In this document: in pieces, positions 1 to 64,000 of the stretch
How the letters are laid out: every line of letters begins with the position of its first letter
How positions within the stretch are numbered: position 1 is the first letter of the stretch
Assembly: GCF_030848395.1 (NCBI RefSeq)
Contig: NZ_JAVDBT010000011.1
Coordinates: forward strand, 64,648-128,647
Direction of reading: 5' to 3'
DNA from: Pseudogemmobacter lacusdianii
Lineage (GTDB): Bacteria; Pseudomonadota; Alphaproteobacteria; Rhodobacterales; Rhodobacteraceae
Length of the DNA stretch: 64,000 nt
The notes under the pieces: model-generated
The model's database searches: none
The model's input: the letters and a program-made list of their open reading frames with translations, nothing else
Told to the model about the DNA's origin: nothing
Program-made: the position numbers and the translations under genes

Positions 1-1953
1 GGTTACACGGATCTCGATGGCGATCCGCAGTCGGTGAGCGACCTGTCGGGCACGGATGTGGACGACAACACCACGACCGTGACGCCGCTGGCGCAGACCC
101 CCAGGATTGCGGTTGTTAAGACGGCGGATGACTCTGCGGTGCAGCGTCCAGCTGCAGTGGGTAACACGATCACTTACAGCTTCGCAGTGACCAACACCGG
201 CAATGTGACGCTGAGCAATGTGGTGGTGAACGACCCGCTTCCCGGGCTGAGCGCGATCTCACCGACTTCGGTTGCAACCTTGGCACCAGGCGCAAGCACC
301 GTCTTCACGGCGACCTATGCGGTCACGTATGATGACATTCTTGCTGGTGGTGTACCGAACACTGCAATCGCCGAGGGGACAACCCCGGCAGGGACAAGTG
401 TTAGTGCACTGTCAAATGAGGTCATCACGGCATTGCAACTGAGCTTGGTCGAGCAAGTCCTTGAACCTCTAACAGGTATCCTCGAAGACGACCTGCGTGA
501 GACGACTGCAAAACAGTCTCGCCTGTTCGAGGATATCGCCAGCGGGGCGAGAGATCGCTTGGCACGTCAGGCGGTTGATAAGTGCGTGGCCCGGCTGAAC
601 GAGTTTGTCACGGACAACCCGATCCTGTTTGAGACGGCACGCGCTGATCTGAAACCGGAGAGCGGTCCTGTGCTGGATGAGATCAGAGACATCCTGGCCC
701 AGTGCGAAAACGGGCGCATTGAAATCGGCGGTCACACGGATTCCCGTGGGAGCGACGAGTACAACATGGGCCTGAGCCAAGCCCGCGTTGACTCTGTCCT
801 GAACGCTCTGCGTCAGCGCGGCGTCAATACGGAGCGGCTGAGCGCACGTGGCTACGGCGAACGCCAGCCGATCGCAGACAACTCGACCGAAGAAGGCATG
901 GCGCGCAATCGTCGCGTTGTGTTCACCAACCTTGACGTGGTGGCAGAGGCACGGGAAGAAGAGTGCGGCACTGTCACGCCGTTTGATGTTGACGGGTCTC
1001 TCGAAGCAGGAGGCGGCACAGCCAATGGGAATGGTCGCTTCGGCGGTGAAACCTACAACTGTGAGACGGGCGTTCGTCAGATCATCAGCGGTGAGTTCAG
1101 CATCAGTGATCAAGATGACTTTGGCTCGCAGGCTGCAATCTTCGGCACCCTGCAGCGTGAGCGTATGGTCTCTGACGACCACTTGAGCGGTTACTTTGTG
1201 GGTCTCTATGGCAGCAAGACATCTCTGTCTGGCCAAGCAGACGGCAGCATTAATGGGTTCGGCGCTTATGGTGGTATCTATGGTGCCAAATATATCAGTA
1301 ACCGCGCGCTCATCCTCGATTACTATCTGGCAGGTTCAGCGGGACGTCATAGCTTCGATATGACATTCCCCGGAACGGTGCCGACGGACATCGATGTGGA
1401 TGGCGCTTACAACTACTGGGCTGCATTCGGCGGGGTTTCGGTCTCTGGAGAACGCAAGTTCGACAACTATACCCTTGTGCCGCGTGTGGGGGCGCATCTC
1501 ACATACGCCAATGGTGGGACTGCAAACTTCACTGCGTCTATCCCGGGGCTGAGCGAGCAAGGTCAGCTTAGGATCGGCGATCAAAACAGTCTGCGCCTCA
1601 TTGGTGAGCTTGGGTTCCATTTCGGAGATGGTGACGCGGAAGAGTCCGACCTCGAGAGAGTACGGAACTGGTCCATCACGCCAGGGATCTTCTGTGATCG
1701 TTTCACCGGGATTGGCTCAGAAACCACTTGTGGGACCAGCCTCGACGTTGAGTGGTCGCAGACCGAGACCGAAACGGGCGACACGCTGGGTTATGCGCTG
1801 GGTCTTGAGGGAACGGACTCGACTGTCCGGGCCACGGGCCGCATCTTCTATGAGCGCAACATCCTGCAAGGGAATGGCTCCCTTAAACTGAACGCAGATG
1901 TTGGTCAGGGCACTGCACCAACTGTTGGAGGGGGCTTGGATCTGCGCTTCTAA
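1..1953 (+). CDS. Surface protein: DUF11-type repeats, OmpA-like domain, C-terminal barrel-like region (5' partial)
   Basis: The frame is open from base 1, so the true start lies outside the window. In the visible part, residues of the DUF11/isopeptide-like type come first (about 25-140, with 'VTNTGNVTLSNVVVNDP'). A helical linker follows, then an OmpA C-terminal peptidoglycan-binding domain (about 195-310) with the family signature 'GHTDSRGSDEYN' and 'RRVVF'. The last ~300 residues are rich in alternating Gly/aromatic strands and end in an aromatic residue ('GGGLDLRF'), as in outer-membrane barrels. Probably a cell-surface protein anchored to the outer membrane and peptidoglycan; adhesion is inference. 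Having the OmpA domain in the middle rather than at the C terminus is unusual. Confidence 0.85.
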   Translation, partial: GYTDLDGDPQSVSDLSGTDVDDNTTTVTPLAQTPRIAVVKTADDSAVQRPAAVGNTITYSFAVTNTGNVTLSNVVVNDPLPGLSAISPTSVATLAPGASTVFTATYAVTYDDILAGGVPNTAIAEGTTPAGTSVSALSNEVITALQLSLVEQVLEPLTGILEDDLRETTAKQSRLFEDIASGARDRLARQAVDKCVARLNEFVTDNPILFETARADLKPESGPVLDEIRDILAQCENGRIEIGGHTDSRGSDEYNMGLSQARVDSVLNALRQRGVNTERLSARGYGERQPIADNSTEEGMARNRRVVFTNLDVVAEAREEECGTVTPFDVDGSLEAGGGTANGNGRFGGETYNCETGVRQIISGEFSISDQDDFGSQAAIFGTLQRERMVSDDHLSGYFVGLYGSKTSLSGQADGSINGFGAYGGIYGAKYISNRALILDYYLAGSAGRHSFDMTFPGTVPTDIDVDGAYNYWAAFGGVSVSGERKFDNYTLVPRVGAHLTYANGGTANFTASIPGLSEQGQLRIGDQNSLRLIGELGFHFGDGDAEESDLERVRNWSITPGIFCDRFTGIGSETTCGTSLDVEWSQTETETGDTLGYALGLEGTDSTVRATGRIFYERNILQGNGSLKLNADVGQGTAPTVGGGLDLRF

Positions 1954-2001
1954 AGTGCGACGTTTGTAAACTCGATCCCCAGCCTATCCTCAGGCAAACT
2001 C

Positions 2002-2033
2002 CCGCCCCCGTGCTTCGTGCCGGGGGCGGAAAT
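2002..2033 (+). terminator. Hairpin terminator after the surface-protein gene
   Basis: A 9-bp perfect stem (CCGCCCCCG at 2002-2010 with CGGGGGCGG at 2021-2029) around a 10-base loop lies 49 bases after the stop codon and is followed by a short A/T stretch. The U tract is weak, so this is a probable rather than certain intrinsic terminator. Confidence 0.6.
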
Positions 2034-2191
2034 TTCCAGAGGTGAGGGATCGTCCTTGGGTAGTGGGCTCTCACAACCCCCACCCGTGACCACGCTCCCT
2101 ATGTCGGCTCCGTTCAGCCTCGCGCTCTAGCTCTTGCGTGGGCATTGTCAGGTTGTTTTCGTTTGGTGGAGCACTGGGGTTCTCGCGGTCA

Positions 2192-2297
2192 TTATGCGCA
2201 GAGCCTTTCAGTCATGCCTGCCCAAAGGCTGAAGGCGTCAGCCCGGGCATGCCGGTATGAGATTGCGGAAAGGTGGTGACGTTTAGGGCGAAAGAGG
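2192..2297 (-). pseudogene. IS6-family transposase, 3' fragment
   Basis: Reading the minus strand from 2297 to the stop at 2192-2194 gives the conserved IS6 C terminus (FRPKRHHLSAISYRHARAD...), which continues exactly the sequence broken at 4835. Removing the IS66 element and one copy of the 8-base duplication rejoins the two pieces in frame to about 236 residues, the normal IS6 length. Confidence 0.9.
2290..2297. repeat. Target-site duplication, left copy
   Basis: GAAAGAGG immediately outside the left IS66 inverted repeat. The identical octamer stands at 4835-4842. Eight bases is the characteristic duplication length of the IS66 family. Confidence 0.95.
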
Positions 2298-2321
2298 GTA
2301 ACGGCCCGGTTGCCACCGCCT
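2298..2321 (+). repeat. IS66 left inverted repeat
   Basis: The 24 bases starting GTAACGGCCCGGTTGC match the complement of 4811-4834 at all but three positions. Confidence 0.9.
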
Positions 2322-2398
2322 TTTGATCTTGGCCTCAGATCTTAAGCTATGTCGTTATTGACGTCGTTACCGACGTCGTATCGGGGAGCTGACATCAG

Positions 2399-2767
2399 GT
2401 GCGTCATGTTGAGGTTCTAGGGCGGGAGCGTCGCCGTCACTGGTCGGATGCCGAGAAGATTTCGGTCCTTGGGCGTGTTGGGGTCGACGGCAGGACGGTT
2501 GCGGATGTTGCTCGCGAGGCGGACCTGACACGGCAGCACATCTACCAATGGCGGCAGGAGCTGCGGCGTAAGGGGCTTTGGCCTGTTTCGGGTTCGGCGC
2601 TGTTCGTTCAGGTTGACGAAGATACCGCTGGCCTGAACCAGCCCTTGCCACCCGGATCAGTGCCGATGATCGAGATATTGCTGCGCAACGGTCGGCAGAT
2701 CCGTTGCACTGAGGTGATCGATGACCGATCTCTTGCCCGGCTGATCCGGGTGCTGGAAACTGTATGA
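2399..2767 (+). CDS. tnpA: IS66 TnpA (OrfA), helix-turn-helix accessory protein
   Basis: A 122-residue protein starting at GTG. The N-terminal part contains an IS3/IS66-type helix-turn-helix ('RRHWSDAEKISVL...ADLTRQHIYQWRQE'); the acidic C-terminal part is typical of IS66 TnpA. It is needed with TnpB for full IS66 transposition and probably binds the element ends. The stop overlaps the tnpB start (ATGA), suggesting translational coupling. An alternative upstream start cannot be excluded. Confidence 0.9.
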   Translation: MRHVEVLGRERRRHWSDAEKISVLGRVGVDGRTVADVAREADLTRQHIYQWRQELRRKGLWPVSGSALFVQVDEDTAGLNQPLPPGSVPMIEILLRNGRQIRCTEVIDDRSLARLIRVLETV

Positions 2768-3111
2768 TTGGGCCCGGCACAGGCGTCCGAGTCTATCTGG
2801 CCTGCGGCGTAACCGACATGCGGAAGGGGATCGAGGGGTTGGCGGCCCTCGCCCAGGATCATCTGCGCCAGAAGCCGACCGGTGGTGCTGTCTTTGCCTT
2901 CCGGGGTCGTCGAGGTGACAGGCTGAAGCTTTTGCATTGGGATGGGCAAGGCTTCTGCCTCTATTACAAGGTGCTGGAGAAGGGGCGCTTTCCCTGGCCT
3001 TCGCGTGGCGACGGCGCGGCGCGTCTGACCTCGGCGCAGCTGGCGATGCTGTGGGAAGGCATCGACTGGCGCCGCCCGGACTGGGGGGCACCACCGGCCC
3101 GCGTTGGCTGA
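2764..3111 (+). CDS. tnpB: IS66 TnpB (OrfB) accessory protein
   Basis: A 115-residue protein with the conserved IS66 Orf2 core: '[15 protein letters not shown]' near residues 16-30 and '[20 protein letters not shown]' near 57-76. It has no known enzymatic activity; in the family it is required for transposition with TnpA and TnpC. It is coupled to tnpA by an ATGA overlap and followed by a 62-base gap before tnpC. Confidence 0.92.
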
Positions 3112-3173
3112 TTTATCCTGCTGAAACGCCTTGTTTTTATAGAGGTTCTGCCTGTCTTGTGGTAGCTGGACGC

Positions 3174-4796
3174 ATGTCGATTGTGCCCCAGATCCTTCCA
3201 GATGATCCTGCGCTTCTGAAGGCGCTGATCGCGGCATTGCAGGCAGAAAACGCGAAGATCTCGGCCACGTTGCGTGCCCATGACCAGTTGATCCAGACCT
3301 TGCGGCTCCGCATCGCCAAGCTGAAGAAGCAGGTATTCGGCCAGTCCTCGGAAAAGATCGAGCGCGAGATTGAACAGCTGGAACTGGCGCTGGAGGATCT
3401 GCTGATCGCAACGGCCGAAAGCGATATCCCGGTCACGGATGACGGCCAGGGCGATGATGCGCCGGAAACGTCAGCTCCCGATGAAGGCGGTGACCGCCCC
3501 TCCCGCCGCCGCCCTCGGGTCTCGGACAGCACACCGCGCGAGCGACAGGAACTGGATCCCGGCAGTTGTTGCCCCGATTGCGGCGGTGATCTGCGCCTGG
3601 TGGGCGAGGATGTCAGCGAGATGCTGGATCTGATCGCGGCGCAGTTGAAGGTCGTGCAGATCGCCAGGCTCAAGAAATACTGCCGCCGCTGCGAACGCAT
3701 GGTGCAGGTTCCCAGCCGGCCGATCCCTGGCAGCATTGCAGGCGCGGGACTGCTGGCGCATATCCTCGTCTCCAAGTTTGACGACCATCTTCCCTTGTAT
3801 CGCCAGCACGAGATCTTTGCCCGGATGGGGGCTGATATCCCGGACAGCACACTGGTCGACTGGTGCGGTCGTGCCATGAATGTGCTGGCACCCTTGATCG
3901 AACGGATCGAGGCGGATGTGATGGCCAGCGACCTACTCCATGCCGATGATACACCGATCCGGGTGCTGGATCGTGCGGGCCGTGACAAGGGGTTGGGCAA
4001 GGGTGTGAAGAAGGGGCGGATCTGGGCCTATGTCCGCGATCAGCGGCCTTGGTCGGGTGTCTCGCCCCCCGGTGCAGTCTACGCCTTCGCACCGGACTGG
4101 AAGGAAGAGCACGTCCATCGCCATCTGGCCAACACCCGCGGCATCCTGCAGGCTGATGGCTACAAGGGCTATGCCAAGCTCTATGAACCGGGACCGGACG
4201 GGGCGCCCCGCCTGCGGGAAGCCGCCTGTTGGGCCCATCTGAGGCGCGACTTCCATGACGAATGGGACAAGACCAAATCCGTCATCGCCCGCGAGGCGCT
4301 CGACCGCATCGGCGCGCTCTACGACATCGAGCGGGAGGTCAACGGCTGTCCTGCGGAGATCCGTCTTGCCGTCCGCCAGAAGCACAGCTCTCCGAAGGTT
4401 GAGGCCTTCTTCGCCTGGTCAGAGCAGCAGCTCTCGCGGATCCCCGGCAAGGGGGATCTGGCCAAAGCCTTCCGTTATGGAATGAGCCGACGGGACGCCT
4501 TCAGCCTGTTCTTGTCCGATGGTCGCGTGGGCATCGATAACAACCCAGCCGAACGCGCCTTGCGCCCGATCGGCGTCGGACGCCGCAACTGGCTCTTCGC
4601 GGGGGCCGATACCGGAGCCGAAACGCTGGCTCGGGTCATGACCATCGTTGAGACGGCCAAGATGAATGGCTTGGACCCGCAAGCCTATCTGACCGACATC
4701 CTGACCCGTATCCATGATCACAAGATCAATCGGCTCGACGATCTGCTGCCCTGGAACTGGTCGCCGCTGGCGGCACCCCCGGCGGCAGCCGCCTGA
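3174..4796 (+). CDS. tnpC: IS66 TnpC DDE transposase
   Basis: A 540-residue transposase. The chosen start is the ATG of '[11 protein letters not shown]', the typical IS66 TnpC beginning; the frame is open further upstream but that part overlaps tnpB. Order: N-terminal coiled coil ending in the '[12 protein letters not shown]' motif, Cys4 zinc-binding region ('CCPDCGGDL' and 'CRRCERM'), then the DDE domain with Asp in '[12 protein letters not shown]', Asp in 'QADGYKGY' and Glu in '[11 protein letters not shown]'. It catalyses IS66 excision and insertion. It appears intact; the stop lies 38 bases inside the right end. Confidence 0.95.
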
Positions 4797-4810
4797 TCAA
4801 CCGCAAGCCA

Positions 4811-4834
4811 AAGCGGTAGCAACCGGGCGGTTAC
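4811..4834 (-). repeat. IS66 right inverted repeat
   Basis: The complement of this stretch begins GTAACCGCCCGGTTGC and pairs with the left repeat at 2298-2321. Confidence 0.9.
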
Positions 4835-4842
4835 GAAAGAGG
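4835..4842. repeat. Target-site duplication, right copy
   Basis: GAAAGAGG, identical to 2290-2297. Confidence 0.95.
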
Positions 4843-5447
4843 GCGGCGGTTTGATCGTGGGTGGACAGGAACATCTGCGCGTGCGGGTCAGACTTGAACC
4901 GGCCCATCACCTTCTCCCGCCTTCGGGTGTGCCGATGTGAAGCTTCACATCGGTTGTTCAGTCCCTTGTGTCGCCGGTGGTCGGCCTCGGGGCACAGCTC
5001 TCGGATCGCGACGCCATAGCTGCGCAGTTTGTCAGTGATGAGCACACGGGGATTGCCCCAGTGTTTCATAAGCTTTTTCAGAAAACGCTTGGCCGCACGG
5101 GCATTGCGGCGGCTTTGTATCAGGATTTCCAACGTATCGCCCCTGGCGTCAACGGCGCGCCAAAGCCAGCGCTTCTGACCGCCGATGGAGATGGCCATCT
5201 CGTCCATGTGCCATTTGTCGGCCGGGTTGGGGCGATCCCGCCGGATCGCCGCAACAAACTGCGGCCCAAATCGCAGGCACCAGACCCGGATCGTCTCATG
5301 GCTGACGCTGACCCCGCGCTCAGCCAAAACATCCTCGACGTCGCGCAGGCTGAGAGCAAAACGATGGTACAGCCAGACTGCGTAGCCGATGACGCTGCGG
5401 GGGAAGCGATGCCCTTTCAGGCGGGTCGGATCAGGCGACAATATCAT
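4835..5447 (-). pseudogene. IS6-family transposase, 5' fragment interrupted by IS66
   Basis: The start is placed at the ATG of 'MILSPDPTRLKGHRFP', the usual IS6 beginning; the frame is open 20 codons further but that part lies in the inverted repeat and subterminal DNA. Helix-turn-helix near residues 25-60 ('LSLRDVEDVLAERGV'), then the catalytic core with 'WHMDEM' (Asp), 'LITDKLRSYG' (Asp) and 'NNRCEASHRHTRRRE' (Glu). All three catalytic residues are retained, but the protein is cut after 'DQTAALF'. Without a rescue the frame ends with 11 foreign residues encoded by the IS66 end. Confidence 0.92.
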
Positions 5448-5503
5448 GAGACCAGCATAGCCGCACGCAACCCGGGCAACAAACCTGACAATGCCCCTAC
5501 GTG

Positions 5504-5644
5504 TCATGCTCCTGTGTGGGTGCCGCCATCGCGGCGGTCTTCAGGGGCATCATCCCCGTCATCAAGCATCTCGAACCACATTGCGTTCAGCACCGCGAAG
5601 CAGACGGCCAGCGGCAGGCCGAGGATCCAGGCAAAATACCACAT
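5504..5644 (-). CDS. cydX: CydX, small subunit of cytochrome bd oxidase
   Basis: A 46-residue protein starting 'MWYFAWILGLPLA' and continuing 'AVLNAMWFE', the hallmark of CydX/YbgT. One transmembrane helix (about 3-21) is followed by an acidic hydrophilic tail. CydX binds CydA and is required for stable, active cytochrome bd. The gene lies 12 bases after cydB with a good ribosome-binding site (AAGGAGC). The IS6 end lies only 8 bases past the stop, so the insertion just spared the gene; whether the last few codons are native is uncertain. Confidence 0.92.
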   Translation of the reverse strand: MWYFAWILGLPLAVCFAVLNAMWFEMLDDGDDAPEDRRDGGTHTGA

Positions 5645-5656
5645 ATCTTGCTCCTT

Positions 5657-6808
5657 TCAGTAGGCGTGACCGCCGCCGGTGATGTCATCTTCATCCACCT
5701 TTCCCCACAGCAGCTTGTAGGCCCAGGCGGTATAGGCGACGATCAGCGGCAGGAAGATCACGGTGACGACAAGCATGATGAACAGCGTCATATGGCTGGA
5801 GGACGCATCCCAGACCGTCAGGCTTGCCCCGGGTTGCGCGGTCGAAGGCAGGATGAAGGGAAACATCGACAATCCGACCGAAGCGATAATCCCGAAGATC
5901 GAGAGCTTACTGAACAAGAGCGTTGCCACCTCGCGGCGTGCGCGCAGCCCCCACAGCACCAGCACCGCGCCAAGGAACCCAAGAACCGGGGCGGCGATCA
6001 TCCAGGGATGGGCGGCGTAATTGGCGAACCAGGCCCCGGCGCTGACATCAACCGTTTTCGCCAGCGGATTTGACGGGCCGGTGGTACTGATCGCGCTGGT
6101 GATGCGGTAGCCATCGACGAACAGCCACAGCGCGATGCCGCCAAGTGCATAAAGCGTGATCGTCGCCAGGGTGGCGATGGTGCCAAAGCGGCGGGCGCGC
6201 CCGGCCACCTCGCCCGAGGATTTCAGCACCAGCCAGTTCGCGCCATGCATGGTCAGCATCGCGACCGATAAGAGCCCGCAGAGCAATGCAAACGGGTTCA
6301 GCAGGCCGAAGAACGTGCCATCATAGAAAATCCTCAGGTCAGAGCCCAATCGGAACGGCACTCCTTGCAGCACATTGCCGACCGCTACGCCGAAGATCAG
6401 CGCGGGAACGAAACCTCCGATGAACAATGCCCGGTCCCAGTTCCTGCGCCATGTCGCGCTTTCTCGTTTCGAGCGGTATTTGAAGCCGACCGGCCGCAGG
6501 ATCAGCGCTGCAAGGATCGCGAACATCGCAAGGTAAAAGCCCGAGAAACTGACCGCGTAAAGCGGCGGCCAGGCAGCAAAGATTGCGCCGCCGCCAAGGA
6601 TCAGCCAGACTTGGTTGCCTTCCCAGACCGGGCCGATGGTGTTGATGACGATACGGCGTTCCAGATCTGTTTTTCCGGCAAATGGCAGCAGCATTCCGAC
6701 GCCAAGGTCGAATCCGTCCATTACGGCAAAACCGATCAGAAGCACGCCGAGCAGCAGCCACCAGATGACGCGCAATGTGTCATAATCAAGAAGGGTGTGC
6801 AGGATCAT
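5657..6808 (-). CDS. cydB: Cytochrome bd ubiquinol oxidase subunit II
   Basis: 383 residues, the usual CydB length, with eight or nine predicted membrane helices. The N terminus has the family signature 'WWLLLGVLLIGFAVMDGFDLGVGML' (split over residues 15-40) and 'GPVWEGNQVWLI' near 55-66. CydB forms the heterodimer with CydA in the inner membrane. It follows cydA by 5 bases with a GGAG ribosome-binding site and precedes cydX. Confidence 0.97.
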   Translation of the reverse strand: MILHTLLDYDTLRVIWWLLLGVLLIGFAVMDGFDLGVGMLLPFAGKTDLERRIVINTIGPVWEGNQVWLILGGGAIFAAWPPLYAVSFSGFYLAMFAILAALILRPVGFKYRSKRESATWRRNWDRALFIGGFVPALIFGVAVGNVLQGVPFRLGSDLRIFYDGTFFGLLNPFALLCGLLSVAMLTMHGANWLVLKSSGEVAGRARRFGTIATLATITLYALGGIALWLFVDGYRITSAISTTGPSNPLAKTVDVSAGAWFANYAAHPWMIAAPVLGFLGAVLVLWGLRARREVATLLFSKLSIFGIIASVGLSMFPFILPSTAQPGASLTVWDASSSHMTLFIMLVVTVIFLPLIVAYTAWAYKLLWGKVDEDDITGGGHAY

Positions 6809-6813
6809 CGGGG

Positions 6814-8406
6814 TTACTCCGCTGCAACAGGGTTACGGGGGGCCAGCGCTTTGGGCGCAAGCGGCATCTCCGGGTCATGGTCCGGCTGCGGTCCCTTGCG
6901 GATCGCGGCCAGCATCAGCCGCATCTCGATCACGATCAGCACCGTATAAAGCAGCGTAAACCCTGCGATGGTGATCAGAAGCGACGTCACCGTCATGTCC
7001 GAGACCGCGGCGACAGTCGGCAGGACGCCTTCGATAGCCCAGGGCTGGCGGCCGAATTCGGCGGTGATCCAGCCAAGTTCCGCCGCGATCCAGGGCAGGG
7101 CCAGTGATGCGACCGCGATTTTCAGCGGCCAGCGGCTGATGCCCAGCTTGCGGCGCGCGGCAAGCACCACGAAAAAGCCCATCAGCGCGACATTGAAAAA
7201 GCCTATGGCGACCATGATGCGGAAGGACCAGAACAGTGTCGGCACATGCGGCACGGTATCCCATGCGGCGGCCCTGATCTGCTCTTCGCTCGCCCGGCGC
7301 GGATCGTCGACGTATTTCATCAGCAAAAGCGCATAGCCAAGATCGTCGCCATGCCGCTCAAAGATCTCGATGGCCTCGGGCGGAACCGCCTCTCGCGTTG
7401 GTGCGGCGCGGTATTCCTGCAAGGCGTCATAGGCCAGCAGCCCGCTACGGATGCGGGTTTCGGCATGGGCTTCCAACTCGCTGATGCCGGGGATCACGGT
7501 TGTCAGCGAACGGGTGCCGATCAGGCCCATCACCCAAGGGATATGCACGGCGTAATGGGTAGTTCGGGCCTCCATGTCTGGGATGCCGATCAGGGTGAAA
7601 GAGGCGGGGGCGGGTTCGGTTTCCCACATCCCTTCGATGGCTGCGAGCTTCATCTTCTGGTGCTCTGTTGCCAGATAGCCGCCCTCATCCCCCAGGATCA
7701 CCGCTGAAATCGACGCCAGCAGTCCGAAGGAGGCCGCAATGGTCATCGAGCGTTTGGCGATGGCGATATGGCAGCCCTTCAGCAGATACCAGGCCGAGAC
7801 GCCAAGCACGAAGACCGAAGCCGTCAGATAGCCCGCCGAGACGGTATGGACGAAACGCGCCTGCGCCACCGGGTTGAACAGGACCTCGAAGAAATCGATC
7901 ACCTCCATCCGCATCGTATCGGGGTTGAATTGCGCCCCCACCGGGTGCTGCATCCAGCCATTGGCGATCAGGATCCACAAGGCCGAGAAGTTCGAACCAA
8001 TCGCCACGCAATAGGTGGCGAACAGATGCCCGACCTTTGACATCTTGTCCCAGCCGAAGAAGAACAGCCCGACGAATGTGGCTTCCAAGAAGAAGGCCAT
8101 CAGTCCCTCGATGGCCAGGGGGGCGCCGAAGATGTCGCCGACATAATGGCTGTAATAGCTCCAGTTCATGCCGAACTGGAATTCCATCACGATGCCGGTG
8201 GCGACGCCGAGGACAAAGTTGATGCCGAAGAGCGTACCCCAGAACTTGGTCATCTGGCGCCAGATCGGGCGGCCGGTCATGACATAGACCGTCTCCATCG
8301 CCGCGAGGAGGACGGAAAGGCCCAGCGTCAGGGGCACGAAAAGAAAGTGGTAAAGTGCGGTCAGGGCGAATTGAAGCCGCGACAGGGTGACGATGTCGAA
8401 TTCCAT
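6814..8406 (-). CDS. cydA: Cytochrome bd ubiquinol oxidase subunit I
   Basis: 530 residues. Heme ligands expected from the family are present: His20 ('ALYHFLFVPL'), His187 ('RFVHTVSAGY') and Met398 ('WSFRIMV'). The quinol-oxidation loop carries the conserved Lys251/Glu258 pair ('HQKMKLAAIEGMW'). The stretch of about 140 residues up to Met398 marks the long-Q-loop (L-type, E. coli-like) class. The enzyme oxidises quinol, reduces O2 to water, and tolerates sulfide, nitric oxide and cyanide. It lies 85 bases downstream of cydC, in operon order. Confidence 0.97.
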   Translation of the reverse strand: MEFDIVTLSRLQFALTALYHFLFVPLTLGLSVLLAAMETVYVMTGRPIWRQMTKFWGTLFGINFVLGVATGIVMEFQFGMNWSYYSHYVGDIFGAPLAIEGLMAFFLEATFVGLFFFGWDKMSKVGHLFATYCVAIGSNFSALWILIANGWMQHPVGAQFNPDTMRMEVIDFFEVLFNPVAQARFVHTVSAGYLTASVFVLGVSAWYLLKGCHIAIAKRSMTIAASFGLLASISAVILGDEGGYLATEHQKMKLAAIEGMWETEPAPASFTLIGIPDMEARTTHYAVHIPWVMGLIGTRSLTTVIPGISELEAHAETRIRSGLLAYDALQEYRAAPTREAVPPEAIEIFERHGDDLGYALLLMKYVDDPRRASEEQIRAAAWDTVPHVPTLFWSFRIMVAIGFFNVALMGFFVVLAARRKLGISRWPLKIAVASLALPWIAAELGWITAEFGRQPWAIEGVLPTVAAVSDMTVTSLLITIAGFTLLYTVLIVIEMRLMLAAIRKGPQPDHDPEMPLAPKALAPRNPVAAE

Positions 8407-8491
8407 CTTGCTGCCTTTGCGTATTGCGGGGGGATGGAGCTTTGAATGCGGGTGGTGGGCGGGTCGGAAACGGGGGCTCAGTCGGATTGCA

Positions 8492-10189
8492 TCAGTCTGG
8501 GCGCAGCGCAGTCAGCGCCGCATCGAAACCGGGGCTGCCACGAATATGGATGGCTAGGATGCCGCCCTGTCCAAGAACAAGGATACGGTCGGCGTTTTCC
8601 GCTTCGCGCCGGGTATGGGTCGCGGTCACCACGGTTGTCCGATCCTTGGCCTTCTGGTCTTTGGCACGGTGCAGTCGCGCCAGCACATCGCGCGCGGTCT
8701 GGCCATCAAGCCCTTCGGTCGGCTCATCCAGCAGCCAGACGGGCGCATTGCGCAGGATCATCCGCGCCAGTGCCAGCCTGCGCGCCTGACCGCCCGACAG
8801 CCCCTGACCGCGATCTCCCAGCATTGTGTCCAGCCCATCGGGCAGGCTGTCGAACAGGCTTTCAAGCCCCGCAGCGGTCAGCGCGGAGATCAGTTCTGCG
8901 TCTTCAGCATCGTGGGCGGCAAGCCGAAGATTGCCGCGCATGCTGTCGTGAAACAGCTCGGTCCTTTGGGTCAGCCGGGCAGAGGGCAGGCAGAAGACCT
9001 CACCCGATTGCGGCGCTATTTCGCCAGCCAGGCACTGGAGCAGGCTGGTCTTGCCGATGCCGCTCGGGCCGGTCAGGGCGATATGCTCGCCTTGCCGGAT
9101 CTCCAGCGAGAGATCGCCAAGCACCGCAGTCGCCGCCCCGTCATGGCGCAGCGTGACATGGTGCAGGCAGACGGCAACCCCGTCTTTCGGAGAGGGCGGG
9201 ATGACAGAGGGGGCGGGCGGTGCCAGCCCCGGCCCGATACGGCGCACGGCCAGCCGGGTGCGGGCAAGGTCCAGCGCGCCCCGGCGTAAGGGTGCAAGCG
9301 TTTCCGACGCGGCCATGGCGACCAGCAGGGCCAGCGCGACACCGGGTGCCCCGATCCCCGACATGGCTGCGGCGACCAGCACCGCAGGTGGCAACAGCGC
9401 GGCGATCACCCCGAAGACGATGCCTGCCCCGGTCTCGATCCGGTTCAGTCGGGTTTCATGCGCGGCAAGCCGGGTCTCCAGCGCGCCCAGATCCGCGCAG
9501 CGGGCGGGCAACTGCCCGGCCATCAGCAATTCGGTCTGACCGCTGGCAAGGTCGATCACGCCGCTGCGCAGGCCCTCGATCAGGGCGGCACGGCGCAGTG
9601 TGGCGGGGGTGGCAGCGCGCGATATACGCCACACCATCACAGACCCCGACAGGATCAGCACTGCAAAGATGGCAAGCCCGAGCAGCGGGCTGATAAAGGC
9701 CAAGGTGATGCCTGCGGCCAGTGCGGCGATGAAGCCCGTGCAAAGCGGCACGATCAGCCGCAGATAAAGTGTGTCCAGCGCATCGACATCGGCGGTCAGC
9801 CGGAACAGAATCCGCGCCGGACGCAGGGCAAGCGCTCGTGCGGCCCCCGCCGCAGACCAGGCGCGAAACAGCCGTTCGCGCAGCGCCGCCAGCACGGCCA
9901 GCGTCGCGTCATGTGTCACCAGACGTTCGCCATAGCGGGCCGCTGTGCGGCCAAGCGCGAAAAGCCGGATCGCCGCCGAGGGCATGAAGACATCAAAGGC
10001 CAGCGCCGTGACCGTGGAAAGCCCGGCAAGCGCCGTCGCGGTGATGAACCAGCCGGAAAGCCCCAGCAACGCCATTCCCATCAATCCCGTCAGGGCCGCA
10101 AGCGCCGCGCCCGCCAGCAATCGGCGGCGCGCCTGCCGGTCGGGCAGCGCAAGAAAAGGGCGAAAATCCTGCCACAGGCGCGACATCAT
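8492..10189 (-). CDS. cydC: Heterodimeric thiol exporter ATP-binding/permease CydC
   Basis: 565 residues: N-terminal ABC transmembrane domain (about 1-320) and C-terminal nucleotide-binding domain with Walker A 'GPSGIGKTSLL', signature 'LSGGQARRLAL' and Walker B 'VWLLDEPTEGLD'. CydDC exports glutathione/cysteine (and handles heme) and is needed to assemble cytochrome bd. Its start overlaps the cydD stop (ATGA), so the two half-transporters are probably made in equal amounts. Confidence 0.95.
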   Translation of the reverse strand: MMSRLWQDFRPFLALPDRQARRRLLAGAALAALTGLMGMALLGLSGWFITATALAGLSTVTALAFDVFMPSAAIRLFALGRTAARYGERLVTHDATLAVLAALRERLFRAWSAAGAARALALRPARILFRLTADVDALDTLYLRLIVPLCTGFIAALAAGITLAFISPLLGLAIFAVLILSGSVMVWRISRAATPATLRRAALIEGLRSGVIDLASGQTELLMAGQLPARCADLGALETRLAAHETRLNRIETGAGIVFGVIAALLPPAVLVAAAMSGIGAPGVALALLVAMAASETLAPLRRGALDLARTRLAVRRIGPGLAPPAPSVIPPSPKDGVAVCLHHVTLRHDGAATAVLGDLSLEIRQGEHIALTGPSGIGKTSLLQCLAGEIAPQSGEVFCLPSARLTQRTELFHDSMRGNLRLAAHDAEDAELISALTAAGLESLFDSLPDGLDTMLGDRGQGLSGGQARRLALARMILRNAPVWLLDEPTEGLDGQTARDVLARLHRAKDQKAKDRTTVVTATHTRREAENADRILVLGQGGILAIHIRGSPGFDAALTALRPD

Positions 10190-11868
10190 GGGGCCTCCAC
10201 CGTTGCGGGCGCTGGCAGACTGATCCGGCGATCCATCCGTGCGGCAAGGCGCGGATCATGGGTGGCGACGATCAGGCTGCGTCCCTGCGCCAGCGCCAGC
10301 AGGCTTTCCGTCACGCTTTCAGCGGTTTCCGGGTCAAGATGGGCGGTTGGCTCATCGGCGAGCACAAGGCCCGCCGGGCTGACGGCGATCCGTGCCAGCG
10401 CCAGACGCAGCGCCTCGCCACCCGATATCCCGTTGCCGCCCTCGCCAATCGGCGCGGCGCCACGGATACTTGCCATTGCGCCCAGATGCATGTCTGAAAG
10501 CGCGCGGCTGACCTTCTCTTGCCCGATTTCCTTGCGGCCCATGGTGACGTTCTGCGCCAAAGAGCCTGCAAAGATATGCGGGCTCTGGCCGATCCAGGCC
10601 ATGCGGGCGCGCAGGCGGGGGGCGGTTTCGGCTGTCAGCGCCTCGCCGTCGATTTCGATCCGGCCCGCCTGCGGCAGATCCAGCCCGGCGATCAGCGCCA
10701 GCAGCGTGGTCTTTCCGGCGCCGCTTGGGCCGGTCAGCGCCAGATGTTCGCCTGCGGCAAGGGTGAAATCCAGTCCCGCAGGCAGCGTCCCCCCATCGTC
10801 GCCATAACGGAACCGCAGACCTGCGACCAGGACAGAAGCCGCCTGCGGACCGGGGGAGGCAGGCGGGGTTGCGGGTAGCCCCGCTTCGGGCAACGTCCGT
10901 TCGCTGCGGGACAGGCGCAACAGATTGTCCTGTGCCGCCTGACCCGCCGCCTTGTCATGCCAGATAGCCGACAGATCGCGCAGCGGTTCAAAAAAGGCGG
11001 GGGCCAACAGCAGGATGAACATGCCCTGCGCCAGGCTTAGGGTGTCGCCCCAGGCTCCGAAATTCAGATCTCCCAGCAGGTGAAAGCCGACATAGACCGC
11101 GACCATGGCCACGCCGAGCGCAGCAAACAGTTCCAGCACCGCCGAGGTGAGAAAGGCGATGCGCAAAACCGCCATCGAACGCGACCGCAGGCCCTCGGCT
11201 TCGGCTCTGACACGGGTGGCCACCTGATCGGTCGCGCCCAGCCCCCGGATGGTGGCAAGCCCACGCAGCCGGTCAAGCAGAAAGGCGTTCATCGTGCCGA
11301 TCTCGACCAGTTGCGCCTTGCTGGCCGCCTGCGCCTGCCAGCCGATCAGCGCCATGAAAACCGGGATCACCGGCATTGCGATCAAAAGGACCAGCGCCGC
11401 CGTCCAGGACAAGGGCAGGATCGCCAGAAAAATTGCCAGCGGAACCAGCACGGCCTTCATCCGCGCCGGGCCGAACCTGGCCAGCCAGGGCGTGATGCTG
11501 TCGGCCTGTTCGGCGATCATGCTGGCGGCTTCACCTGATGGGATGGCCCGCCTGTCAAGCGGCGCGCGCTCTGACAGGGCCATGATCGCGGTCATGCGTA
11601 ACGCAGAAACGCGGGCGCGGGCATGCTGATGGCCTGCACGCTCGCTGAGCGCGCCGAGGATGACTCGCAAAATGCCTATGGCTGCGGCCGTTGCCGCCGG
11701 CAGGATCGTCGCGCCCCAGGACATCCGATCCGCGACGTTTGAGATCGCCTGCGCCAGCAGGCCGGCCTGCGGCAGCCACAAAACCGCGGCCAGCGTCGGC
11801 AACAGCGTCAGCCTGATCGGCTGGCGCGCGGGACGTTCTGCATCCTCGGTTTTGGGTCGGTTTGACAT
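10186..11868 (-). CDS. cydD: Heterodimeric thiol exporter ATP-binding/permease CydD
   Basis: 560 residues and first gene of the cydDCABX operon. Six-helix transmembrane domain, then a nucleotide-binding domain with Walker A 'GPSGAGKTTLLALIAG', signature 'ISGGEALRLALARIA' and Walker B 'LVLADEPTAHLD'. It pairs with CydC to export cysteine/glutathione to the periplasm. I see no strong Shine-Dalgarno before the ATG, and no clear FNR box in the upstream 360 bases. Confidence 0.95.
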   Translation of the reverse strand: MSNRPKTEDAERPARQPIRLTLLPTLAAVLWLPQAGLLAQAISNVADRMSWGATILPAATAAAIGILRVILGALSERAGHQHARARVSALRMTAIMALSERAPLDRRAIPSGEAASMIAEQADSITPWLARFGPARMKAVLVPLAIFLAILPLSWTAALVLLIAMPVIPVFMALIGWQAQAASKAQLVEIGTMNAFLLDRLRGLATIRGLGATDQVATRVRAEAEGLRSRSMAVLRIAFLTSAVLELFAALGVAMVAVYVGFHLLGDLNFGAWGDTLSLAQGMFILLLAPAFFEPLRDLSAIWHDKAAGQAAQDNLLRLSRSERTLPEAGLPATPPASPGPQAASVLVAGLRFRYGDDGGTLPAGLDFTLAAGEHLALTGPSGAGKTTLLALIAGLDLPQAGRIEIDGEALTAETAPRLRARMAWIGQSPHIFAGSLAQNVTMGRKEIGQEKVSRALSDMHLGAMASIRGAAPIGEGGNGISGGEALRLALARIAVSPAGLVLADEPTAHLDPETAESVTESLLALAQGRSLIVATHDPRLAARMDRRISLPAPATVEAP

Positions 11869-12228
11869 GGTCTTGATGCAATCCGTGATTTACCACTCTG
11901 CAATTGTATTTACGGGGAACCGGAACGAACCGTCAGGCAGTGACGCGACAACATACCGTTTTAATGCGCCAGGGCCGCGCGGCGGGATGACGCGCGACAT
12001 TTCGGCATGGGCGGCTCTTCACGGAATGGTGCGGCATGAAACAGGCAGATTACAATTGTCTCTCTCGCCTTGGTTCGACGCTTGCCTTTCCATCGCGCTT
12101 AACAAGAGACTTTTCCAGTCAAGTATATTGCAGTTCCTGTTGGCATGGATTGCAAATGAAAAGTGCAGCATATGGCTGCCCCAGGTTGCTGCCGCTTTAG
12201 CTTTGGGAAGCATCAGGCTGTCTGACCG
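11869..12228. other. Intergenic region upstream of cydD
   Basis: 360 bases between the cydD start and the SulP stop. The stretch is visibly more A/T-rich than its surroundings and probably holds the cyd promoter. I found no convincing FNR, ArcA or RegA site by eye and no supported gene; a 64-codon minus-strand frame here has neither a ribosome-binding site nor recognisable content. Confidence 0.5.
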
Positions 12229-13965
12229 TCACTCGACATGGGCTGTTGGTGCGTCCGCAATGATTGCTCTCCAGGCGTCATATTGCGAAAGGAAGACCTT
12301 GCCGTTCAGGTCGTTGAGGAAACGGCTGCCTTGCAGTCGATCCATCACCGGGCCCTTGACCTCCGAAAGGTGCAGCCGCACGTTCTGGGCCGCCAGTTCA
12401 TGCGCCAGCGTCTCAAGCGATTCCAGGGCGGAATAGTCGATCACATTCACCGCCGAACAGATCAGCACCACTTCGCGGATTGCGGGATTTGCGGCGAGCC
12501 GGTCCAGAACCATGGTCTCGATGGCGCGGGCATTGGCGAAATAGAGGCTCTCGTCCACCCGAAGCATCAGCACGCCCGGCAGGGTCTCGACCTGATGGCG
12601 CTGGATGTTGCGGAAATGCTGGCTGCCGGGGACCAGCCCGACCTCGGCCACATGCGGGCGGGCGGTATTGAGCAGATGCAGCAGCAGGGACAGCGCGACC
12701 CCGGTCGATACCCCGGCCTCGACCCCGAAGCCCAGCGTGGCAAGGATCGTCGCCAGCACGCTTGCAAAATCGCGGCGCGAATAGGCCCAGGTGCGGCGCA
12801 GGATGGCCGGCTCCACAAGGCTGAGGACCGCGACAATGATCGTTGCCGCCAGTGTGGCCTGCGGCAGGAAGTAAAGCAGCGGCGTCAGCGCCAGTGCTGC
12901 CAGCGCCAGACCGATCGCGGTAAGGGCCCCGGCGGCGGGCGTGGCAGCACCCGCGTCGAAATTCACCACCGAGCGCGCAAAGCCTCCCGTCACCGGAAAG
13001 CCGCCGGTAAAGGCCGCGCCGATATTGGCGGCGCCAAGCCCGATCAGTTCCTGATCCGGGTCGATCCGCTGGCGTTTCTTCGCGGCCAGCGTCTGCGCCA
13101 CCGAGACGCTTTCGACAAAGCCGATGATCGAGATCAGCGCGGCGGGCAGCAGCAGGGCCCCGAGCAGGTCGGGCGACAGGCCGGGCAGGGTCAGGGGCGG
13201 CAACCCCTGCGGGATGGTTCCGACAATTGCCACGCCCTTTTCATGCAGACCGAGGGCCTCGACTGCGGCGGTGGTGGCGACAATGGCAAAGACCGGTCCA
13301 GCCCGGGTCAGCAGCGTGGCAAGCCCCTCGCCCGCGCCCAACCGTTTCAGCGCGGGCTTCATGCCCTTGCGCACCCAGACCAGAAATCCAAGCGAGGCAA
13401 GCCCGATCATCAGCGTTGGTGTATTGGTGCCGCCGATGTTCAGCCAAAGCCCGTGCAGGATCTCCGGCAGCGTATTACCGCCGCCCCTGATGCCAAGGAT
13501 ATGGCGCGCCTGCCCGGCGGCGATCAGCAGGCCCGAGGCGATGATGAAGCCCGCAATCACCGGATGCGACAGGAAATTCGCCAGAAAACCAAAGCGCAGC
13601 AGCCCCAATGCGATCAGCATCAGCCCTGACAGCAGTGCCAGTGTCAGCGCGGCGACCGCATAGCCCGCCGTCCCGGCCGCGGCGACCTGGCCCACCGCCG
13701 AGGCAGTCATCAGCGAGACCACGGCTACCGGCCCCACTGCCAGCGCCCGGCTGGTGCCGAAGACCGCATAAAGGATGATCGGCAGGACCGAGGCATAGAT
13801 TCCCGCCTGCGGTGGCAGCCCCGCCAGCATCGCATAGGCCAGCGATTGCGGCACCAGCATGATGGTGACGATTACCGCCGCCGTCAGGTCGGACGACAGA
13901 TCGGCCCGGTTGTAGCGCCGCCCCCAGACAAGAACCGGCATCAGAGAGGTCAGGGACAGGCGCAT
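12229..13965 (-). CDS. SulP-family anion permease with STAS domain
   Basis: About 578 residues from the ATG at 13965 (the frame also allows a TTG six codons earlier). Ten or more membrane helices include the SulP signature 'LVPQSLAYAMLAGLPPQAGIYAS'; the C-terminal ~110 residues form a STAS domain ('LPGVLMLRVDESLYFANA', 'VIDYSALESLETL'). Likely an inner-membrane sulfate, sulfite or bicarbonate transporter. Last gene of a minus-strand sulfur operon, so export or uptake of sulfur oxyanions is the best inference; the substrate cannot be read from the sequence. Confidence 0.9.
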   Translation of the reverse strand: MRLSLTSLMPVLVWGRRYNRADLSSDLTAAVIVTIMLVPQSLAYAMLAGLPPQAGIYASVLPIILYAVFGTSRALAVGPVAVVSLMTASAVGQVAAAGTAGYAVAALTLALLSGLMLIALGLLRFGFLANFLSHPVIAGFIIASGLLIAAGQARHILGIRGGGNTLPEILHGLWLNIGGTNTPTLMIGLASLGFLVWVRKGMKPALKRLGAGEGLATLLTRAGPVFAIVATTAAVEALGLHEKGVAIVGTIPQGLPPLTLPGLSPDLLGALLLPAALISIIGFVESVSVAQTLAAKKRQRIDPDQELIGLGAANIGAAFTGGFPVTGGFARSVVNFDAGAATPAAGALTAIGLALAALALTPLLYFLPQATLAATIIVAVLSLVEPAILRRTWAYSRRDFASVLATILATLGFGVEAGVSTGVALSLLLHLLNTARPHVAEVGLVPGSQHFRNIQRHQVETLPGVLMLRVDESLYFANARAIETMVLDRLAANPAIREVVLICSAVNVIDYSALESLETLAHELAAQNVRLHLSEVKGPVMDRLQGSRFLNDLNGKVFLSQYDAWRAIIADAPTAHVE

Positions 13966-14034
13966 GGCAGCCACTTTCGGCAAATTCGGGAACCCGCGCC
14001 CGATCAGGGCGCGGGTGTGGGGCAGGGTGGGCCG

Positions 14035-14364
14035 TCAGACACCGGCGGCGGCGCAAAGCGCGCTGCTGCGCGCCCCTGAACGACACCAGAGCAAGGCTGG
14101 TCCGGGAGCATTGCGCAGGGCCCCGGCCAACGCCGGGGCCTGGGCTGCAATATCTGCTGGCCCGGAAACCGGCAGATGCAGCGCTCCGATCCCGGCCGCG
14201 CTCGCTGCGGCGGCGATCAGGGCAAATCCCGGCTGACCCGGCTCTTCGCCGTCAGGGCGATTGCAGATCAGGAGGCGGTAGCCGGATTTGACCAGCGCCG
14301 GGATGTCGTCGGGGCTGATCTGGCCGCAGATGCCGATCTGCGGCGTGTGGTGGCGAATATCCAT
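14035..14364 (-). CDS. DUF442 / TIGR01244-type sulfurtransferase-phosphatase-like protein
   Basis: 109 residues with a dual-specificity-phosphatase-like fold. The catalytic loop 'CRSGARS' near residues 93-99 matches the Cys-X5-Arg motif and 'GQISPDDIPAL' near 14-24 is typical of the family. In Blh-type proteins this domain is fused to the persulfide-dioxygenase-like hydrolase encoded just upstream (9-base gap); here the two are separate polypeptides. It probably handles persulfide sulfur. Confidence 0.85.
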   Translation of the reverse strand: MDIRHHTPQIGICGQISPDDIPALVKSGYRLLICNRPDGEEPGQPGFALIAAAASAAGIGALHLPVSGPADIAAQAPALAGALRNAPGPALLWCRSGARSSALCAAAGV

Positions 14365-14373
14365 ACCGGCCTC

Positions 14374-15255
14374 TTACAGCCCGCCAAGAGGCACTTTGAG
14401 GAAGCGCTTGCCGTTTTCCTCGGGTGGCAACTCGCCCGCCTTCATGTTCACCTGAAGTGAGGGAATGATCAGGGTCGGCATCTTCAGCGTGGCGTCGCGG
14501 GCCTCGCGCATGGCAACAAAGTCCTCGCGCGAGCGGCCCTGACCCACATGGATATTGTGGTCGCGCTGTTCTCCCACCGTGGTTTCCCATGCGATGTCGC
14601 GGCCATTCGGTCCGTAGTCGTGGCACATGAAAAGCCGGGTTTCGCGGGACAGGGCCAACACGCGCTGGATGCTGTCATAAAGCGTTCCGGCATCGCCGCC
14701 GGGGAAATCGGCGCGGGCAGAGCCGCCATCGGGCATGAAAAGCGTATCGCCGACAAAGGCCGCATCGCCGATGACATGGGTCATGCAGGCCGGTGTATGG
14801 CCGGGGGTATGGATCGTGCAGGCGGTCATGGCCCCGATCCTGTAGCTGTCGCCATCGTCGAACAGCCGGTCGAACTGGCTGCCGTCACGCTGGAATTCGG
14901 TGCCCTCGTTGAAGACCTTTCCAAAGGTTTCCTGCACCACGGTGATGTTCCTGCCGATGCCGATCTTGCCGCCAAGCGCGGCCTGGATATAGGGCGCGCC
15001 GGAAAGGTGGTCGGCATGGACATGCGTTTCGATCAGCCATTCGAGACGCAGAGCCTTTTCGCGGATGAAGGCGATGATCCGGTCGGCGCTTTCATAGCTG
15101 ATGCGGCCGGCGGCATAGTCGATATCCATCACGGAATCGACCACGGCACAGGCCTCAGAGCCCGGATCCTTCACCACATAGGAAATCGTATTGGTGGCCG
15201 GGTCGAAAAACGGTGTGACCTCGGGTTTCATGGTCAGATCGGGTTTGCAGGTCAT
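14374..15255 (-). CDS. Persulfide-dioxygenase-like metallo-beta-lactamase-fold hydrolase (ETHE1/Blh type)
   Basis: 293 residues. Metal ligands are visible: His78, His80, Asp82 and His83 in 'THVHADHLSG', His153 in 'PGHTPACM', Asp170 in 'VGDTLF' and His212 in 'CHDYG'. The ETHE1/Blh group uses a mononuclear iron to oxidise glutathione persulfide to sulfite. Its neighbours (YeeE/YedE transporters, DUF442, SulP, divergent sulfide:quinone reductase) fit sulfide detoxification: SQR makes persulfide, this enzyme makes sulfite, and SulP may move the product. Confidence 0.92.
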   Translation of the reverse strand: MTCKPDLTMKPEVTPFFDPATNTISYVVKDPGSEACAVVDSVMDIDYAAGRISYESADRIIAFIREKALRLEWLIETHVHADHLSGAPYIQAALGGKIGIGRNITVVQETFGKVFNEGTEFQRDGSQFDRLFDDGDSYRIGAMTACTIHTPGHTPACMTHVIGDAAFVGDTLFMPDGGSARADFPGGDAGTLYDSIQRVLALSRETRLFMCHDYGPNGRDIAWETTVGEQRDHNIHVGQGRSREDFVAMREARDATLKMPTLIIPSLQVNMKAGELPPEENGKRFLKVPLGGL

Positions 15256-15270
15256 GGGCTTCTCCGTAAA

Positions 15271-15705
15271 TCAGGCGGTTTGGGTGCGGCTGGCGATCAG
15301 GCCGTTTATGCCACGCGCGATCAGTAGGCCGCAGATCAGGGCTGCGACAAAGGCCAGCGGCTCGGGGCGCAGGGTGCCAAGCGCGGGCAAAGCGCCGCCG
15401 GGGCAAAAGCCCGCAATCCCCCAGCCTATGCCGAAGACTGCCGATCCGGCGACCAGTTTCACGTCGATCAGCCTGGTGCCGGGCAGTTGGAACTTCGGCT
15501 CGAACCGCGGCGCGCGCCGCGCCAGAACCAACCTGTATCCCGGGATGGCGACCGCCAGCGCGCCGCCCATCACAAAGGCAAGGCTGGGGTCCCAGCTTCC
15601 GGCCAGATCGAAGAAGTTCAGGACTTTGGCCGGGTTGAACATGCCCGAGACCGCAATCCCGGTCCCGAAGACCAGGCCGATCAGCAAAGCGGAAAGCAGG
15701 CGCAT
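15271..15705 (-). CDS. YeeE/YedE-family (DUF6691, PmpB-like) sulfur transporter half
   Basis: 144 residues with four membrane helices. Conserved Cys/Gly segment 'GWGIAGFCPGGALPALG' near 98-114 is the family signature, in which Cys is thought to guide thiosulfate or persulfide-type sulfur. It pairs with the second half encoded 1 base upstream; two-gene YeeE/YedE pairs are common next to persulfide dioxygenases. Confidence 0.88.
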   Translation of the reverse strand: MRLLSALLIGLVFGTGIAVSGMFNPAKVLNFFDLAGSWDPSLAFVMGGALAVAIPGYRLVLARRAPRFEPKFQLPGTRLIDVKLVAGSAVFGIGWGIAGFCPGGALPALGTLRPEPLAFVAALICGLLIARGINGLIASRTQTA

Positions 15706-15706
15706 T

Positions 15707-16135
15707 TCAGGCTCCGATCAGGTGGCGGGTCACATAGACGGTGACGAAGGCTGCGAGCATGAAGCTGATCGTTGCCGTGATCGAGCGGCGCGACAGGCGG
15801 GCGTTGCCGCAGACGCCGTGCCCGGAGGTGCAACCGCCACCATAGCTGACGCCGATGCCGACAAGAAGCCCGCCGCCAATGATGGCGGCCATGGAAACCG
15901 GCACCTCCATTGCGGGCCATGTGCCTGTTGCAAGGAGTATCAGCCCCGGTGCCAGCACCATGCCCAGAAGCATGACGGCACGCAAAGACCAGTCGCGGCC
16001 ATCGCCGCTGCGCATCAAGCCGGACAGGATTCCTGTCGCACCAAGGATACGTCCATGGAAGGCCATCAGCAAAACGGCAGCAAGTCCGATCAGCATGCCA
16101 CCGGAGAAGGATGTGAAGGGGGTGAACTCGGTCAT
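15707..16135 (-). CDS. YeeE/YedE-family (PmpA-like) sulfur transporter half
   Basis: 142 residues from the ATG of 'MTEFTPFTSF'. Four membrane helices; the signature 'SYGGGCTSGHGVCGNARLSRRS' is split over residues ~103-124 and holds the two conserved cysteines. Proposed role: import of a sulfane-sulfur species. The start overlaps the stop of the DUF2892 gene (ATGA), so these genes are translationally coupled. The frame extends 72 codons upstream, but that part is out-of-frame DUF2892 coding sequence. Confidence 0.88.
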   Translation of the reverse strand: MTEFTPFTSFSGGMLIGLAAVLLMAFHGRILGATGILSGLMRSGDGRDWSLRAVMLLGMVLAPGLILLATGTWPAMEVPVSMAAIIGGGLLVGIGVSYGGGCTSGHGVCGNARLSRRSITATISFMLAAFVTVYVTRHLIGA

Positions 16136-16344
16136 TTCTTTTTCAACGGACAGGTCGAGAGACCGACCAGACGGTAAGCCGGGCAGGTGGCGAAAGCGGC
16201 GGTCAGCAACAGGACTGCCGCGACGATCCACAGCACAGGGCCGAGGATTGGCCAGTTTGCGCCGTAGAACCAGGCAATGGCAGCGATGACGATGCCAGCA
16301 GCCAGCCGCAGAATGCGGTCGGTCTGGCCAAGATTTTTCAGCAT
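16132..16344 (-). CDS. DUF2892 (YgaP-type membrane anchor) protein
   Basis: 70 residues from 'MLKNLGQTDRILRLAAG', the normal start of DUF2892 proteins, preceded by an AGGGGTG site. Two membrane helices and the C-terminal 'CPAYRLVGLSTC' motif with two cysteines. In YgaP this domain anchors a rhodanese. First gene of the minus-strand sulfur operon after the Crp/Fnr regulator. Confidence 0.88.
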   Translation of the reverse strand: MLKNLGQTDRILRLAAGIVIAAIAWFYGANWPILGPVLWIVAAVLLLTAAFATCPAYRLVGLSTCPLKKK

Positions 16345-16411
16345 GGGACACCCCTGGAATCGGTTTCGGGTCATGGATGCCACGCCCCGGCGCCTTCCGT
16401 CTGTGACTTAG

Positions 16412-17074
16412 TTACTGTTCCGCGCTCTGGGTCAGTTTTTCCAATGCATCCCGGTTGGTCAGCCGCAACTCGCCCCGGGCCTGCTCGATCCAGCCCCGCC
16501 GCTGGAATTCCGCCAGCGCCCGGCTGATCACCTCGCGCGCCGAACCGAGCTCGGTCGCCAGTTGCTGATGCGTGACGTTGACCCTGTCACCCTCGGCCAT
16601 GGCAAGAAGACGCTGTGCCAGGCGCAGATCGATGCGCTGGAAGGCGATGTCGTCGATCAGCGATAGCAGGTCGGTGACCCGGCGTGACCAGGCCCGCATC
16701 ACAAAGCCTCGAAATTCGGGCGAAAGTCCCATCATCTCGTCGAAAGTGGCACGCGGGATACCGATCGCCTCGATATCGGTTTCGGCCATGCCCTCGGTCG
16801 CCAGATCGTCATAGGCCAGCATACAGGCCGAGGTTAACACACAGCTTTCGCCAGCACCGATACGGTAGAGAACCACTTCACGTCCGCTATCGGACACTTG
16901 AGTGACTCTGATCCGACCGGAAAGCAGCAAAAGCAGGTGATCGGCAGGCTGGCCCGCACCAAAAAGCCGTGTTCCTGCGGGAAAGTCCAGTTTGCGGCTG
17001 CCATGCAAAAGCGACTTGCGCAGCGCGGCGGGAAGCTGGTCCAGCTCTTTGAAATGGGCGGTCCAGTCGTTCAT
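16412..17074 (-). CDS. Crp/Fnr-family regulator with paired cysteines in the sensor domain
   Basis: 220 residues from the ATG of 'MNDWTAHFKEL' (AGGAG 9 bases upstream). The cyclic-nucleotide-like domain (about 25-140) carries 'GESCVLTSACML', two cysteines seven residues apart at the position where Crp proteins contact cAMP. The C-terminal helix-turn-helix reads 'QQLATELGSAREVISRALAEF'. It lacks the four N-terminal cysteines of an FNR iron-sulfur cluster. Position at the centre of two divergent sulfur operons suggests it controls both; thiol or persulfide sensing through the Cys pair is inference. Confidence 0.88.
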   Translation of the reverse strand: MNDWTAHFKELDQLPAALRKSLLHGSRKLDFPAGTRLFGAGQPADHLLLLLSGRIRVTQVSDSGREVVLYRIGAGESCVLTSACMLAYDDLATEGMAETDIEAIGIPRATFDEMMGLSPEFRGFVMRAWSRRVTDLLSLIDDIAFQRIDLRLAQRLLAMAEGDRVNVTHQQLATELGSAREVISRALAEFQRRGWIEQARGELRLTNRDALEKLTQSAEQ

Positions 17075-17179
17075 ATATCGCTCCTGCAACGGCCGGATTT
17101 CGGGCCATTCCAAATCTAAAGCCAGTGGATAGCAGGCTTTGCGGTGAAAGCCTCTCTACAGATCTGCGCGCAGTCGCCT

Positions 17180-17193
17180 GTCGCCTTGGCGAC
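17180..17193. promoter_or_regulatory. Palindrome between divergent sulfur operons, candidate operator
   Basis: GTCGCC-TT-GGCGAC is a perfect 6+6 inverted repeat in the 243-base divergent region between the Crp/Fnr gene and the DsrE gene, with one extra GTCGCCT copy starting 7 bases upstream. Length and symmetry fit a dimeric regulator, but it does not match the FNR/DNR consensus (TTGAY-N4-RTCAA). Binding is inference. Confidence 0.35.
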
Positions 17194-17317
17194 ATATCAT
17201 GGCATGCTGGCGATCTTCTGCAATTGCTGTTTGGCGGCTAAATCCAAAAAGGCACAGTTCCGAGGCCACGCGTCCAGACGCCCCTGAACTTTTTTACCCG
17301 GATTCCAGGAGGGTTTC

Positions 17318-17689
17318 ATGCAATCCGCAGATTTTGTCGCAACGCTGTTCGATGGCAAGTCCAATCCCGCAAAGGTCACCGTGGCCTTCACCATGGCGCT
17401 GAATGCGCAGCAAAAGGGCCATGGTGCGATGGTGCTTTTGATGGTGGAGGCGGTCGAACTGGGCCTGCCCGGCGCAACGGATGGCATCGACGTGGGCAAA
17501 CCCTTCGAGCCTGTTTCCGATCTGTTGGCGAAGTTCCGCGACGGCGGTGGCCGCATCGGGATCTGCAAATCCTGCATGATCCACAATGGCTTTTCCGCTG
17601 AGCAGATGGTGCCGGGCTACGAGATTGTCACCGCACCCGAAGTCATCGACCTGATGATGGCGGCCAAAGGCTCGCTTCAGATCACCTGA
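17318..17689 (+). CDS. DsrE-family sulfur-carrier-like protein
   Basis: 123 residues, preceded by AGGAGG. DsrE/F fold with 'KVTVAFTMALNAQQKGHG' near 19-36 and a conserved 'GICKSCMIHNG' near 81-91, whose cysteines could accept persulfide sulfur. Soluble, no signal. First gene of the plus-strand sulfur operon (DsrE-OsmC-SQR-DUF5368); a role in relaying sulfane sulfur is inferred from family and context. Confidence 0.88.
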   Translation: MQSADFVATLFDGKSNPAKVTVAFTMALNAQQKGHGAMVLLMVEAVELGLPGATDGIDVGKPFEPVSDLLAKFRDGGGRIGICKSCMIHNGFSAEQMVPGYEIVTAPEVIDLMMAAKGSLQIT

Positions 17690-17716
17690 GCGCAATTTCC
17701 CTGAAGGACAATTCCG

Positions 17717-18172
17717 ATGACCACTGCTCCGCAACGCAACATCGTCAAGGCCCGTGAAAGCGGCTTTGGCCCCTTTGGGCAATATATCAATATCGGCCAC
17801 CATATTCTTGGTGCCGATGAGCCTGGCACCTTTGGCGGCCAGGATACCGGGCCGGACCCGTTCGAACTGGTGATGGCCGGGCTTGGCGCCTGCACCACGA
17901 TGACCATCCGCATGGTGGCAGGCCGCAGGAAAATCGCACTCGATGATGTCTCGGTCGAGGTGCGCCATTTGCGCGCCCCGCCGATGAATATGGGCACGGA
18001 TAGCGCGCCTTCTGACCAGAAGCCGCATGCGTTCGAACGCGTCGTGACCCTGCTTGGCGATCTGTCGCCCGAGGATCGGGCCTTCCTGATCGCGATGGCC
18101 GACAAATGCCCGGTCCACAAGCTGCTGGAGGGCGAAGCCGAGATCGTCACGCGTGAGGCAGAGGCGGCATGA
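17717..18172 (+). CDS. OsmC-family protein
   Basis: 151 residues with an AAGGA site 8-12 bases upstream of the ATG. Typical OsmC/Ohr features: 'ELVMAGLGACTTMTIRM' with the first conserved Cys near residue 59, and 'DKCPVHKLLEGE' with the second near 135. These cysteines reduce organic hydroperoxides; members beside sulfide genes may act on persulfides. It ends 62 bases before the SQR start, with a strong hairpin between. Confidence 0.9.
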   Translation: MTTAPQRNIVKARESGFGPFGQYINIGHHILGADEPGTFGGQDTGPDPFELVMAGLGACTTMTIRMVAGRRKIALDDVSVEVRHLRAPPMNMGTDSAPSDQKPHAFERVVTLLGDLSPEDRAFLIAMADKCPVHKLLEGEAEIVTREAEAA

Positions 18173-18180
18173 TGCGCAGT

Positions 18181-18205
18181 GCAGAGCGGGGTTTCCCCGC
18201 TCTGC
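18181..18205 (+). terminator. Strong perfect hairpin between OsmC and SQR genes
   Basis: An 11-bp perfect stem (18181-18191 with 18195-18205) closes a TTT loop, 8 bases after the OsmC stop and 29 bases before the SQR start. There is no U tract, so it may be a partial terminator, an mRNA-processing or stability element, or an attenuator inside the operon. Confidence 0.6.
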
Positions 18206-18234
18206 TTCGGTTTCAGAAGGGGGGAGATTTCAGA

Positions 18235-19572
18235 ATGGCGGAATTCCACAGCACGCGGCGGGGCTTTATCGGCCTTGGTGCAGCGGGTGCGCTGGCCCTG
18301 GGCCTTGGCGGTGGCGCGCAGGCGGCGCGGCTGACGACGACGGCGCGGATCGTGATCATTGGTGCCGGTGCTGCGGGCACGACGCTGGCTAACCGGCTGG
18401 TCGAGCGGCTTGACGGGGCCACGATAACGGTGATCGACCCGCGCAGGGAACATCTCTACCAGCCGGGACTGTCGCTGGTCGCGGCCGGGCTGAAGCCCGC
18501 GAATTATGTTGTCAGCCAAACGACGGACTGGCTGCCGTCAGGCATCACGCTGATCCGGGAAAAGGCCGCCGCGATCGATCCGCTGGCAAAAACCGTCTCG
18601 ACCGAAAGCGGTCAGCGGCTGGATTATGATTTTCTTGTGGTGGCACCCGGCCTTGTGCTGGATCATGCGGCAATCGAGGGGTTTTCCCCAGACATGGTCG
18701 GGCAGCACGGGATCGGGGCACTTTATGCCGGGCCGGACCATGCTGCAAAGACCTGGGAGGCCGCACATACATTCAGCGAAGAGGGCGGCATCGGCCTGTT
18801 CACCCGTCCCGCGACCGAGATGAAGTGCGCCGGTGCGCCGCTGAAACACACGTTCCTGATCGACGACATCGCAAGCCGTGGCGGCGCGAAGGGCAAATAT
18901 GAGGTGCATTACGCTTGCCCGCAGCAGGTGCTGTTCTCGGTGCCGATCGTTTCGGAAAAAATCCGGATGCTGTTCGGTGAACGCAGGATTGCCACGCATT
19001 TCGGTCAGACCCTGACTGCCATTGACCACGGTGCAAAGCGCGCGACCTTTGCAACTGTGACCACAGATCCTGCAACCGGCCAGGCGGTGAATTCCACCAC
19101 CGAAATGGATTACGATTATCTGCATGTGATCCCGCCGCAGCGCGCGCCCGATGTGATCCGGCAATCGGGCCTGAGTTGGACCGACAAATGGAGCGATCAG
19201 GGCTGGGTCGAATGCGACATGAAGACGCTGCGCCATCTGCGCTATCCCGAAATCTTCGCGCTTGGCGATGTGGCGGGTGTGCCCAAAGGCAAGACCGCGG
19301 CCTCGGTGAAGTGGCAGGTGCCGGTGGTCGAAGACCATCTGATCGCAGCCATTGGGGGCAGGGACGGCACTGCGGTCTATGACGGCTACACCTCTTGCCC
19401 GATGATCACCCGCGTGGGCCGTGCGATGCTGGTGGAATTTGACTATCACAACAATCTGGTGCCGTCCTTCCCTGGTCTGATCGCGCCGCTTGAGGAGCTG
19501 TGGATTTCCTGGCTGATGAAGGAAGTGGCGCTGAAGGCCACCTATAACGCTATGCTGCGCGGCAAGGCATAA
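18235..19572 (+). CDS. sqr: Sulfide:quinone oxidoreductase, type II (SQOR-like), Tat signal
   Basis: 445 residues from the ATG preceded by GGGGAG. An N-terminal twin-arginine-type signal ('STRRGFIGLGAAGALALG') precedes an FAD-binding 'IVIIGAGAAG' near residues 39-48. Two redox cysteines sit in motifs shared with human SQOR: Cys198 in 'MKCAGAPLK' and Cys388 in 'TSCPMIT'. The C-terminal amphipathic 'LEELWISWLMKEVAL' fits membrane attachment. It oxidises sulfide to a protein persulfide, passes sulfur to an acceptor and electrons to quinone. A Tat signal would place it on the periplasmic face. Confidence 0.9.
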   Translation: MAEFHSTRRGFIGLGAAGALALGLGGGAQAARLTTTARIVIIGAGAAGTTLANRLVERLDGATITVIDPRREHLYQPGLSLVAAGLKPANYVVSQTTDWLPSGITLIREKAAAIDPLAKTVSTESGQRLDYDFLVVAPGLVLDHAAIEGFSPDMVGQHGIGALYAGPDHAAKTWEAAHTFSEEGGIGLFTRPATEMKCAGAPLKHTFLIDDIASRGGAKGKYEVHYACPQQVLFSVPIVSEKIRMLFGERRIATHFGQTLTAIDHGAKRATFATVTTDPATGQAVNSTTEMDYDYLHVIPPQRAPDVIRQSGLSWTDKWSDQGWVECDMKTLRHLRYPEIFALGDVAGVPKGKTAASVKWQVPVVEDHLIAAIGGRDGTAVYDGYTSCPMITRVGRAMLVEFDYHNNLVPSFPGLIAPLEELWISWLMKEVALKATYNAMLRGKA

Positions 19573-19584
19573 GGGGGAAAGGCG

Positions 19585-19941
19585 ATGCAGGACCTGACAT
19601 TCACCACCATGATCGCAGTGTTCGAGGAAATCTTCGGGCGCAGCCTTTTCTGGCTCATGGTTGCCGCCGCCATAGTGGTGACCGGGCTTTATCTCTATGT
19701 GCTGGTGCGGGATCGGGCGGTGTCCTGGCGCAAGTTCCTCTGGGCGCAGGTCTCGATGCCTTTCGGGGCGGTTGCGGCGGTGCTTTTCGTGCAAAAGGTC
19801 ACCAGTTCGGGGTTTCGCGATATCGGCGGGCCGATTGACGTAATCGTCCTGCTGGCTGTGGCGGCAATGGGGGCGGTCGGCGCGGCGATCCTCGTCTATA
19901 CCGCGCAATCGCTGATGCGTGGCCGCGCAGAGAAGGTTTGA
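19585..19941 (+). CDS. Small three-helix membrane protein, DUF5368-like
   Basis: 118 residues with three predicted membrane helices (about 20-40, 55-70 and 83-108). It follows SQR by 12 bases and is probably co-transcribed. It resembles DUF5368 proteins of Rhodobacteraceae; that assignment is from memory of the family. Function unknown. Confidence 0.75.
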   Translation: MQDLTFTTMIAVFEEIFGRSLFWLMVAAAIVVTGLYLYVLVRDRAVSWRKFLWAQVSMPFGAVAAVLFVQKVTSSGFRDIGGPIDVIVLLAVAAMGAVGAAILVYTAQSLMRGRAEKV

Positions 19942-20018
19942 TCTGCCACGGGGGCCGGTTTCGGGCGGATCGAAGCGTTCCCCGATCTGCTGCGGCGGGC
20001 CCTCGGACCTCCCCTCAA

Positions 20019-20840
20019 TCAGGTTTGGTTGCCGCTCAGAAACCGCTGCGGTGTGGTTCCGAACGCCTCGCGAAAGGCCGCGATGAAGGCGCTTGGGCTG
20101 CTGTATCCCATGGAAAAGGCGATGGTCGTGCTGCTCTCACCGCGATTGAGTGCCTCGATGGCGCTGAGGAGCCGCAGTTTCGACCGCCATTGCCGGAAAC
20201 TGAGCCCGGTTTCCGCGCGAAACAGCCGCTCCATCGTGCGGGGACTGGCACCTGCCATCTGGCTCAGTTCCGGCAATTGGCTCTGCTCGTCGGGATGGCC
20301 GATCAGGTGGCGCGTCACCCGCGTCAGGCGTTCATCCTGCCCGCCCGGCAGGTTCAGCGGTGCCTCGGTCAGCAGGTCCAGCTCATCAAGCAGAACGGAA
20401 CACAGGCGCAGCAGGCGCGCGTCAAAGGGCAGCGACGTATCGCTTTCACCAAGCCGCCGGATCATCTCGCGCGCCAGGGGTGTCAGCAGCAGCACTGCGC
20501 AACAGGGGATCGGGCGGTTGGTCTTTCGCACCGAGATCGACGGATCGACATAGATGTTCAGCAACTCCGCTTCTGCCTCGATGGTGACCTGATGTTCCAT
20601 CCCGCCGGGGATCCAGACCGCATGGCTGGGCGGCACCAGCCAGATGCAGGCATTGCTGACCACCCGCAAAACGCCGCGCATCGCCCAAAGCAACTGTCCG
20701 CGCGGATGGCTGTGCGCGCGCAAGGCCTGTCCCGTCCCGATCACCCGGCCATGTGTCAGGACCGGTCGCGCCGGATCGAGGATATAGGCGACGTCCGCCG
20801 GGTCGAGATCTGGCGGCTTGGCGATATCTGTTGTCATCAT
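20019..20840 (-). CDS. AraC-family regulator with N-terminal cupin domain
   Basis: About 273 residues from the tandem ATG at 20840; the frame is open to 20930 and the start is uncertain. N-terminal cupin sensor ('LRAHSHPRGQLLWAM') and C-terminal double helix-turn-helix ('LSQMAGASPRTMERLFRAE', 'AFSMGYSSPSAFIAAFREAF'). Divergent from the anion transporter at 20910, whose promoter it shares and which it may control. Confidence 0.88.
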   Translation of the reverse strand: MMTTDIAKPPDLDPADVAYILDPARPVLTHGRVIGTGQALRAHSHPRGQLLWAMRGVLRVVSNACIWLVPPSHAVWIPGGMEHQVTIEAEAELLNIYVDPSISVRKTNRPIPCCAVLLLTPLAREMIRRLGESDTSLPFDARLLRLCSVLLDELDLLTEAPLNLPGGQDERLTRVTRHLIGHPDEQSQLPELSQMAGASPRTMERLFRAETGLSFRQWRSKLRLLSAIEALNRGESSTTIAFSMGYSSPSAFIAAFREAFGTTPQRFLSGNQT

Positions 20841-20909
20841 GGCAGTCTGGCACAGGGTGCGCATCAGGGCTAGGTCTGAAGTACCTGCCATTCTGTTTGG
20901 TGCCCTGCG

Positions 20910-22298
20910 ATGACTTTCCCGATGAAACATGCCCTTGTGGCGCTTGTCGCCCTGCTGGCGCTTGTTCTGGCGCTGGTGCGGCCCGCGATGCTGGGCCCGG
21001 ATCAGGCCCGGATCCTCGGGATCGTGCTGGTGACCCTCGTGTTGTGGGCCACGAATCTTGTGCAGGGCTATCTTGCCAGCCTGATCTTCTTTGCGGTGCT
21101 GCTGGTCTTCGGGCTCGCCCCGCCGGATCTGGTCTTTCTGGGCTTTCAGTCGACGGCGGTCTGGCTGATCGTTTCCGGCTTTGTGATCGGCGCGGCGATT
21201 TCGATATCCGGGCTGGGTGCGATACTGGCGCGAGCGCTGTCACCTTTGCTGACCGGCAGCTACCCACGCCTGATCGCCGGCCTGATGGCGGTTTCGGTGC
21301 TGCTGAGTTTTCTGATGCCGTCGTCGGTGGGTCGCGCGGTGGTCATGGTGCCGGTGGGGATGGCTCTGGCGGATCAGATGGGCTTTGGCCCCGGATCGAA
21401 AGGCCGGATCGGCATCGCATCGGTGCTGGCCATCGGCACCAATATGCCGGGCTTTGCCATATTGCCTTCGAACATACCGAACATGGTGCTGTCGGGCGCG
21501 GCAGAGACGATCCAGAACGTACATTTCGGCTATATGAAGTATCTCTTGCTGCATTTCCCCGTGCTGGGCTTGCTGAAGGCCGCAGCGGTGGTGATGCTGA
21601 TCCTGTGGATTTTCCCCGCGAGGACAGGCGAGGCGATGTCGCCGCGCGAAGCCGTGCAGGAAGGCGGCCCCGCCAGCCGCAGGGTTCTGATCAGGGTGGG
21701 GCTTATCTTGCTGGCAACGCTGGCCTTGTGGATGACCGACAGCCTGCATGGTGTGAACTCGGCCTGGATTGGTCTTGTTGCGGCAGTGCTTTTGCTTTTG
21801 CCGGGGGTCGGTGTGGTCACTCCGCCTGCATTCAGGGCATCGGTCGATTTCGGGATGCTGCTGTTCGTTGCCGGGGCATTGGCGCTTGGCGCGCTGGTCA
21901 ACGCCTCGGGTTTGGGGGCGATGCTGGGTCAGGGCCTGATCGCCATCCTTCCCCTGGAAACAGGCGCGGACGCGGTCAATTTTGCCTCGCTTTCGGTCAT
22001 GTCGGTGGTGACCGGGCTTTTGGCCACGATGCCGGGTGTGCCAGCGGTACTGACCCCGATGGCGGGCGATCTTGCGGCACAGACGGGGTTTTCGGTAGAG
22101 GCGGTTCTGATGACGCAGGTGATCGGTTTCTCGACCGTGATATTCCCCTACCAGGTTGGGCCGCTGATCGTCGCCATGCAGATGTCGGGCGAAAAGCTGG
22201 GGCATCTGCTGAAGATCACCCTGCCGCTGGCTGCGATCACCCTGTTCCTGCTGTTGCCCTTGGATTTTCTGTGGTGGAAACTGCTCGGCGTCCTGTGA
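20910..22298 (+). CDS. SLC13/DASS-type anion:sodium symporter
   Basis: 462 residues, about eleven or twelve membrane helices. Conserved SLC13/ArsB-like elements: 'LWATNLVQGYLASLIFF', 'SFLMPSSVGRAVVMVPVGMA' and a second inverted-repeat hairpin motif 'TMPGVPAVLTPMAG'. Likely imports di- or tricarboxylates or sulfur oxyanions; proximity to sulfur genes hints at the latter but is not proof. Start at 20910 or the ATG four codons later. Confidence 0.85.
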   Translation: MTFPMKHALVALVALLALVLALVRPAMLGPDQARILGIVLVTLVLWATNLVQGYLASLIFFAVLLVFGLAPPDLVFLGFQSTAVWLIVSGFVIGAAISISGLGAILARALSPLLTGSYPRLIAGLMAVSVLLSFLMPSSVGRAVVMVPVGMALADQMGFGPGSKGRIGIASVLAIGTNMPGFAILPSNIPNMVLSGAAETIQNVHFGYMKYLLLHFPVLGLLKAAAVVMLILWIFPARTGEAMSPREAVQEGGPASRRVLIRVGLILLATLALWMTDSLHGVNSAWIGLVAAVLLLLPGVGVVTPPAFRASVDFGMLLFVAGALALGALVNASGLGAMLGQGLIAILPLETGADAVNFASLSVMSVVTGLLATMPGVPAVLTPMAGDLAAQTGFSVEAVLMTQVIGFSTVIFPYQVGPLIVAMQMSGEKLGHLLKITLPLAAITLFLLLPLDFLWWKLLGVL

Positions 22299-22307
22299 CC
22301 TGTCCGC

Positions 22308-22322
22308 TTAAGCCCCGTTTAA
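22308..22322 (+). promoter_or_regulatory. CtrA-type box upstream of the DsbA-like gene
   Basis: TTAA-N7-TTAA (TTAAGCCCCGTTTAA), the full CtrA consensus spacing, 56 bases before the ATG at 22378. A near-identical box precedes dsbD at 23170. Confidence 0.55.
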
Positions 22323-22377
22323 GGGACGAGGCCCAGAGGTGATGCTGTAAATCTGTCAATCGATCCGCGGGCAACAT

Positions 22378-23010
22378 ATGCGCAAGATGAAACGACGTGA
22401 CTTCGCGGCCTTCGGGCTTGCCTCAGGACTGGCCCTGACCCTTTCGCCGCGTCCGGGACAAGCCGGAGGCAACCCAATGCCGGGGGAACTGCGCAAGGCC
22501 ATCGAGCGGCCCCCATTCGCCCCGGTTCTTGGCAATGCAGCTGGCGATATCACCCTGACCGAGTTCTTTGACTACAATTGCCCGCATTGCCGCACGACCG
22601 TCCCCGAGATCCGCAAGCTGATCGGCAGCGACCCGGACCTGCGCGTGGTCTTGCGTGAATGGCCGATCTTCGGAGAAGGATCGGAGTTTTGTGCGCGGGC
22701 ATCGCTGGCGGCGCTGAAGCAACGGAAATACTGGGAATTCCATAGCGGTTTGATGGCGATCAAAGGCCGTGCCGATGAAGCATCTGCGATGAGAATTGCG
22801 AGCGCCATCGGGCTGGACGAGGCCCGTCTGCGGCGCGACATGGTTGGCGCTGACGTTGAAGAGCATATCGCCGAAACCATGGCACTTGGCGACCATATGG
22901 GTCTGATGGGAACGCCCACCTTCATTGCCGGAAATGACGGTCTCTTTGGCAAGCAATCGGCTGCCGATCTTGCGCGCCTGATGGCCAGGGCCCGCCAGGA
23001 TCTGTCCTGA
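22378..23010 (+). CDS. DsbA-family periplasmic thiol oxidoreductase
   Basis: 210 residues. Signal region with a twin-arginine-like 'MKRRDFAAFGLASGLAL' followed by 'GQAGG'. Thioredoxin-fold catalytic site 'CPHC' in 'FFDYNCPHCRTTVPE', cis-Pro loop 'MGTPTFIAG'. It belongs to the DsbA/ScsC/Com1-like group with an inserted helical domain and acts in the periplasm as oxidant or isomerase. The dsbD gene downstream would keep an isomerase reduced. Confidence 0.92.
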   Translation: MRKMKRRDFAAFGLASGLALTLSPRPGQAGGNPMPGELRKAIERPPFAPVLGNAAGDITLTEFFDYNCPHCRTTVPEIRKLIGSDPDLRVVLREWPIFGEGSEFCARASLAALKQRKYWEFHSGLMAIKGRADEASAMRIASAIGLDEARLRRDMVGADVEEHIAETMALGDHMGLMGTPTFIAGNDGLFGKQSAADLARLMARARQDLS

Positions 23011-23169
23011 GCATCCGGCCCGTTTCGGGACGGAAGCGAAAGCGGAAACAGGACGCCCTGCCCGCGCGCAGCGGTCTTAGGGCCTTCTGTTCGGGACGGA
23101 TGCCGGAACCACTCCCCTCAGGCAACGCCGCCCTCCTCGCGGATTTGTGTCGGGGCGTGTCGCGCGCGC

Positions 23170-23184
23170 TTAAGCCCCGGTTAA
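23170..23184 (+). promoter_or_regulatory. CtrA-type box upstream of dsbD
   Basis: TTAAGCCCCGGTTAA (TTAA-N7-TTAA), 24 bases before the dsbD start. It shares the flanking CGCTTAAGCCCCG with the box at 22308. Confidence 0.55.
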
Positions 23185-23208
23185 GCCGGGCACCACAAGG
23201 CAGGACCC

Positions 23209-24985
23209 ATGAAACGCACGTCTTTTCTCCTTGCGCTTGCCGCTGCCCTTCTGGGCCTTGTGCTCTTGCTTCCCCCGGCGTTTGCCCAGCAGTTTTCCTT
23301 TGGCGCGGGGGCGGGTCGCCCGCTTGACCCCGAGCAGGCCTTTCGTATCGAGTTGATCTCGGTCGAGGAGGGGCGGGCGGTGATCGGCTGGCAGATCACA
23401 GACGGCTGTTACCTTTACCGCGACCAAATCTCTGCGCAAACCACACAGGGTGCGGCGCTGGAGGTCGATGCCCCGGCGGGGCAGATCAAGGATGATCCCG
23501 GCTTTGGACGTGTCGAAGTCTGGTATGGAAATGCCTCGGTCGTGCTGCCGCGCGCGGGGGGCGACATCCGTGTCACCTGGCAGGGCTGTCAGGAAGATGG
23601 CATCTGCTATGCCCCCGTGACCAGCGACCTGAGCCTGCCTCCGCTGCCGGTGGCGGCCAGCGGTGACGGGGCCGCTACCGCAATAGTGCTGGCGGAAGGC
23701 GGCGGCCTGCTTGCCGGATTGGCAGACCGGGGCGGGGCTGGTGCTGCTGGCATTTTTCGGCTTTGGCATGGCGCTGGCGCTGACACCTTGCGTTTTTCCG
23801 ATGGTGCCCATCCTCGCGGGTGTGCTGGCGCGTCAGGGGGAGACCCTGACGCCTGCGCGCGGTGCGGTTCTGTCGGGTTCCTATGTTCTGGCCATGGCCA
23901 TGGCCTTTGCCCTGATGGGCGCGGTGGCAGGCTGGTCGGGACAGAATTTGCAGATGGTGCTGCAATCGCCCTGGGCGGTGGGCGCGGTGGCGGCATTGTT
24001 CGTCATGCTCGCCCTGTCGAATTTCGGGCTGTTTGCGTTGAGCCTGCCTGCCGCCTGGACCGCGCGGCTGTCGAGGCCGGGGCGACGCGGCTCGGTCGGC
24101 AGTGCCGCGACGCTTGGCTTCACCTCGGCGCTGATCGTCGGGCCTTGCGTCACCGCGCCGCTGGCGGGGGCGTTTCTCTATGTCGCGCAGACCGGCGATG
24201 TGGTGCTCGGGGCGGCGGCCTTGTTCATGCTGGGGCTGGGGCAGGGCGTGCCACTGGTGATTGCCGGCACATTCGGCGCAAGCGTGCTGCCGCGCGCCGG
24301 GGCCTGGATGGAGGCTGTTCGGCGGCTGTTCGGCATGCTGTTTCTGGGCATGGCGATCTGGCTGGCGGCACGGATATTGCCGGGGCCGCCGGTGCTGGCG
24401 CTTTGGGGGCTGTGGTTGACGGGGGCCGCAGTGTTGCTGGGGGCCCTCGACCATTCTTCGGCGCAGGCGGCACCGCAACGCCAGCCCGGACGCAGCCTTG
24501 GGGTCTTTGCGCTGATCGGGGCCGGGGTGATGGCGGTCGGCGCGGGGCTGGGGGGCGATGATCCGCTGCGCCCGCTGGCGCCGCTGACTTTGACCGGCCA
24601 AGGCGGGTCCGTCGCCGCCGGTCCGGATTTCGCCCCTGTCACGAGCCGGGGAACCCTTGCCTCAGCGCTGGCCGACAGCCCGGCCCGTCCGACCCTGATC
24701 TATGTCACCGCCGACTGGTGCGTCACCTGCAAGGGGATTGAGCGCAGCGTGCTGCCCGATCCGCAGCTTGGCGCGCCCCTGCGCGCCATGCGGCTGCTGA
24801 AACTGGATGTGACCGATAACAGCCCCGAGGCGCAGGCGCTGATGCGTGATCTGGCCGCCGCCGGGCCGCCGACGATGATCTTTCTGGATGCCGCTCAGCG
24901 CGAGCCCGCAGGCAGCCGCCTGATCGGCACGATCGAGGCCGGTGATGTGGCGGCCTCGGCCATCCTGGCGAAAGGGGGGCTGTGA
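23209..24985 (+). pseudogene. dsbD: Thiol:disulfide interchange protein DsbD, frameshifted
   Basis: The signal peptide (to 'AFAQQ') and the periplasmic alpha domain, with redox cysteines in 'DGCYLYRD' and 'ICYAP', read in frame 1 to about 23730. The eight-helix membrane domain ('LTPCVFPMVPILAG', 'VGPCVTAPLAG') and the C-terminal thioredoxin domain ('WCVTCK') read in frame 2 from about 23735 to the stop at 24983-24985. Deleting one G in the G-rich run 23729-23737 restores one continuous ~591-codon protein. DsbD passes electrons from cytoplasmic thioredoxin to periplasmic partners. Either a true frameshift mutation or a sequencing error. Confidence 0.88.
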
Positions 24986-25791
24986 TGGGCGGGCTGGCGT
25001 TGGGGCCGATGGCCCTCTCGGGTGAACGGGCGGCGGTCCTGGCCGGGCTCATCGTGCTTTTGCTTGCCACCGGGCTGATTGCGCGGCGCATGGGGCCGGC
25101 GATCGCAGGCTGGGCCAGCGCCGCTGCGATCAGCGGGGGTATTGCCGCGCGGCTGGGCTTTGTGGTGCAGAATGCGACGACCTATCTGGCGGACCCCTTG
25201 TCCGTTTTTGCGATCTGGCAGGGCGGCTTCAGCCCGCTCTGGGGGATTGCCGGTTTCGCGCTGGCCACCGGCTGGCATCTGTGGCGCAATCCCGATCTGA
25301 TCCTGCCCGCAGCCGCTTCGGTCCTGTTTGCGGTGGGGGGCTGGAACATCGTCTGGCAATTGACGAGGGGGGAAGCGGTCGCCTTGCCCTCCGGGGCGGT
25401 GCTGGCCACCCTGTCGGGGGCTCCGGTCGCCCCCGGTGACTGGGAGGGCAGGCCGCTGGTCATCAACCTCTGGGCCAGCTGGTGCCCGCCCTGTCGGCGC
25501 GAAATGCCGATGATGGCGGAACTGGCGGCCGCCGATACCGGCGCGGAGTTCGTTTTCGTCAATCAGGGCGAAGGGGCCGAGGCGGTGCGCCGCTACCTCT
25601 CGCGTGAGGGGATCGTGATTGCGCCGGTGCTGGACCCGACCTCGCAGCTGATGCGGCATTACGGCTCGATGGGGCTGCCGGTCACGCTGTTCATCGACGC
25701 ACAGGGGCAACTCCACACCGCGCATATGGGCGAGATCTCGCGGGCGGGATTGCTGGCTGGCATCGCGGCAATAAGGACCGGGACAGAATGA
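24985..25791 (+). CDS. TlpA-type thioredoxin-like protein with N-terminal membrane domain
   Basis: 268 residues from an ATG overlapping the dsbD stop (TGATG). Three or four membrane helices in the first ~130 residues resemble the Lgt-like membrane part of some TlpA fusions; the thioredoxin domain follows with 'WASWCPPCRREMP' near 165-177 and cis-Pro 'GLPVTLFID'. Probably a membrane-tethered periplasmic reductase fed by DsbD, with which it is coupled. Confidence 0.9.
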   Translation: MGGLALGPMALSGERAAVLAGLIVLLLATGLIARRMGPAIAGWASAAAISGGIAARLGFVVQNATTYLADPLSVFAIWQGGFSPLWGIAGFALATGWHLWRNPDLILPAAASVLFAVGGWNIVWQLTRGEAVALPSGAVLATLSGAPVAPGDWEGRPLVINLWASWCPPCRREMPMMAELAAADTGAEFVFVNQGEGAEAVRRYLSREGIVIAPVLDPTSQLMRHYGSMGLPVTLFIDAQGQLHTAHMGEISRAGLLAGIAAIRTGTE

Positions 25792-25805
25792 GCTGTGGGA
25801 TTGAC

Positions 25806-26534
25806 ATGAGGCGGGCGCTGGCTGGGTGCGCGCTGCTGACGCTGGCGGCATGTGCGCCCCCGCCTCCGCCCGCACCGCCGTCCGCGCCGGAACTCCCGCC
25901 CGCAATCGCGGCGCAATATGCCACAGTGCAGGACGGCGGGATCGAGGTGCCGGCGGTGCCTGCGAAATATCTGAGCGAGCGCACGATCCGGCGCGAGGTG
26001 GATTACTGGACGGACGAAAAGCCCGGCACGGTAATCGTCGACCCCTGGCAGCGGTTTCTCTACTATGAGCAGCCGGGCAACCGAGCGATCCGCTATGGTG
26101 TGGCAGTGGGTGATGAGGGACGGGCCTTTTCCGGCACCGCCCATATTCCCTATAGCCGCGACTGGCCGGGCTGGCGCCCGACCGAGAACATGATCCGCGA
26201 ATTCCCCGGGCAATATGCCCAATATCGCGATGGCCTGGAGGGCGGATTGACCAACCCGCTCGGGGCTCGGGCGCTCTATCTGCACAAGGGCAACCGCGAC
26301 ACATTCTATCGCATCCACGGCACATCCGAGATGGATTCGATCGGCAATGCCACCTCGGCCGGCTGCATCCGCATGTTCCATCAGGATGTGATCGAACTGG
26401 AAACCCTTGTCCGTTCGGGCGCGCGCGTCATCGTGCTGACCGAAGACGAGAGCGGCAAGGGCACAGCCCCACCCGGAACGCCGCTTCCCCAACTTGAGCC
26501 GCCTGTTATTGCCACCGAAGGAGATCCGGCATGA
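25806..26534 (+). CDS. L,D-transpeptidase (YkuD) lipoprotein
   Basis: 242 residues from 'MRRALAGCALLTLAAC', a lipoprotein signal with lipobox LAAC; an upstream start at 25788 is possible and overlaps the previous stop. A proline-rich linker precedes the YkuD domain with the catalytic motif 'HGTSEMDSIG...TSAGCIRM' (nucleophile Cys). It cross-links peptidoglycan (3-3) or attaches proteins to it, in the periplasm. Confidence 0.92.
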   Translation: MRRALAGCALLTLAACAPPPPPAPPSAPELPPAIAAQYATVQDGGIEVPAVPAKYLSERTIRREVDYWTDEKPGTVIVDPWQRFLYYEQPGNRAIRYGVAVGDEGRAFSGTAHIPYSRDWPGWRPTENMIREFPGQYAQYRDGLEGGLTNPLGARALYLHKGNRDTFYRIHGTSEMDSIGNATSAGCIRMFHQDVIELETLVRSGARVIVLTEDESGKGTAPPGTPLPQLEPPVIATEGDPA

Positions 26535-26670
26535 GACTGTCCCGCAGAACCCTGATCGGATCCGCCATTGGCAGCGGGATGCTGCTGGCTCCGCGCCCGG
26601 CGCGCTTGCCCAGAACGTCCGACCCGACTACCAATCTCAAACCCGCAGACTCTCGTCATGAACGAGGGAC
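26531..26670 (+). pseudogene. Signal-peptide-encoding gene remnant downstream of the L,D-transpeptidase
   Basis: The ATG overlaps the transpeptidase stop (ATGA). The first ~26 codons encode a convincing twin-arginine-like signal ('MRLSRRTLIGSAIGSGMLL'). After about 26610 the frame runs into DNA that clearly codes on the other strand, so only a remnant is left; the end given is approximate. Family unknown. A frame change at ~26610 would add 'LAQNVRPDYQSQ' and then stop. Confidence 0.5.
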
Positions 26671-26908
26671 CCAAGGAGGGCAGGTCAGCTGTCGGATCAC
26701 TATTCTCTGGAGCGGGTCGCCCGGCAATGGTTCGCGCATAGGTGACCAGTCTCAAAGGCACTTCACCTTCGCGCAGCAGATCCAAGGTGCCTGTCACTTC
26801 GTCGCCCGGCATTCCGATTGTCGCAGGCGTGTCCGCCCATGCCGACCGAGGCAAGAGTGTGAGCCCAGCCAGAGCAATGCCAAAGAGACGCCGGTCGATA
26901 CGTTGCAT
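26612..26908 (-). pseudogene. Truncated secreted-protein gene at a junction
   Basis: Starts 1 base after the stop of the preceding gene with a clear signal peptide ('MQRIDRRLFGIALAGL' ... 'AWADTPATIG') and reads sensibly for about 95 codons. The frame then passes, with no stop, into the antisense of the L,D-transpeptidase operon. The 3' end of the gene is therefore missing, and the exact breakpoint (26.60-26.63 kb) is an estimate. Last member of the minus-strand secreted-protein operon; no recognised domain. Confidence 0.6.
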
Positions 26909-27453
26909 CTACTGTGCCTCCATCATGACCCGGCGCGTGAGGGTTACGCCCCCGCCGCTCCACTCCATGCCGCCGATCAGGGCGGCATGCTCGGGCGTCA
27001 TGTTCCAAACCATCAGCCGATAGGTGAAGCTGACCTGCCCGCCATCCGCCATCGTGGTCCCCGACCCGATCAGCTGCGGAAGACGGTTCACGTCGCAGCC
27101 GGCGATCTCGGCCAGTTCCTCGGTGCCGACCTCGCCGTCATCGCCGCGACAGTCCGGCTTATCCGGGCCGACATAGCGGAAACTGACCGCAGGGCCCCCG
27201 AGGTGTCCTGCAACACGAGGTCTTCCCCCATCAGAATGAGGCTGACGGGATGCGATGATTGATGCGATGCCGCCACGGACCGGACGCCATCGGTGAGCAT
27301 TCCGGGAAAGACGGACAGGCGGTAGGGACCGACGAGATCCTCAAGCGGAGGCGATGCATCGCATTCGCTGGGGAAAAGCTCGATGGCTTCGGCGCGCACA
27401 GGCCCGGCCAGAAGCGCCGTGACGATCAGCGCGGCAAGGGCGGCGCCGCGCAT
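26909..27453 (-). pseudogene. Secreted protein of unknown function, frameshifted
   Basis: The start ATG overlaps the upstream stop (ATGA). Signal peptide 'MRGAALAALIVTALLAGPVRAEA', then coding sequence to about 27215. There the frame must change: with one more G in the G5 run of 'CTCGGGGGCC' (minus strand) translation continues 'GPAVSFRYVGPDKPDCRG...' to the stop at 26909-26911, giving ~180 residues with several cysteines. No known domain recognised. A homopolymer indel, so a real mutation or a sequencing error. Confidence 0.7.
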
Positions 27454-28019
27454 CAATCCTGATTCTTGTGAAGCTGGGTCTCGAAACTGCCGCTGATTTC
27501 GTGGCAATCTGTGGGATCGGCTTCATAGCCGGGCTGGTCCACCCGGCATATCTCGCCCGAAAAGCGGGCCTGAATCATGCCGGTCTCGCCATCGAAATAA
27601 TAGCTGTCGACCTCATAGGTGACATTGCTGCGCTGATCAGGGTTCATCTCCCACATCGGCGGGGTGGAGAGATTGAGTGCATAGCTGACAGAGTCATTTT
27701 GCCAGATGATGGAGGCTGTGCCGTCGTGGGGGTGTTCGTCGAAACTCCGGGTCAGGAACAATGTGCCTGCCGTGCGCCCGTCCACAGCCCTGACGCCGGT
27801 GATCTGCAGAGTGTTGACAAGCGGCAGGCCCGGCGAGCCACCCATGGTGCCGACCGTGGCCGAGGACATGGTCTGGCCGTCGATTTCGGTGGCCTGCGTC
27901 TCGAACACCAGTTCCTCGCCCTGGAAAGTGACGCGGATTTCTCCGATTGGCTCAAATTCCTGCGCCGACACGGGGCCTGCAAGCAGCACCAACAGGGCAG
28001 CGAATGTGTGATTTTTCAT
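27453..28019 (-). CDS. Secreted protein of unknown function
   Basis: 188 residues with signal peptide 'MKNHTFAALLVLLAGPVSA'. The mature part is acidic and strand-rich with two cysteines near the end ('EICRVDQ', 'TDCHEIS'). I do not recognise a family. It lies 25 bases after the preceding gene and is coupled by ATGA to the next, so it belongs to the vWA operon and probably acts in the periplasm or outside the cell. Confidence 0.75.
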   Translation of the reverse strand: MKNHTFAALLVLLAGPVSAQEFEPIGEIRVTFQGEELVFETQATEIDGQTMSSATVGTMGGSPGLPLVNTLQITGVRAVDGRTAGTLFLTRSFDEHPHDGTASIIWQNDSVSYALNLSTPPMWEMNPDQRSNVTYEVDSYYFDGETGMIQARFSGEICRVDQPGYEADPTDCHEISGSFETQLHKNQD

Positions 28020-28044
28020 GGAATACTCCTGTCAATTGGGCAGA

Positions 28045-28521
28045 TCACGGGGCGGCGATGACGCCGTCGAATGTCAGGTCGATCTGGCGTGGCGCAGACA
28101 TTTCCACGCTTGAGCCATAGTCAGTGGTCTGGCCCAGAACGCCGGACAGGCTGCCCGAGAGGCGGAGCGCTTGGCCCTCGATCCCGACTTCTGTCAGCGT
28201 GATTTCGATGTCCTGGCCAAACAGGGCCGGTCCATCGCCGCGCGGCATCAAAAGCACTTCCGGGTTCTCTGGTCTGCCCTGTTGCAGTCCGAACCCGATG
28301 CTGATCATGGCGAACCACTCGGGTGCCGCATCGGGCCAGCCCATCAGCGAGATTCTGGCGTAATTGGTATCCCAGACGAAATCCGATTGTGTGGCAGAGA
28401 AGGTCCAGCTTGTCGGTGTGCCATCCAATGTGCCGGTGATGGTTCCGGTAGTCACCTGCGCCATGGCGGGTGAGACGAGGGCTGCAACGGCCAGCACCGC
28501 GAAAAGATGCCTTGTCATCAT
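28045..28521 (-). CDS. Secreted protein of unknown function
   Basis: 158 residues with signal peptide 'MMTRHLFAVLAVAALVSPAMA'. Mature protein is Thr/Gly/strand-rich with no cysteine ('GTITGTLDGTPTSWTFSA', 'GSLSGVLGQ'). Not recognised; the pattern suggests a small beta-sandwich. It begins 11 bases after the vWA gene, so the two are almost certainly co-expressed. Confidence 0.75.
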   Translation of the reverse strand: MMTRHLFAVLAVAALVSPAMAQVTTGTITGTLDGTPTSWTFSATQSDFVWDTNYARISLMGWPDAAPEWFAMISIGFGLQQGRPENPEVLLMPRGDGPALFGQDIEITLTEVGIEGQALRLSGSLSGVLGQTTDYGSSVEMSAPRQIDLTFDGVIAAP

Positions 28522-28532
28522 ATGCTCCTGTC

Positions 28533-31085
28533 TCAGGGTGCGACTTCGATGATGGTCCGGCCCAGCACGGCCTGTCCTGCCACGTCGAGGAAACGCAATT
28601 CGTAGCGGCCCGGTGCATCCGGCAGCGTGATCTCAAGGCTGCTGCGCCCAATGGCACTTTCCGCGATGATCCAGCTGAAATCGGCCTGATCGGCACGGGC
28701 CAGCGCCACACGCTGATCGGCACTGTCACTGCCGCCGCTCCAGCTGATGGTGATGACTTCGCCGGGTTTGCCGGTGGCCGGAGCTTGCAGACCGGCGCCG
28801 TCATCCAGCGCCGCATCCGGTGCCAGCACCTCAAGGGGTCCCCGAGCCATGACCCGGTTGCCACGCTCCAGCTGATAGCGAATTTCATAGGCACCGGGCT
28901 CTTCCGGGGCCGTCATTCTGCCCTGAGAGGCATCGCCAACACGCGTATAGGCGGCATATTCCCCATCTGCGGTTCCCGCAGGAACGATGGTGATATAGTC
29001 ACGCGGGTGGATGGCACCGGTCCAGGAAACGGCGACATCACCCCCTGCCCGGACGCGCTCGGGGCCGCTCAGCGTCACCTCTCCTTCGGCCACTTCCACC
29101 GGCGTGCGCGCGAGGACACGGCCACCGTTTTCAAGTTGCAGGCGCACCTCATAGAGCCCGGGTTCAATTGGAGCACGCAGGCGGCCGGATGCTTGACCTT
29201 CAAGGCGGTCGTAATCGGTATATTCCCCCTCGGCTGCGCCCATGGGGACGATGGTGACATAATCGCGCGGATGCAGCCCTTCGGCGGTCCAACTCACATC
29301 GAAGGCCGAGCCGACCAGAACCTGCGCGGGTGCCGAAACCGTCACCTGCGCCTCGACAACTTCAATGGGCGCGCGGGCGAGGACACGACCGCCATTCTCC
29401 ATCTGCAAGCGCAGCTCATAGAGCCCGGCTTCGGCAGGGGCGCGCAGGCTGCCTTCGGTCTTGCCCTCAAGGCGGGTGTAATCGGTATAGGCACCTTCCT
29501 CGGCCCCCAAAGGGACGATGGTAACATAGTCACGCGGGTGCAGGCCTTCGGCTGCCCAGCTCACCGGGAAGGCCGATCCGATCACGACCTGCGCCGGGCC
29601 GGAGACGGTCACGACAGCATCGACAACCTCGATCGGAGTTGTGGCGAGAACGGCCTTGCCATCCTCGGTCTGCAACCGAACCTCGTAGAGGCCGGGCTCG
29701 GCGGGCGCTCGCAACTGCCCCTCAGACCGACCCTGCAGACGGTCATAGTCTGTATAGGCGCCGCCTTCTGCGCCCACGGGCACGATGGTCACATAGTCCC
29801 GTTCCTTCAACGCGCCCTCTGCCGTCCAGCTGACGCCAAAGGCAGACCCCACCACAACCTGTGCAGGCGCGGTGACCGTGACGGCGGGCAGCGGCGCGGC
29901 CGGGGTTTCAAAAACAAAGGTCTGTGTCGCGCGCTGACCTTCCGCCAGCGTCAGCGTCTGTGATTGCTCCAGCTCCATCGCGGTGTGATAGCCGGTGACG
30001 GTCCAGGTGCCGGGGCGAACCTCCATGACGCCGGGATTGCCGCCGAATTCAAAGCTGTCGTCACCTTGCGCGAACTCCCAGGTGATCGGGGTATCGATCA
30101 GCGGACCGCTTGCGCTGTCCAGAACCGCGCGCAGGGTCAATTCGGCCAGGTCCGGCTCTCGGGGCGGGAACATCACCGACAGATTGTGGATGGAATCCGC
30201 CGCGAAGTTCATCTCGGTCTGGACCGGCTGATCCCAGGCCTCAGTTGTGACGGTCACCACATAGTCGCCGAACGGCAGGTCCAGCTGGGCCGGGTTGCCG
30301 GTGAGGGTCTGGACATAGCTGGCTTCACTGTCCGAGATCTCCCAGCTGACATTGCCCGCGAGATACTCGGCCGACATCTCCTGATCCGGCCGGAAGAAGA
30401 CCGGCTCTGGCCCCATGCGCTCGTGGTTCTGATACGCGGCAAAGCTGAAGGTGCCGGATTCGACAACGGCCAGCTGTTCCAGCGCACCATAAAGCTCTTC
30501 GGCATTGTCGGCGGTGAAGAACCGCCCACCGGTCTCATCGGCGATGCATTGCATCTGTAGCAGCGCCTCGGCCTCGCCGCGCACATCAAAGCCGATGACA
30601 TGGGCGGTGAAATCGACGCCGGCGTCGTTCAGCGCACGGGCGGCAGCGCAGGGATCGGGGTTGCAGGTCTCGATCCCATCCGAGATCAGGATCACGGTCG
30701 CCGCCTGTTCGGTATGGCGCAGGGCGTGCGCCGCCGCGATCACCGCATCGGTCATCGGCGTCATGCCGCGCGGGTTCAGCTCGGCCACGATCTTGGCGAT
30801 ATCCTCGCCGGTTCCCAAGGCGGGGGTTACGATGGTCTCGATATCGGAACACTGGCCGCGCTCGCGGTGACCATAGGCCACAAGGCCAAGGTTCTCATCC
30901 GCCGGAAAGACCGCCACGAAATCGCGCACCACATCGCGGGCGATGGTGATCTTGTTCACGCCGTCGATCTGCCCCCACATCGAGCCGGAGGCATCAAGGA
31001 CGAGTATCGTATCCGGGCGCTGCTGTGCGGTGGCGGGGAGGGCAAGACCAAGGGCCGCCAGCCCTGCAAAAAGAGTGCGTTTCAT
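28533..31085 (-). CDS. Secreted von Willebrand factor A protein with repeated Ig-like modules
   Basis: 850 residues from 'MKRTLFAGLAALGLAL' (signal ends 'PATAQ'). The vWA domain (about 25-220) has an intact MIDAS: 'DASGSMWG' (DxSxS), 'GMTPMTDA' (Thr) and 'SDGIETC' (Asp). A linker with beta modules follows, then from about residue 400 four ~88-residue repeats of the form 'V-GPAQVVVGSAF-VSWTAEG--PRDYVTIVP' and a diverged fifth. Probably a metal-dependent protein-binding factor in the periplasm or at the surface. The upstream membrane-protein gene overlaps by ATGA. Confidence 0.9.
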   Translation of the reverse strand: MKRTLFAGLAALGLALPATAQQRPDTILVLDASGSMWGQIDGVNKITIARDVVRDFVAVFPADENLGLVAYGHRERGQCSDIETIVTPALGTGEDIAKIVAELNPRGMTPMTDAVIAAAHALRHTEQAATVILISDGIETCNPDPCAAARALNDAGVDFTAHVIGFDVRGEAEALLQMQCIADETGGRFFTADNAEELYGALEQLAVVESGTFSFAAYQNHERMGPEPVFFRPDQEMSAEYLAGNVSWEISDSEASYVQTLTGNPAQLDLPFGDYVVTVTTEAWDQPVQTEMNFAADSIHNLSVMFPPREPDLAELTLRAVLDSASGPLIDTPITWEFAQGDDSFEFGGNPGVMEVRPGTWTVTGYHTAMELEQSQTLTLAEGQRATQTFVFETPAAPLPAVTVTAPAQVVVGSAFGVSWTAEGALKERDYVTIVPVGAEGGAYTDYDRLQGRSEGQLRAPAEPGLYEVRLQTEDGKAVLATTPIEVVDAVVTVSGPAQVVIGSAFPVSWAAEGLHPRDYVTIVPLGAEEGAYTDYTRLEGKTEGSLRAPAEAGLYELRLQMENGGRVLARAPIEVVEAQVTVSAPAQVLVGSAFDVSWTAEGLHPRDYVTIVPMGAAEGEYTDYDRLEGQASGRLRAPIEPGLYEVRLQLENGGRVLARTPVEVAEGEVTLSGPERVRAGGDVAVSWTGAIHPRDYITIVPAGTADGEYAAYTRVGDASQGRMTAPEEPGAYEIRYQLERGNRVMARGPLEVLAPDAALDDGAGLQAPATGKPGEVITISWSGGSDSADQRVALARADQADFSWIIAESAIGRSSLEITLPDAPGRYELRFLDVAGQAVLGRTIIEVAP
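28815..29882 (-). repeat. Tandem ~264-bp coding repeats in the vWA protein
   Basis: Four clearly homologous units of about 88 codons (starting near 29882, 29612, 29348 and 29081 and reading down) each encode 'RDYVTIVP', a Tyr-rich 'YTDYxRLEG' and 'APxEPGLYEVRLQ'. Units 2 and 3 are the most alike; unit 4 is diverged. Boundaries are approximate. Confidence 0.8.
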
Positions 31086-32047
31086 GCGGTTTCTCCCTTG
31101 CGGGTAAAGGCGCCCGTGACCCGGGCCTTGAGTTTGCGGAAATGCGACGACATCTGTTCCAGCCGCGCATCCCATTCGGGATCCAGCGGCTGGCCGTCGG
31201 TGGTTTTCACCCAGACCTGCAACAGGCAGGCGACGGCAAAGGGTTCAAGGAAAGCGGCCTTGACGCTCCAGGCGAAGAGCAGCGCGAAGACGAAGCCTCC
31301 GGCCGACCAAGCTCCGGGCATGACGTAGACCAGCGCCGCCGCCGGGGCGAGCATGACAAGGAACACGAGGCCCGCCAGCCCATAGGTGAAAACCGTCAGC
31401 CAGGCGGCATTGCGCAGCATCACCTTCCAGCTCTGGCCATAGAGCACCAGTGCTTCGCGGGCCGATCCCCAGGCATCGGAAGACCCGGACCGGATCGCAT
31501 GGGCCAGTATGATCTCATCGACAAAACCCACCGCCACGCGCAGAAAAGCCTGCACCACGCCCATCAGTTGTTTGACGTAGGGAATTGGTAGAATGCTGAG
31601 GATTCCGCGCACAAGGCCGGTCACCGCACGGATCACGCCCTTGACCAGTTGATCCAGCGCGAACAGCGTCGAGGCCTCGCCGAACCGCCCTTTCACCACG
31701 GCGGTGGCATGACCGATCTGGCCGCGCCCCTCGGGTAGTGTCCGCCCGTCGATCAGTTCGACCATGACGGCGATATGCCCAGCCTTGACGATGTAGAGGA
31801 TGTATTCGCGGATCCAATACATCACCGCGCCGGTGATCCCGAAGCCGATCATGCCGCCCCAGGCCATGCTCTGGGCCCGGAACTCGTCATCGCCAAAGGC
31901 TCCGATGCCCCAGCCGATCCCGACCCCGGTTCCGGTCGCAAGCATATAGGCCAAGGTGATCCCGAAATAGACCCCTGCGCGCAACAGCACGAACGGCATC
32001 GTGCGTAGCATCAGGCCAATCGCCTGTGCCATACTGAAATCCCACAT
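31082..32047 (-). CDS. Polytopic membrane protein of the vWA operon
   Basis: 321 residues from 'MWDFSMAQAIGLMLRTMP'; the longer upstream frame overlaps the divergent promoter region and is unlikely. About six membrane helices, including 'AVMYWIREYILYIVKAGHIAVMVEL' (split over residues 55-80). No family recognised with certainty. First gene of the minus-strand operon, coupled by ATGA to the vWA gene; it may anchor or export its products. Confidence 0.75.
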   Translation of the reverse strand: MWDFSMAQAIGLMLRTMPFVLLRAGVYFGITLAYMLATGTGVGIGWGIGAFGDDEFRAQSMAWGGMIGFGITGAVMYWIREYILYIVKAGHIAVMVELIDGRTLPEGRGQIGHATAVVKGRFGEASTLFALDQLVKGVIRAVTGLVRGILSILPIPYVKQLMGVVQAFLRVAVGFVDEIILAHAIRSGSSDAWGSAREALVLYGQSWKVMLRNAAWLTVFTYGLAGLVFLVMLAPAAALVYVMPGAWSAGGFVFALLFAWSVKAAFLEPFAVACLLQVWVKTTDGQPLDPEWDARLEQMSSHFRKLKARVTGAFTRKGETA

Positions 32048-32108
32048 CGTCGAAACGCCTTCGCCTGGTTCGAATTTTTTCGATCCTTGCACGACAGAAC
32101 CGGCACCG

Positions 32109-32128
32109 CCCCGTTCGTTTGAACGGGG
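32109..32128. promoter_or_regulatory. 8-bp perfect inverted repeat between divergent operons
   Basis: CCCCGTTC-GTTT-GAACGGGG lies midway in the 160-base region separating the minus-strand vWA operon (start 32047) from the plus-strand operon (start 32208). Candidate operator for the encoded response regulator, or an mRNA hairpin. Confidence 0.4.
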
Positions 32129-32207
32129 AAGGGCGGCAAAATCTGTGACAGGTATCGAGACAGAGCCTATCCTGACCCGGTTCAGAACGGATTTTGCGGA
32201 GGCTGAT

Positions 32208-32684
32208 TTGAGAAAGCTGCGGATTTTGACCGCCGGACTTGCCTGGCTGGCCATGACCGCCAGCATTACGGTTGCACAGGATATTCACTATTGGGTCGAT
32301 CATGGCACGGGATCGAACACGGTGTATGCCGATGCGATCATGGCCCTGCCGATGCATCAGATCGCCACAACGACCTCGGTCACCGAAGGGGTGCAGCAGT
32401 TCGAGGGCGTGTTGATGCGTGATCTGCTGGCGCTCATGGCGCGCCATGTGCCGGGCGAAACCGTCGTCGTCGGGGCACTGAACGATTACGAGGTCGAGAT
32501 CCCGATGGAGGATTTCATCCGCTTTGACGTGATCCTGGCCCACAGCATGAACGGCACCCGCCTGACCCCGCGTGACAAGGGGCCGTGGTGGATCATCTAC
32601 CCCCGCGACGACCACGAAGAGTTGCAGGACATCCGCTATGATACCCGCTGGGTCTGGCAGCTGAACCGGCTCGACATCCGGTGA
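32208..32684 (+). CDS. Small secreted protein resembling an oxidoreductase molybdopterin-binding domain
   Basis: 158 residues from a TTG preceded by GGAGG; no ATG fits as well. Signal peptide ends 'ITVAQD'. The mature protein has 'FEGVLMRDLLALM', 'ALNDYEVEIPMEDF' and 'RDKGPWWIIYPRDD', typical of a stand-alone sulfite-oxidase-type (PF00174-like) fold without the cofactor Cys. Its coding end overlaps the sensor kinase start (GTGA), so it may be a periplasmic ligand-binding accessory of that kinase. Confidence 0.75.
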   Translation: MRKLRILTAGLAWLAMTASITVAQDIHYWVDHGTGSNTVYADAIMALPMHQIATTTSVTEGVQQFEGVLMRDLLALMARHVPGETVVVGALNDYEVEIPMEDFIRFDVILAHSMNGTRLTPRDKGPWWIIYPRDDHEELQDIRYDTRWVWQLNRLDIR

Positions 32685-34486
32685 GGAAGCGCGCCCGCCA
32701 GTTTGCCGGGGTGGTGCTGCCGCTTGTGACGATCGCGGTCTTCGCGACGGTGCTGCTCATGTCGTTCCGCCAACTAACCGCCACCCAAAGCACGCTGCGG
32801 ATCGAGCTGACCCAGAACATGCTCTGGGTGATCTCTCGGGCCGAGGCCGCCACCCTGCGGCTGGCCGAAGAGGCGGCCTGGGCCAGGCCGGAAGATTCAG
32901 TACGGGTGCAGCAGCTGTTGGATGTCTGGTTCTCGCGCACGCAAATCCTGCTCGATGAGCCACAGCGCGCCCGCATGATCCATCTTGGGTTCGAGCAGAC
33001 GCTTATCGCGCTTGAGGCGGCCGAGGGCCATCTCGAGGCAGATCTCGCGCTCCTTCTCACCCGTGACATTGCGGCGAAAGACCGGGTTCAGGAGACGCTT
33101 CAACCTCTGGGCCGAGAGCTCGCCCGTGCCGCCAATCGCGCGATGACCGCGGAATGGGAGGATGTCGGGCGCCAGTTGGACGAGACCGCTACCGGCATGC
33201 GCCAGATCGCTCTATCGCTGGCGGTGATTGCCGGGGCTGGGCTGGTGCTTGTGCTTTCATTGGCACTGACCGCGCGGGCGTCGAACCGCCGCGCAGCGCA
33301 GCTTCAGGCGGAGCGAGCCTTCTCCCAGCTGTTGGTCAGTGCCGGGGATCGCGGGATCGTGGCCTTTGACGCGGCCGGACGGTGCTCGGTGTGGAATGGC
33401 GCGATGGAGGCGTTGTTCGGGGTGCGTGCGGCCGAGGCCCTTGGCCGCAGTCCTGCTGAAATCGCCGGATTCTTTGCCACGGAGCATATCGCGGCCATGC
33501 TGCAAGACATTACGGGGGGCCGTGCGCGTGTGGCGGTCGACCAATCGGTGTTCGACCGGGATGGCGGAGAGCCGCATTTCGTTGACCTGATGGGCTTTCC
33601 CTTGCGCCGGGACAGTCAGATTATGGGCGCGGTGTTGATTGCCTCCGATGTCACCGAACGCCACGATGCGCAGCGCGAGCTTGCGCGGCACCGGGACCAT
33701 CTGGAAATCGAGGTCGCGCGCCGCACCGAAGAACTGGATGCGGCCCTGATCCGCGAGCGGGCGTCTCTAGACATCTATCGCAATTTTGCCGCGATGATCT
33801 CGCACCAGTTCCGCACCCCGCTGGCGGTGGTCGACTCAAGCCTGCAGCGGCTGATGCGGCGCGGAAGTGCGGTCGACACCGCCGAGATTGCCGAGCGCGC
33901 AACGCGGGCACGCGGTGCCGTCGCGCAGCTGCTGCGCCTGATCGAAAGTATTTTCGACGCCGCCCGTCTCGACGCGGGCCAGGTCACGATCGACTCGCGC
34001 AGGATAGATATTGCAGCGCTTCTGGCCAGGCTGATGGCACATGCCGAGCATGATTTCGCGCCGATAGACTTTGACGCTCGTCCCTCGGAGGATCTGACGC
34101 CGGTGACTGGCGACGCAACACAGATCGAGCATATCCTGCTCAACCTGCTGTCCAATGCCCGCAAATACTCCGATCCTGGAGAGAGCATCCACGTGATCCT
34201 TGCAGCAAAAGGGCGTGGGGCTTCGATTGTCGTCGCCAATCCCGGCAATATTGCAGCCGTAGATCGACCCCATGTGTTTGAACGCTACTACCGGGGCAGC
34301 CGGGTAGAGGGGGTCAGCGGCATTGGCCTTGGGCTCTATATGGCCCGCAGTCTGGCGCGCATTCAGGGGGGCGATCTGGTCCTGTTGGATACAGCGCCCG
34401 GAACGGTGGCATTCGAACTGACTTTGCCCTCGGCCGGAGCCGACGGGGTACAGTTGCATGAAGGAGGCGGCCATGCGCAGACGTGA
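32681..34486 (+). CDS. Membrane sensor histidine kinase with PAS domain
   Basis: 601 residues from a GTG overlapping the preceding stop. Two membrane helices (about 10-30 and 172-195) bracket a ~140-residue periplasmic sensor, followed by a PAS domain (215-330), coiled coil, and HisKA with phospho-acceptor His375 in 'ISHQFRTPLAVV'. The ATPase domain shows an N box ('NLLSNARKYSD') and 'GIGLGLYMARSLA'. In the G1 box the usual Asp is replaced ('VVANPGNIA'), which is seen in some kinases but may alter ATP binding. Partner of the next gene. Confidence 0.92.
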   Translation: MRKRARQFAGVVLPLVTIAVFATVLLMSFRQLTATQSTLRIELTQNMLWVISRAEAATLRLAEEAAWARPEDSVRVQQLLDVWFSRTQILLDEPQRARMIHLGFEQTLIALEAAEGHLEADLALLLTRDIAAKDRVQETLQPLGRELARAANRAMTAEWEDVGRQLDETATGMRQIALSLAVIAGAGLVLVLSLALTARASNRRAAQLQAERAFSQLLVSAGDRGIVAFDAAGRCSVWNGAMEALFGVRAAEALGRSPAEIAGFFATEHIAAMLQDITGGRARVAVDQSVFDRDGGEPHFVDLMGFPLRRDSQIMGAVLIASDVTERHDAQRELARHRDHLEIEVARRTEELDAALIRERASLDIYRNFAAMISHQFRTPLAVVDSSLQRLMRRGSAVDTAEIAERATRARGAVAQLLRLIESIFDAARLDAGQVTIDSRRIDIAALLARLMAHAEHDFAPIDFDARPSEDLTPVTGDATQIEHILLNLLSNARKYSDPGESIHVILAAKGRGASIVVANPGNIAAVDRPHVFERYYRGSRVEGVSGIGLGLYMARSLARIQGGDLVLLDTAPGTVAFELTLPSAGADGVQLHEGGGHAQT

Positions 34487-35498
34487 CGGCAAGGGGCTTG
34501 TGCTCTGCATCGACGACGAGGCCGATCTTTTGCGCGATCTGGCCGATGAACTGCGGGAGGCCGGTTATGGTGCGATTGAGGTGGCCAGCGGCGAAGCTGC
34601 GCTCGAACAACTGGCCCGTGTGCAGCCGGATCTGATCCTCTGTGACATCTCGATGCCGGGAATGGATGGCTATGGTGTGCTTCAGGCCGTGAAGGCGGGT
34701 GGCGGCCCCAATGCCGCGATCCCGTTCGTGTTCCTGACGGCGCTCGCCGAGCGTCAGCAGATCATCGACGGCAAGCGGCTCGGCGCGGATGATTATCTGG
34801 TGAAGCCGATCGACTATGATCTGATGCTGGCAACCGTCGAGGCGCGGCTCAGGCAGGTGAAGCTCTGGCCGGATCGCGGCACCGGTCCCGCAGCGCAGCG
34901 CTGGTCTGACGCCAGTTCGCCGGAAGCGATGCGCGTTCTCGATGTGCTGGCGACCCCGGTGGTCGTGACCGATGCCGAGCGGCGTATCCATTTTGCCAAT
35001 ATCGCCGCCCGCAAATTCGTCGAAGAGGTGGGGGGGCTGGTGTTGGATGGCGGGATTTCTGCGTGTGATGATGCCGAAAACCGCAAGCTCGGCATGTGGT
35101 TGAGGGAAGTTGGGACAGGCGAAAGCGAGGGAGAGGTTGCTACTCTGACCATATCAGCCGGTTCGGATGAGCATGATCTTTCGCTCTTCGGTATCGCATT
35201 GCAGAGCGGCCGGGCTGAACCGCACATCGCGGTGTTTCTGGGAAACAGACAACGGCCCCCGCTTCCGCGACCGGAAACGCTGTCTTCAATCTACGGTCTG
35301 ACACCGACTGAAGCGCGGATCTCGCTGCTCCTGGCGGGTGGCGCGAAACCTGCGTTGATTGCGGCAACACTGGGTGTGTCAGCCTCGACTGTTGCCTTCC
35401 ATCTGCGTAACATCTTCGAGAAAACCGGTGCAGATCGTCAAGCGACGCTTGTGAGGCTGCTTTTTTCTTGTCCGGCGATATCTACGACGCCCGACTAG
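34473..35498 (+). CDS. Response regulator: receiver, PAS-like linker, LuxR-type HTH
   Basis: 341 residues from the ATG with AAGGAGG upstream; the gene overlaps the kinase end by 14 bases. Receiver domain (about 8-125) with acidic pair Asp14-Asp15, phospho-acceptor Asp58 in 'LILCDISMPGMDGY' and Lys in 'DYLVKPID'. A PAS-like middle (about 150-250) is followed by a LuxR-type helix-turn-helix ('LTPTEARISLLLAGG' ... 'STVAFHLRNIFEKTG'). Likely targets include the divergent vWA operon. Confidence 0.92.
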   Translation: MRRRDGKGLVLCIDDEADLLRDLADELREAGYGAIEVASGEAALEQLARVQPDLILCDISMPGMDGYGVLQAVKAGGGPNAAIPFVFLTALAERQQIIDGKRLGADDYLVKPIDYDLMLATVEARLRQVKLWPDRGTGPAAQRWSDASSPEAMRVLDVLATPVVVTDAERRIHFANIAARKFVEEVGGLVLDGGISACDDAENRKLGMWLREVGTGESEGEVATLTISAGSDEHDLSLFGIALQSGRAEPHIAVFLGNRQRPPLPRPETLSSIYGLTPTEARISLLLAGGAKPALIAATLGVSASTVAFHLRNIFEKTGADRQATLVRLLFSCPAISTTPD

Positions 35499-35508
35499 GT
35501 GAGCTTCT

Positions 35509-35595
35509 ATGGCTAACCTGACGGATCTGTTTGCCAGTTGCCGTGGGAAGCCGGATTATAGGCAGATCATGCGCGAGTGTCAGAGCGATTTTTGA
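35509..35595 (+). CDS. Possible 28-residue peptide
   Basis: ATG with GGTGAG upstream, encoding 'MANLTDLFASCRGKPDYRQ...' and ending TGA. It fills most of the 104-base gap between the response regulator and the convergent XRE gene. No homology can be judged at this length; offered only as a possibility. Confidence 0.2.
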   Translation: MANLTDLFASCRGKPDYRQIMRECQSDF

Positions 35596-35602
35596 CAGAC
35601 CA

Positions 35603-36124
35603 TCACGGCTTTTCGTCCATTTGGCCGCAGACTTCTTCGGCGAGGCTCAGAAATGCCAGCCTGATTTCCTCTGGAAGGGAGAAATAGGCCTTCAGTATGC
35701 GATGCCGTTCCCCCATGCGTTGAAATGGCTGTAGTTCAGATAGCCTGTCGTCGCAGCTCTCGGTGAGTACTGACTCAAGGACTGCACAAGGCTCTACGGC
35801 CAATAGCGCTGTCACTCGCAACATGCGCTTAACGGACACGCTATTGCGGCCTGCTTCGTGCTTTTGCATTTGCTGATAGCTGATGCCGATCTCTTCAGAG
35901 ACATCCGACAGTGACAGCCCACGTCTTGTCCGCAGTTCTCTCAGTCTCGCTCCGAGGCGCGTATCAAAGTCTTGTAGATTGCCGTCCAACTCGGCCCACC
36001 CTTTGCCGGACAGAAGCGAATGCTGCGGTACGCCCCCGCAATCGCTTCCTGACCCATGATCGGGGAGTTGGAAAACCGAACCTGTCCGGTCCCTATGACC
36101 TTTAGCACCGGAGCGCCTGGACAT
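35603..36124 (-). CDS. XRE-family helix-turn-helix regulator
   Basis: Up to 173 residues. The HTH_3 domain lies at about 57-112 ('LRELRTRRGLSLSDVSEEIGISYQQMQKHEAG'; key helices at 72-90), followed by a C-terminal helical region. The first ~45 residues are low in conservation and may be untranslated; a TTG at 35989 preceded by GGGTGG is an alternative start. Cytoplasmic DNA-binding protein; targets unknown. Confidence 0.8.
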   Translation of the reverse strand: MSRRSGAKGHRDRTGSVFQLPDHGSGSDCGGVPQHSLLSGKGWAELDGNLQDFDTRLGARLRELRTRRGLSLSDVSEEIGISYQQMQKHEAGRNSVSVKRMLRVTALLAVEPCAVLESVLTESCDDRLSELQPFQRMGERHRILKAYFSLPEEIRLAFLSLAEEVCGQMDEKP

Positions 36125-36304
36125 ACGTCACAGGCTCCCCGACCGCATGGTCAAGGAATCGGCGCCGTTTCGGCCGACGCCAATACCGACAGGTTCAGGG
36201 GTTTCCACGCCCCAGGGACGACGCGTGGCGTCCCCAAGTGCAGTGTATCGGTTTCAGGGGGTTAGGAGCAAGATGGTGCGTTGACCGGTTCCAAGGTGAT
36301 CTGG

Positions 36305-36724
36305 TCAGGCGGCAGGGTCTTCGGTCGCGGGGGCAACTGGCGCGTCAGGCCCGAGCGACTCGCGCAGCTTTCGACCCGCCAGGTTCCAGTCGTGCCTGGG
36401 CTCATCCCAGCTTTGCGTCGAGGTGAGCTGGCGGTCCAGGTAATCGCGGAACTCTTGTTCACCGACCCGCAACTGGAATGTGTAGAGCCGATTGACGATT
36501 TCGTGCATCAAGTCACGCAGTTCGTCATCGCTGATCCTGGAAACCTCTGACCATGGGATCTCTCGGCCGTTGGCGTCGGTCACGATAACATCAGAGTAGT
36601 CCTCGGTAAGGCTGACCACTCCGGGGCCTGCATGCAGGGTTTCAAGACACGTATTACGAACACAGATCAGCGCCATGGCCTTGGACATGACAGAGGCAAT
36701 TTTGCGCTCAAGGTCGTTGGGCAT
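36305..36724 (-). CDS. Hypothetical cytoplasmic protein
   Basis: 139 residues from 'MPNDLERKIASVMSKAMAL' with GAGGAAG upstream; the longer frame to 36859 overlaps the H-NS gene and is unlikely. Acidic, mostly helical, with no domain I recognise. It lies 53 bases downstream of the H-NS-like gene on the same strand and may be co-expressed; typical of accessory regions in Rhodobacterales. Confidence 0.7.
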   Translation of the reverse strand: MPNDLERKIASVMSKAMALICVRNTCLETLHAGPGVVSLTEDYSDVIVTDANGREIPWSEVSRISDDELRDLMHEIVNRLYTFQLRVGEQEFRDYLDRQLTSTQSWDEPRHDWNLAGRKLRESLGPDAPVAPATEDPAA

Positions 36725-36777
36725 GGCTTCCTCGTCTCGCAATACGAGCGAGGGCCTATCGTTCCCCGCCCTGTTGA

Positions 36778-37095
36778 TTAGATAGCGAAATCTTCGAGCG
36801 ATTTTCCGGCGGCAAGCGCGTCGCCGATCCAGCCGGGTTTGCGTCCGCGCCCTGACCATGTCAGTTCCGGGTTTTCGGGATGGCGATACTTCGCGACCGA
36901 AGGAGAGCGCTTCCGGGTTGTTGCGGCTTCCGCGAGATCCTCGAAAGAATAGCCGAGTTCGCGGGCCAGCTCATCGACCTTGGCGCGGGCTTCGGCTTTA
37001 CGGCGCTCCTCAAAGGAAGAAATGGCCTTGGCCACCGATTTTTCCAGCTGCTTCAGTTCGCTTAGCGAGAAGGCGTCGAGGTTGATTTCGGTCAT
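36778..37095 (-). CDS. H-NS/HvrA-type nucleoid-associated protein
   Basis: 105 residues from 'MTEINLDAFSLSELKQLEK'. An N-terminal coiled coil (about 8-50) is followed by the C-terminal DNA-binding motif 'YRHPENPELTWSGRGRKPGW', which contains the H-NS 'W-GRGRKP' hook. It binds AT-rich DNA and silences or organises foreign DNA; plasmid and island copies are common. Confidence 0.93.
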   Translation of the reverse strand: MTEINLDAFSLSELKQLEKSVAKAISSFEERRKAEARAKVDELARELGYSFEDLAEAATTRKRSPSVAKYRHPENPELTWSGRGRKPGWIGDALAAGKSLEDFAI

Positions 37096-37200
37096 CAAAG
37101 TCCCCTTTGTACTGCAACACTGATAGGGCAGGGCGAGGTGACAGGCAATTCCCCAATGGGGGACATGGCCAGACATGGCTGTGTGGTCTAATGCTGCCGC

Positions 37201-37680
37201 ATGAGCAGAAGAAGAGAGCCCCGGCCATCCACGCGTACCATTGCGAGACGATCAGCATCTGGACTTCGCCGACCAGGCGGCGGGCGCCACTGGCCTTTCC
37301 AAAGTCTGGCCGTTCTTGGTTGCGTGTTGTTGTTTGGCTTTATGGCGGTGGAGCGCTTTCCCGAGCATCTCGGGGCGTTGCCGGAATTGACCGCCATTCG
37401 TGTGGTTGAAGGTCCGGTCAGACATATTCGCGACGGTGATACGATTGAGGTGGCGGGCACGCCTGTCCGGTTTGGATCCCTTGACTGTGCCGAGCGTGGA
37501 ACAGTGCGAGGCGATGCGGCTACCAGGCGGATGCGGGAGCTGGTTGCCGAGCAGCCCCTCACCTGCGCCCTGAATGGTCGCACCAGCTATGATCGCAGCA
37601 TCGGGCGCTGCACTTTGCCCGATGGGCGTGACGTGGCCGCACAGATGATCCGGGAAGGATTGTGCGGCCGATACTGGTGA
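37201..37680 (+). CDS. Membrane-anchored thermonuclease-like (SNase) protein
   Basis: 159 residues: an Arg-rich N terminus, one membrane helix (about 34-50), then an SNase fold with 'IRDGDTIEVAGTPVRFGSLDCAERG' (split over 76-100) and 'AAQMIREGLCGRYW' at the end. Catalytic-type residues Asp and Arg are present in part. It may cut DNA or RNA at the outer face of the membrane; such genes are common on conjugative plasmids. No clear Shine-Dalgarno. Confidence 0.85.
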   Translation: MSRRREPRPSTRTIARRSASGLRRPGGGRHWPFQSLAVLGCVLLFGFMAVERFPEHLGALPELTAIRVVEGPVRHIRDGDTIEVAGTPVRFGSLDCAERGTVRGDAATRRMRELVAEQPLTCALNGRTSYDRSIGRCTLPDGRDVAAQMIREGLCGRYW

Positions 37681-37727
37681 GGGCAGTCCTGTCGGATTCA
37701 GAGTGAGAGCGCGGGTGGTTTGCCCGT

Positions 37728-37781
37728 GACGGGTCCGGGCTGGAGGAGAGGCCTCCGGCGGCCCGTCGCGGAGTGACTGTC
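37728..37781 (+). promoter_or_regulatory. Structured 5' leader of the DUF932 gene
   Basis: Outer stem GACGGG (37728-37733) with CCCGTC (37762-37767); inner stem GCTGGAGG (37739-37746) with CCTCCGGC (37752-37759). The Shine-Dalgarno GGAG follows 2 bases after the outer stem. The same architecture, with base changes that keep pairing, precedes the ParB gene at 42446. Confidence 0.6.
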
Positions 37782-38978
37782 ATGAACAACATACAAATTC
37801 TGGAACCCGCGCGACCGGCGCGCGGCGGCTATAAGGTGGATGTCAGCCGGGGTGAGCGCAATGGCCGGGTGTCATCCGAATGGTTCAACCGGCCCGATGA
37901 TGAGCGCTATCTTTCGCTCGATGACCTCTGGGCCTCGGTCAAGGCGCGCTCGGAGCGCAGCACGTCCCGCATCGTCGAGACGGCGAAGATCCATGTCGAG
38001 GCCAGCCGTGACAATGCCGAGCGGCTGCAACTGATCCTGCCGAAAGCCGATGCGCCGCTGGCACCGACCCATTGGGCCTTTGGCCAGCTTGCAAGCTTGG
38101 TCGGCGCACCGGCCTCGTATCTGCGTCAACTGCCTGCGCCTCTGGCGGGGATTAATCTGCAGTATGGCCTCTCCGGCCATCGGGCCGAGCAGATCAAGAC
38201 CTTCGAGACCGAAGACGGCAGGACGGAACTGCGCGCGGTGACCGGCCCGGATTACGGGCGGATCTATGATCATGAGCTGGTCGAGGCGGTGCAGCGCATC
38301 GCGGGCAATGGCACCGGTGACACGCGCTGGAAAGTGCCGGGCAGGCTCGACTGGTCGACCGGGGTCTATAACCCGGACGTCGACATCACCCGCGACACGA
38401 CCACGCTCTATGCTTCGGACCGCGATGTGTTCCTCTTCCTCGTGGACGATCACAATCCCATCGAGGCGGGCAAGCTGCCCGACGGATCGCCGGATCTCTA
38501 CTTTCGCGGCTTCTACTGCTGGAACTCGGAGGTCGGGGCCAAGACACTCGGTATCGCCAGCTTCTATCTGCGTGCTGTGTGCCAGAACCGGAACATCTGG
38601 GGGCAGGAAGAATTCCAGGAGATCACCATCCGCCATTCGAAATACGCCGCCTCGCGGTTCGCCCATGAGGCGGCACCGGCGCTGACCCGCTTTGCCAATT
38701 CCTCGCCCTCGGGGTTCATCAACGGGATCAAGGCGGCCCGTCAGCAGATTGTGGCCCGGACGGATGAGGACCGGGAAGCCTTCCTGCGCAAGCGCGGCTT
38801 CTCGAAGCTCGAGGCGGGCAAGATCATCGACAAGGTGCTGGTGGAGGAGGGCCACCCGGCGGAGAGCATCTTCGACTTTGTTCAGGGGATCACGCGTCTC
38901 GCGCGGGACAAGACCCAGCAGGACACCCGGCTTGAGCTGGAGGGCAAGGCGAAGAAGCTGCTCGAGCGCGCGGGCTGA
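37782..38978 (+). CDS. DUF932 (phage/plasmid-like TIGR03299-type) protein
   Basis: 398 residues from the ATG at 37782 (an in-frame GTG lies 9 bases earlier). The DUF932 domain spans most of the protein ('YGRIYDHELVEAVQRI', 'TTLYASDRDVFLFLVDD', 'NSEVGAKTLGIASFYLRAVCQN'). Widespread on plasmids and phages; function unknown. A hairpin leader precedes it. Confidence 0.93.
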   Translation: MNNIQILEPARPARGGYKVDVSRGERNGRVSSEWFNRPDDERYLSLDDLWASVKARSERSTSRIVETAKIHVEASRDNAERLQLILPKADAPLAPTHWAFGQLASLVGAPASYLRQLPAPLAGINLQYGLSGHRAEQIKTFETEDGRTELRAVTGPDYGRIYDHELVEAVQRIAGNGTGDTRWKVPGRLDWSTGVYNPDVDITRDTTTLYASDRDVFLFLVDDHNPIEAGKLPDGSPDLYFRGFYCWNSEVGAKTLGIASFYLRAVCQNRNIWGQEEFQEITIRHSKYAASRFAHEAAPALTRFANSSPSGFINGIKAARQQIVARTDEDREAFLRKRGFSKLEAGKIIDKVLVEEGHPAESIFDFVQGITRLARDKTQQDTRLELEGKAKKLLERAG

Positions 38979-39010
38979 CAGCAGTCGCGCACCCATTCTT
39001 CCCATCATCG

Positions 39011-39045
39011 CGCGGCAGCCCGGCTCCTGGTTCTCGGTTGCCGCG
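39011..39045 (+). terminator. Hairpin between DUF932 and the next gene
   Basis: CGCGGCA (39011-39017) pairs with TGCCGCG (39039-39045), 33 bases after the DUF932 stop. No U tract; it could be a terminator or the leader structure of the 39123 gene. Confidence 0.4.
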
Positions 39046-39122
39046 TCCCTTCCCATTCCCGGCCCAAGCGCTCGCGGCTTTATAGATGCGGGCGGCGGGC
39101 TTCTCATCCCGAGAGACCCCTG

Positions 39123-39320
39123 ATGCAAACCTTCGACGAAAAAGTGGATACCGCTGTTTACGCCGCCTTCATGGCTCTTGGCCTTTCGGTTGCCACGAAT
39201 ATGGAGCTGGCGATCCGGCTCAACGACTTCATCACCCAGGAGTTCCAGTTCGTCGTGTGTGATGATGACGGTGATGGGGGGCGCAACGCATGCCAGCGGT
39301 CCCGGAGGGCGGGCCGATGA
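39123..39320 (+). CDS. Small hypothetical protein before radC
   Basis: 65 residues ('MQTFDEKVDTAVYAAFMAL' ... 'QEFQFVVCDDDGDGG'). No recognised domain. The stop overlaps the radC start (ATGA), suggesting coupled translation and a real gene. Confidence 0.6.
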   Translation: MQTFDEKVDTAVYAAFMALGLSVATNMELAIRLNDFITQEFQFVVCDDDGDGGRNACQRSRRAGR

Positions 39321-39757
39321 CTGAGCAGGAGAAAACTGTCATCCTTGAGGCGCGTGAGATTCTTGCGCGCTATTTCAACCAAAACCCGCTGCTGACCTCC
39401 TGGCAGGCTGTCCTGGACTATTGTGCCATCGCGGTACGGGGTGAGGTCGAGTGCTTTCATGTTCTCTACCTTGACCGAAAGAACCGGCTGATTTCCGATG
39501 TTCGGGTCTCGGTCGGCACCGTCGATCATGTGCCGGTGTATCCGCGCGAGGTGCTGAAATGTGCGCTTCTGATGAACGCATCGGCGCTGATCCTGGTCCA
39601 CAATCACCCCAGTGGTGATCCCGAACCGTCTGATGCCGACCTGAAGATGACGAAGGAGATCCAGAAGGGCTGCAAAACGCTGGGTCTTACCCTGCATGAC
39701 CACATCATCGTCGGGGCAGGGCGTGAGATCAGTCTGCGTGCTCGCGGTGATCTCTGA
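39317..39757 (+). CDS. radC: RadC-family JAB/MPN-domain protein
   Basis: 146 residues from the ATG overlapping the upstream stop. The JAMM metalloprotease-like motif 'LILVHNHPSGDPEPSDADL' is complete. Its length lacks the N-terminal HhH region of chromosomal RadC, as in plasmid and island copies. The once-proposed DNA-repair role is not supported; the function is unknown, and such genes often sit beside anti-restriction loci. Confidence 0.92.
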   Translation: MTEQEKTVILEAREILARYFNQNPLLTSWQAVLDYCAIAVRGEVECFHVLYLDRKNRLISDVRVSVGTVDHVPVYPREVLKCALLMNASALILVHNHPSGDPEPSDADLKMTKEIQKGCKTLGLTLHDHIIVGAGREISLRARGDL

Positions 39758-39869
39758 GCGACAGGTCGCCAAATACTCACCGGACACGGGTCTGGCTTGC
39801 CATCCTTCACCTGAAACGCCAGTCAGATACACCGTTAAGAATTGTAGCTGAATGACGGAGAAGAGCCGG

Positions 39870-40376
39870 ATGGTGGTTCCAAGTACAAAAGCCGAGCTAC
39901 TGGAAGCGATTGCGACGACATTTGATCGCCTCACCATCGATCTCGCGAGGGGTTGAACTGACCGTGCAAGGGAGGCATCACTCGCGGGGCACGCGGCGGG
40001 GACAATGATGAGCCCAGCCGATTTGGTAGCTTATCTGATCGGGTGGAACGATTTGGTGCTCAAGTGGCTGGATCGTGACGACCGGGGCGAGCCGGTCGAT
40101 TTTCCCGAGGCCGGGTTCAAATGGAATGAACTCGGTCTGCTGGCCCAGAAGTTCTACCGGGATCATGAGGCTTTGGATTGGGTCAGTCTGTTGGCACGCC
40201 TGACCGAGGCCAGGACCCGGCTGGTCGACACGATTTCCGCACGGTCCGACCCCGAACTCTACGGCGGGCCCTGGTATGGGAAATGGACGAAGGGCCGGAT
40301 GATCCAGTTCAATACGTCTTCTCCCTACGCCAATGCGCGAGTCCGGATTCGGAAGTGGCTCAAGGAGAAGGGCTGA
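39870..40376 (+). pseudogene. ClbS/DfsB-family protein with in-frame stop
   Basis: From the ATG at 39870 translation gives 'MVVPSTKAELLEAIATTFDRL' and reaches TGA at 39954-39956 after 28 codons. The same frame continues without a shift as 'TDRAREASLAGHAAGTMM', then 'VAYLIGWNDLVLKW', 'KWNELGLLAQKFY' and 'GRMIQFNTSSPYANAR', the full ClbS/DfsB (DUF1706) four-helix protein. A single nonsense codon thus breaks an otherwise intact gene; a restart at 40005 would lack the first helix. Homologue ClbS hydrolyses colibactin. Confidence 0.8.
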
Positions 40377-40446
40377 GAGCGATACAGCTCTCTGCTGCAA
40401 GGGGAAACCTGTCCATGCAGCAGAGGCGCCTGGTCTGCCTGTGGCC

Positions 40447-40725
40447 TCACGCTTTCAGCGCGTCTTTCACGGCCTTGGCAGGCGTAAAGGCCAGCTTCTT
40501 TGAGGCAGCAATGATCACGGTTGCGCCGGTGGCCGGGTTGCGGCCTTCGCGTTCGGCGGTTTCCTTGACCTTGAACTTGCCAAAACCGGGGATCGAGGTT
40601 TCTTCGCCGGCAATGGCGGCGTCGGTCACGGCTTTGAAGACCGCCTCGACGGCAGATTTGGCCTGAACCTTGGTCAGGCCATTCTCTTCCGCGACTTTGG
40701 CGGCGATATCGTTGGTCGTGGTCAT
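40447..40725 (-). CDS. HU-family DNA-binding protein
   Basis: 92 residues from 'MTTTNDIAAKVAEENGL' with AGGAG upstream. The bacterial histone-like signature 'GFGKFKVKETAEREGRNPATG' (residues 48-68) holds the Pro that intercalates into DNA. A nucleoid protein that bends DNA; an accessory copy, given the context. Confidence 0.95.
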   Translation of the reverse strand: MTTTNDIAAKVAEENGLTKVQAKSAVEAVFKAVTDAAIAGEETSIPGFGKFKVKETAEREGRNPATGATVIIAASKKLAFTPAKAVKDALKA

Positions 40726-40808
40726 ATGGGTCAGCTCCTGTTGGATCCCGATGACCATGTTAACTTTGGCGCAGGATCGTAATCTTGAATTTCACGCAGC
40801 GTGGACGT

Positions 40809-41330
40809 TCAAGCCGTTTCCTGCTTCTCTGCTGCTGGCAGGGCTTCGGCGTGCTCTGCCGCAGACGAAGCGTAATCACGCATGCGGCCTATGGTCTGCT
40901 GGCATGCCTCATCTGAGGCTTGCAGCGGGGTGCTCGCCAGTTGCCGGAGTGCGCTGATAGCCGCCTCCTTCGGTATCGGCTTTCCTGCCCCGAGGCCGAT
41001 TGTTCCGATCGGCTCGTTCGTCTGCATGAACATTTCCAACCAGGGGCCGACATAGTCCGTGCCATTGCCGAGCGGTGAAGCCGCCGTTGGCTCCAGTTCA
41101 TAGACCATCACGCATTCAACGCTCTTACCGTCTACGGTCGCCTGATAGCTGCCGAATGGGCGGCGCTCCAACATCCAGGACAGCGCGATCATCGGTGCGT
41201 TTTCCAGCGCCGCCGCCAGATCTTCGGCTCTGTCGATCTGCTGCGGCAGCAGATTGGTGTCGAGGCACCGCCATTGGCTGGTGGTGCCGGAATAATATGC
41301 AAGCAGATAGCGCATTGTCAGCATGCCCAT
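40809..41330 (-). CDS. Hypothetical protein
   Basis: 173 residues from 'MGMLTMRYLLAYYSGTTSQ'; starts at 41324 or 41315 are as likely, and none has a good ribosome-binding site. The N-terminal half looks like a compact alpha/beta domain ('FGSYQATVDGKSVECVMVYEL'), the C-terminal half is helical and Ala/Glu-rich. Unknown family. Confidence 0.55.
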   Translation of the reverse strand: MGMLTMRYLLAYYSGTTSQWRCLDTNLLPQQIDRAEDLAAALENAPMIALSWMLERRPFGSYQATVDGKSVECVMVYELEPTAASPLGNGTDYVGPWLEMFMQTNEPIGTIGLGAGKPIPKEAAISALRQLASTPLQASDEACQQTIGRMRDYASSAAEHAEALPAAEKQETA

Positions 41331-41461
41331 ATGTTCTTGTTGTCGCTGGCATCTTCGCCCGACCAGGAAGTAGGGAGCGCGTCTTCTGCTCGCAAGGATT
41401 TGCGGTGGGCCTTGGGCGGGATGCCGCCCAGGGGTATGTCGTCTTGCCTGCACGTACGGCA

Positions 41462-41740
41462 TTAACGCCGTGACAGCAGCCTGCCGAGCCAGCTGCTTTT
41501 GCCGTTGGCATTGCGCAGCTTCGACCGGGGCGACCTGGCAAGAACTTCGCGCCCCGCATCGGTCAGTTGGTAACGCTTTGCGCTTATGACCCTGAAGAGC
41601 CCGCGATCCGTCAGGCGCTCGGCGATCTGCTCTGTCTCCGGATCCGCGTCAGAACCGATCAGGGACAGGATATTTTCTGGCAGACCCTCAGCGTCGCGCA
41701 GAAGATCGAGCCATGAAGATGGCATTTCATCGTCCGACAA
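41462..41740 (-). CDS. Small protein with winged-helix-like segment
   Basis: 92 residues. The segment 'IAERLTDRGLFRVISAKRYQLTDAGREVL' (residues 38-66) resembles a winged helix-turn-helix; the tail is basic. No family assigned. May bind DNA. Confidence 0.5.
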   Translation of the reverse strand: MSDDEMPSSWLDLLRDAEGLPENILSLIGSDADPETEQIAERLTDRGLFRVISAKRYQLTDAGREVLARSPRSKLRNANGKSSWLGRLLSRR

Positions 41741-41810
41741 CGCACGGCTCCGGGGATGGCGGCGTGTCGGGCATCAGGTCATCTCGCAGCGCAGGCATAT
41801 CAACTCGCCC

Positions 41811-42260
41811 TCAGCGGACGACCAGCACCGGCACCGGGCTGTGGGCCAGCACTTCGGCGGTCTGGCTGCCGAGCAACAGACGACCAAGGCCACGCCGGCC
41901 GTGCGAGGACATGCAGATCAGGCTACAATCCCGCGCTTTCGCAGTCTCGACAATCGCCTCGGCAGGTTGGGCATTGGGGATATGCAGAACCTCGGCGACT
42001 ACACCGATCTTGTCCGCAGCTTCCTTCGCAGTTCTCAGGATGCCATCGGCCAGTTCCTTCTGGCTTTCCTCGAACCCGCCGCTGACCTCGATGGGTGCGA
42101 CCCATGCCCCGCCCGCGGCCGCTGCATAGATCGGGAAGGCTTCCGTGACGGTGACGATGGTCACCTTCGCGCCGAGGGTCTTGGCCAGCGTCAAGCCGTG
42201 GTCGAGGCCCTTGGTGGCGGTTTCCGATCCATCGGTGGAAATCAGGATGTGATGATACAT
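41811..42260 (-). CDS. Universal stress protein (UspA family)
   Basis: 149 residues from 'MYHHILISTDGSETA' (AAAGGA upstream). The ATP-binding motif 'MSSHGRRGLGRLLLGSQTAEVL' (residues 115-136) matches G-2X-G-9X-G-S/T. Cytoplasmic dimer, usually induced by stress. It is encoded divergently from the ParB leader. Confidence 0.92.
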   Translation of the reverse strand: MYHHILISTDGSETATKGLDHGLTLAKTLGAKVTIVTVTEAFPIYAAAAGGAWVAPIEVSGGFEESQKELADGILRTAKEAADKIGVVAEVLHIPNAQPAEAIVETAKARDCSLICMSSHGRRGLGRLLLGSQTAEVLAHSPVPVLVVR

Positions 42261-42445
42261 GATCATTCCTTTTGGCTGGCAGGGAAGATCTGGCGCATGG
42301 CGGGATCGTGATATTGTTGCACAGGCTTGCCCCCTGGCCAAGGAAATCCGTTCCAGATCAATGCCCGAGATGGGCTGGGCCTTTGGCCGTTCGACCGTTT
42401 CCTTGCCGCCGGTCAGGAGAGGGAGAGTGGGGAGGGGTTTTCCAT

Positions 42446-42502
42446 GACGGGTTGGTAGCCGGAGAGAGGGTCTCCCCGGCGCCCGTCCTCGGAGTATCTG
42501 AC
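42446..42502 (+). promoter_or_regulatory. Structured 5' leader of the ParB-like gene
   Basis: Outer stem GACGGG (42446-42451) with CCCGTC (42482-42487). Inner stem GGAGA (42461-42465) with TCTCC (42471-42475), extended by GCC/GGC. GGAG of the ribosome-binding site starts 3 bases later. It matches the leader of DUF932 in form. Confidence 0.6.
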
Positions 42503-44662
42503 ATGGCCACTGCCGTTCAGAAGATCACCCTGTCGTCCTCGCGCGACATTCCCTTCAACAAGCTGGTGCTGAGCCAGTCCAACGTCCGGCGCGTCAAGGC
42601 CGGCGTTTCGGTCGATGAACTGGCCGAGTCCATCGCCCGTCGCGGACTGATCCAGTCGCTGCATGTCCGCCCGGTTATGGGCGAGGATGGTACCGAGACC
42701 GGCATGGTCGAGGTGCCCGCCGGCGGTCGCCGCTTCCGGGCGCTGGAGGTGCTGGTGAAGCAGAAGCGCCTCGCCCAAACCGCCCCGGTCCCCTGCATCG
42801 TGTCCGACGCAACCGACGACGTGCTGATCGACGAGGTGTCGCTGGCCGAGAATATCGAGCGCGCACCGCTGCATCCGGTCGACCAGTTCCGCGCCTTCCA
42901 GGCCATGCGCGAGAAGGGCATGACCGAGGAGGCCATTGCGGCCGCCTTCTTCGTTGATGCCAAAGTGGTGAAACAGCGCTTGCGGCTGGTCTCGGTCGCG
43001 CCCGCGCTGCTCGAGATCTATGCCGAGGACGGCATGACGCTGGAGCAGCTGATGGCCTTCACCATCTCTTCGGACCATGAGCGCCAGGTTCAGGTCTGGG
43101 AGGCGGTGAAGGACAGCTGGTCGAAGGAACCCTACAACATCCGCCGCCTGCTGACCGAGACCACGGTGCGGGCCTCCGACAAGCGCGTCACCTTTGTCGG
43201 CATCGAGGCCTATGAGGCGGCGGGCGGCTATGTGCTGCGCGACCTCTTCCAGCAGGACGATGGCGGCTGGCTGCAGGATCCGGTGCTGCTCGACCGGCTG
43301 GTGAACGAGAAGCTGAAGGCCGAGGCCGAGATCATCGCCGCCGAGGGCTGGAAATGGATCGAGCTCGCGGTCAGCTTCCCCTACAGCCACGCCTATGGCA
43401 TGCGGCAGTTGATCGGCACCACGGTCGATCTGACCGAGGACGAGCGCGCCACCCGCGAGGCGCTGCGAGACGAATACGACCGGCTTGAGGCCGAATATGC
43501 GCAAGCTGAGGAATACCCCGATGAGGTCGATGCCCGGATGGGCGAGATCGAGAAGACCCTCGGCGCCTTCGAGATGCGGCCGATGATCTACGATCCGGCG
43601 CAGATGGCGCGGGCCGGGGTCTTCGTCAGCCTCGATGTCGATGGCACGCTGCTGATCGAGCGCGGTTACGTCCGGGCCGAGGATGAAGCACCGCTGGAAC
43701 CGGAGCCCGAGATCGTCGATCCCGAGACCGGCGAGGTGCTGCAGCGCGGCGAGCCGGAAACCTACCACCAGCGTGCGGTGATCAGCCTCGGAGGAGAGCC
43801 GGCGACTTCGCCCGAGGAGGAAGAAGACGAAGGCGAGGCGATCAAGCCTCTCCCCGAACGGCTGGTGATCGAACTGACGGCCCATCGGACACTGGCCCTT
43901 CGCGATGCTGTGGCGAATAGCCCGCGCATCGCGATGACCGCGCTCTTGCACCGGCTGGTGCTCGACTGCTTCGGCATCCGCAGCTCGGGCAATGCGCTGC
44001 AGGCCCGTGTCAGCGAAGTGCATCTGTCGGTGCAGGCTCCTGACCTTGGCGACTCGATCCCGGCGCAGGCCATCGACGAACGGCATGCGGCCTGGCGGGC
44101 GGATATCCCGCTTGATGACGGCGATGACCGTCTCTGGGACTGGCTGCACGATCTTGACGAGGCAAGCCGTCAGGCTCTGCTGGCGCATTGCCTAAGCTTC
44201 GGGGTCAACGCGCTCTATGAGCGACCGAACCCCTATAGCGGCAATGGCATCAGCCAGCATGGCCTGGATCGGCGGCTGCATGAAGCGGATCGGCTCGCGC
44301 GCATGACGGGTCTCGATCTGGTCGAAACGGGCTGGAAGCCGACGGTCGCCAATTACCTCGGTCGCGTCACCAAGGTGCGTATCCTGGATGCCGTGCGTGA
44401 AGGTGTCGGCGATCAGGCGGTGGAACTGATCGGTCATCTGAAGAAAGGCGAGATGGCGACGGAGGCCGAACGGCTGCTGGCAGGCAGCGGCTGGTTGCCG
44501 GAGCCGCTGCGGATGGAGGACCACGAGGCCTTTGCAGACTCGGCAGATGCCGACGGTTCCGAAGCGAACGCCTTGCCGGACTTCCTCTCGGGCGACAGCG
44601 AGGACGAAGAGCCCTCCGAAGATGAAGAGCAGAATCCGGGGCATCGCATCGCCGCAGAATGA
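42503..44662 (+). CDS. Large ParB/RepB/Spo0J-domain protein (plasmid accessory type)
   Basis: 719 residues from the ATG of 'MATAVQKITLSSSRDIPFN'. ParB N-terminal domain at about 15-115 with 'VPAGGRRFRALEVL' and 'LAENIERAPLHPVDQF', then a helix-turn-helix ('MTEEAIAAAFFVDAKVVKQRL'). A long, acidic, otherwise unassigned C-terminal part follows (about 220-719). No ParA gene is adjacent, and the size is twice that of partition ParB. It belongs to the large ParB-like proteins on alphaproteobacterial plasmids and islands; partition is not its likely job. Confidence 0.88.
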   Translation: MATAVQKITLSSSRDIPFNKLVLSQSNVRRVKAGVSVDELAESIARRGLIQSLHVRPVMGEDGTETGMVEVPAGGRRFRALEVLVKQKRLAQTAPVPCIVSDATDDVLIDEVSLAENIERAPLHPVDQFRAFQAMREKGMTEEAIAAAFFVDAKVVKQRLRLVSVAPALLEIYAEDGMTLEQLMAFTISSDHERQVQVWEAVKDSWSKEPYNIRRLLTETTVRASDKRVTFVGIEAYEAAGGYVLRDLFQQDDGGWLQDPVLLDRLVNEKLKAEAEIIAAEGWKWIELAVSFPYSHAYGMRQLIGTTVDLTEDERATREALRDEYDRLEAEYAQAEEYPDEVDARMGEIEKTLGAFEMRPMIYDPAQMARAGVFVSLDVDGTLLIERGYVRAEDEAPLEPEPEIVDPETGEVLQRGEPETYHQRAVISLGGEPATSPEEEEDEGEAIKPLPERLVIELTAHRTLALRDAVANSPRIAMTALLHRLVLDCFGIRSSGNALQARVSEVHLSVQAPDLGDSIPAQAIDERHAAWRADIPLDDGDDRLWDWLHDLDEASRQALLAHCLSFGVNALYERPNPYSGNGISQHGLDRRLHEADRLARMTGLDLVETGWKPTVANYLGRVTKVRILDAVREGVGDQAVELIGHLKKGEMATEAERLLAGSGWLPEPLRMEDHEAFADSADADGSEANALPDFLSGDSEDEEPSEDEEQNPGHRIAAE

Positions 44663-44670
44663 CCAGTCCC

Positions 44671-44692
44671 GAGGGCGGCCGTGGTCGCCCTC
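44671..44692 (+). terminator. Hairpin downstream of the ParB-like gene
   Basis: GAGGGCG (44671-44677) pairs with CGCCCTC (44686-44692), 8 bases after the stop. Confidence 0.5.
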
Positions 44693-44711
44693 GCCTCTAT
44701 CCTCTCAAACT

Positions 44712-44743
44712 GGCTCGGTCTTCGTGACCGGGCCTTTCTTTTT
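44712..44743 (+). terminator. Intrinsic terminator downstream of the ParB-like gene
   Basis: A GC-rich stem (GGCTCGGTC with GACCGGGCC) around TTCGT is followed by CTTTCTTTTT-type U-rich sequence. The best intrinsic terminator in this part of the window. Confidence 0.75.
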
Positions 44744-44869
44744 GCTTACGCCCTTCGGTCATGAGGCATAGAGGCGCCCCTCACTCGGCCATTCAATACC
44801 GGTGCCGAAGCGCATTTCCTCGGTTGGGGACTCGATGTCCGCCTTGGCTGGTCAATTCGGTATCGCCAT

Positions 44870-45328
44870 TCAAAGCCTCGGTGGTGCCATCATGTCGCTT
44901 TGACGGGACCGGTGGTCCTCTATCGCCATGTTCAGAGAACGCGCGATCCGCTCGGCGCGCTCGATCACATGGGCGGCGCCGTCAGGCGGACAGATCTCCT
45001 GCGCGGTCAGGCGGAAGAGCTCCAGCCAGCGCTCGAAATGCGCCCATTCAACAGGCAGAGCGACATGGGCGGGCATCGGGGCGCCTTTGTAGATGCCAGT
45101 CATCAGCGCGACCGAATGCCAGAAGGCGACCATCTTTTCCAGATGCGGCCCCCAGTCGGTGATCCGTTCGGCAAAGACAGGACCCAGCATCGGATCCTGC
45201 TGCACGCGGTCGTAAAACCCGTGCACCAGGTCATGCAGCATCCGGCTGTCGAGGCCGGTCTCTGCCATCAGCGCGGCGGTCACCTCGGGGCGCATCGTCG
45301 GGGGAAGGGCGGGTGCGGTACTGGTCAT
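44870..45328 (-). CDS. Group III truncated haemoglobin
   Basis: 152 residues from 'MTSTAPALPPTM' with GGAGAG upstream. Globin features of the trHbP group: 'MLHDLVHGFYDRVQQDPMLGPVF', the proximal-His segment 'HLEKMVAFWHSVAL', and 'HVALPVEWAHFERWLELF'. It binds heme and probably O2 or NO. Encoded divergently from nsrR, with two palindromes between, so nitric-oxide control is likely. Confidence 0.92.
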   Translation of the reverse strand: MTSTAPALPPTMRPEVTAALMAETGLDSRMLHDLVHGFYDRVQQDPMLGPVFAERITDWGPHLEKMVAFWHSVALMTGIYKGAPMPAHVALPVEWAHFERWLELFRLTAQEICPPDGAAHVIERAERIARSLNMAIEDHRSRQSDMMAPPRL

Positions 45329-45371
45329 CTGGCTCTCCGGCTGCGGCGCGCTGTCACGCCGCCTTGCAGGA

Positions 45372-45384
45372 CAGGATAATCCTG
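45372..45384. promoter_or_regulatory. Palindrome in the trHb-nsrR intergenic region
   Basis: CAGGAT-A-ATCCTG, a perfect 6+1+6 palindrome, 44 bases upstream of the haemoglobin start. Candidate operator, although it does not match the NsrR consensus. Confidence 0.4.
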
Positions 45385-45386
45385 CT

Positions 45387-45409
45387 AATTGGTATTTCAA
45401 ATACTGATT
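45387..45409. promoter_or_regulatory. Candidate NsrR operator
   Basis: An 11+1+11 inverted repeat (AATTGGTATTT-C-AAATACTGATT, 9 of 11 pairs match) just upstream of the nsrR start. The A/T-rich arms meeting at TTT-N-AAA resemble the NsrR box. It would allow autoregulation and control of the divergent haemoglobin gene. Confidence 0.6.
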
Positions 45410-45419
45410 GATTGCGACC

Positions 45420-45842
45420 ATGCGCCTCACCGCCTTCACTGACTACGGCCTGCGCGCCCTGATGCGGATCGCCTCGGATCCGTCGCGTGGCTTTTCCACC
45501 GCCGAACTGGCGGATGAGTTTGGCCTGTCGCGGCATCATCTGGCCAAGATCGTGCAGCGGCTGGCGCAGGGCGGCATCCTGAGCACGCGCCGGGGCGGTG
45601 GTGGCGGGGCGATGCTGGCGGTCCCGGCCGGGACGCTGCGCCTCGGGGCAGTGGTGCGTTTGCTGGAAGAGAGTGGCTCGGGGCTGGTCGATTGCCTGAC
45701 GCCGGGCGCGTTGGCCTGCACCGTCGACGGGCGCTGCGGCCTGAAATCGCGCCTGCGCCGGGCCGAGGCCGCCTTCATGGCAGAGCTTGACCGCTCGACG
45801 CTGGCTGATATCGCCCTGCACCCTTTGGAGGTGGAGCAATGA
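45420..45842 (+). CDS. nsrR: NsrR, Rrf2-family nitric-oxide-sensing repressor
   Basis: 140 residues from 'MRLTAFTDYGLRALMRIA'. N-terminal winged helix ('TAELADEFGLSRHHLAKIVQRL') and the three cluster cysteines Cys92, Cys100 and Cys106, as in NsrR iron-sulfur proteins. NO destroys the cluster and relieves repression. It is divergent from the truncated haemoglobin and coupled to the DUF1971 gene by an ATGA overlap. Confidence 0.9.
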   Translation: MRLTAFTDYGLRALMRIASDPSRGFSTAELADEFGLSRHHLAKIVQRLAQGGILSTRRGGGGGAMLAVPAGTLRLGAVVRLLEESGSGLVDCLTPGALACTVDGRCGLKSRLRRAEAAFMAELDRSTLADIALHPLEVEQ

Positions 45843-46138
45843 CCGACTGGCCCACGGGGCTGCAGCCCTACAAGCGCACGCCCGAGTTCACCGAGACCAG
45901 CATTCCGCTGGGGCTTCTGCGCGCCCATGCCACCAAGGCGGGCACCTGGGCGCAGCTGCACGTGCTGGAGGGCAGGCTTCGCTTCCGCGAACTGGTGCGG
46001 GACCGGGTGTTCGACCTTGGCCCTGGCATCCATCCCGTGATCCGACCCGAGGAACAGCACGAGGTTGCCCCATTGGGCCCCGTTCGATTCTTCGTCGAGT
46101 TTTGCCGGATGGAGGACGAGGCCGGAAAAACTCTGTAG
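45839..46138 (+). CDS. DUF1971-type small protein
   Basis: 99 residues beginning 'MTDWPTGLQPYKRTPEFTE' with 'IRPEEQHEVAPLGPVRFFVEF' near the end: a small cupin-like fold typical of DUF1971/TehB-N proteins, often found next to nsrR. Its start overlaps nsrR. Function unknown; the context suggests NO or nitrite stress. Confidence 0.88.
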   Translation: MTDWPTGLQPYKRTPEFTETSIPLGLLRAHATKAGTWAQLHVLEGRLRFRELVRDRVFDLGPGIHPVIRPEEQHEVAPLGPVRFFVEFCRMEDEAGKTL

Positions 46139-46255
46139 ACCCTGCATGCAGACGGCAACCGGTGTGCGCCGCAGGTGATGTGGCGGAAATGAGGGTCAGG
46201 GAGCGGCTTAACGGTATTGAAGCAAGGCAATGTTTTTCTTCCGTAAACCGCACAT

Positions 46256-46271
46256 TACTCCATGTGGGTTA
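46256..46271. promoter_or_regulatory. Imperfect palindromic box, copy 1
   Basis: TACTCC-ATGT-GGGTTA, part of a 21-base stretch that matches the stretch around 48563-48578 at 17 of 21 positions. Located 80 bases before the gene at 46352. Confidence 0.4.
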
Positions 46272-46351
46272 TTCATGGCGTCGCTGCGATGGATATACTG
46301 ACCTGAACTGCAACACCCGTGCACCCGGCCCGGTTCAGCCCTCGTACCCGC

Positions 46352-46666
46352 ATGATCTATCTCGCCTACCCTGCTGCCACCGCCTGGTCTCTCGGTTGTG
46401 CCTGGTTTCTGGTTCGGCTGATCAAGGATACGATCCGCACGGAGACGCGTTTCAACATCGCCGTCATATTCCTGACCGTCGTTCCGGTCCTGGTGGTGTT
46501 GGGCTACGCGCCATGGATCCTGATCGAGAGCTTCAACTCGCCGGTCATCGCCACGTTGCGCGAGAACGAATGGCACTGCACGCAAACCGGGACCATGCAG
46601 ACGATGGTCAGATCCTATACGCGGTTTGTCGAGATCTGCACGACCTATCAGCGTATCGGGCATTGA
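46352..46666 (+). CDS. Small membrane protein of unknown function
   Basis: 104 residues from 'MIYLAYPAATAWSLG' (a GTG start 33 bases earlier is possible). Two membrane helices (about 3-22 and 36-58), then a soluble tail with two cysteines ('HCTQTG', 'EICTTY'). No family recognised. Followed by an intrinsic terminator. Confidence 0.6.
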   Translation: MIYLAYPAATAWSLGCAWFLVRLIKDTIRTETRFNIAVIFLTVVPVLVVLGYAPWILIESFNSPVIATLRENEWHCTQTGTMQTMVRSYTRFVEICTTYQRIGH

Positions 46667-46694
46667 TACCGGGGCCCCTCGGCTGAGCACTATA

Positions 46695-46717
46695 CTCCGC
46701 GATGCGGAGCAGTTTTT
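46695..46717 (+). terminator. Intrinsic terminator
   Basis: CTCCGC-GAT-GCGGAG stem-loop followed by CAGTTTTT, 29 bases after the small membrane-protein gene. Confidence 0.7.
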
Positions 46718-46820
46718 CGAGGTTGCGGCTGTGCTTGACCATATTCCCTTGTCTTTTGCTTGACCGCCACGCGACATAAGGGCGAGGATCGCGGCTGTTT
46801 GTTTGAAAGCATTGCAGCAG

Positions 46821-48551
46821 ATGAATGACACCGCCTCCCCTGAGCATCAGTTGATAGGGCACCTCTACGATGTTGCGGTGGATCCGGGGCATTATGAGGC
46901 GATGATCGACCATTGGGAGACCATGCTGCGCCCGGCGCTTGAGGGGCAGATGGCGGGTGCGACCGATCCTCATGATCTGGTCGGGCGCCATGTGCTGCGC
47001 GCTGATCGCGTGCTCGAGCAGGTGCTGATGACCCCGCAGGACGATGGGGCCGCGGCTCAGGTCGAGCGGATCCGCCAGACGGCCTGTTTCACGGTAGATG
47101 GCCGGGGTCATATGGCGGCGGTGAACAACGCGACCACGCTGATGTTCGGCCTGACCGCCGGTGCAAGGGCGCGCGATCTGCCGCTTGCGAGGGGCGAGGC
47201 GGACAAGCTGATCACGCTGGCTGCCAGTCTTTTGCAGTCCAACGCACCCATCTCGCGGGTGCTGTGCTTACGTCTGCGCGACACGGGCCGCCTGCTTGTC
47301 CTGCAATTGCGGCTTTGCCGTCCGCCGACCGAAGCCGCCTTTGTGCTGTGCGTCACCTCGGAAATCCATTGGCCTGACGGCTTTGCCCAACTGATGGAGG
47401 ACAGCTTCGGCCTCTCGCCCAGCGAGATCGAGGTGCTGCGCTTCCTCGCCGAAGGGCTCTCGGTGGCCGATATCGCAGCGCAGCGCCGGCGCAGCCTGGA
47501 AACGGTCCGGGTGCAGCTCAAATCCCTGCAAAGCCGCACCGGCACGCGCAGCCAGCAGGAGCTTATCCGGCTGGCTTTGACGACTTTGAACAGTCTGCGG
47601 GATCAGGCCCTGCCGGCGTCCGAGCGCCGGACAGGGCCTGCCGAGGTCGAGACCCGCCGCTTCGCGCTCAAGGGCGGCCGACAGATGGAGTATCTGGTCT
47701 TTGGCAACCCCGAGGGCCGTCCGGTCCTGTTTCTGCCGCTCGATATGGGGTTCGTGCGCTGGCCACCCAAGGCCGAGGCCGATGCGCTGCGCCGGGGGCT
47801 GCGCATCATCGTTCCGATCCGCGCCGGCTATGGTGGCTCCAGCCCCGCTCCGGCACGGAGCGAGTTTTTCCGGCAGTTCATCAGCGATCATCTCGATCTG
47901 CTGGATCACCTGCGCATTCCCCGCCTGCCGATCCTGACGCTTGGCGATGACAGCCTGCTGGCAATCCGGCTTTACGCGGCAGCGCCGCAGCGTTTCTCGG
48001 CGCTGCTGGCCTGTGCCGGCGCCCTGCCACTGACCAGCAGCGAACAGATCCAGCGCATGGGCAAGTGGCATCGCTTCATCCTTGGCGGCGCGCGGCTGAC
48101 GCCGCATCTGCTGCCGTTCATGGTGCGCGCGGGTGCTGCGATGGCGCGTCGCTATGGCAAGACCCGCTTTCTGGCTTCGGTCTTTTCCTCCTCGCCCGCC
48201 GATGCCGCGACCTTCGCGATCCCCGATGTGGCAGAGGCGATGATCGTCGGATCCGAGGTTATGCTCTCAGCGGATCATTGTGCGGCGGGGCCTTTCGCAC
48301 AAAGCGTGGCGGCGCTGGCGCAAGCCGACTGGACAGGGCCGATGGCGCAACTTCGCTCAGGTGTCGAAAACGGACGGATGAAGGTTCTGTTCTTCAGCGG
48401 CGAGCAGGATCCGCAGACCCCGCAGGAAACCATGGTCGAGCAGCGGGATGAACATCCCTGGATCGAGTTCACGGTCTATCCCGATGCGGGGCAGCTTCTG
48501 TTCTTTCTGAAGTGGCGCGACGTTATCGCGCGCCTCGATGAACTTGCATGA
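46821..48551 (+). CDS. LuxR-type HTH regulator fused to an alpha/beta-hydrolase
   Basis: 576 residues from the ATG at 46821 (a TTG 18 bases earlier is an alternative). Residues 1-190 form an unassigned sensor-like region. About 195-260 is a LuxR HTH ('GLSPSEIEVLRFLAEGLSVADIA', 'SLETVRVQLKSLQSRTG'). From about 285 to the end is an alpha/beta-hydrolase-like domain. The nucleophile elbow is 'LGDDSLLAI', where Asp or Ser replaces the usual G-x-S-x-G, so it may be non-catalytic and bind a ligand. The domain lies C-terminal to the DNA-binding domain, an uncommon order. Confidence 0.88.
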   Translation: MNDTASPEHQLIGHLYDVAVDPGHYEAMIDHWETMLRPALEGQMAGATDPHDLVGRHVLRADRVLEQVLMTPQDDGAAAQVERIRQTACFTVDGRGHMAAVNNATTLMFGLTAGARARDLPLARGEADKLITLAASLLQSNAPISRVLCLRLRDTGRLLVLQLRLCRPPTEAAFVLCVTSEIHWPDGFAQLMEDSFGLSPSEIEVLRFLAEGLSVADIAAQRRRSLETVRVQLKSLQSRTGTRSQQELIRLALTTLNSLRDQALPASERRTGPAEVETRRFALKGGRQMEYLVFGNPEGRPVLFLPLDMGFVRWPPKAEADALRRGLRIIVPIRAGYGGSSPAPARSEFFRQFISDHLDLLDHLRIPRLPILTLGDDSLLAIRLYAAAPQRFSALLACAGALPLTSSEQIQRMGKWHRFILGGARLTPHLLPFMVRAGAAMARRYGKTRFLASVFSSSPADAATFAIPDVAEAMIVGSEVMLSADHCAAGPFAQSVAALAQADWTGPMAQLRSGVENGRMKVLFFSGEQDPQTPQETMVEQRDEHPWIEFTVYPDAGQLLFFLKWRDVIARLDELA

Positions 48552-48562
48552 GAGATGTCGAT

Positions 48563-48578
48563 TAACCCATCCGGGTTA
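48563..48578. promoter_or_regulatory. Perfect palindromic box, copy 2
   Basis: TAACCC-ATCC-GGGTTA, 12 bases after the LuxR-hydrolase stop and about 94 bases before the first gene of the exported-protein operon. A related copy stands at 46256-46271. Candidate operator of the LuxR-hydrolase protein. Confidence 0.45.
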
Positions 48579-48671
48579 TTCACGAACAGGCAGAATCGGG
48601 GAAAGTGTCGCCTGCCTGACCCTATCATGGGATCCGGGCGGATTGCTCTGACACTTTCGAAGGAAGACCCC

Positions 48672-48986
48672 ATGACCCGTAAACTCCTGGCCTCGGCCGC
48701 TCTTGCCGGTGCCCTGTTCGGCGCGGCCCCCGCCATGGCCGAAGAGCTTTCGCTGCATACCTTCCTGCTGGTCTGGGTCTCGGACAATTGCGAGGGGTTT
48801 GAATATGCCGAGGACATGCTGCGCCATGCGAATATCGCGGTGATGGGCGCCCCCGAGGCCGAGGTCGCCGCCTTTACCGAGAAGATGGAGCACGGCCTGA
48901 ACGACCTCTTCGAGGGCGACAAGGCGGGCTATTGCGAGAGCATGATCTGGAATATCGAGGATCTAGAGGCCGAAGCGGCGGAGTGA
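48672..48986 (+). CDS. Small secreted protein
   Basis: 104 residues with signal 'MTRKLLASAALAGALFGAAPAMA' (split at the AMA site). The mature part has two cysteines ('DNCEGFEYAED', 'AGYCESMIWN') that may form a disulfide. Unknown family. First gene of a five- or six-gene operon of exported proteins. Confidence 0.75.
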   Translation: MTRKLLASAALAGALFGAAPAMAEELSLHTFLLVWVSDNCEGFEYAEDMLRHANIAVMGAPEAEVAAFTEKMEHGLNDLFEGDKAGYCESMIWNIEDLEAEAAE

Positions 48987-48993
48987 CCCGATC

Positions 48994-49488
48994 GTGGATG
49001 CGAGTCTGACGCGGCGGATGCTGCTAGCAGGGGCAGGGGCGGGTGCGGTTTTGGCGGCGCCTGTTCTTGCGGAAGGCGCGGCCTGGCTGGACGCTGTTGC
49101 GCAGCGGCTGGCATCGCAGGGCGGGTCTGATCCGGGCCAGCTTGCTCTTGATTTGGCGGGCAATATCCGGGTGGAGCTCTACTGGAGCACGGATGTCCCG
49201 GGCTTTCTCGCCGATATTGCGGCGGTGAAGGCGCGCGCCCCTCTTGCCGAGGCTGGCTATGATCCGGCCACGGGCATCAGCCGGATCGATCAGCAGCTCG
49301 CAGATGGGCGGTCAAGCCTGACCGACCACTGGATGGACCACGGCTGGACCCTGCGCCGGATCACGATAACGGCGGGCGACCCGGCGACCGCCGCCAGCGG
49401 GCTGGATGAATTTGCAGGCTTCCGCAATCGCGGGGGCTTTGGCGGCCCGGCGCTGCTGACGCCGCCCTTTTCCCCTTTGCAGGATTGA
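48994..49488 (+). CDS. Tat-exported hypothetical protein
   Basis: 164 residues from a GTG 7 bases after the previous stop. Twin-arginine signal 'LTRRMLLAGAGAGAVLAAP'. The mature protein has no cysteine and no domain I recognise ('NIRVELYWSTDVPGFLADI', 'SLTDHWMDHGWTLRRITI'). Operon context suggests a periplasmic partner of its neighbours. Confidence 0.72.
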   Translation: MDASLTRRMLLAGAGAGAVLAAPVLAEGAAWLDAVAQRLASQGGSDPGQLALDLAGNIRVELYWSTDVPGFLADIAAVKARAPLAEAGYDPATGISRIDQQLADGRSSLTDHWMDHGWTLRRITITAGDPATAASGLDEFAGFRNRGGFGGPALLTPPFSPLQD

Positions 49489-49492
49489 CAGG

Positions 49493-49906
49493 ATGAAGAT
49501 TCCATCTGCTCTGGCTGCCCTTGGGCTTGCCGTTTTCGCTCTCCCGGCCTTTGCGCAGGGGGCGTCTTGTGATGACGAAACCGATACTGCGGCAACAGTC
49601 GCCTGCCTCGACACATACTGGCAGCGTGAAACCGCCCGCACGGATCTGCTGATGGAGCGTCTGTCGGCGCTGATCGCCCCGCAAGACGAGAGTTACGTCG
49701 AAGATGCCCCGAATGGCGCTGCGCGCCTTGCCGCCTCGGCAATCGCCTGGGAGGCGTCACGCGATGCCGATTGCGCGCTGGCGGGATATGCCATGGCCGG
49801 CGGATCCTGGGAGGCGGTGATCACCGCTGCATGCCTTGGCACGCAACAGGCATCCCGCAATGGCTGGCTTGAGGGGCGTATCGCACAGTTCGAGATGGCC
49901 GAGTGA
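49493..49906 (+). CDS. Secreted LprI/DUF1311-like protein
   Basis: 137 residues with signal ending 'AFAQGASC'. A four-cysteine pattern ('SCDDETDT', 'VACLDTYWQRE', 'DADCALAG', 'AACLGTQQASRN') resembles the lysozyme-inhibitor LprI/DUF1311 fold, whose members protect peptidoglycan. The family call is moderate; inhibitor function is inference. Confidence 0.7.
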   Translation: MKIPSALAALGLAVFALPAFAQGASCDDETDTAATVACLDTYWQRETARTDLLMERLSALIAPQDESYVEDAPNGAARLAASAIAWEASRDADCALAGYAMAGGSWEAVITAACLGTQQASRNGWLEGRIAQFEMAE

Positions 49907-50208
49907 TGGGCCGTGTTTCTGCTCTGCTGGCTGCGCTTTTGCTCGGGGCCTGTGTTCAGCCGTCGCCCCCGAATGATTGTGCGCAGCGTCTGGCTGTCGC
50001 CCGCGATCTGGCGGCCCTGCACCAATATGGCGGCGACATGGAGGCCCATATCCGCAGCCTCGGCACCAAAGGGGCCAGCGCCGCCGAACTGGCCGATTAC
50101 CGGGACATGGCCGTCCGGCTGCGCCCGGTCCCGCGCCTCGCCGGTGACGGTGGGCGTGAGATGGGCATCGAGGCCGGTCTGGCCGAATTGAACCTGACCT
50201 GTCCCTGA
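49906..50208 (+). CDS. Small lipoprotein
   Basis: 100 residues from the ATG overlapping the previous stop (TGATG). Lipoprotein signal with lipobox 'LLGAC' at about 14-18. The mature part has two more cysteines. Unknown family; probably in the outer membrane. Confidence 0.72.
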   Translation: MGRVSALLAALLLGACVQPSPPNDCAQRLAVARDLAALHQYGGDMEAHIRSLGTKGASAAELADYRDMAVRLRPVPRLAGDGGREMGIEAGLAELNLTCP

Positions 50209-50233
50209 AGCGATGAAACCCATGGAGAAGACA

Positions 50234-51370
50234 ATGACATTCCCGATCCGGCGCCTGATGGGCGCAGCCCTCTCGCTTGCGCTGCTGGCGGTGCCGATGA
50301 CGGGTTTTGCCGATCAGGCGGTGATCGACCGGCTGAACCAGTTGGAGATCAAATGGAAAAACGGCCCGGTCGATGCGGCCGGCTTTGCCGATCTGCAATC
50401 CATCTCGATCCCGCATACGATGCGCGAAAGCCTGACCGATGCCGACCTTGTGCTGCTGGCCAAGCTGCCCCGGCTGGGCCATCTGGCGCTGGATGGCGTC
50501 AAGGGCCTGACCCCCGAGGGCCTGCGCGCTTTGGAGGCTGTACCGAACCTGTGGTTCGTCTCCTGGAAGATCGCCGATCTGACCGACGCCCATGTGCAGG
50601 CGCTTGGTGGTATCCAGACCCTGAAGATGCTGGAACTGAGCGGAAACAAGGCCCTGACCGATGCCATCATGCCGACGGTAGCGGCGCTGCCGGTGCTGGA
50701 GGGGCTGCAACTTGACGGCACCTCTGTCACCGATGCCGGTGTGGCCAAATTGGCGGGCCATCCGACGCTGCAACGCCTGTCGCTGATCTCGCTGGGCGTG
50801 ACGGATGCGATCTTTGCGCCGCTGTCCTCTGCGCCGAAGCTAAAATCCCTGATCCTGAACCGCAGTGCCGTCACCGGCAAGGGGGCGGCGCAACTCGCGG
50901 CGCTGCCTGGGTTCGACGAGATCGGGCTGCATCACGCTGCGCTGACCGATGAAGGGGTGCTGGAACTGGCGCAGATCCCCACTCTGCGCAACGCCTTCCT
51001 GTGGGAAAACCGTATCTCGGATGCCGGGCTGGCGGCGCTTGCGGCGCTGCCGGGGCTGCGCACGCTCTATCTTAACGGCACGGATGTAACCGATGCGGGC
51101 ATGGCGGATCTGGGGCGCTCGACTTCGATCGAGACGCTGTGGCTGTCGAAAACGGCGGTTGGTGACGAGGGCGTTGCGGCGCTTTCAAACCTGCCGCTCA
51201 GCTCGATCATGCTCGAAGAGACCAGGTTGGGCGATGACGGGCTGGCCAGCCTTGCGGCTATCCCGACCCTGCGCAACATCACCAGCCGCAAGTCCAATGT
51301 GACCGAGGCCGGTGTCGAACGCGCCATGGCGGTCGAGGGACGCAACGATAAGCTCTCGATCCGGAATTGA
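50234..51370 (+). CDS. Exported leucine-rich-repeat protein
   Basis: 378 residues from the ATG with GGAG upstream; starts at 50213 or 50222 are possible. Signal peptide ends 'TGFADQ'. Then about eleven repeats of ~24 residues of the cysteine-free 'LxxLxLxGTxVTDAGLAxLAxLPxL' type, as in periplasmic LRR proteins. Protein-protein binding is the expected function. Such repeats are rare in small operons of this kind. Confidence 0.88.
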   Translation: MTFPIRRLMGAALSLALLAVPMTGFADQAVIDRLNQLEIKWKNGPVDAAGFADLQSISIPHTMRESLTDADLVLLAKLPRLGHLALDGVKGLTPEGLRALEAVPNLWFVSWKIADLTDAHVQALGGIQTLKMLELSGNKALTDAIMPTVAALPVLEGLQLDGTSVTDAGVAKLAGHPTLQRLSLISLGVTDAIFAPLSSAPKLKSLILNRSAVTGKGAAQLAALPGFDEIGLHHAALTDEGVLELAQIPTLRNAFLWENRISDAGLAALAALPGLRTLYLNGTDVTDAGMADLGRSTSIETLWLSKTAVGDEGVAALSNLPLSSIMLEETRLGDDGLASLAAIPTLRNITSRKSNVTEAGVERAMAVEGRNDKLSIRN

Positions 51371-51410
51371 GGATGCGGGTCCGGCCAGGCTCGGGAAAGG
51401 AGGCCCCCCG

Positions 51411-52268
51411 ATGACAGCGAATGAGGACGCCCCCTGGCTGGCAGATCTGGCCTGTGCGTTGTCGCGGGCCAGATGGATCATCGTGGCACCTGCTGTGGTC
51501 GGTGTGGCCCTGTTCCTCGCCCTCGGCGGTTGGCAGGGCGAACCCGGACTGGCCGCCTTTCTGGCGCTGGCCCTTGGGCTGAACGGCGCGGCGATGGCGG
51601 CATGGATGCTGCGCCTTGGCCTCGACAGCGCCTTCCTGCCGGCGCTGGCACGGGCGCGCGGGCTGGAGCATCAACCCGTCGCCTCGACCTGGCGCCTGCT
51701 GCCCGAAGGGGTCCTTCCCGAAGGCAATACCCGGATGATGCGCAATCTGGTCACGGGGCGCATCGCGGATCGCAGCTGGCAGGCGGGCTTTCTGGAGATC
51801 GGCCGCAAGCAGCGCAACAAGGGCAATACGATCAGCATCTTTCGCGGCCAGCTGGTGCAGGTCGAGGCGGCCCCTGGCGCGCCGGATGTTATTCTACTGC
51901 CCGCCAACCGCAGACCTGCGGCGATGTCGGGCGGCATTGGCACCCTGAACTGGCCGCAGCGAGCCGAGTTCACTTGGCAGAGCCGGCGCTGGCAGGTGTT
52001 TTCGCCGCAGGATGTTGGACCGGAGGATCTGCAACACTTGCAGGTGATGATGGCCGCCCTGCCGCCCTTGCCGCGCGCTGTCGTGCTCCGCGCTGTTGTC
52101 CGGGCGAATGGCTGGCAGCACTTGGTTTTTGCCAACCGGAATGATCTGTTCAGGATGGGCAGCCTGCCAACGCTTTGGCAGCCGGCAGAGCAGGTGGCGG
52201 AGCGGGTGTTTGGCAACCTCACCTGGGCGGAACTGGTTGCACGGGCAATGGTGACGCAAAGCGACTGA
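51411..52268 (+). CDS. Membrane protein with cytoplasmic or periplasmic domain, unknown family
   Basis: 285 residues from the ATG with AAAGGAGG upstream. Two membrane helices near the N terminus (about 20-40 and 45-65), then a ~220-residue soluble domain ('FLEIGRKQRNKGNTISIFRG', 'PQRAEFTWQSRRWQVFSP'). Probably the last gene of the exported-protein operon; it may hold the complex at the inner membrane. Confidence 0.7.
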   Translation: MTANEDAPWLADLACALSRARWIIVAPAVVGVALFLALGGWQGEPGLAAFLALALGLNGAAMAAWMLRLGLDSAFLPALARARGLEHQPVASTWRLLPEGVLPEGNTRMMRNLVTGRIADRSWQAGFLEIGRKQRNKGNTISIFRGQLVQVEAAPGAPDVILLPANRRPAAMSGGIGTLNWPQRAEFTWQSRRWQVFSPQDVGPEDLQHLQVMMAALPPLPRAVVLRAVVRANGWQHLVFANRNDLFRMGSLPTLWQPAEQVAERVFGNLTWAELVARAMVTQSD

Positions 52269-52336
52269 GCCCTAGGTCCCGGCTCATGCTTGTTCGCCGC
52301 AGCGACAGCGCGTATCAACGCTGCCGAAACACATGG

Positions 52337-52384
52337 ACCCGGGTGCGATCCCCGGGTGGCTCTTCCGGCCGCCGATCCGCCGGA
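52337..52384 (+). promoter_or_regulatory. Tandem hairpins in the leader of the second SulP gene
   Basis: ACCCGGG (52337-52343) pairs with CCCGGGT (52351-52357), and TCCGG (52364-52368) pairs with CCGGA (52380-52384), 64-111 bases upstream of the SulP start. It could be a terminator for the upstream operon or a structured 5' leader. Confidence 0.4.
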
Positions 52385-52447
52385 CAACCTGAAAAGCCCC
52401 TACAGCTTTGACAGTCCGGCAGGCGACGGCTGGTTAGGACATTCCAC

Positions 52448-53896
52448 ATGCTTTCTCTCGCTGACTACCGGAGCCAATGGTTTGGCAATATCCGCCCCGA
52501 TCTCCTGTCCGGCCTTGTGGTGGCGCTGGCGCTGATCCCCGAGGCCATTGCCTTTTCCATCATTGCGGGCGTCGATCCCAAGGTCGGGCTTTACGCCAGT
52601 TTTTCCATCGCGCTCATCACCGCGATTGCCGGTGGGCGGCCCGGGATGATCTCGGCCGCGACCGCCTCCAAGGCGGTGCTGATGGTGACCCTGGTCAAGG
52701 AGAACGGTCTGCAATATCTGCTGGCCGCGACAATTCTGGCGGGGCTGTTGCAGATCGGCATGGGGTTGCTGAAACTGGGCTTCGTCATGCGCTATGTGTC
52801 GAAATCGGTGATGACCGGCTTCGTCAACGCCCTCGCGATCCTGATCTTTCTAGCGCAACTGCCGAAACTGGACCCGGGTCGCGTGCCGATGCTGACCTAT
52901 CCGTTGGGCGCGCTTGGGCTGGCGATCATCTATCTGTTTCTGCGCCTGACCACCTCCATTCCGTCGCCTCTGATCACGATCATCGTGCTGACGGCGCTGG
53001 TGCTGGCGCTGGATCTTGATGTGCGCAATGTCGGCGATATGGGCGCGCTGCCCGATACATTGCCGGTCTTCCTGTTGCCCAATGTGCCGCTGACCTATCA
53101 GACGCTGGCGATCATCTTTCCCTATGCGCTGGCGGTTGCTGTCGTGGGCCTGCTGGAAAGCCTGATGACCGCCAATCTGATCGACGAGGTCACCAATACG
53201 AAATCCGACCGCAATCAGGAATGCATCGGTCAGGGGCTGGCGAATTTCGGCACCGGCTTCATCGGCGGCATGGCTGGCTGCGCGATGATCGGGCAGAGCA
53301 TTATCAACGTGAAATCCGGCGGGCGCGGACGGCTCTCGTGCGGCTTTGCCGGGGTGATGCTGCTGATCTTCTGCGTTTCGCTTGGCGATTGGGTCAGCCT
53401 GATCCCGATGCCGGCGCTGGTGGCGATCATGGTCATGGTGTCTATCGGCACGTTTTCCTGGGCGTCGCTCGGCAATCTGCGCACCCATCTCCGGTCAAGA
53501 TCGGTGGTGATGCTGACCACGGTGGCGGCGGTGATCTGGACGCACAACCTCGCCATTGGCATGGGGGTGGGCGTGCTACTCTCGGGCCTGTTCTTCGCGG
53601 CGAAGATCGCGCAGCTGTTCCGGGTGACCTCCAGCGAAGACGCGGGCACCCGCACCTACCGCGTCGAGGGCCAGCTGTTCTACGGCTCGGTCGAGGATTT
53701 CAGCGCGGCGTTCGACTATCGCAACCCGCCTGCGCGGGTGGTGGTCGACGTTTCGGATGCGCATATCTGGGACATCTCCTCGGTGCAGGCGCTGAACGCT
53801 GCCTCGGCCACGATTGTTGACCGGCTAGGCACAATGGACAGGGAAAGGGCGGGCGATATGCTGCGCACCGCAGTGAAGGAGAACCAGCATGTCTGA
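52448..53896 (+). CDS. SulP-family permease (second copy) with STAS domain
   Basis: 482 residues. Membrane domain with '[29 protein letters not shown]' (split over 23-51) and '[27 protein letters not shown]'; a short C-terminal STAS-like domain ('[19 protein letters not shown]'). Only distantly like the SulP at 12229, so not a recent duplicate. Substrate unknown (sulfate, bicarbonate or dicarboxylate). The end overlaps the next gene by 8 bases. Confidence 0.92.
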
Positions 53897-54899
53897 TGAG
53901 ATACGGATGACCGAGGCAGAGATCCTCGCGCTGGCGCAGGGTTTTCTGGTATCTCACGGGGTGTCGCAGCTGCAGGCGGCAGCCATGGCCGGGTTTCTGA
54001 CGCGCGCGCAGCGTGACGGATGCCTGTCCCACGGTTTGCAACGACTGCCCGGAACGCGCGACACCATGGCCCATCCGGCCTTCAACCGGGAGGCGGTTCC
54101 GGCGGTAACGCAGGTGACCCCGGCGGTTTTGCGCGTCGATGCGCGTTTCGGCTTCTCGGCCCTTGCGGCGCAGACCGGCCTTCCCGCTCTGATCTCCAGT
54201 GCGCGCAATCTGGGCATTGCATTCATGGCGGTCAACAACGGCTTTCACGCGACAGCTCTCTGGCCGCTGGTCGAGGAGATCGCGGCAGAGGGTCTGGCTG
54301 CGATGTCGATGAACCCGACCCATGACTGGGTGGCCCCTGCGGGCGGCACGCGGCCGGTTCTGGGCACCAATCCACTGGCCTTCGCCTGGCCGCGGCCCGG
54401 CGGCAAGGCCCCCTATGTGTTCGATTTTGCCACAACGGCCGCCGCGCGCGCGGATATCGCGATGCACCGGCAAGCGGGCAGATCCATCCCCGAAGGCTGG
54501 GGGCTGGATGCCGGGGGTCAGCCCACCACGGATCCGGCAGAGGTTCTGGCCGGGGCGATGCTGCCCTTCGGCGGGCACAAGGGCTCGGCGCTGGCCACGA
54601 TGATCGAATTACTGGCAGGCCCGCTCATTGGAGACCGGACCAGCCGGGCCTCGGCGGCCTTCGATCAGGGGCACAACGCCGCCCCCTGCCATGGCGAGTT
54701 GATCATCGCCTTCAATCCGGTTCTGCTGGCGGGGGAGATGGAGCAGACACAGGCAGAGCAGATGCTTGACGCGATTTCGGATCAGGGCGCCCGGCTGCCA
54801 GGCAGCCGCCGGCATGCCATGCGGCAGCGGAACCTGCGCGATGGAATCCCGGTCAGCAGGGCATTGCTGGATCGCATCCGTGGCATGATGCCGGGCTGA
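53889..54899 (+). CDS. Ldh_2-family (malate/L-lactate/ureidoglycolate) dehydrogenase
   Basis: 336 residues of the NAD(P)-dependent Ldh_2 fold. Typical 'RDGCLSHGLQRLP' near the N terminus and the catalytic-region motif 'AVNNGFHATALWPLVEEIA'; 'GTNPLAFAWPRPGG' and 'LPFGGHKGSALATMIELL' are well conserved. Likely reduces a 2-keto acid or cyclic imine such as pyrroline-2-carboxylate. Overlap with SulP suggests a transport-plus-metabolism unit. Confidence 0.88.
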   Translation: MSDEIRMTEAEILALAQGFLVSHGVSQLQAAAMAGFLTRAQRDGCLSHGLQRLPGTRDTMAHPAFNREAVPAVTQVTPAVLRVDARFGFSALAAQTGLPALISSARNLGIAFMAVNNGFHATALWPLVEEIAAEGLAAMSMNPTHDWVAPAGGTRPVLGTNPLAFAWPRPGGKAPYVFDFATTAAARADIAMHRQAGRSIPEGWGLDAGGQPTTDPAEVLAGAMLPFGGHKGSALATMIELLAGPLIGDRTSRASAAFDQGHNAAPCHGELIIAFNPVLLAGEMEQTQAEQMLDAISDQGARLPGSRRHAMRQRNLRDGIPVSRALLDRIRGMMPG

Positions 54900-55115
54900 C
54901 ATTTCCGGCCTGGCTGAGCATGGAGATGATCGGCCAGGCGCCCACCGGCCTTGACGCAGTAAACCGGAGCATCAAACAGACGAGCGCCCCGCAACATCAG
55001 GCAAAGGCGGAAGCGGGATGGAGAGCGAAACTATCTTGCTTGCCGCCGGCTTCTTTCTGGTCGGGACAGGCTGAAAAACGCCCCGCCGTAACTGTGGCGG
55101 GACGTTGAGAGCATA

Positions 55116-56152
55116 TCAGCCCTTTTCCGAGGCAAACGATGCCCGGTATTGCGACTGGCGCTCCAGCATCCAGCCTGGATATTCGGCGGAAGTTTCGTCA
55201 CGCTGTCGAGCGCGGCCAGATCCTCGGCGGACAGCGCCACCTCGGTCGAGCGGATGTTGTCTTGCAACTGCTCGATCCGTTTGGCGCCGACGATCACGCT
55301 GGTCACCGCCGGCTGGTGCAAGAGCCAGGCGAGGGCCACCTGCGCCACCGTGCAGTCCTTGCCCGAGGCTATCCCGCGCATCACCGCAATGGCGGCATCG
55401 CCGCGCGCCAGATCCACGGGCGGGAAGTTGAAGCTCGCACGCCGGCCGTCATTGGCGGTAGTGCCGCCGCTATATTTGCCCGACAGGAAGCCCCCGGCCA
55501 GCGGGCTCCAGACCATCAGGCCAAGACCTTCGGCGCGCAGCATCGGCGCAATCTCGCGCTCCAGATCGCGACCGACCAGCGTGTAATAGGCCTGCAAGGA
55601 CAGGATCGGTGCCAGCTTTCGCGCATCAGTGATGCCGATGGCCTTGACGATCTGCCAGGCTGCCCAATTCGACAGGCCAATGTAGCGCACATGGCCTTGC
55701 CGGACGAGCGTGTCGAGCGCCTCCAGCGTCTCGACAATCGGTGTCACCGGATCGAAGCCGTGGATCTGGTAGAGGTCGATATAATCAATCTGCAGCCGCG
55801 ACAGGCTGGCCTTGGCCTGCGCCATGATATGGGCGCGCGAGGCACCACGGGCATTCGGCCCGTCGCCCATCGGTCCCAGAACCTTGGTCGCGATCACCAC
55901 ATCGTCGCGCGGGATGCCGAGGTTGCGGATCGCCTGGCCGAGGATCCGCTCGCTCTCGCCGCCAGCATAGACATTGGCGGTGTCGATGAAATTGAGGCCA
56001 GCGTCAAAGGCCGCTCTGACCAGTGTGTCGGCCTCATCCTGTTGCAACTGGCCGATCTGGCCTCACATGCCGTCCGATCCGCCGAAGGTCATGGTGCCGA
56101 GGCAGAGTTCAGAGACCAGAAGGCCGCTCGGGCCGAGAGTGTGATAACGCAT
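55116..56152 (-). pseudogene. Aldo/keto reductase with nonsense codon and frameshift
   Basis: The ATG at 56152 (AAGGAA upstream) gives 'MRYHTLGPSGLLVSELCLG', but codon 30 is TGA (56063-56065) where the family has Trp ('DGMWGQIG'). The same frame then continues through 'NFIDTANVYAGGESERILG', with the catalytic Asp and Tyr, to about 55183. There one base is missing: restoring it changes 'PPNIQAGC' to the normal 'PPNYPGWMLERQSQYR' and moves the stop to 55116-55118. Two independent lesions, so the gene is probably dead. Divergent partner of the broken AraC gene. Confidence 0.85.
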
Positions 56153-56329
56153 GGGCTGTTCCTTTCGCAGTGTAGGGCAGGGCCGGGGGCAACGCCGCCG
56201 GTTCAATGTGAAGATAGCGCTGTCCCATGCGGACCGGCGACGCGGATCTTCCCATATCCTTGCACGATCCTCTCATTCATGCGGGATGCCGGGGTGCACC
56301 CTGATAGGTCAGTGACTAGAGTGCGGGGC

Positions 56330-57230
56330 ATGGAAACCAATTACCTCTCGCCGCTCAAGGACCTGATTGACCGCCAATGGCGGGCACATGCCCGGGAAAC
56401 CCAGGTCGATGGCCTGCTGCTGACCTCGGTCGCGGCACCGACCGGCCCGATCCACGCTGTCTAACGCCCCTCGCTTTGTGTTGTCGTGCAAGGCGCCAAG
56501 ACCGAGCATGCTCGGGGACCGCGCCTATCGGTATGATGAGGGGAAATGCCTGATCGCGTCGATGGAGGTGCCGATCCGGGCTGAGATCACCCGCGCGACG
56601 CCGGAGCGCCCCTATCTGCCCTTCAGTCTCGCGCTGGATCTCGCCACGATCTCTGACCTTTTGCTGGAGTTGGGTGGAACAGAGGAGACGCCTGCGGGCG
56701 CGGCGCTGGCGGTTCATGCGCTCAAGGCGGAGCTTGTCGATGCGCTCTGCCGCCTGCTGACCCTCTGCGCCCGACCGCGTGATATCACGATCCTTGCACC
56801 GATGATCCGACGCAAGATCACCTGGCTCTTGCTGAACGGACCCATGGGGCCCGCGCTGCGGCAGATCGGCCTCGCGGGCAGTCATATGGCGCGGATCTTT
56901 CGGGCCATCGCCTGCATCCGCGAGGGCTTCGCGGATCAGTTGAACGTGCGTGAGTTGGCGGCTGTCGCGGGAGTGAGCCCCGCGACATTCCACCGCCACG
57001 TCAAGACCGTGACGGCAATGACGCCGGTGCAATACCAGAAGCAGTTGCGTCTTCAGGAGGCGCGTCGCCTGCTGCTCGCCGAAAGCGCCGATGTCGCGCG
57101 GATCGGCTATGCCATCGGGTATGAAAGCCCGTCGCAGTTCAGCCGCGAGTATCGCCGCCTGTTCGGATCGCCGCCGGGTCGGGATGGTCAGGAGATCCGA
57201 CGAAGCCTTACTGCACAGGTCGAGGCGTGA
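56330..57230 (+). pseudogene. AraC-family regulator with nonsense codon and frameshift
   Basis: The ATG at 56330 encodes 'METNYLSPLKDLIDRQWRAH' up to 'GPIHAV', then TAA at 56462-56464 (codon 45) where the AraC_N family has Tyr ('HAVYRPSLCVVVQGAK'). After 'CVVVQGAKT' an extra base near 56503-56506 shifts the frame; from there 'MLGDRAYRYDEGKCLIASM' runs on to the C-terminal double HTH ('LAAVAGVSPATFHRHVK', 'IGYAIGYESPSQFSREYRRL'). AraC_N proteins commonly control a divergent aldo/keto reductase, as here. Both members of the pair are broken. Confidence 0.85.
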
Positions 57231-58056
57231 GAGCTGTAAGGGGGGGCAACACAACGGCAGTGCAGCCGGCTCAGCCCCGGCGAGTGCTTAATCGCCATCT
57301 TTCTGGTTATCACTCTTCGTCAAAGCCGATTATGTCCATAAATCTGCAGCACCCGATCGAGAAATGAGGGGGCTTCTCTTGACCTGTCATGCGGTTGGCT
57401 CGGGCCCCTTGCACCAAGATGGCCTCTGGCCAGCACGGCCTGTCGACCTCGGCCAGAGGTTGGCACTTTTACACCCGGTAGTTATGGGCGTGCAGGGATC
57501 TGTTATTCCCTCTTTCCGGCCTCTTTGGTCGTCGGGTTCGCAGATCGGTGGCACCCTCTGATTGCGCTTCCGGCCCCGTCCCTCTTCCCGGTCGTGCGCT
57601 ACGGCGGCATGTGCCGATCCGGCGGCCCGGCAGTATACGGGTCCGGTGCTTTGCCTAGCCCGTGGCGGCAGGTCGGCGGGGAAGGGTGCGCACTGGCCTG
57701 TTTGCAGCCTGGGTGATGATCGCCGGTGGTCGCCTGTCGGGTCTTCCTGCCGGTTCCTTCAGGATCGCCGCTGTCTCCTGTCTCTCTGGAGGTGACGGGA
57801 CCGCTCGCATGCGTCCTCTGTGATGGGCTGATCTGGCCGAAGATCAGCGCGCGGGAGCGCGCTTCGACGTCTCGGCGCAACAGCGTCGTGGGACTTTCTT
57901 CCCCTGGGCTTCGCCCATTCCTCGCGGAAGACAAGAAAGCCCTGCCTGTGCTGTCAGGGTCCCAAGCGGGACTGCGCCGGCCGTCGTCTCCTGCCTGTCG
58001 ATCGCCATCGAGGACGCAATGGAGCGGGCCCGAACACGAGAGAATGGAGACAGACA
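57231..58056. other. Long non-coding stretch upstream of DUF736
   Basis: 826 bases with no gene I can support; open frames on both strands lack recognisable content and ribosome-binding sites. The last ~300 bases are probably the DUF736 leader: CTGTCTCC at 57771-57778 and GTCTCC at 57986-57991 are complementary to the GGAGACAG at 58046-58053 that contains the ribosome-binding site. Confidence 0.4.
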
Positions 58057-58380
58057 ATGGCGACCATCGGCACCTTCAAGAAGATCGGCAACGAATACAC
58101 CGGAGAAATCGTCACCCTGAGCGTGCAGGCCAAGGGCGTGCGCATCGTCCCCGACCTGCGGGCCACGGGCGAGAACGCACCTTCGCACCGGATCCTGGTG
58201 GGCCGCGCGGAGATCGGCGCGGCCTGGTCGAAGCGCTCGACCGAGGGCCGGGACTATCTGGGCCTGAAGCTGGACGATCCGAGCTTCTCGCACCCGATCT
58301 ACGCCAACCTCTTCGACGACGAGGACGGTGAGGGCCATAGCCTGATCTGGTCGCGTCCCAACAGCCGCCGGGGGGAATAA
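58057..58380 (+). CDS. DUF736 protein
   Basis: 107 residues beginning 'MATIGTFKKIGNEYTGEI', diagnostic for DUF736, with 'GRAEIGAAWSKRSTEGRDYLGLKLDDPSF' (split over 49-77). Single small beta-rich domain. Very common on alphaproteobacterial plasmids and integrative elements; function unknown. Confidence 0.95.
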   Translation: MATIGTFKKIGNEYTGEIVTLSVQAKGVRIVPDLRATGENAPSHRILVGRAEIGAAWSKRSTEGRDYLGLKLDDPSFSHPIYANLFDDEDGEGHSLIWSRPNSRRGE

Positions 58381-58430
58381 TCCCTCCAACCAGGGCTCCG
58401 GTCAAAAGGCCGGGGCCTTCGTGGATCCTC

Positions 58431-59756
58431 TCAGACTGCCGCGTTTGCGATCAGAGCGTTTCGCGCGGCCTCATATGCATCCACCAGCGCCGGCTGCCCC
58501 TTCAACCCCTCAAGCGCGAAGCTGTTGAGGAACTGGCGCCCGGCGAACAGCCTGCGGTCAACCGGGGTAAGCGCGGCCTCATCGCAGGTCGCTTGCCAGC
58601 CCGCTGCAATCGCTTCGATCTGGCGCTCGATGAGGGCCACGGCGTCGCTTTCCTTCAGGTGGAAGTCCGGAGCTGCGGCAAGGCAGGTGGCAAGCGTGCT
58701 GGCACGCGCGTCACCCTTGATCAGCATCGCTTGCGAGGCTTCGCTGCCCGTTCGCCCCTGTGGGCAGATGTCATAGGCCGGGGTCAGTGTCAGCTGTCGG
58801 CCATCCCAGAAGGCTGCATGGTTGCGGGCGTGATCATCGGTATTGCCGCAAAGGACATTGAACGCGATCCGACCGTAAAGCTCGTGCAGTGTTGCCTTGG
58901 GTTCCGAGAAGCGATGGCGGATCAATTCGGCCAGATCCTCATATGAGGCATAGCGGGCCATCATTTCGTCCAGCCCCAGCATGGTCAGGGCCGAAACCAT
59001 CGCATGCCGGATCCAGCCAAGGTCCGTATGCGTTCGGTCAAAGCGTTCGACCAGCAGCACGTCCTTGTGCGCGGCCTGGGTCATCTCGACCGTCGCGACG
59101 TTCAGCCCGGCGGCGCGGGCCAGCCGCATGGCGATGAACTCGGCCTTGACCACGCTATAGGTGTCGTTGCCAGCGGAAAACTTCGCGATGAACTTGCGGC
59201 CACCATCATTGATCATGGCCTTGGGGCGCGCGCCGCCAATGGATGTGCCGTGGTTGAGGGCCTGATCCAGCGCGGGCGGCAGTGGCACACCCTGCTCAAT
59301 CAGGTTTGCTGCTTCCTGCAATTCGGCCAGCGAGGCCTCTGTCGCCAGGCGCGGGACATATTCCGTGGCCGAGGCCTGGAAATCGAGCGCACCAATACGG
59401 TCGGATCCCGATTGCAGCAAAAAGGTAAGCTCGCTCAGCTCGGGGACATCGGGCGCATCGGGTTTCTTGCCGGTCAGCCGGTTGATGATGACGCGGCGGC
59501 CCCAGGCATCGGGCGATCCATCCCGGATGCAGCTCGCCATGCCCAGGCCGGGTGCGGGTTCGATTGTTCCCTCGCGCAGGGGCAGTTCCGGCTCGTAAAT
59601 CGGGATCGCACGGGGATTGCGCCGATAGCTGGCGCCATAGGTATAGGTCAGCCGGGTGCCATCCGGATCAAGTCGCCCGGCCACGACAGGCTCTGCTGCG
59701 CCCGGCAACCAGACCCAGACAAAGGCGCCTTTGGGCGTGGTGTCAGAAGTCATCAT
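58431..59756 (-). CDS. hipA: HipA-type Ser/Thr kinase toxin
   Basis: 441 residues. Kinase features: Gly-rich ATP loop 'TSIGGARPKAMI', catalytic segment 'LCGNTDDHARNHAAF' and the metal-binding 'AYDICPQ'. HipA phosphorylates glutamyl-tRNA synthetase in E. coli and causes dormancy; the target here is unknown. It overlaps hipB, the usual antitoxin-first order. Several ATGs lie in tandem at the start; the second was used. Confidence 0.92.
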   Translation of the reverse strand: MMTSDTTPKGAFVWVWLPGAAEPVVAGRLDPDGTRLTYTYGASYRRNPRAIPIYEPELPLREGTIEPAPGLGMASCIRDGSPDAWGRRVIINRLTGKKPDAPDVPELSELTFLLQSGSDRIGALDFQASATEYVPRLATEASLAELQEAANLIEQGVPLPPALDQALNHGTSIGGARPKAMINDGGRKFIAKFSAGNDTYSVVKAEFIAMRLARAAGLNVATVEMTQAAHKDVLLVERFDRTHTDLGWIRHAMVSALTMLGLDEMMARYASYEDLAELIRHRFSEPKATLHELYGRIAFNVLCGNTDDHARNHAAFWDGRQLTLTPAYDICPQGRTGSEASQAMLIKGDARASTLATCLAAAPDFHLKESDAVALIERQIEAIAAGWQATCDEAALTPVDRRLFAGRQFLNSFALEGLKGQPALVDAYEAARNALIANAAV

Positions 59757-60075
59757 CAACCTCGCGTGCTTTTTGTCTTACGCTTTTGGGCAGCAAGGCG
59801 AGCTTTTCTCCCAGATGCGCGTTGTGCAACTGCAGGCTGCCCGCGTCCTGCCCAAAGAGCGGCACCCCGGCGAGAGCGGCCACCTCGAACACGATGCCCA
59901 CCTCAGGCCCGGCCGCGCCCTTCTCGATATTGGACAGCGTGGTGCGACTGATACCTGCGCGGTCGGCCAGGTCCTGTGCGGTGAGACCACGCTCGAGCCG
60001 GCCGATGCGGATCATCCTACCCAGCATGATCAGCGCGTCGCGGGTTACACGGGAATAGCTTCGTTCGCGCTTCAT
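59743..60075 (-). CDS. hipB: HipB-type XRE antitoxin
   Basis: 110 residues. The XRE helix-turn-helix spans about 22-77 ('RRLERGLTAQDLADRAGISRTTLSNIEKG'; key helices at 33-50). It binds and neutralises HipA and represses its own promoter. Candidate operators lie just upstream (60097-60131). Confidence 0.9.
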   Translation of the reverse strand: MKRERSYSRVTRDALIMLGRMIRIGRLERGLTAQDLADRAGISRTTLSNIEKGAAGPEVGIVFEVAALAGVPLFGQDAGSLQLHNAHLGEKLALLPKSVRQKAREVDDDF

Positions 60076-60096
60076 GACCTATGCCGTGCTCATTAT

Positions 60097-60131
60097 GTTG
60101 AACGTAGGATCAACTCGCGTCCATAATTATG
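60097..60131. promoter_or_regulatory. Two inverted repeats upstream of hipBA
   Basis: GTTGA-N8-TCAAC (60097-60114) and CATAATTATG (60122-60131), 22-56 bases before the hipB start in the minus-strand direction, in an A/T-rich stretch. Typical placing for HipB autoregulation. Confidence 0.5.
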
Positions 60132-60292
60132 TGCATGATGTATGGGCGCGCGCGTGCTGTCAACCGAAGGCCATAAAAATGGACGAAAGGAATCAATATG
60201 TTCAGAATTCTGGACTAAATATCATGAATCAGGCCGCATCGCAGGCAAGTGGAAGGGGCGCGTCCAGCTCAGCGGCCGACAGGCGGGCAACC

Positions 60293-60937
60293 TTATCCAA
60301 GCGCGGCTCCCGCGCCGGACCCTGAAGGTTTTGGGTCGGCAATCGAGAGCAGGGTTGCCCGCATCCACGCGGGCGCCTGCGTTGCGCTCCTGGCGAGAAG
60401 CTTTTTGTCACTGACCGAGAGGTGACTGCTGGCCGCGTGCATCACGTCAGAGGCCCGTGCAGCACCTACATGGCGCAGGGCCTGCACCACGGTTCCGGCC
60501 GGGCTGCCGGGGGCAATCAGATGCTTGGGCGAGGTATGGCGAAGATCGATCACCCGCTTCCCCAGCACAACACGGCGCGAAGGCCCATCCGTCAGCCAAC
60601 GGCTCTGCGCCGCGACCTGCGTCGAGAGGCCGAGGGCGTTGGCAGCCTGTGGGCCGTCAATCTGCAGGTTTGATCCTGTTTCGCGAGCAAGAGCTTTCGC
60701 CACATCGTCGGGCGAAGGACTAAGGACCCCGAACTTCGGATGGGTTTTGGGGAAGTCATAAAGGCCGCGGGCGAGACGCCGGAGGTCTCCGGCCTTCGCC
60801 AGTCGCGACAGGGCCTGATCCACCGCGCCACGGACTGCCAAGTCCAGAAAGTCGCTGGGCGTGAAGACGCTGCCGCGTCCGCTTGCGCGGACACGCTTCA
60901 TGATCCGATCGGGAACAGAGGCAGATACAGTCTTCAT
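60293..60937 (-). CDS. DUF6088 / AbiEi-type antitoxin-like protein
   Basis: 214 residues. N-terminal winged helix ('MKRVRASGRGSVFTPSDFL', 'ALSRLAKAGDLRRLARGLYDFPK') and the AbiEi-like middle domain ('GPQAANALGLSTQVAAQSRW'). AbiEi antitoxins normally precede the nucleotidyltransferase toxin AbiEii, but none follows here: downstream lie hipB and hipA. The last ~15 residues are low in complexity; a shifted frame gives the more natural tail 'LDKVARLSAAELDAP', so a frameshift near the end is possible. Confidence 0.8.
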   Translation of the reverse strand: MKTVSASVPDRIMKRVRASGRGSVFTPSDFLDLAVRGAVDQALSRLAKAGDLRRLARGLYDFPKTHPKFGVLSPSPDDVAKALARETGSNLQIDGPQAANALGLSTQVAAQSRWLTDGPSRRVVLGKRVIDLRHTSPKHLIAPGSPAGTVVQALRHVGAARASDVMHAASSHLSVSDKKLLARSATQAPAWMRATLLSIADPKPSGSGAGAALG

Positions 60938-61470
60938 GTGTCAGAAAATAGGCTATGTTTTTCTTCCAATCAAGTGTGCGACGTAACGCAACCTGACTCT
61001 TGTTCAGACTGAGATTTTCGCGGTTGCGGACAGGGATGGCGAGCGGTGTGCTCGGCGGGGTGCGAAGGGGGCGAGCTCGGCGCTTGCGCCCTGTGCCAAG
61101 GGACTATCAGGCATTCGCTGGAAGCCACCCTATTCATCGTCGGCGCGCTGCAGATCTTTGATCTGGCCTGAAACACGTCGACACCCTTGATCAGCGAAGC
61201 GCCAAGGCCAGCGGCAGCGGAGGCATCCCGTCACGGGACACGGCCCCTGTCAGAGCCAAAGCCCCATCCCCGCTTCCATTCGCAAACCTTGGTCCGATCC
61301 GTCTCTTTGAAATCAACCCGCAAGGGGTCGGCTTGACGCTTCGCGTGCCGCCCTCGGGGATTCGGGCAAAAGGCCCGAACGCCCGAGGGTGATTGCAGAT
61401 CCGGTCAGACACTTCGGGCGCCTGTCGAGCGGGGGATGGTCCCTCGTCTCCAAAGACAGGAGCCAGTCCC
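60938..61470. other. Region without a supported gene
   Basis: 533 bases. One plus-strand frame ending at 61170 has a protein-like tail ('LEATLFIVGALQIFDLA') but no visible start, perhaps a gene remnant. The last 50 bases form a leader hairpin described separately. Confidence 0.35.
61421..61470 (+). promoter_or_regulatory. Leader with arm complementary to the ribosome-binding site
   Basis: CCTGTC (61421-61426) pairs with GACAGG (61455-61460); the second arm overlaps the AGGAG ribosome-binding site (61458-61462) of the gene at 61471. Folding could mask the site. Confidence 0.45.
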
Positions 61471-61635
61471 ATGTCCAAGAAGGATGCCACCGCTTTTGCC
61501 GCCAGCCTGGCCGCCACGCTGATGGTCTCGATCGTCGTGTTTCAGGCCGGCGATGGCAGCCATGCCGCCATGCCCGCCGATGAATATGATGGCGATGAGA
61601 CGCTCATCGCCCTCGAGATCGACCCCTGGCAGTGA
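61471..61635 (+). CDS. Small membrane protein
   Basis: 54 residues, AGGAG upstream. One membrane helix ('AASLAATLMVSIVVFQAG') followed by an acidic tail. No family known to me. Lies in the DUF736-DUF7007 accessory block. Confidence 0.65.
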   Translation: MSKKDATAFAASLAATLMVSIVVFQAGDGSHAAMPADEYDGDETLIALEIDPWQ

Positions 61636-61801
61636 GGCGCGTAAGCGCCTCACCCCCTTTGGGCGGCTTTCGCTGTGCGCCGCGCCGTCCACCCGGGGGG
61701 CGCGATCACCCGCCTGTGGCGCGCGCCGCGCAACGGTGCCGGGATGAACCCCGGCAGGGGAGAGGTCGAGGAGGGATCCGGGAAGGGTGAGCCTTCCGGT
61801 C

Positions 61802-61854
61802 CCTGAGAGAGCGCCGGTCGGCTTCGCCTGTCCTTTGCTCTCAGGAGACATCCC
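61802..61854 (+). promoter_or_regulatory. Leader hairpin overlapping the ribosome-binding site
   Basis: CCTGAGAG (61802-61809) pairs perfectly with CTCTCAGG (61838-61845), whose end is part of the AGGAG ribosome-binding site (61843-61847) of the gene at 61855. Two further hairpins stand upstream: TGCCGGG/CCCGGCA at about 61738-61757 and GGAAGG/CCTTCC at about 61786-61798. Confidence 0.55.
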
Positions 61855-62340
61855 ATGACCCACGATATCGCAGCATCCCCGGAAGCCAGCCTGGCGGCCA
61901 CCATGGCGCAGTTTGATGCCGCGCAACTGGCGCATCATACGCTCAGCACGACCGCAATGGCGCAGAACAAAGAGGCCCTGTTTGCAGCCATGCGCGCCGC
62001 CGGGATCACCGAGATCATCGTCAGCTTCGACGGTGCTGGCGACAGCGGGCAGATCGAGAATATCGACGCCCGCCGCGGTGACGCCGTTGTGCCAATGCCG
62101 GACACGGCAATCACGCTCGCGCAGGTCAGCAGGGGCATCAGCGAGATTTCGACCAGCAGCATGTTGCTCTCTGAGGCTGTCGAGACCCTGGCCTATGACT
62201 TCCTCTCCGACAGCCATGGCGGCTGGGAAAACTGCGACGGTGCCTTCGGCGAGTTCCATTTCGACGCCGAGGCCGGGACGATCCTGCTCGACTACAACGA
62301 GCGGTTCACCTCGTCCGAGCAATTCAACCACAGCTTTTGA
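61855..62340 (+). CDS. DUF6878-type protein
   Basis: 161 residues. Helical N terminus, then 'GITEIIVSFDGAGDSGQIENI' and C-terminal 'GGWENCDGAFGEFHFD', 'LDYNERF'. I recall this pattern as DUF6878 of alphaproteobacterial plasmids; the name is from memory. Function unknown. Confidence 0.75.
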   Translation: MTHDIAASPEASLAATMAQFDAAQLAHHTLSTTAMAQNKEALFAAMRAAGITEIIVSFDGAGDSGQIENIDARRGDAVVPMPDTAITLAQVSRGISEISTSSMLLSEAVETLAYDFLSDSHGGWENCDGAFGEFHFDAEAGTILLDYNERFTSSEQFNHSF

Positions 62341-62351
62341 GGACGGGGAAC

Positions 62352-62921
62352 ATGGCACATCCCTATCATCATGCCCTGTCCTCGGTGAAGAAATGGGGCG
62401 GCGTGGTCGAGGATTACATCGACCTGCACTCCTGGTTCGATGCCTCGAAGCTGATCCTTGCTGACTTCCGGCATCGTGCGCTGCGCCATCATGCCGAGGG
62501 CATCTTCCTCATGGAAACCGTGTTCGGCAAGACGCTGACCCTGTCCTCCGGCCGGGTGATCCCGACCCGTTGGGTGGGCGAGCAACATGTCCGCGAGGAT
62601 CTCGGCCACATTCCGAGCTTCGCCGACTGGGCGCGCGCGATCCGCCCTGAACCCTGGATGGGCCGCCCCCAGAAGATCGAGACCGAAGTGGAGCCGTTGC
62701 AGACTGCTCCGACCCGGACACCTGATCCATTTTATCCCCTTCTCGGCCTTTCCCCCGATGTCTCAGGGTTTACGGTCCTGCGCGCCGCGGCTCGGGCCTT
62801 CCATCCCACTATCCGCAGGGATCCCGGCCTCAGGCTCGCCCGGCGGCGGTTCTACCGCCAGATGCTGGCCGCCCATGCGACTGCAGCGCCGCAAGGCTCT
62901 CCCACGTCCCCAGGCACCTGA
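62352..62921 (+). CDS. DUF6915-type protein with C-terminal extension
   Basis: 189 residues from 'MAHPYHHALSSVKKWGG', characteristic of DUF6915, which covers about residues 1-115 ('FRHRALRHHAEGIFLMETVFG', 'VGEQHVREDLGHIPSFADW'). The last ~60 residues ('DPFYPLLGLSPDVSGFTVLR') look like a J-domain-like or helical add-on. Starts 11 bases after the previous stop. Function unknown. Confidence 0.75.
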   Translation: MAHPYHHALSSVKKWGGVVEDYIDLHSWFDASKLILADFRHRALRHHAEGIFLMETVFGKTLTLSSGRVIPTRWVGEQHVREDLGHIPSFADWARAIRPEPWMGRPQKIETEVEPLQTAPTRTPDPFYPLLGLSPDVSGFTVLRAAARAFHPTIRRDPGLRLARRRFYRQMLAAHATAAPQGSPTSPGT

Positions 62922-62950
62922 CCCTTTCCTTCAGTCCAATCCCGACCAGA

Positions 62951-62967
62951 CCCGGCCTCGCGCCGGG
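62951..62967 (+). terminator. Hairpin upstream of the 62995 gene
   Basis: CCCGGC-CTCGC-GCCGGG followed by CTTTCCATTTCT; terminator-like, between the DUF6915 gene and the next ATG. Confidence 0.5.
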
Positions 62968-62994
62968 CTTTCCATTTCTGACAAGGAGCCTGTC

Positions 62995-63432
62995 ATGGCC
63001 GACTATTTCACCCATTTCTCCTGCCTGCTTGATGCGGGCTCGCCTGAGAATGCCGCCAAGGCGATGGCGCTGTTCCACCGCCTGCGCGCTGAAGAGGCGG
63101 ACGCCGATGAGCCTGCATTCAACGGCTTCGATCTCGTCCAGCAGGACGGGCAGAGCGGCTCGCAACTCTGGATCCATGATGATGATCAGGGCGATGTTGA
63201 GGGCGTCATTAACTTCGTGCTTCGTCTTGCCGAAGAGCTGAATCTCACCGGCCTCTGGGGGTTCGACTATGCCAATACCTGCTCCCGACCCAGGGTTGAG
63301 GCTTTCGGTGGCGGGGCGCATGTCATCGATCTCGGGGCCCGCAAGAGCATTGGCTGGATCAGCACACATGAATGGCTGAATGCTGTGCTGAATGGCGAGG
63401 ACATCGACGTCGTGGAGGCGGTCGCAGGATGA
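62995..63432 (+). CDS. Hypothetical accessory protein
   Basis: 145 residues from 'MADYFTHFSCLLDAGSPENA' with AAGGAG upstream. Acidic ('EEADADEPAFNGFDLV', 'IHDDDQGDVEGVINFVLRLA'), ending 'INGEDIDVV'-like. A family of plasmid-borne proteins of unknown function. Coupled to the next gene by an ATGA overlap. Confidence 0.75.
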   Translation: MADYFTHFSCLLDAGSPENAAKAMALFHRLRAEEADADEPAFNGFDLVQQDGQSGSQLWIHDDDQGDVEGVINFVLRLAEELNLTGLWGFDYANTCSRPRVEAFGGGAHVIDLGARKSIGWISTHEWLNAVLNGEDIDVVEAVAG

Positions 63433-64000
63433 ACACCACGGTTCCGATCATACCCGCCTCTCCCTCCCGGTTTCTGCCCGTCGTCGAGTTTGGTCGCAGC
63501 GCTGATGACCTGCTGGTCGCGCGCGTCGGCGACACCGCCTTTGCCATGGTGCCGACCCGGGCGGGACGGCATTTCCTTGCGACGGGCTGGCGGCTTTCTC
63601 GCCCGTTCGACACTTGGCGGCGCGATGACTTTTACGGTCACTCCGGCGACGTGGCCGACGAGGCCGCGTTCCGGGCGCTGGTCGCCGAGACTGCCGAACA
63701 CCAGCGTGAGCGCGCGGCACTCGGGCGGCGTGAGGTTGGTTCGCGGGTCCATACGCCATGGGACGCGTCGCAGGGCGCGACAATCTATGGAGAAGGCGTC
63801 CTTTGCCATTCCACCGCCGGGCATGGCGGATTCCAGCTTGCGCCAGAGCAAAATGCCTGTGTGCATCCGCTGCTGCGTTCCTCCTCCGGGTTCTACGAGG
63901 AGGACGCTGAATGGGCGGCGGTCGCGCAGGCGCTGCCGGAACTGTTCACAGCCTATGAACGCCGGCTGTCCGATGAGACACTGCGCAATCACTGGCCGGA
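63429..64000 (+). CDS. DUF7007-type protein (3' partial)
   Basis: Starts with the ATG overlapping the preceding stop and stays open to the window end (190 codons seen). 'ARVGDTAFAMVPTRAGRHFLATGWRLSRP' (split over 31-59), 'VHTPWDASQGATIYGEGV' and 'STAGHGGFQLAPEQNACVHPLLR' match what I know as DUF7007. The 3' end lies beyond the window. Function unknown. Confidence 0.75.
   Translation, partial: MNTTVPIIPASPSRFLPVVEFGRSADDLLVARVGDTAFAMVPTRAGRHFLATGWRLSRPFDTWRRDDFYGHSGDVADEAAFRALVAETAEHQRERAALGRREVGSRVHTPWDASQGATIYGEGVLCHSTAGHGGFQLAPEQNACVHPLLRSSSGFYEEDAEWAAVAQALPELFTAYERRLSDETLRNHWP

Follow-up and report, generated by a model that had tools for sequence, protein, structure and literature searches.

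A LuxR-type regulator with a hydrolase-like domain, its conserved palindromic box and the varying genes behind it in Pseudogemmobacter lacusdianii and relatives

Introduction

The closest described precedent for the locus studied here is the RsbQ/RsbP-PAS system of Bacillus subtilis and others, in which an alpha/beta hydrolase and a PAS domain form a sensing part joined to an output (PMC3183031). RsbQ forms a protein of its own and requires its Ser-Asp-His triad for signalling; as outputs of the RsbQ-PAS module, the abstract names phosphatase, kinase and diguanylate cyclase, while the words LuxR and helix-turn-helix (HTH) were not found in the main text of that paper (PMC3183031). BzdR-type regulators are described as enzymes turned regulators (PMC3602430).

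In this study, we analysed a window of 64,000 nucleotides from P. lacusdianii (contig NZ_JAVDBT010000011.1), which encodes a regulator comparable with these systems. Like the RsbQ/RsbP-PAS system as described there, it would join a hydrolase fold and a PAS-like part, as the putative sensing unit, to an output; unlike that system, it carries the hydrolase, PAS-like part and LuxR-type HTH on a single polypeptide and has lost the triad. With LuxR solos and GerE-type one-component regulators it shares the GerE HTH and a palindrome near -42 before the predicted start, but differs from both in that no autoinducer-binding domain was listed and that the HTH is central, with the hydrolase fold behind it. 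As in BzdR-type regulators, the effector domain would be a recruited enzyme fold. The enzyme fold and HTH type of BzdR-type regulators differ from those of the window regulator. The CBU_0592 family (NF047864) is found behind the box in relatives, whereas the genes downstream of the window boxes encode other proteins. The view of the first-pass annotation that no known system comes to mind has to be qualified by the precedent of the sensing module formed by the RsbQ hydrolase plus PAS (PMC3183031). A keyword search of the open-access literature, at the level of listings, revealed no paper on the target site or the sensing domain of this regulator family.

Results

Domain architecture of the regulator

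The regulator gene is located on the forward strand at 46821-48551 (window coordinates; end according to the ORF list), with ATG 46821 as a likelier start than TTG 46803. Its product comprises N-terminal helices, a PAS-like part, a central LuxR-type HTH and a C-terminal alpha/beta-hydrolase fold. Its description in the first-pass annotation as a fusion of a LuxR HTH with a hydrolase-like domain was confirmed: the ORF is present, the GerE HTH scored 32.9 bits (Pfam cut-off 23.5), and a hydrolase fold follows the HTH. This fold was found in the AF2 model and by comparison with solved hydrolases (the VIA-align fold list covers the hydrolase domain only); the Abhydrolase_1 match was sub-threshold (22.0 bits, cut-off 25.8). 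The AF2 model also displays PAS-like secondary structure. No PAS model matched the window regulator at E<=0.01, PAS_4 matched 8 of 25 family members at this threshold, and the best PDB profile matches of the PAS-like part were sensor-protein chains at weak significance (E 0.12 and worse). An autoinducer-binding domain was absent among the eight families listed at E<=1.

Members of the regulator family occur in 50 out of 345 Rhodobacteraceae genera sampled. A single-sequence scan of genome contigs found no regulator relatives, and an alignment-based scan yielded 207, of which 80 were kept. The regulators of the window and of Devosia faecipullorum are sister proteins (SH-aLRT 99, quick tree method), the GerE match of the latter (23.1 bits) being just below the cut-off of 23.5.

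The motif LGDDSLLAI represents the nucleophile elbow of the hydrolase domain and is altered, as had been suggested: alignment to solved hydrolases places Gly374, Asp529 and Gln557 at the nucleophile, acid and His positions, respectively. D376, tried as an Asp nucleophile, was ruled out by this alignment, which sets the nucleophile two residues earlier. A catalytic triad was not found in this domain across 121 aligned proteins (103 distinct ones): the catalytic His position is occupied by Gln in 114 and by His in none, the nucleophile position by Gly in 93. Ser at the nucleophile position in 15 and Asp in one of the 121 count against a ligand-sensing activator.

Gene content of the locus

All further genes described here are also located on the forward strand. 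Upstream of the regulator, the ORF list contains a small membrane ORF of 104 aa with one hydrophobic TM-like stretch (46352-46666; alternative start GTG 46319), and a terminator-like hairpin (CTCCGCGATGCGGAG + CAGTTTTT; 46695-46717) lies before the regulator gene with weak statistics (five such hairpins found in the region vs 3.9 expected). Behind the regulator follows the exported operon, starting with e1 (48672-48986, 104 aa), a small exported acidic protein with two Cys and a hydrophobic N-terminus, and e2 (48994-49488, 164 aa), an exported protein with RR ahead of its hydrophobic stretch and thus, judged by eye, possibly a Tat substrate. The next genes encode e3 (49493-49906, 137 aa), an exported LprI-like protein (PF07007, 33.4 bits, cut-off 22), and e4 (49906-50208, 100 aa), a small lipoprotein-like protein (LLGAC, by eye) whose ORF overlaps the e3 stop codon. 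An exported leucine-rich-repeat (LRR) protein (50213-51370; LRR_6, 47.9 bits, cut-off 23.4) starts at ATG 50213, with a signal peptide that would fit ATG 50234, and a membrane protein of 285 aa with two TM-like stretches (51411-52268) ends the operon. Of the five small exported proteins plus a membrane protein counted in the first-pass annotation, the membrane protein and four small ones (104, 164, 137 and 100 aa) stand; five are reached only with the LRR protein.

Palindromic boxes in the window and in the genome

Two palindromic boxes were found on the forward strand: box A (TACTCCATGTGGGTTA, then TTCA; 46256-46271) and box B (TAACCCATCCGGGTTA, then TTCA; 48563-48578). Both earlier statements on them were reproduced, namely a box just downstream of the regulator and before the exported-protein genes, and 17 of 21 bases shared by the two, recounted on ATTAACCCATCCGGGTTATTC and ATTACTCCATGTGGGTTATTC. 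They are the sole window matches to TAACCC-N4-GGGTTA at <=2 mismatches. At <=3 mismatches, the window contains 10 matches vs 7.8 expected, an ordinary number, and therefore gives no proof of boxes by itself; the proof comes from the comparison with relatives and with the rest of the genome.

Box A matches TAMYCCANNNGGGTTATTCA perfectly and is one of only three such sites in the whole genome (3.78 Mb), compared to about 0.0005 expected from base composition; two of the three defined the pattern, leaving the third as the only independent find. These sites precede the small membrane ORF (46256), the exported operon (48563) and an outer-membrane beta-barrel gene (exported, OMP_b-brl), the last on the same plasmid-like contig as the window but 61 kb upstream of it. 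In plasmid records, no relatives were found of the membrane (1e-5), LRR (1e-20), 104-aa (E<=0.01) or beta-barrel (1e-8) proteins, nor of the 104-aa ORF in viral contigs. At <=3 mismatches, the genome revealed 11 matches vs 5 for a reversed control, and weaker sites are therefore indistinguishable from chance. Two boxes with three mismatches (C12:111701 and C23:136162) are located inside script-predicted ORFs.

A -10-like hexamer, TATACT (46294-46299), begins 22 bp after box A, the spacing seen for the -10 block of 88 nonredundant relatives. Behind box B, the -10 position placed by this spacing shows the weak hexamer GAAAGT (48601-48606), which counts against an activator; the -35 positions of both window promoters are poor (ATTCAC, ATTCAT), which fits activator dependence. 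An AT-rich block before the box is not taken for an UP element, as it coincides with the regulator stop codon.

Conservation of the box and promoter geometry

Close 3' of the regulator gene, the palindrome TAnCCCA-NN-TGGGnTA was detected in 109 of 120 relatives' loci at a score of >=11/14, compared with 3 of 369 other gene ends; in the remaining 11 it was missing at the scanned place. The absence of the boxes from homologous loci, which the first-pass annotation had named as an argument against its reading, was thus not observed. The scoring consensus was derived from the first 40 loci, which were searched from -60 to +320 of the stop codon like the 369 control ends, the other 80 from -60 to +400. 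Since loci L061-L100 and L109-L188 overlap (e.g., L061 and L110), the 109 boxes correspond to 88 nonredundant stretches. Among 20 genomes scanned, 19 had the site behind the regulator, four of them with a further site at <=1 mismatch.

In the relatives, too, a -10-like hexamer begins 22 bp behind the palindrome: 44 of the 88 nonredundant loci have a TAnnnT starting at position 39 or 40, whereas no other single position between 18 and 75 has it in more than four loci. With the box centre at 8.5, the -10 block at 39-44 and the start, inferred from this block, at about 51, the box would lie about 42 bp before the predicted start and before the -10 element, i.e., in class II geometry, and the promoter is directed away from the regulator. 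LuxR-type activators usually sit at about this distance. The right box arm of many relatives merges into ATGAC(A/G), which resembles the -35 element TTGACA and lies 17 bp from the -10 block.

Genes behind the box

The exported operon was rejected as the usual partner of the regulator (0 of 40 loci, then 1 of 80); it is rare, being present in one of 120 relatives' loci, that of D. faecipullorum. There, it adjoins the sister regulator and lies on its opposite side compared with the window, yet the box again precedes e1, and this box is the sole perfect genome match to a pattern that had been widened to fit it. The Devosia neighbours are 56% identical to the LRR protein over 356 aa, 38% to e1 and 34% to e2 (GGFGG..LLTPP conserved); the homologue of the membrane protein is weak (26% over 76 aa), and e3 and e4 had no match in the Devosia stretch. 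Genome G130 harbors a weak homologue of the 285-aa membrane protein without the other operon genes. LRR relatives (34-38%) in two other genomes of the class were rejected as operon carriers, as their stretches (one of just 9,979 bases) revealed no e1, e2, membrane protein or regulator match at E<=0.1. An operon occurring mostly without the regulator, the other objection raised beforehand, was not encountered, as the sole other operon genome has both adjacent. This linkage is one of two genomes, and at the other 119 loci the regulator is followed by different genes or by a short transcript.

In other loci, the box stands before the gene for a CBU_0592-family membrane protein or before a short sequence closed by a terminator-like hairpin (called by our own script without shuffle control). 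A terminator at this place would serve the regulator gene too. Gene names in these neighbourhoods (recN, parE, argG and the like) were assigned by eye from translations. CBU_0592-type genes were found behind the box in 10 relatives' loci, and the two proteins scanned (L079, L142) both matched NCBIfam NF047864. In one clade, no membrane protein is left and a covarying RNA lies behind the box, its stem pairs being counted on a structure predicted from the same alignment; the 25 covariance-model matches comprise 13 model-building sequences, six from the same genomes and six others. The RNA and the CBU_0592 gene are equally distant from the start, and GGCAATG..TATT is common to the RNA and the CGNGxxYS codons; judged by these sequences, the RNA may descend from a CBU_0592-type gene. 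A conserved short protein in the transcript core of the RNA lineage was not supported: tblastn with two CBU_0592-type queries gave no good match, and an in-frame start codon before the core was present in 20 and absent in 10 of 30 loci (L140 and L158 excluded). An Rfam scan of 20 of the 120 loci (L031-L050) assigned no match exceeding the gathering score to the transcript that follows the box: judging from their coordinates, which were checked for L047, all six matches (tRNA, tmRNA, chrB-a) lie upstream of the regulator.

Discussion

We consider the regulator a probable one-component activator of transcription that has a target promoter of its own and swappable cargo. Its PAS-like part and hydrolase fold would bind a small molecule without turnover and thereby control the central LuxR-type HTH, which, as its linkage to the box suggests, would bind TAnCCCA-NN-TGGGnTA as a dimer. 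With the box at about -42, the bound regulator would be placed to contact RNA polymerase in the manner of a LuxR-type class II activator, and it might turn on three envelope transcripts, i.e., the 104-aa membrane ORF, the e1-e2-e3-e4-LRR-membrane operon and the OMP_b-brl gene, with a presumed role of this cargo in the periplasm or outer membrane.

The same protein could instead be a repressor, occupying a promoter in which the right box arm and the -35 overlap until a ligand lifts it off. Though many relatives, in agreement with this, have ATGAC(A/G) 17 bp away from the -10 block, the -35 regions of the window and of relatives with a parE neighbour are far from consensus (ATTCAC, ATGCG), and most LuxR-type HTH proteins that have a box near -42 activate transcription. 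We regard repression as unlikely. Even less probable is that the box mainly serves the regulator itself, through local feedback or control of its 3' end, with the exported operon as a passenger that landed there. It would explain why most scanned genomes have no box at <=1 mismatch other than that behind the regulator, why the content behind it varies or is convergent and why the operon is so rare among the relatives' loci; it conflicts with the Devosia operon, preceded by the box on the other side of the regulator, with the third box before a distant exported protein gene and with a -10 block pointing away from the regulator. Finally, chance boxes in an ordinary neighbourhood agree with the window count at <=3 mismatches, but are hardly conceivable given the frequency behind the regulator compared with the control gene ends and the three perfect genomic sites, based on which sequence comparisons we regard the boxes as more than chance.

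Within the activator reading, the promoter may represent a fixed dock with exchanged cargo. Tentatively, and with somewhat less than even confidence, we suggest a CBU_0592-type gene as the ancestral cargo, followed by a structured RNA derived from the decayed gene in one clade and by the exported operon in the window/Devosia pair, the operon of the window being located on a plasmid-like contig. If this is true, it would be one of the rare instances in which the change of a bacterial protein gene into a structured RNA can be seen, with the regulator unchanged.

Altogether, both a target site and a putative sensing domain of the regulator family can now be put to the test, and the locus would illustrate how a regulator can retain its promoter when the gene under its control is exchanged. 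The series from intact gene via decayed gene to covarying RNA may open the origin of small RNAs from genes to direct tests.

Regulator family and the box behind it

The regulator of the window (46821–48551, + strand) combines a PAS-like part, a LuxR-type HTH and a C-terminal alpha/beta-hydrolase fold, and relatives at E<=1e-40 were detected in 50 of 345 sampled genomes of the window's family, the window genome included. Among GTDB genomes, 207 relatives were found, of which 80 were kept as named loci; judged by their titles, these were mostly Rhodobacterales with a few Hyphomicrobiales.

Scanning from -60 to +320 relative to the regulator stop codon (first 40 loci) or to +400 (other 80) revealed, at 109 of 120 loci, a palindrome near TACCCCA-NN-TGGGGTA that agreed in at least 11 of 14 positions. 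Such scores were reached at only 3 of 369 other gene ends of the first 40 loci and nowhere in the 23 other fetched loci, which mostly encode other GerE proteins. In eleven loci (L089, L099, L109, L165, L167, L168, L169, L170, L173, L184, and L187) no box was present in the scanned range; in L109 (Devosia) it exists at another place than behind the regulator. Loci L165 and L167–L170, with a regulator and no box at the scanned place, belong to Shimia and some Roseovarius relatives.

Alignment of 88 nonredundant loci on the box displayed a second block, TAannT, at positions 39–44, 22 bp past the box end. Of these loci, 44 had TAnnnT starting at 39 or 40; no other start position between 18 and 75 occurred in more than four. 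With the presumed start about 7 nt after this -10 block, the box centre would lie near -42. Repression by the regulator could be considered, since in many relatives the right arm of the box continues into ATGAC(A/G), which would make an acceptable -35, spaced 17 bp from the -10; the corresponding positions in the window (ATTCAC and ATTCAT) are poor. Of the two modes, activation is probably the likelier one.

Genome-wide sites

In the window genome, TAMYCCANNNGGGTTATTCA had three perfect matches, with about 0.0005 expected from base composition: window 46256, window 48563, and position 3174 of the same contig, about 61 kb before the window begins. Since the pattern was defined by the first two sites, only the last was found independently. 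CTAGAG follows this site at the same spacing, and after it comes an ORF (3250–4035 of locus L202) that encodes an OMP_b-brl domain (51.3 bits, cut-off 28.7). The remaining eight matches had three mismatches each, one being the 48563 box read on its reverse strand; the reversed control pattern gave five matches in all; two that were inspected fall within predicted ORFs.

Twenty genomes were scanned with TACCSCANNTGGGGTATG, allowing at most two mismatches. A match behind the regulator was obtained in 19, in 13 of them with at most one mismatch, and in G296 there was none. Four genomes (G044, G061, G082, and G092) had a further site elsewhere with at most one mismatch. Overall, 62 matches were counted vs 36 for the reversed control, palindromic sites being counted on both strands. 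At G061:C1:2944412–2944740, three box-like sites with two mismatches each follow one another at intervals of about 155 bp and possibly form a repeated element.

The window genome harbors a second regulator copy on contig C1 (L081, G000:C1:238745–240400), 36% identical and, by eye, adjoining a parE-like gene. Its box, CTACCGCAAATGAGGTATGCGG, differs from the window type and was absent among the whole-genome matches to the window-type pattern at up to three mismatches.

The window's contig carries a MobA/VirD2-type relaxase gene at its start, as well as ParB-like genes (the window copy identified by search, the other by eye); it therefore looks like a plasmid, judged from its gene content. The ParB-like ORFs are located at window 42272–44662 and L202:1371–1814, the second apparently truncated (by eye).

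Exported operon and neighbouring genes

Box A (46256–46271) precedes a 104-aa membrane ORF followed by a terminator-like hairpin. Behind box B (48563–48578) lie, within 48672–52268 and in this order, e1 (104 aa), e2 (164 aa), e3 (LprI family), e4 (lipoprotein-like), an LRR protein, and a membrane protein. These genes are rare: of 345 family genomes, only that of the window had e1; of 295, two had the membrane protein, which in the second genome was 27% identical and not accompanied by the other operon genes. For the LRR protein, searching 295 family genomes at E<=1e-10 yielded three genomes, two of them with a partial match only; searching 385 class genomes at E<=1e-30 also yielded three, two of them without the operon.

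Among the 120 regulator loci, one, from Devosia faecipullorum (L109/L190), had the e1, e2, LRR and membrane genes in the window's order; e3 and e4 were not found at this operon. Its genome is also the only one of 75 Devosia genomes with the LRR protein. The operon ends about 100 nt before a regulator 51% identical to the window's, and its e1 is preceded by a box, then CTAGCT at the same spacing. The pattern TAMCCCANNNGGGTTATTC, which had been widened to fit this box, matched perfectly nowhere else in that genome; the other two matches had two mismatches, a number equal to the control. In the regulator tree, window and Devosia proteins are sisters (SH-aLRT 99, quick method) inside a supported group of 12; those of the group for which a long stretch was seen mostly adjoin a recN-like gene. 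Given the shared operon, the adjacent regulator, the boxed e1 and the sister relationship, operon and regulator probably moved together, as seen in two genomes only. Two genes behind the Devosia regulator, a Rap1a-family exported protein is encoded (L190:13328–13648; 43.3 bits, cut-off 27.7), beside a further exported ORF that matched no Pfam family.

Downstream of the operon, a sul1 RNA (52332–52389, + strand; RF03058, 79.3 bits, cut-off 36.2) accounts for the roughly 70 conserved bp in the 20 plasmid records listed among 114 with a match. It lies directly upstream of a SulP-like transporter (52448–53896), accompanied by a sulfolactate/ureidoglycolate-dehydrogenase-like gene, both under NCBIfam cut-offs. 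Beside the regulator locus, 44870–46138 harbors a globin-like ORF (- strand, by eye), an Rrf2 regulator and a DUF1971 gene; together with cytochrome bd genes (5657–8406, - strand) these may represent an oxygen/NO response neighbourhood.

Cargo behind the box in other loci

A membrane protein of about 100 aa follows the box in 10 loci (L078, L079, L097, L140, L142, L153, L158, L172, L176, and L186), including at least two same-genome pairs; both that were scanned belong to NCBIfam CBU_0592. Our own script, run without a shuffle control, placed a terminator-like hairpin end 56–296 nt past the presumed start in 95 of 109 loci (23 by 105 nt, 55 at 106–200 nt, 17 beyond).

The transcript behind the box has a covarying hairpin as its 3' part in the recN-neighbour clade: in 23 sequences, 19 of 21 pairs changed on both sides, and 86.7% of the cells were paired vs 70.0% in shuffles and 36.5–45.2% when slid. 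A covariance model of this part matched 25 times across 97 sources, always on the + strand and behind the regulator; six of these matches came from outside both the model's own sequences and their genomes, and the window contained no match. No Rfam family was detected behind the box among 20 loci scanned.

A core, GGCAATG..TATT, lies 117–146 nt from the presumed start, and in L140 and L158 the membrane gene has its codons for CGNGxxYS within the same range. In Aliiroseovarius, these long open copies can be aligned with decayed copies (L134, L137, L148, L154, and plasmid NZ_CP081154.1) that still keep the box. With moderate confidence, these findings suggest that the RNA descended from a CBU_0592-type membrane-protein gene. 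A bolder view, exchange of cargo that includes a gene turned into RNA, is a possibility.

Hydrolase domain of the regulator

Profile alignments to solved hydrolases placed the nucleophile at Gly374, within TLGDDS. In 121 aligned proteins (103 distinct), this position is occupied by Gly in 93, Ser in 15, Ala in seven and Leu in two, while Met, Thr, Asp, and Glu occur once each. The altered nucleophile elbow described in the first-pass annotation was thus correct and is a trait of the family. Asp was found two residues further on in 119 and at the acid position in 117; the His position displayed Gln in 114 and His in none. By alignment, the catalytic residues are lost, and a non-hydrolysing sensor would be the natural reading of the domain.

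Relation to known systems

In open-access literature, covered in part by titles and abstract starts, no description of the regulator family, box or RNA was found. The nearest precedent is the module of the RsbQ hydrolase and RsbP-PAS, which consists of two separate proteins and depends on an intact triad (PMC3183031). Altogether, the arrangement of regulator and box is real, conserved and testable; it is a new variant of one-component regulation, the principle itself being not new.
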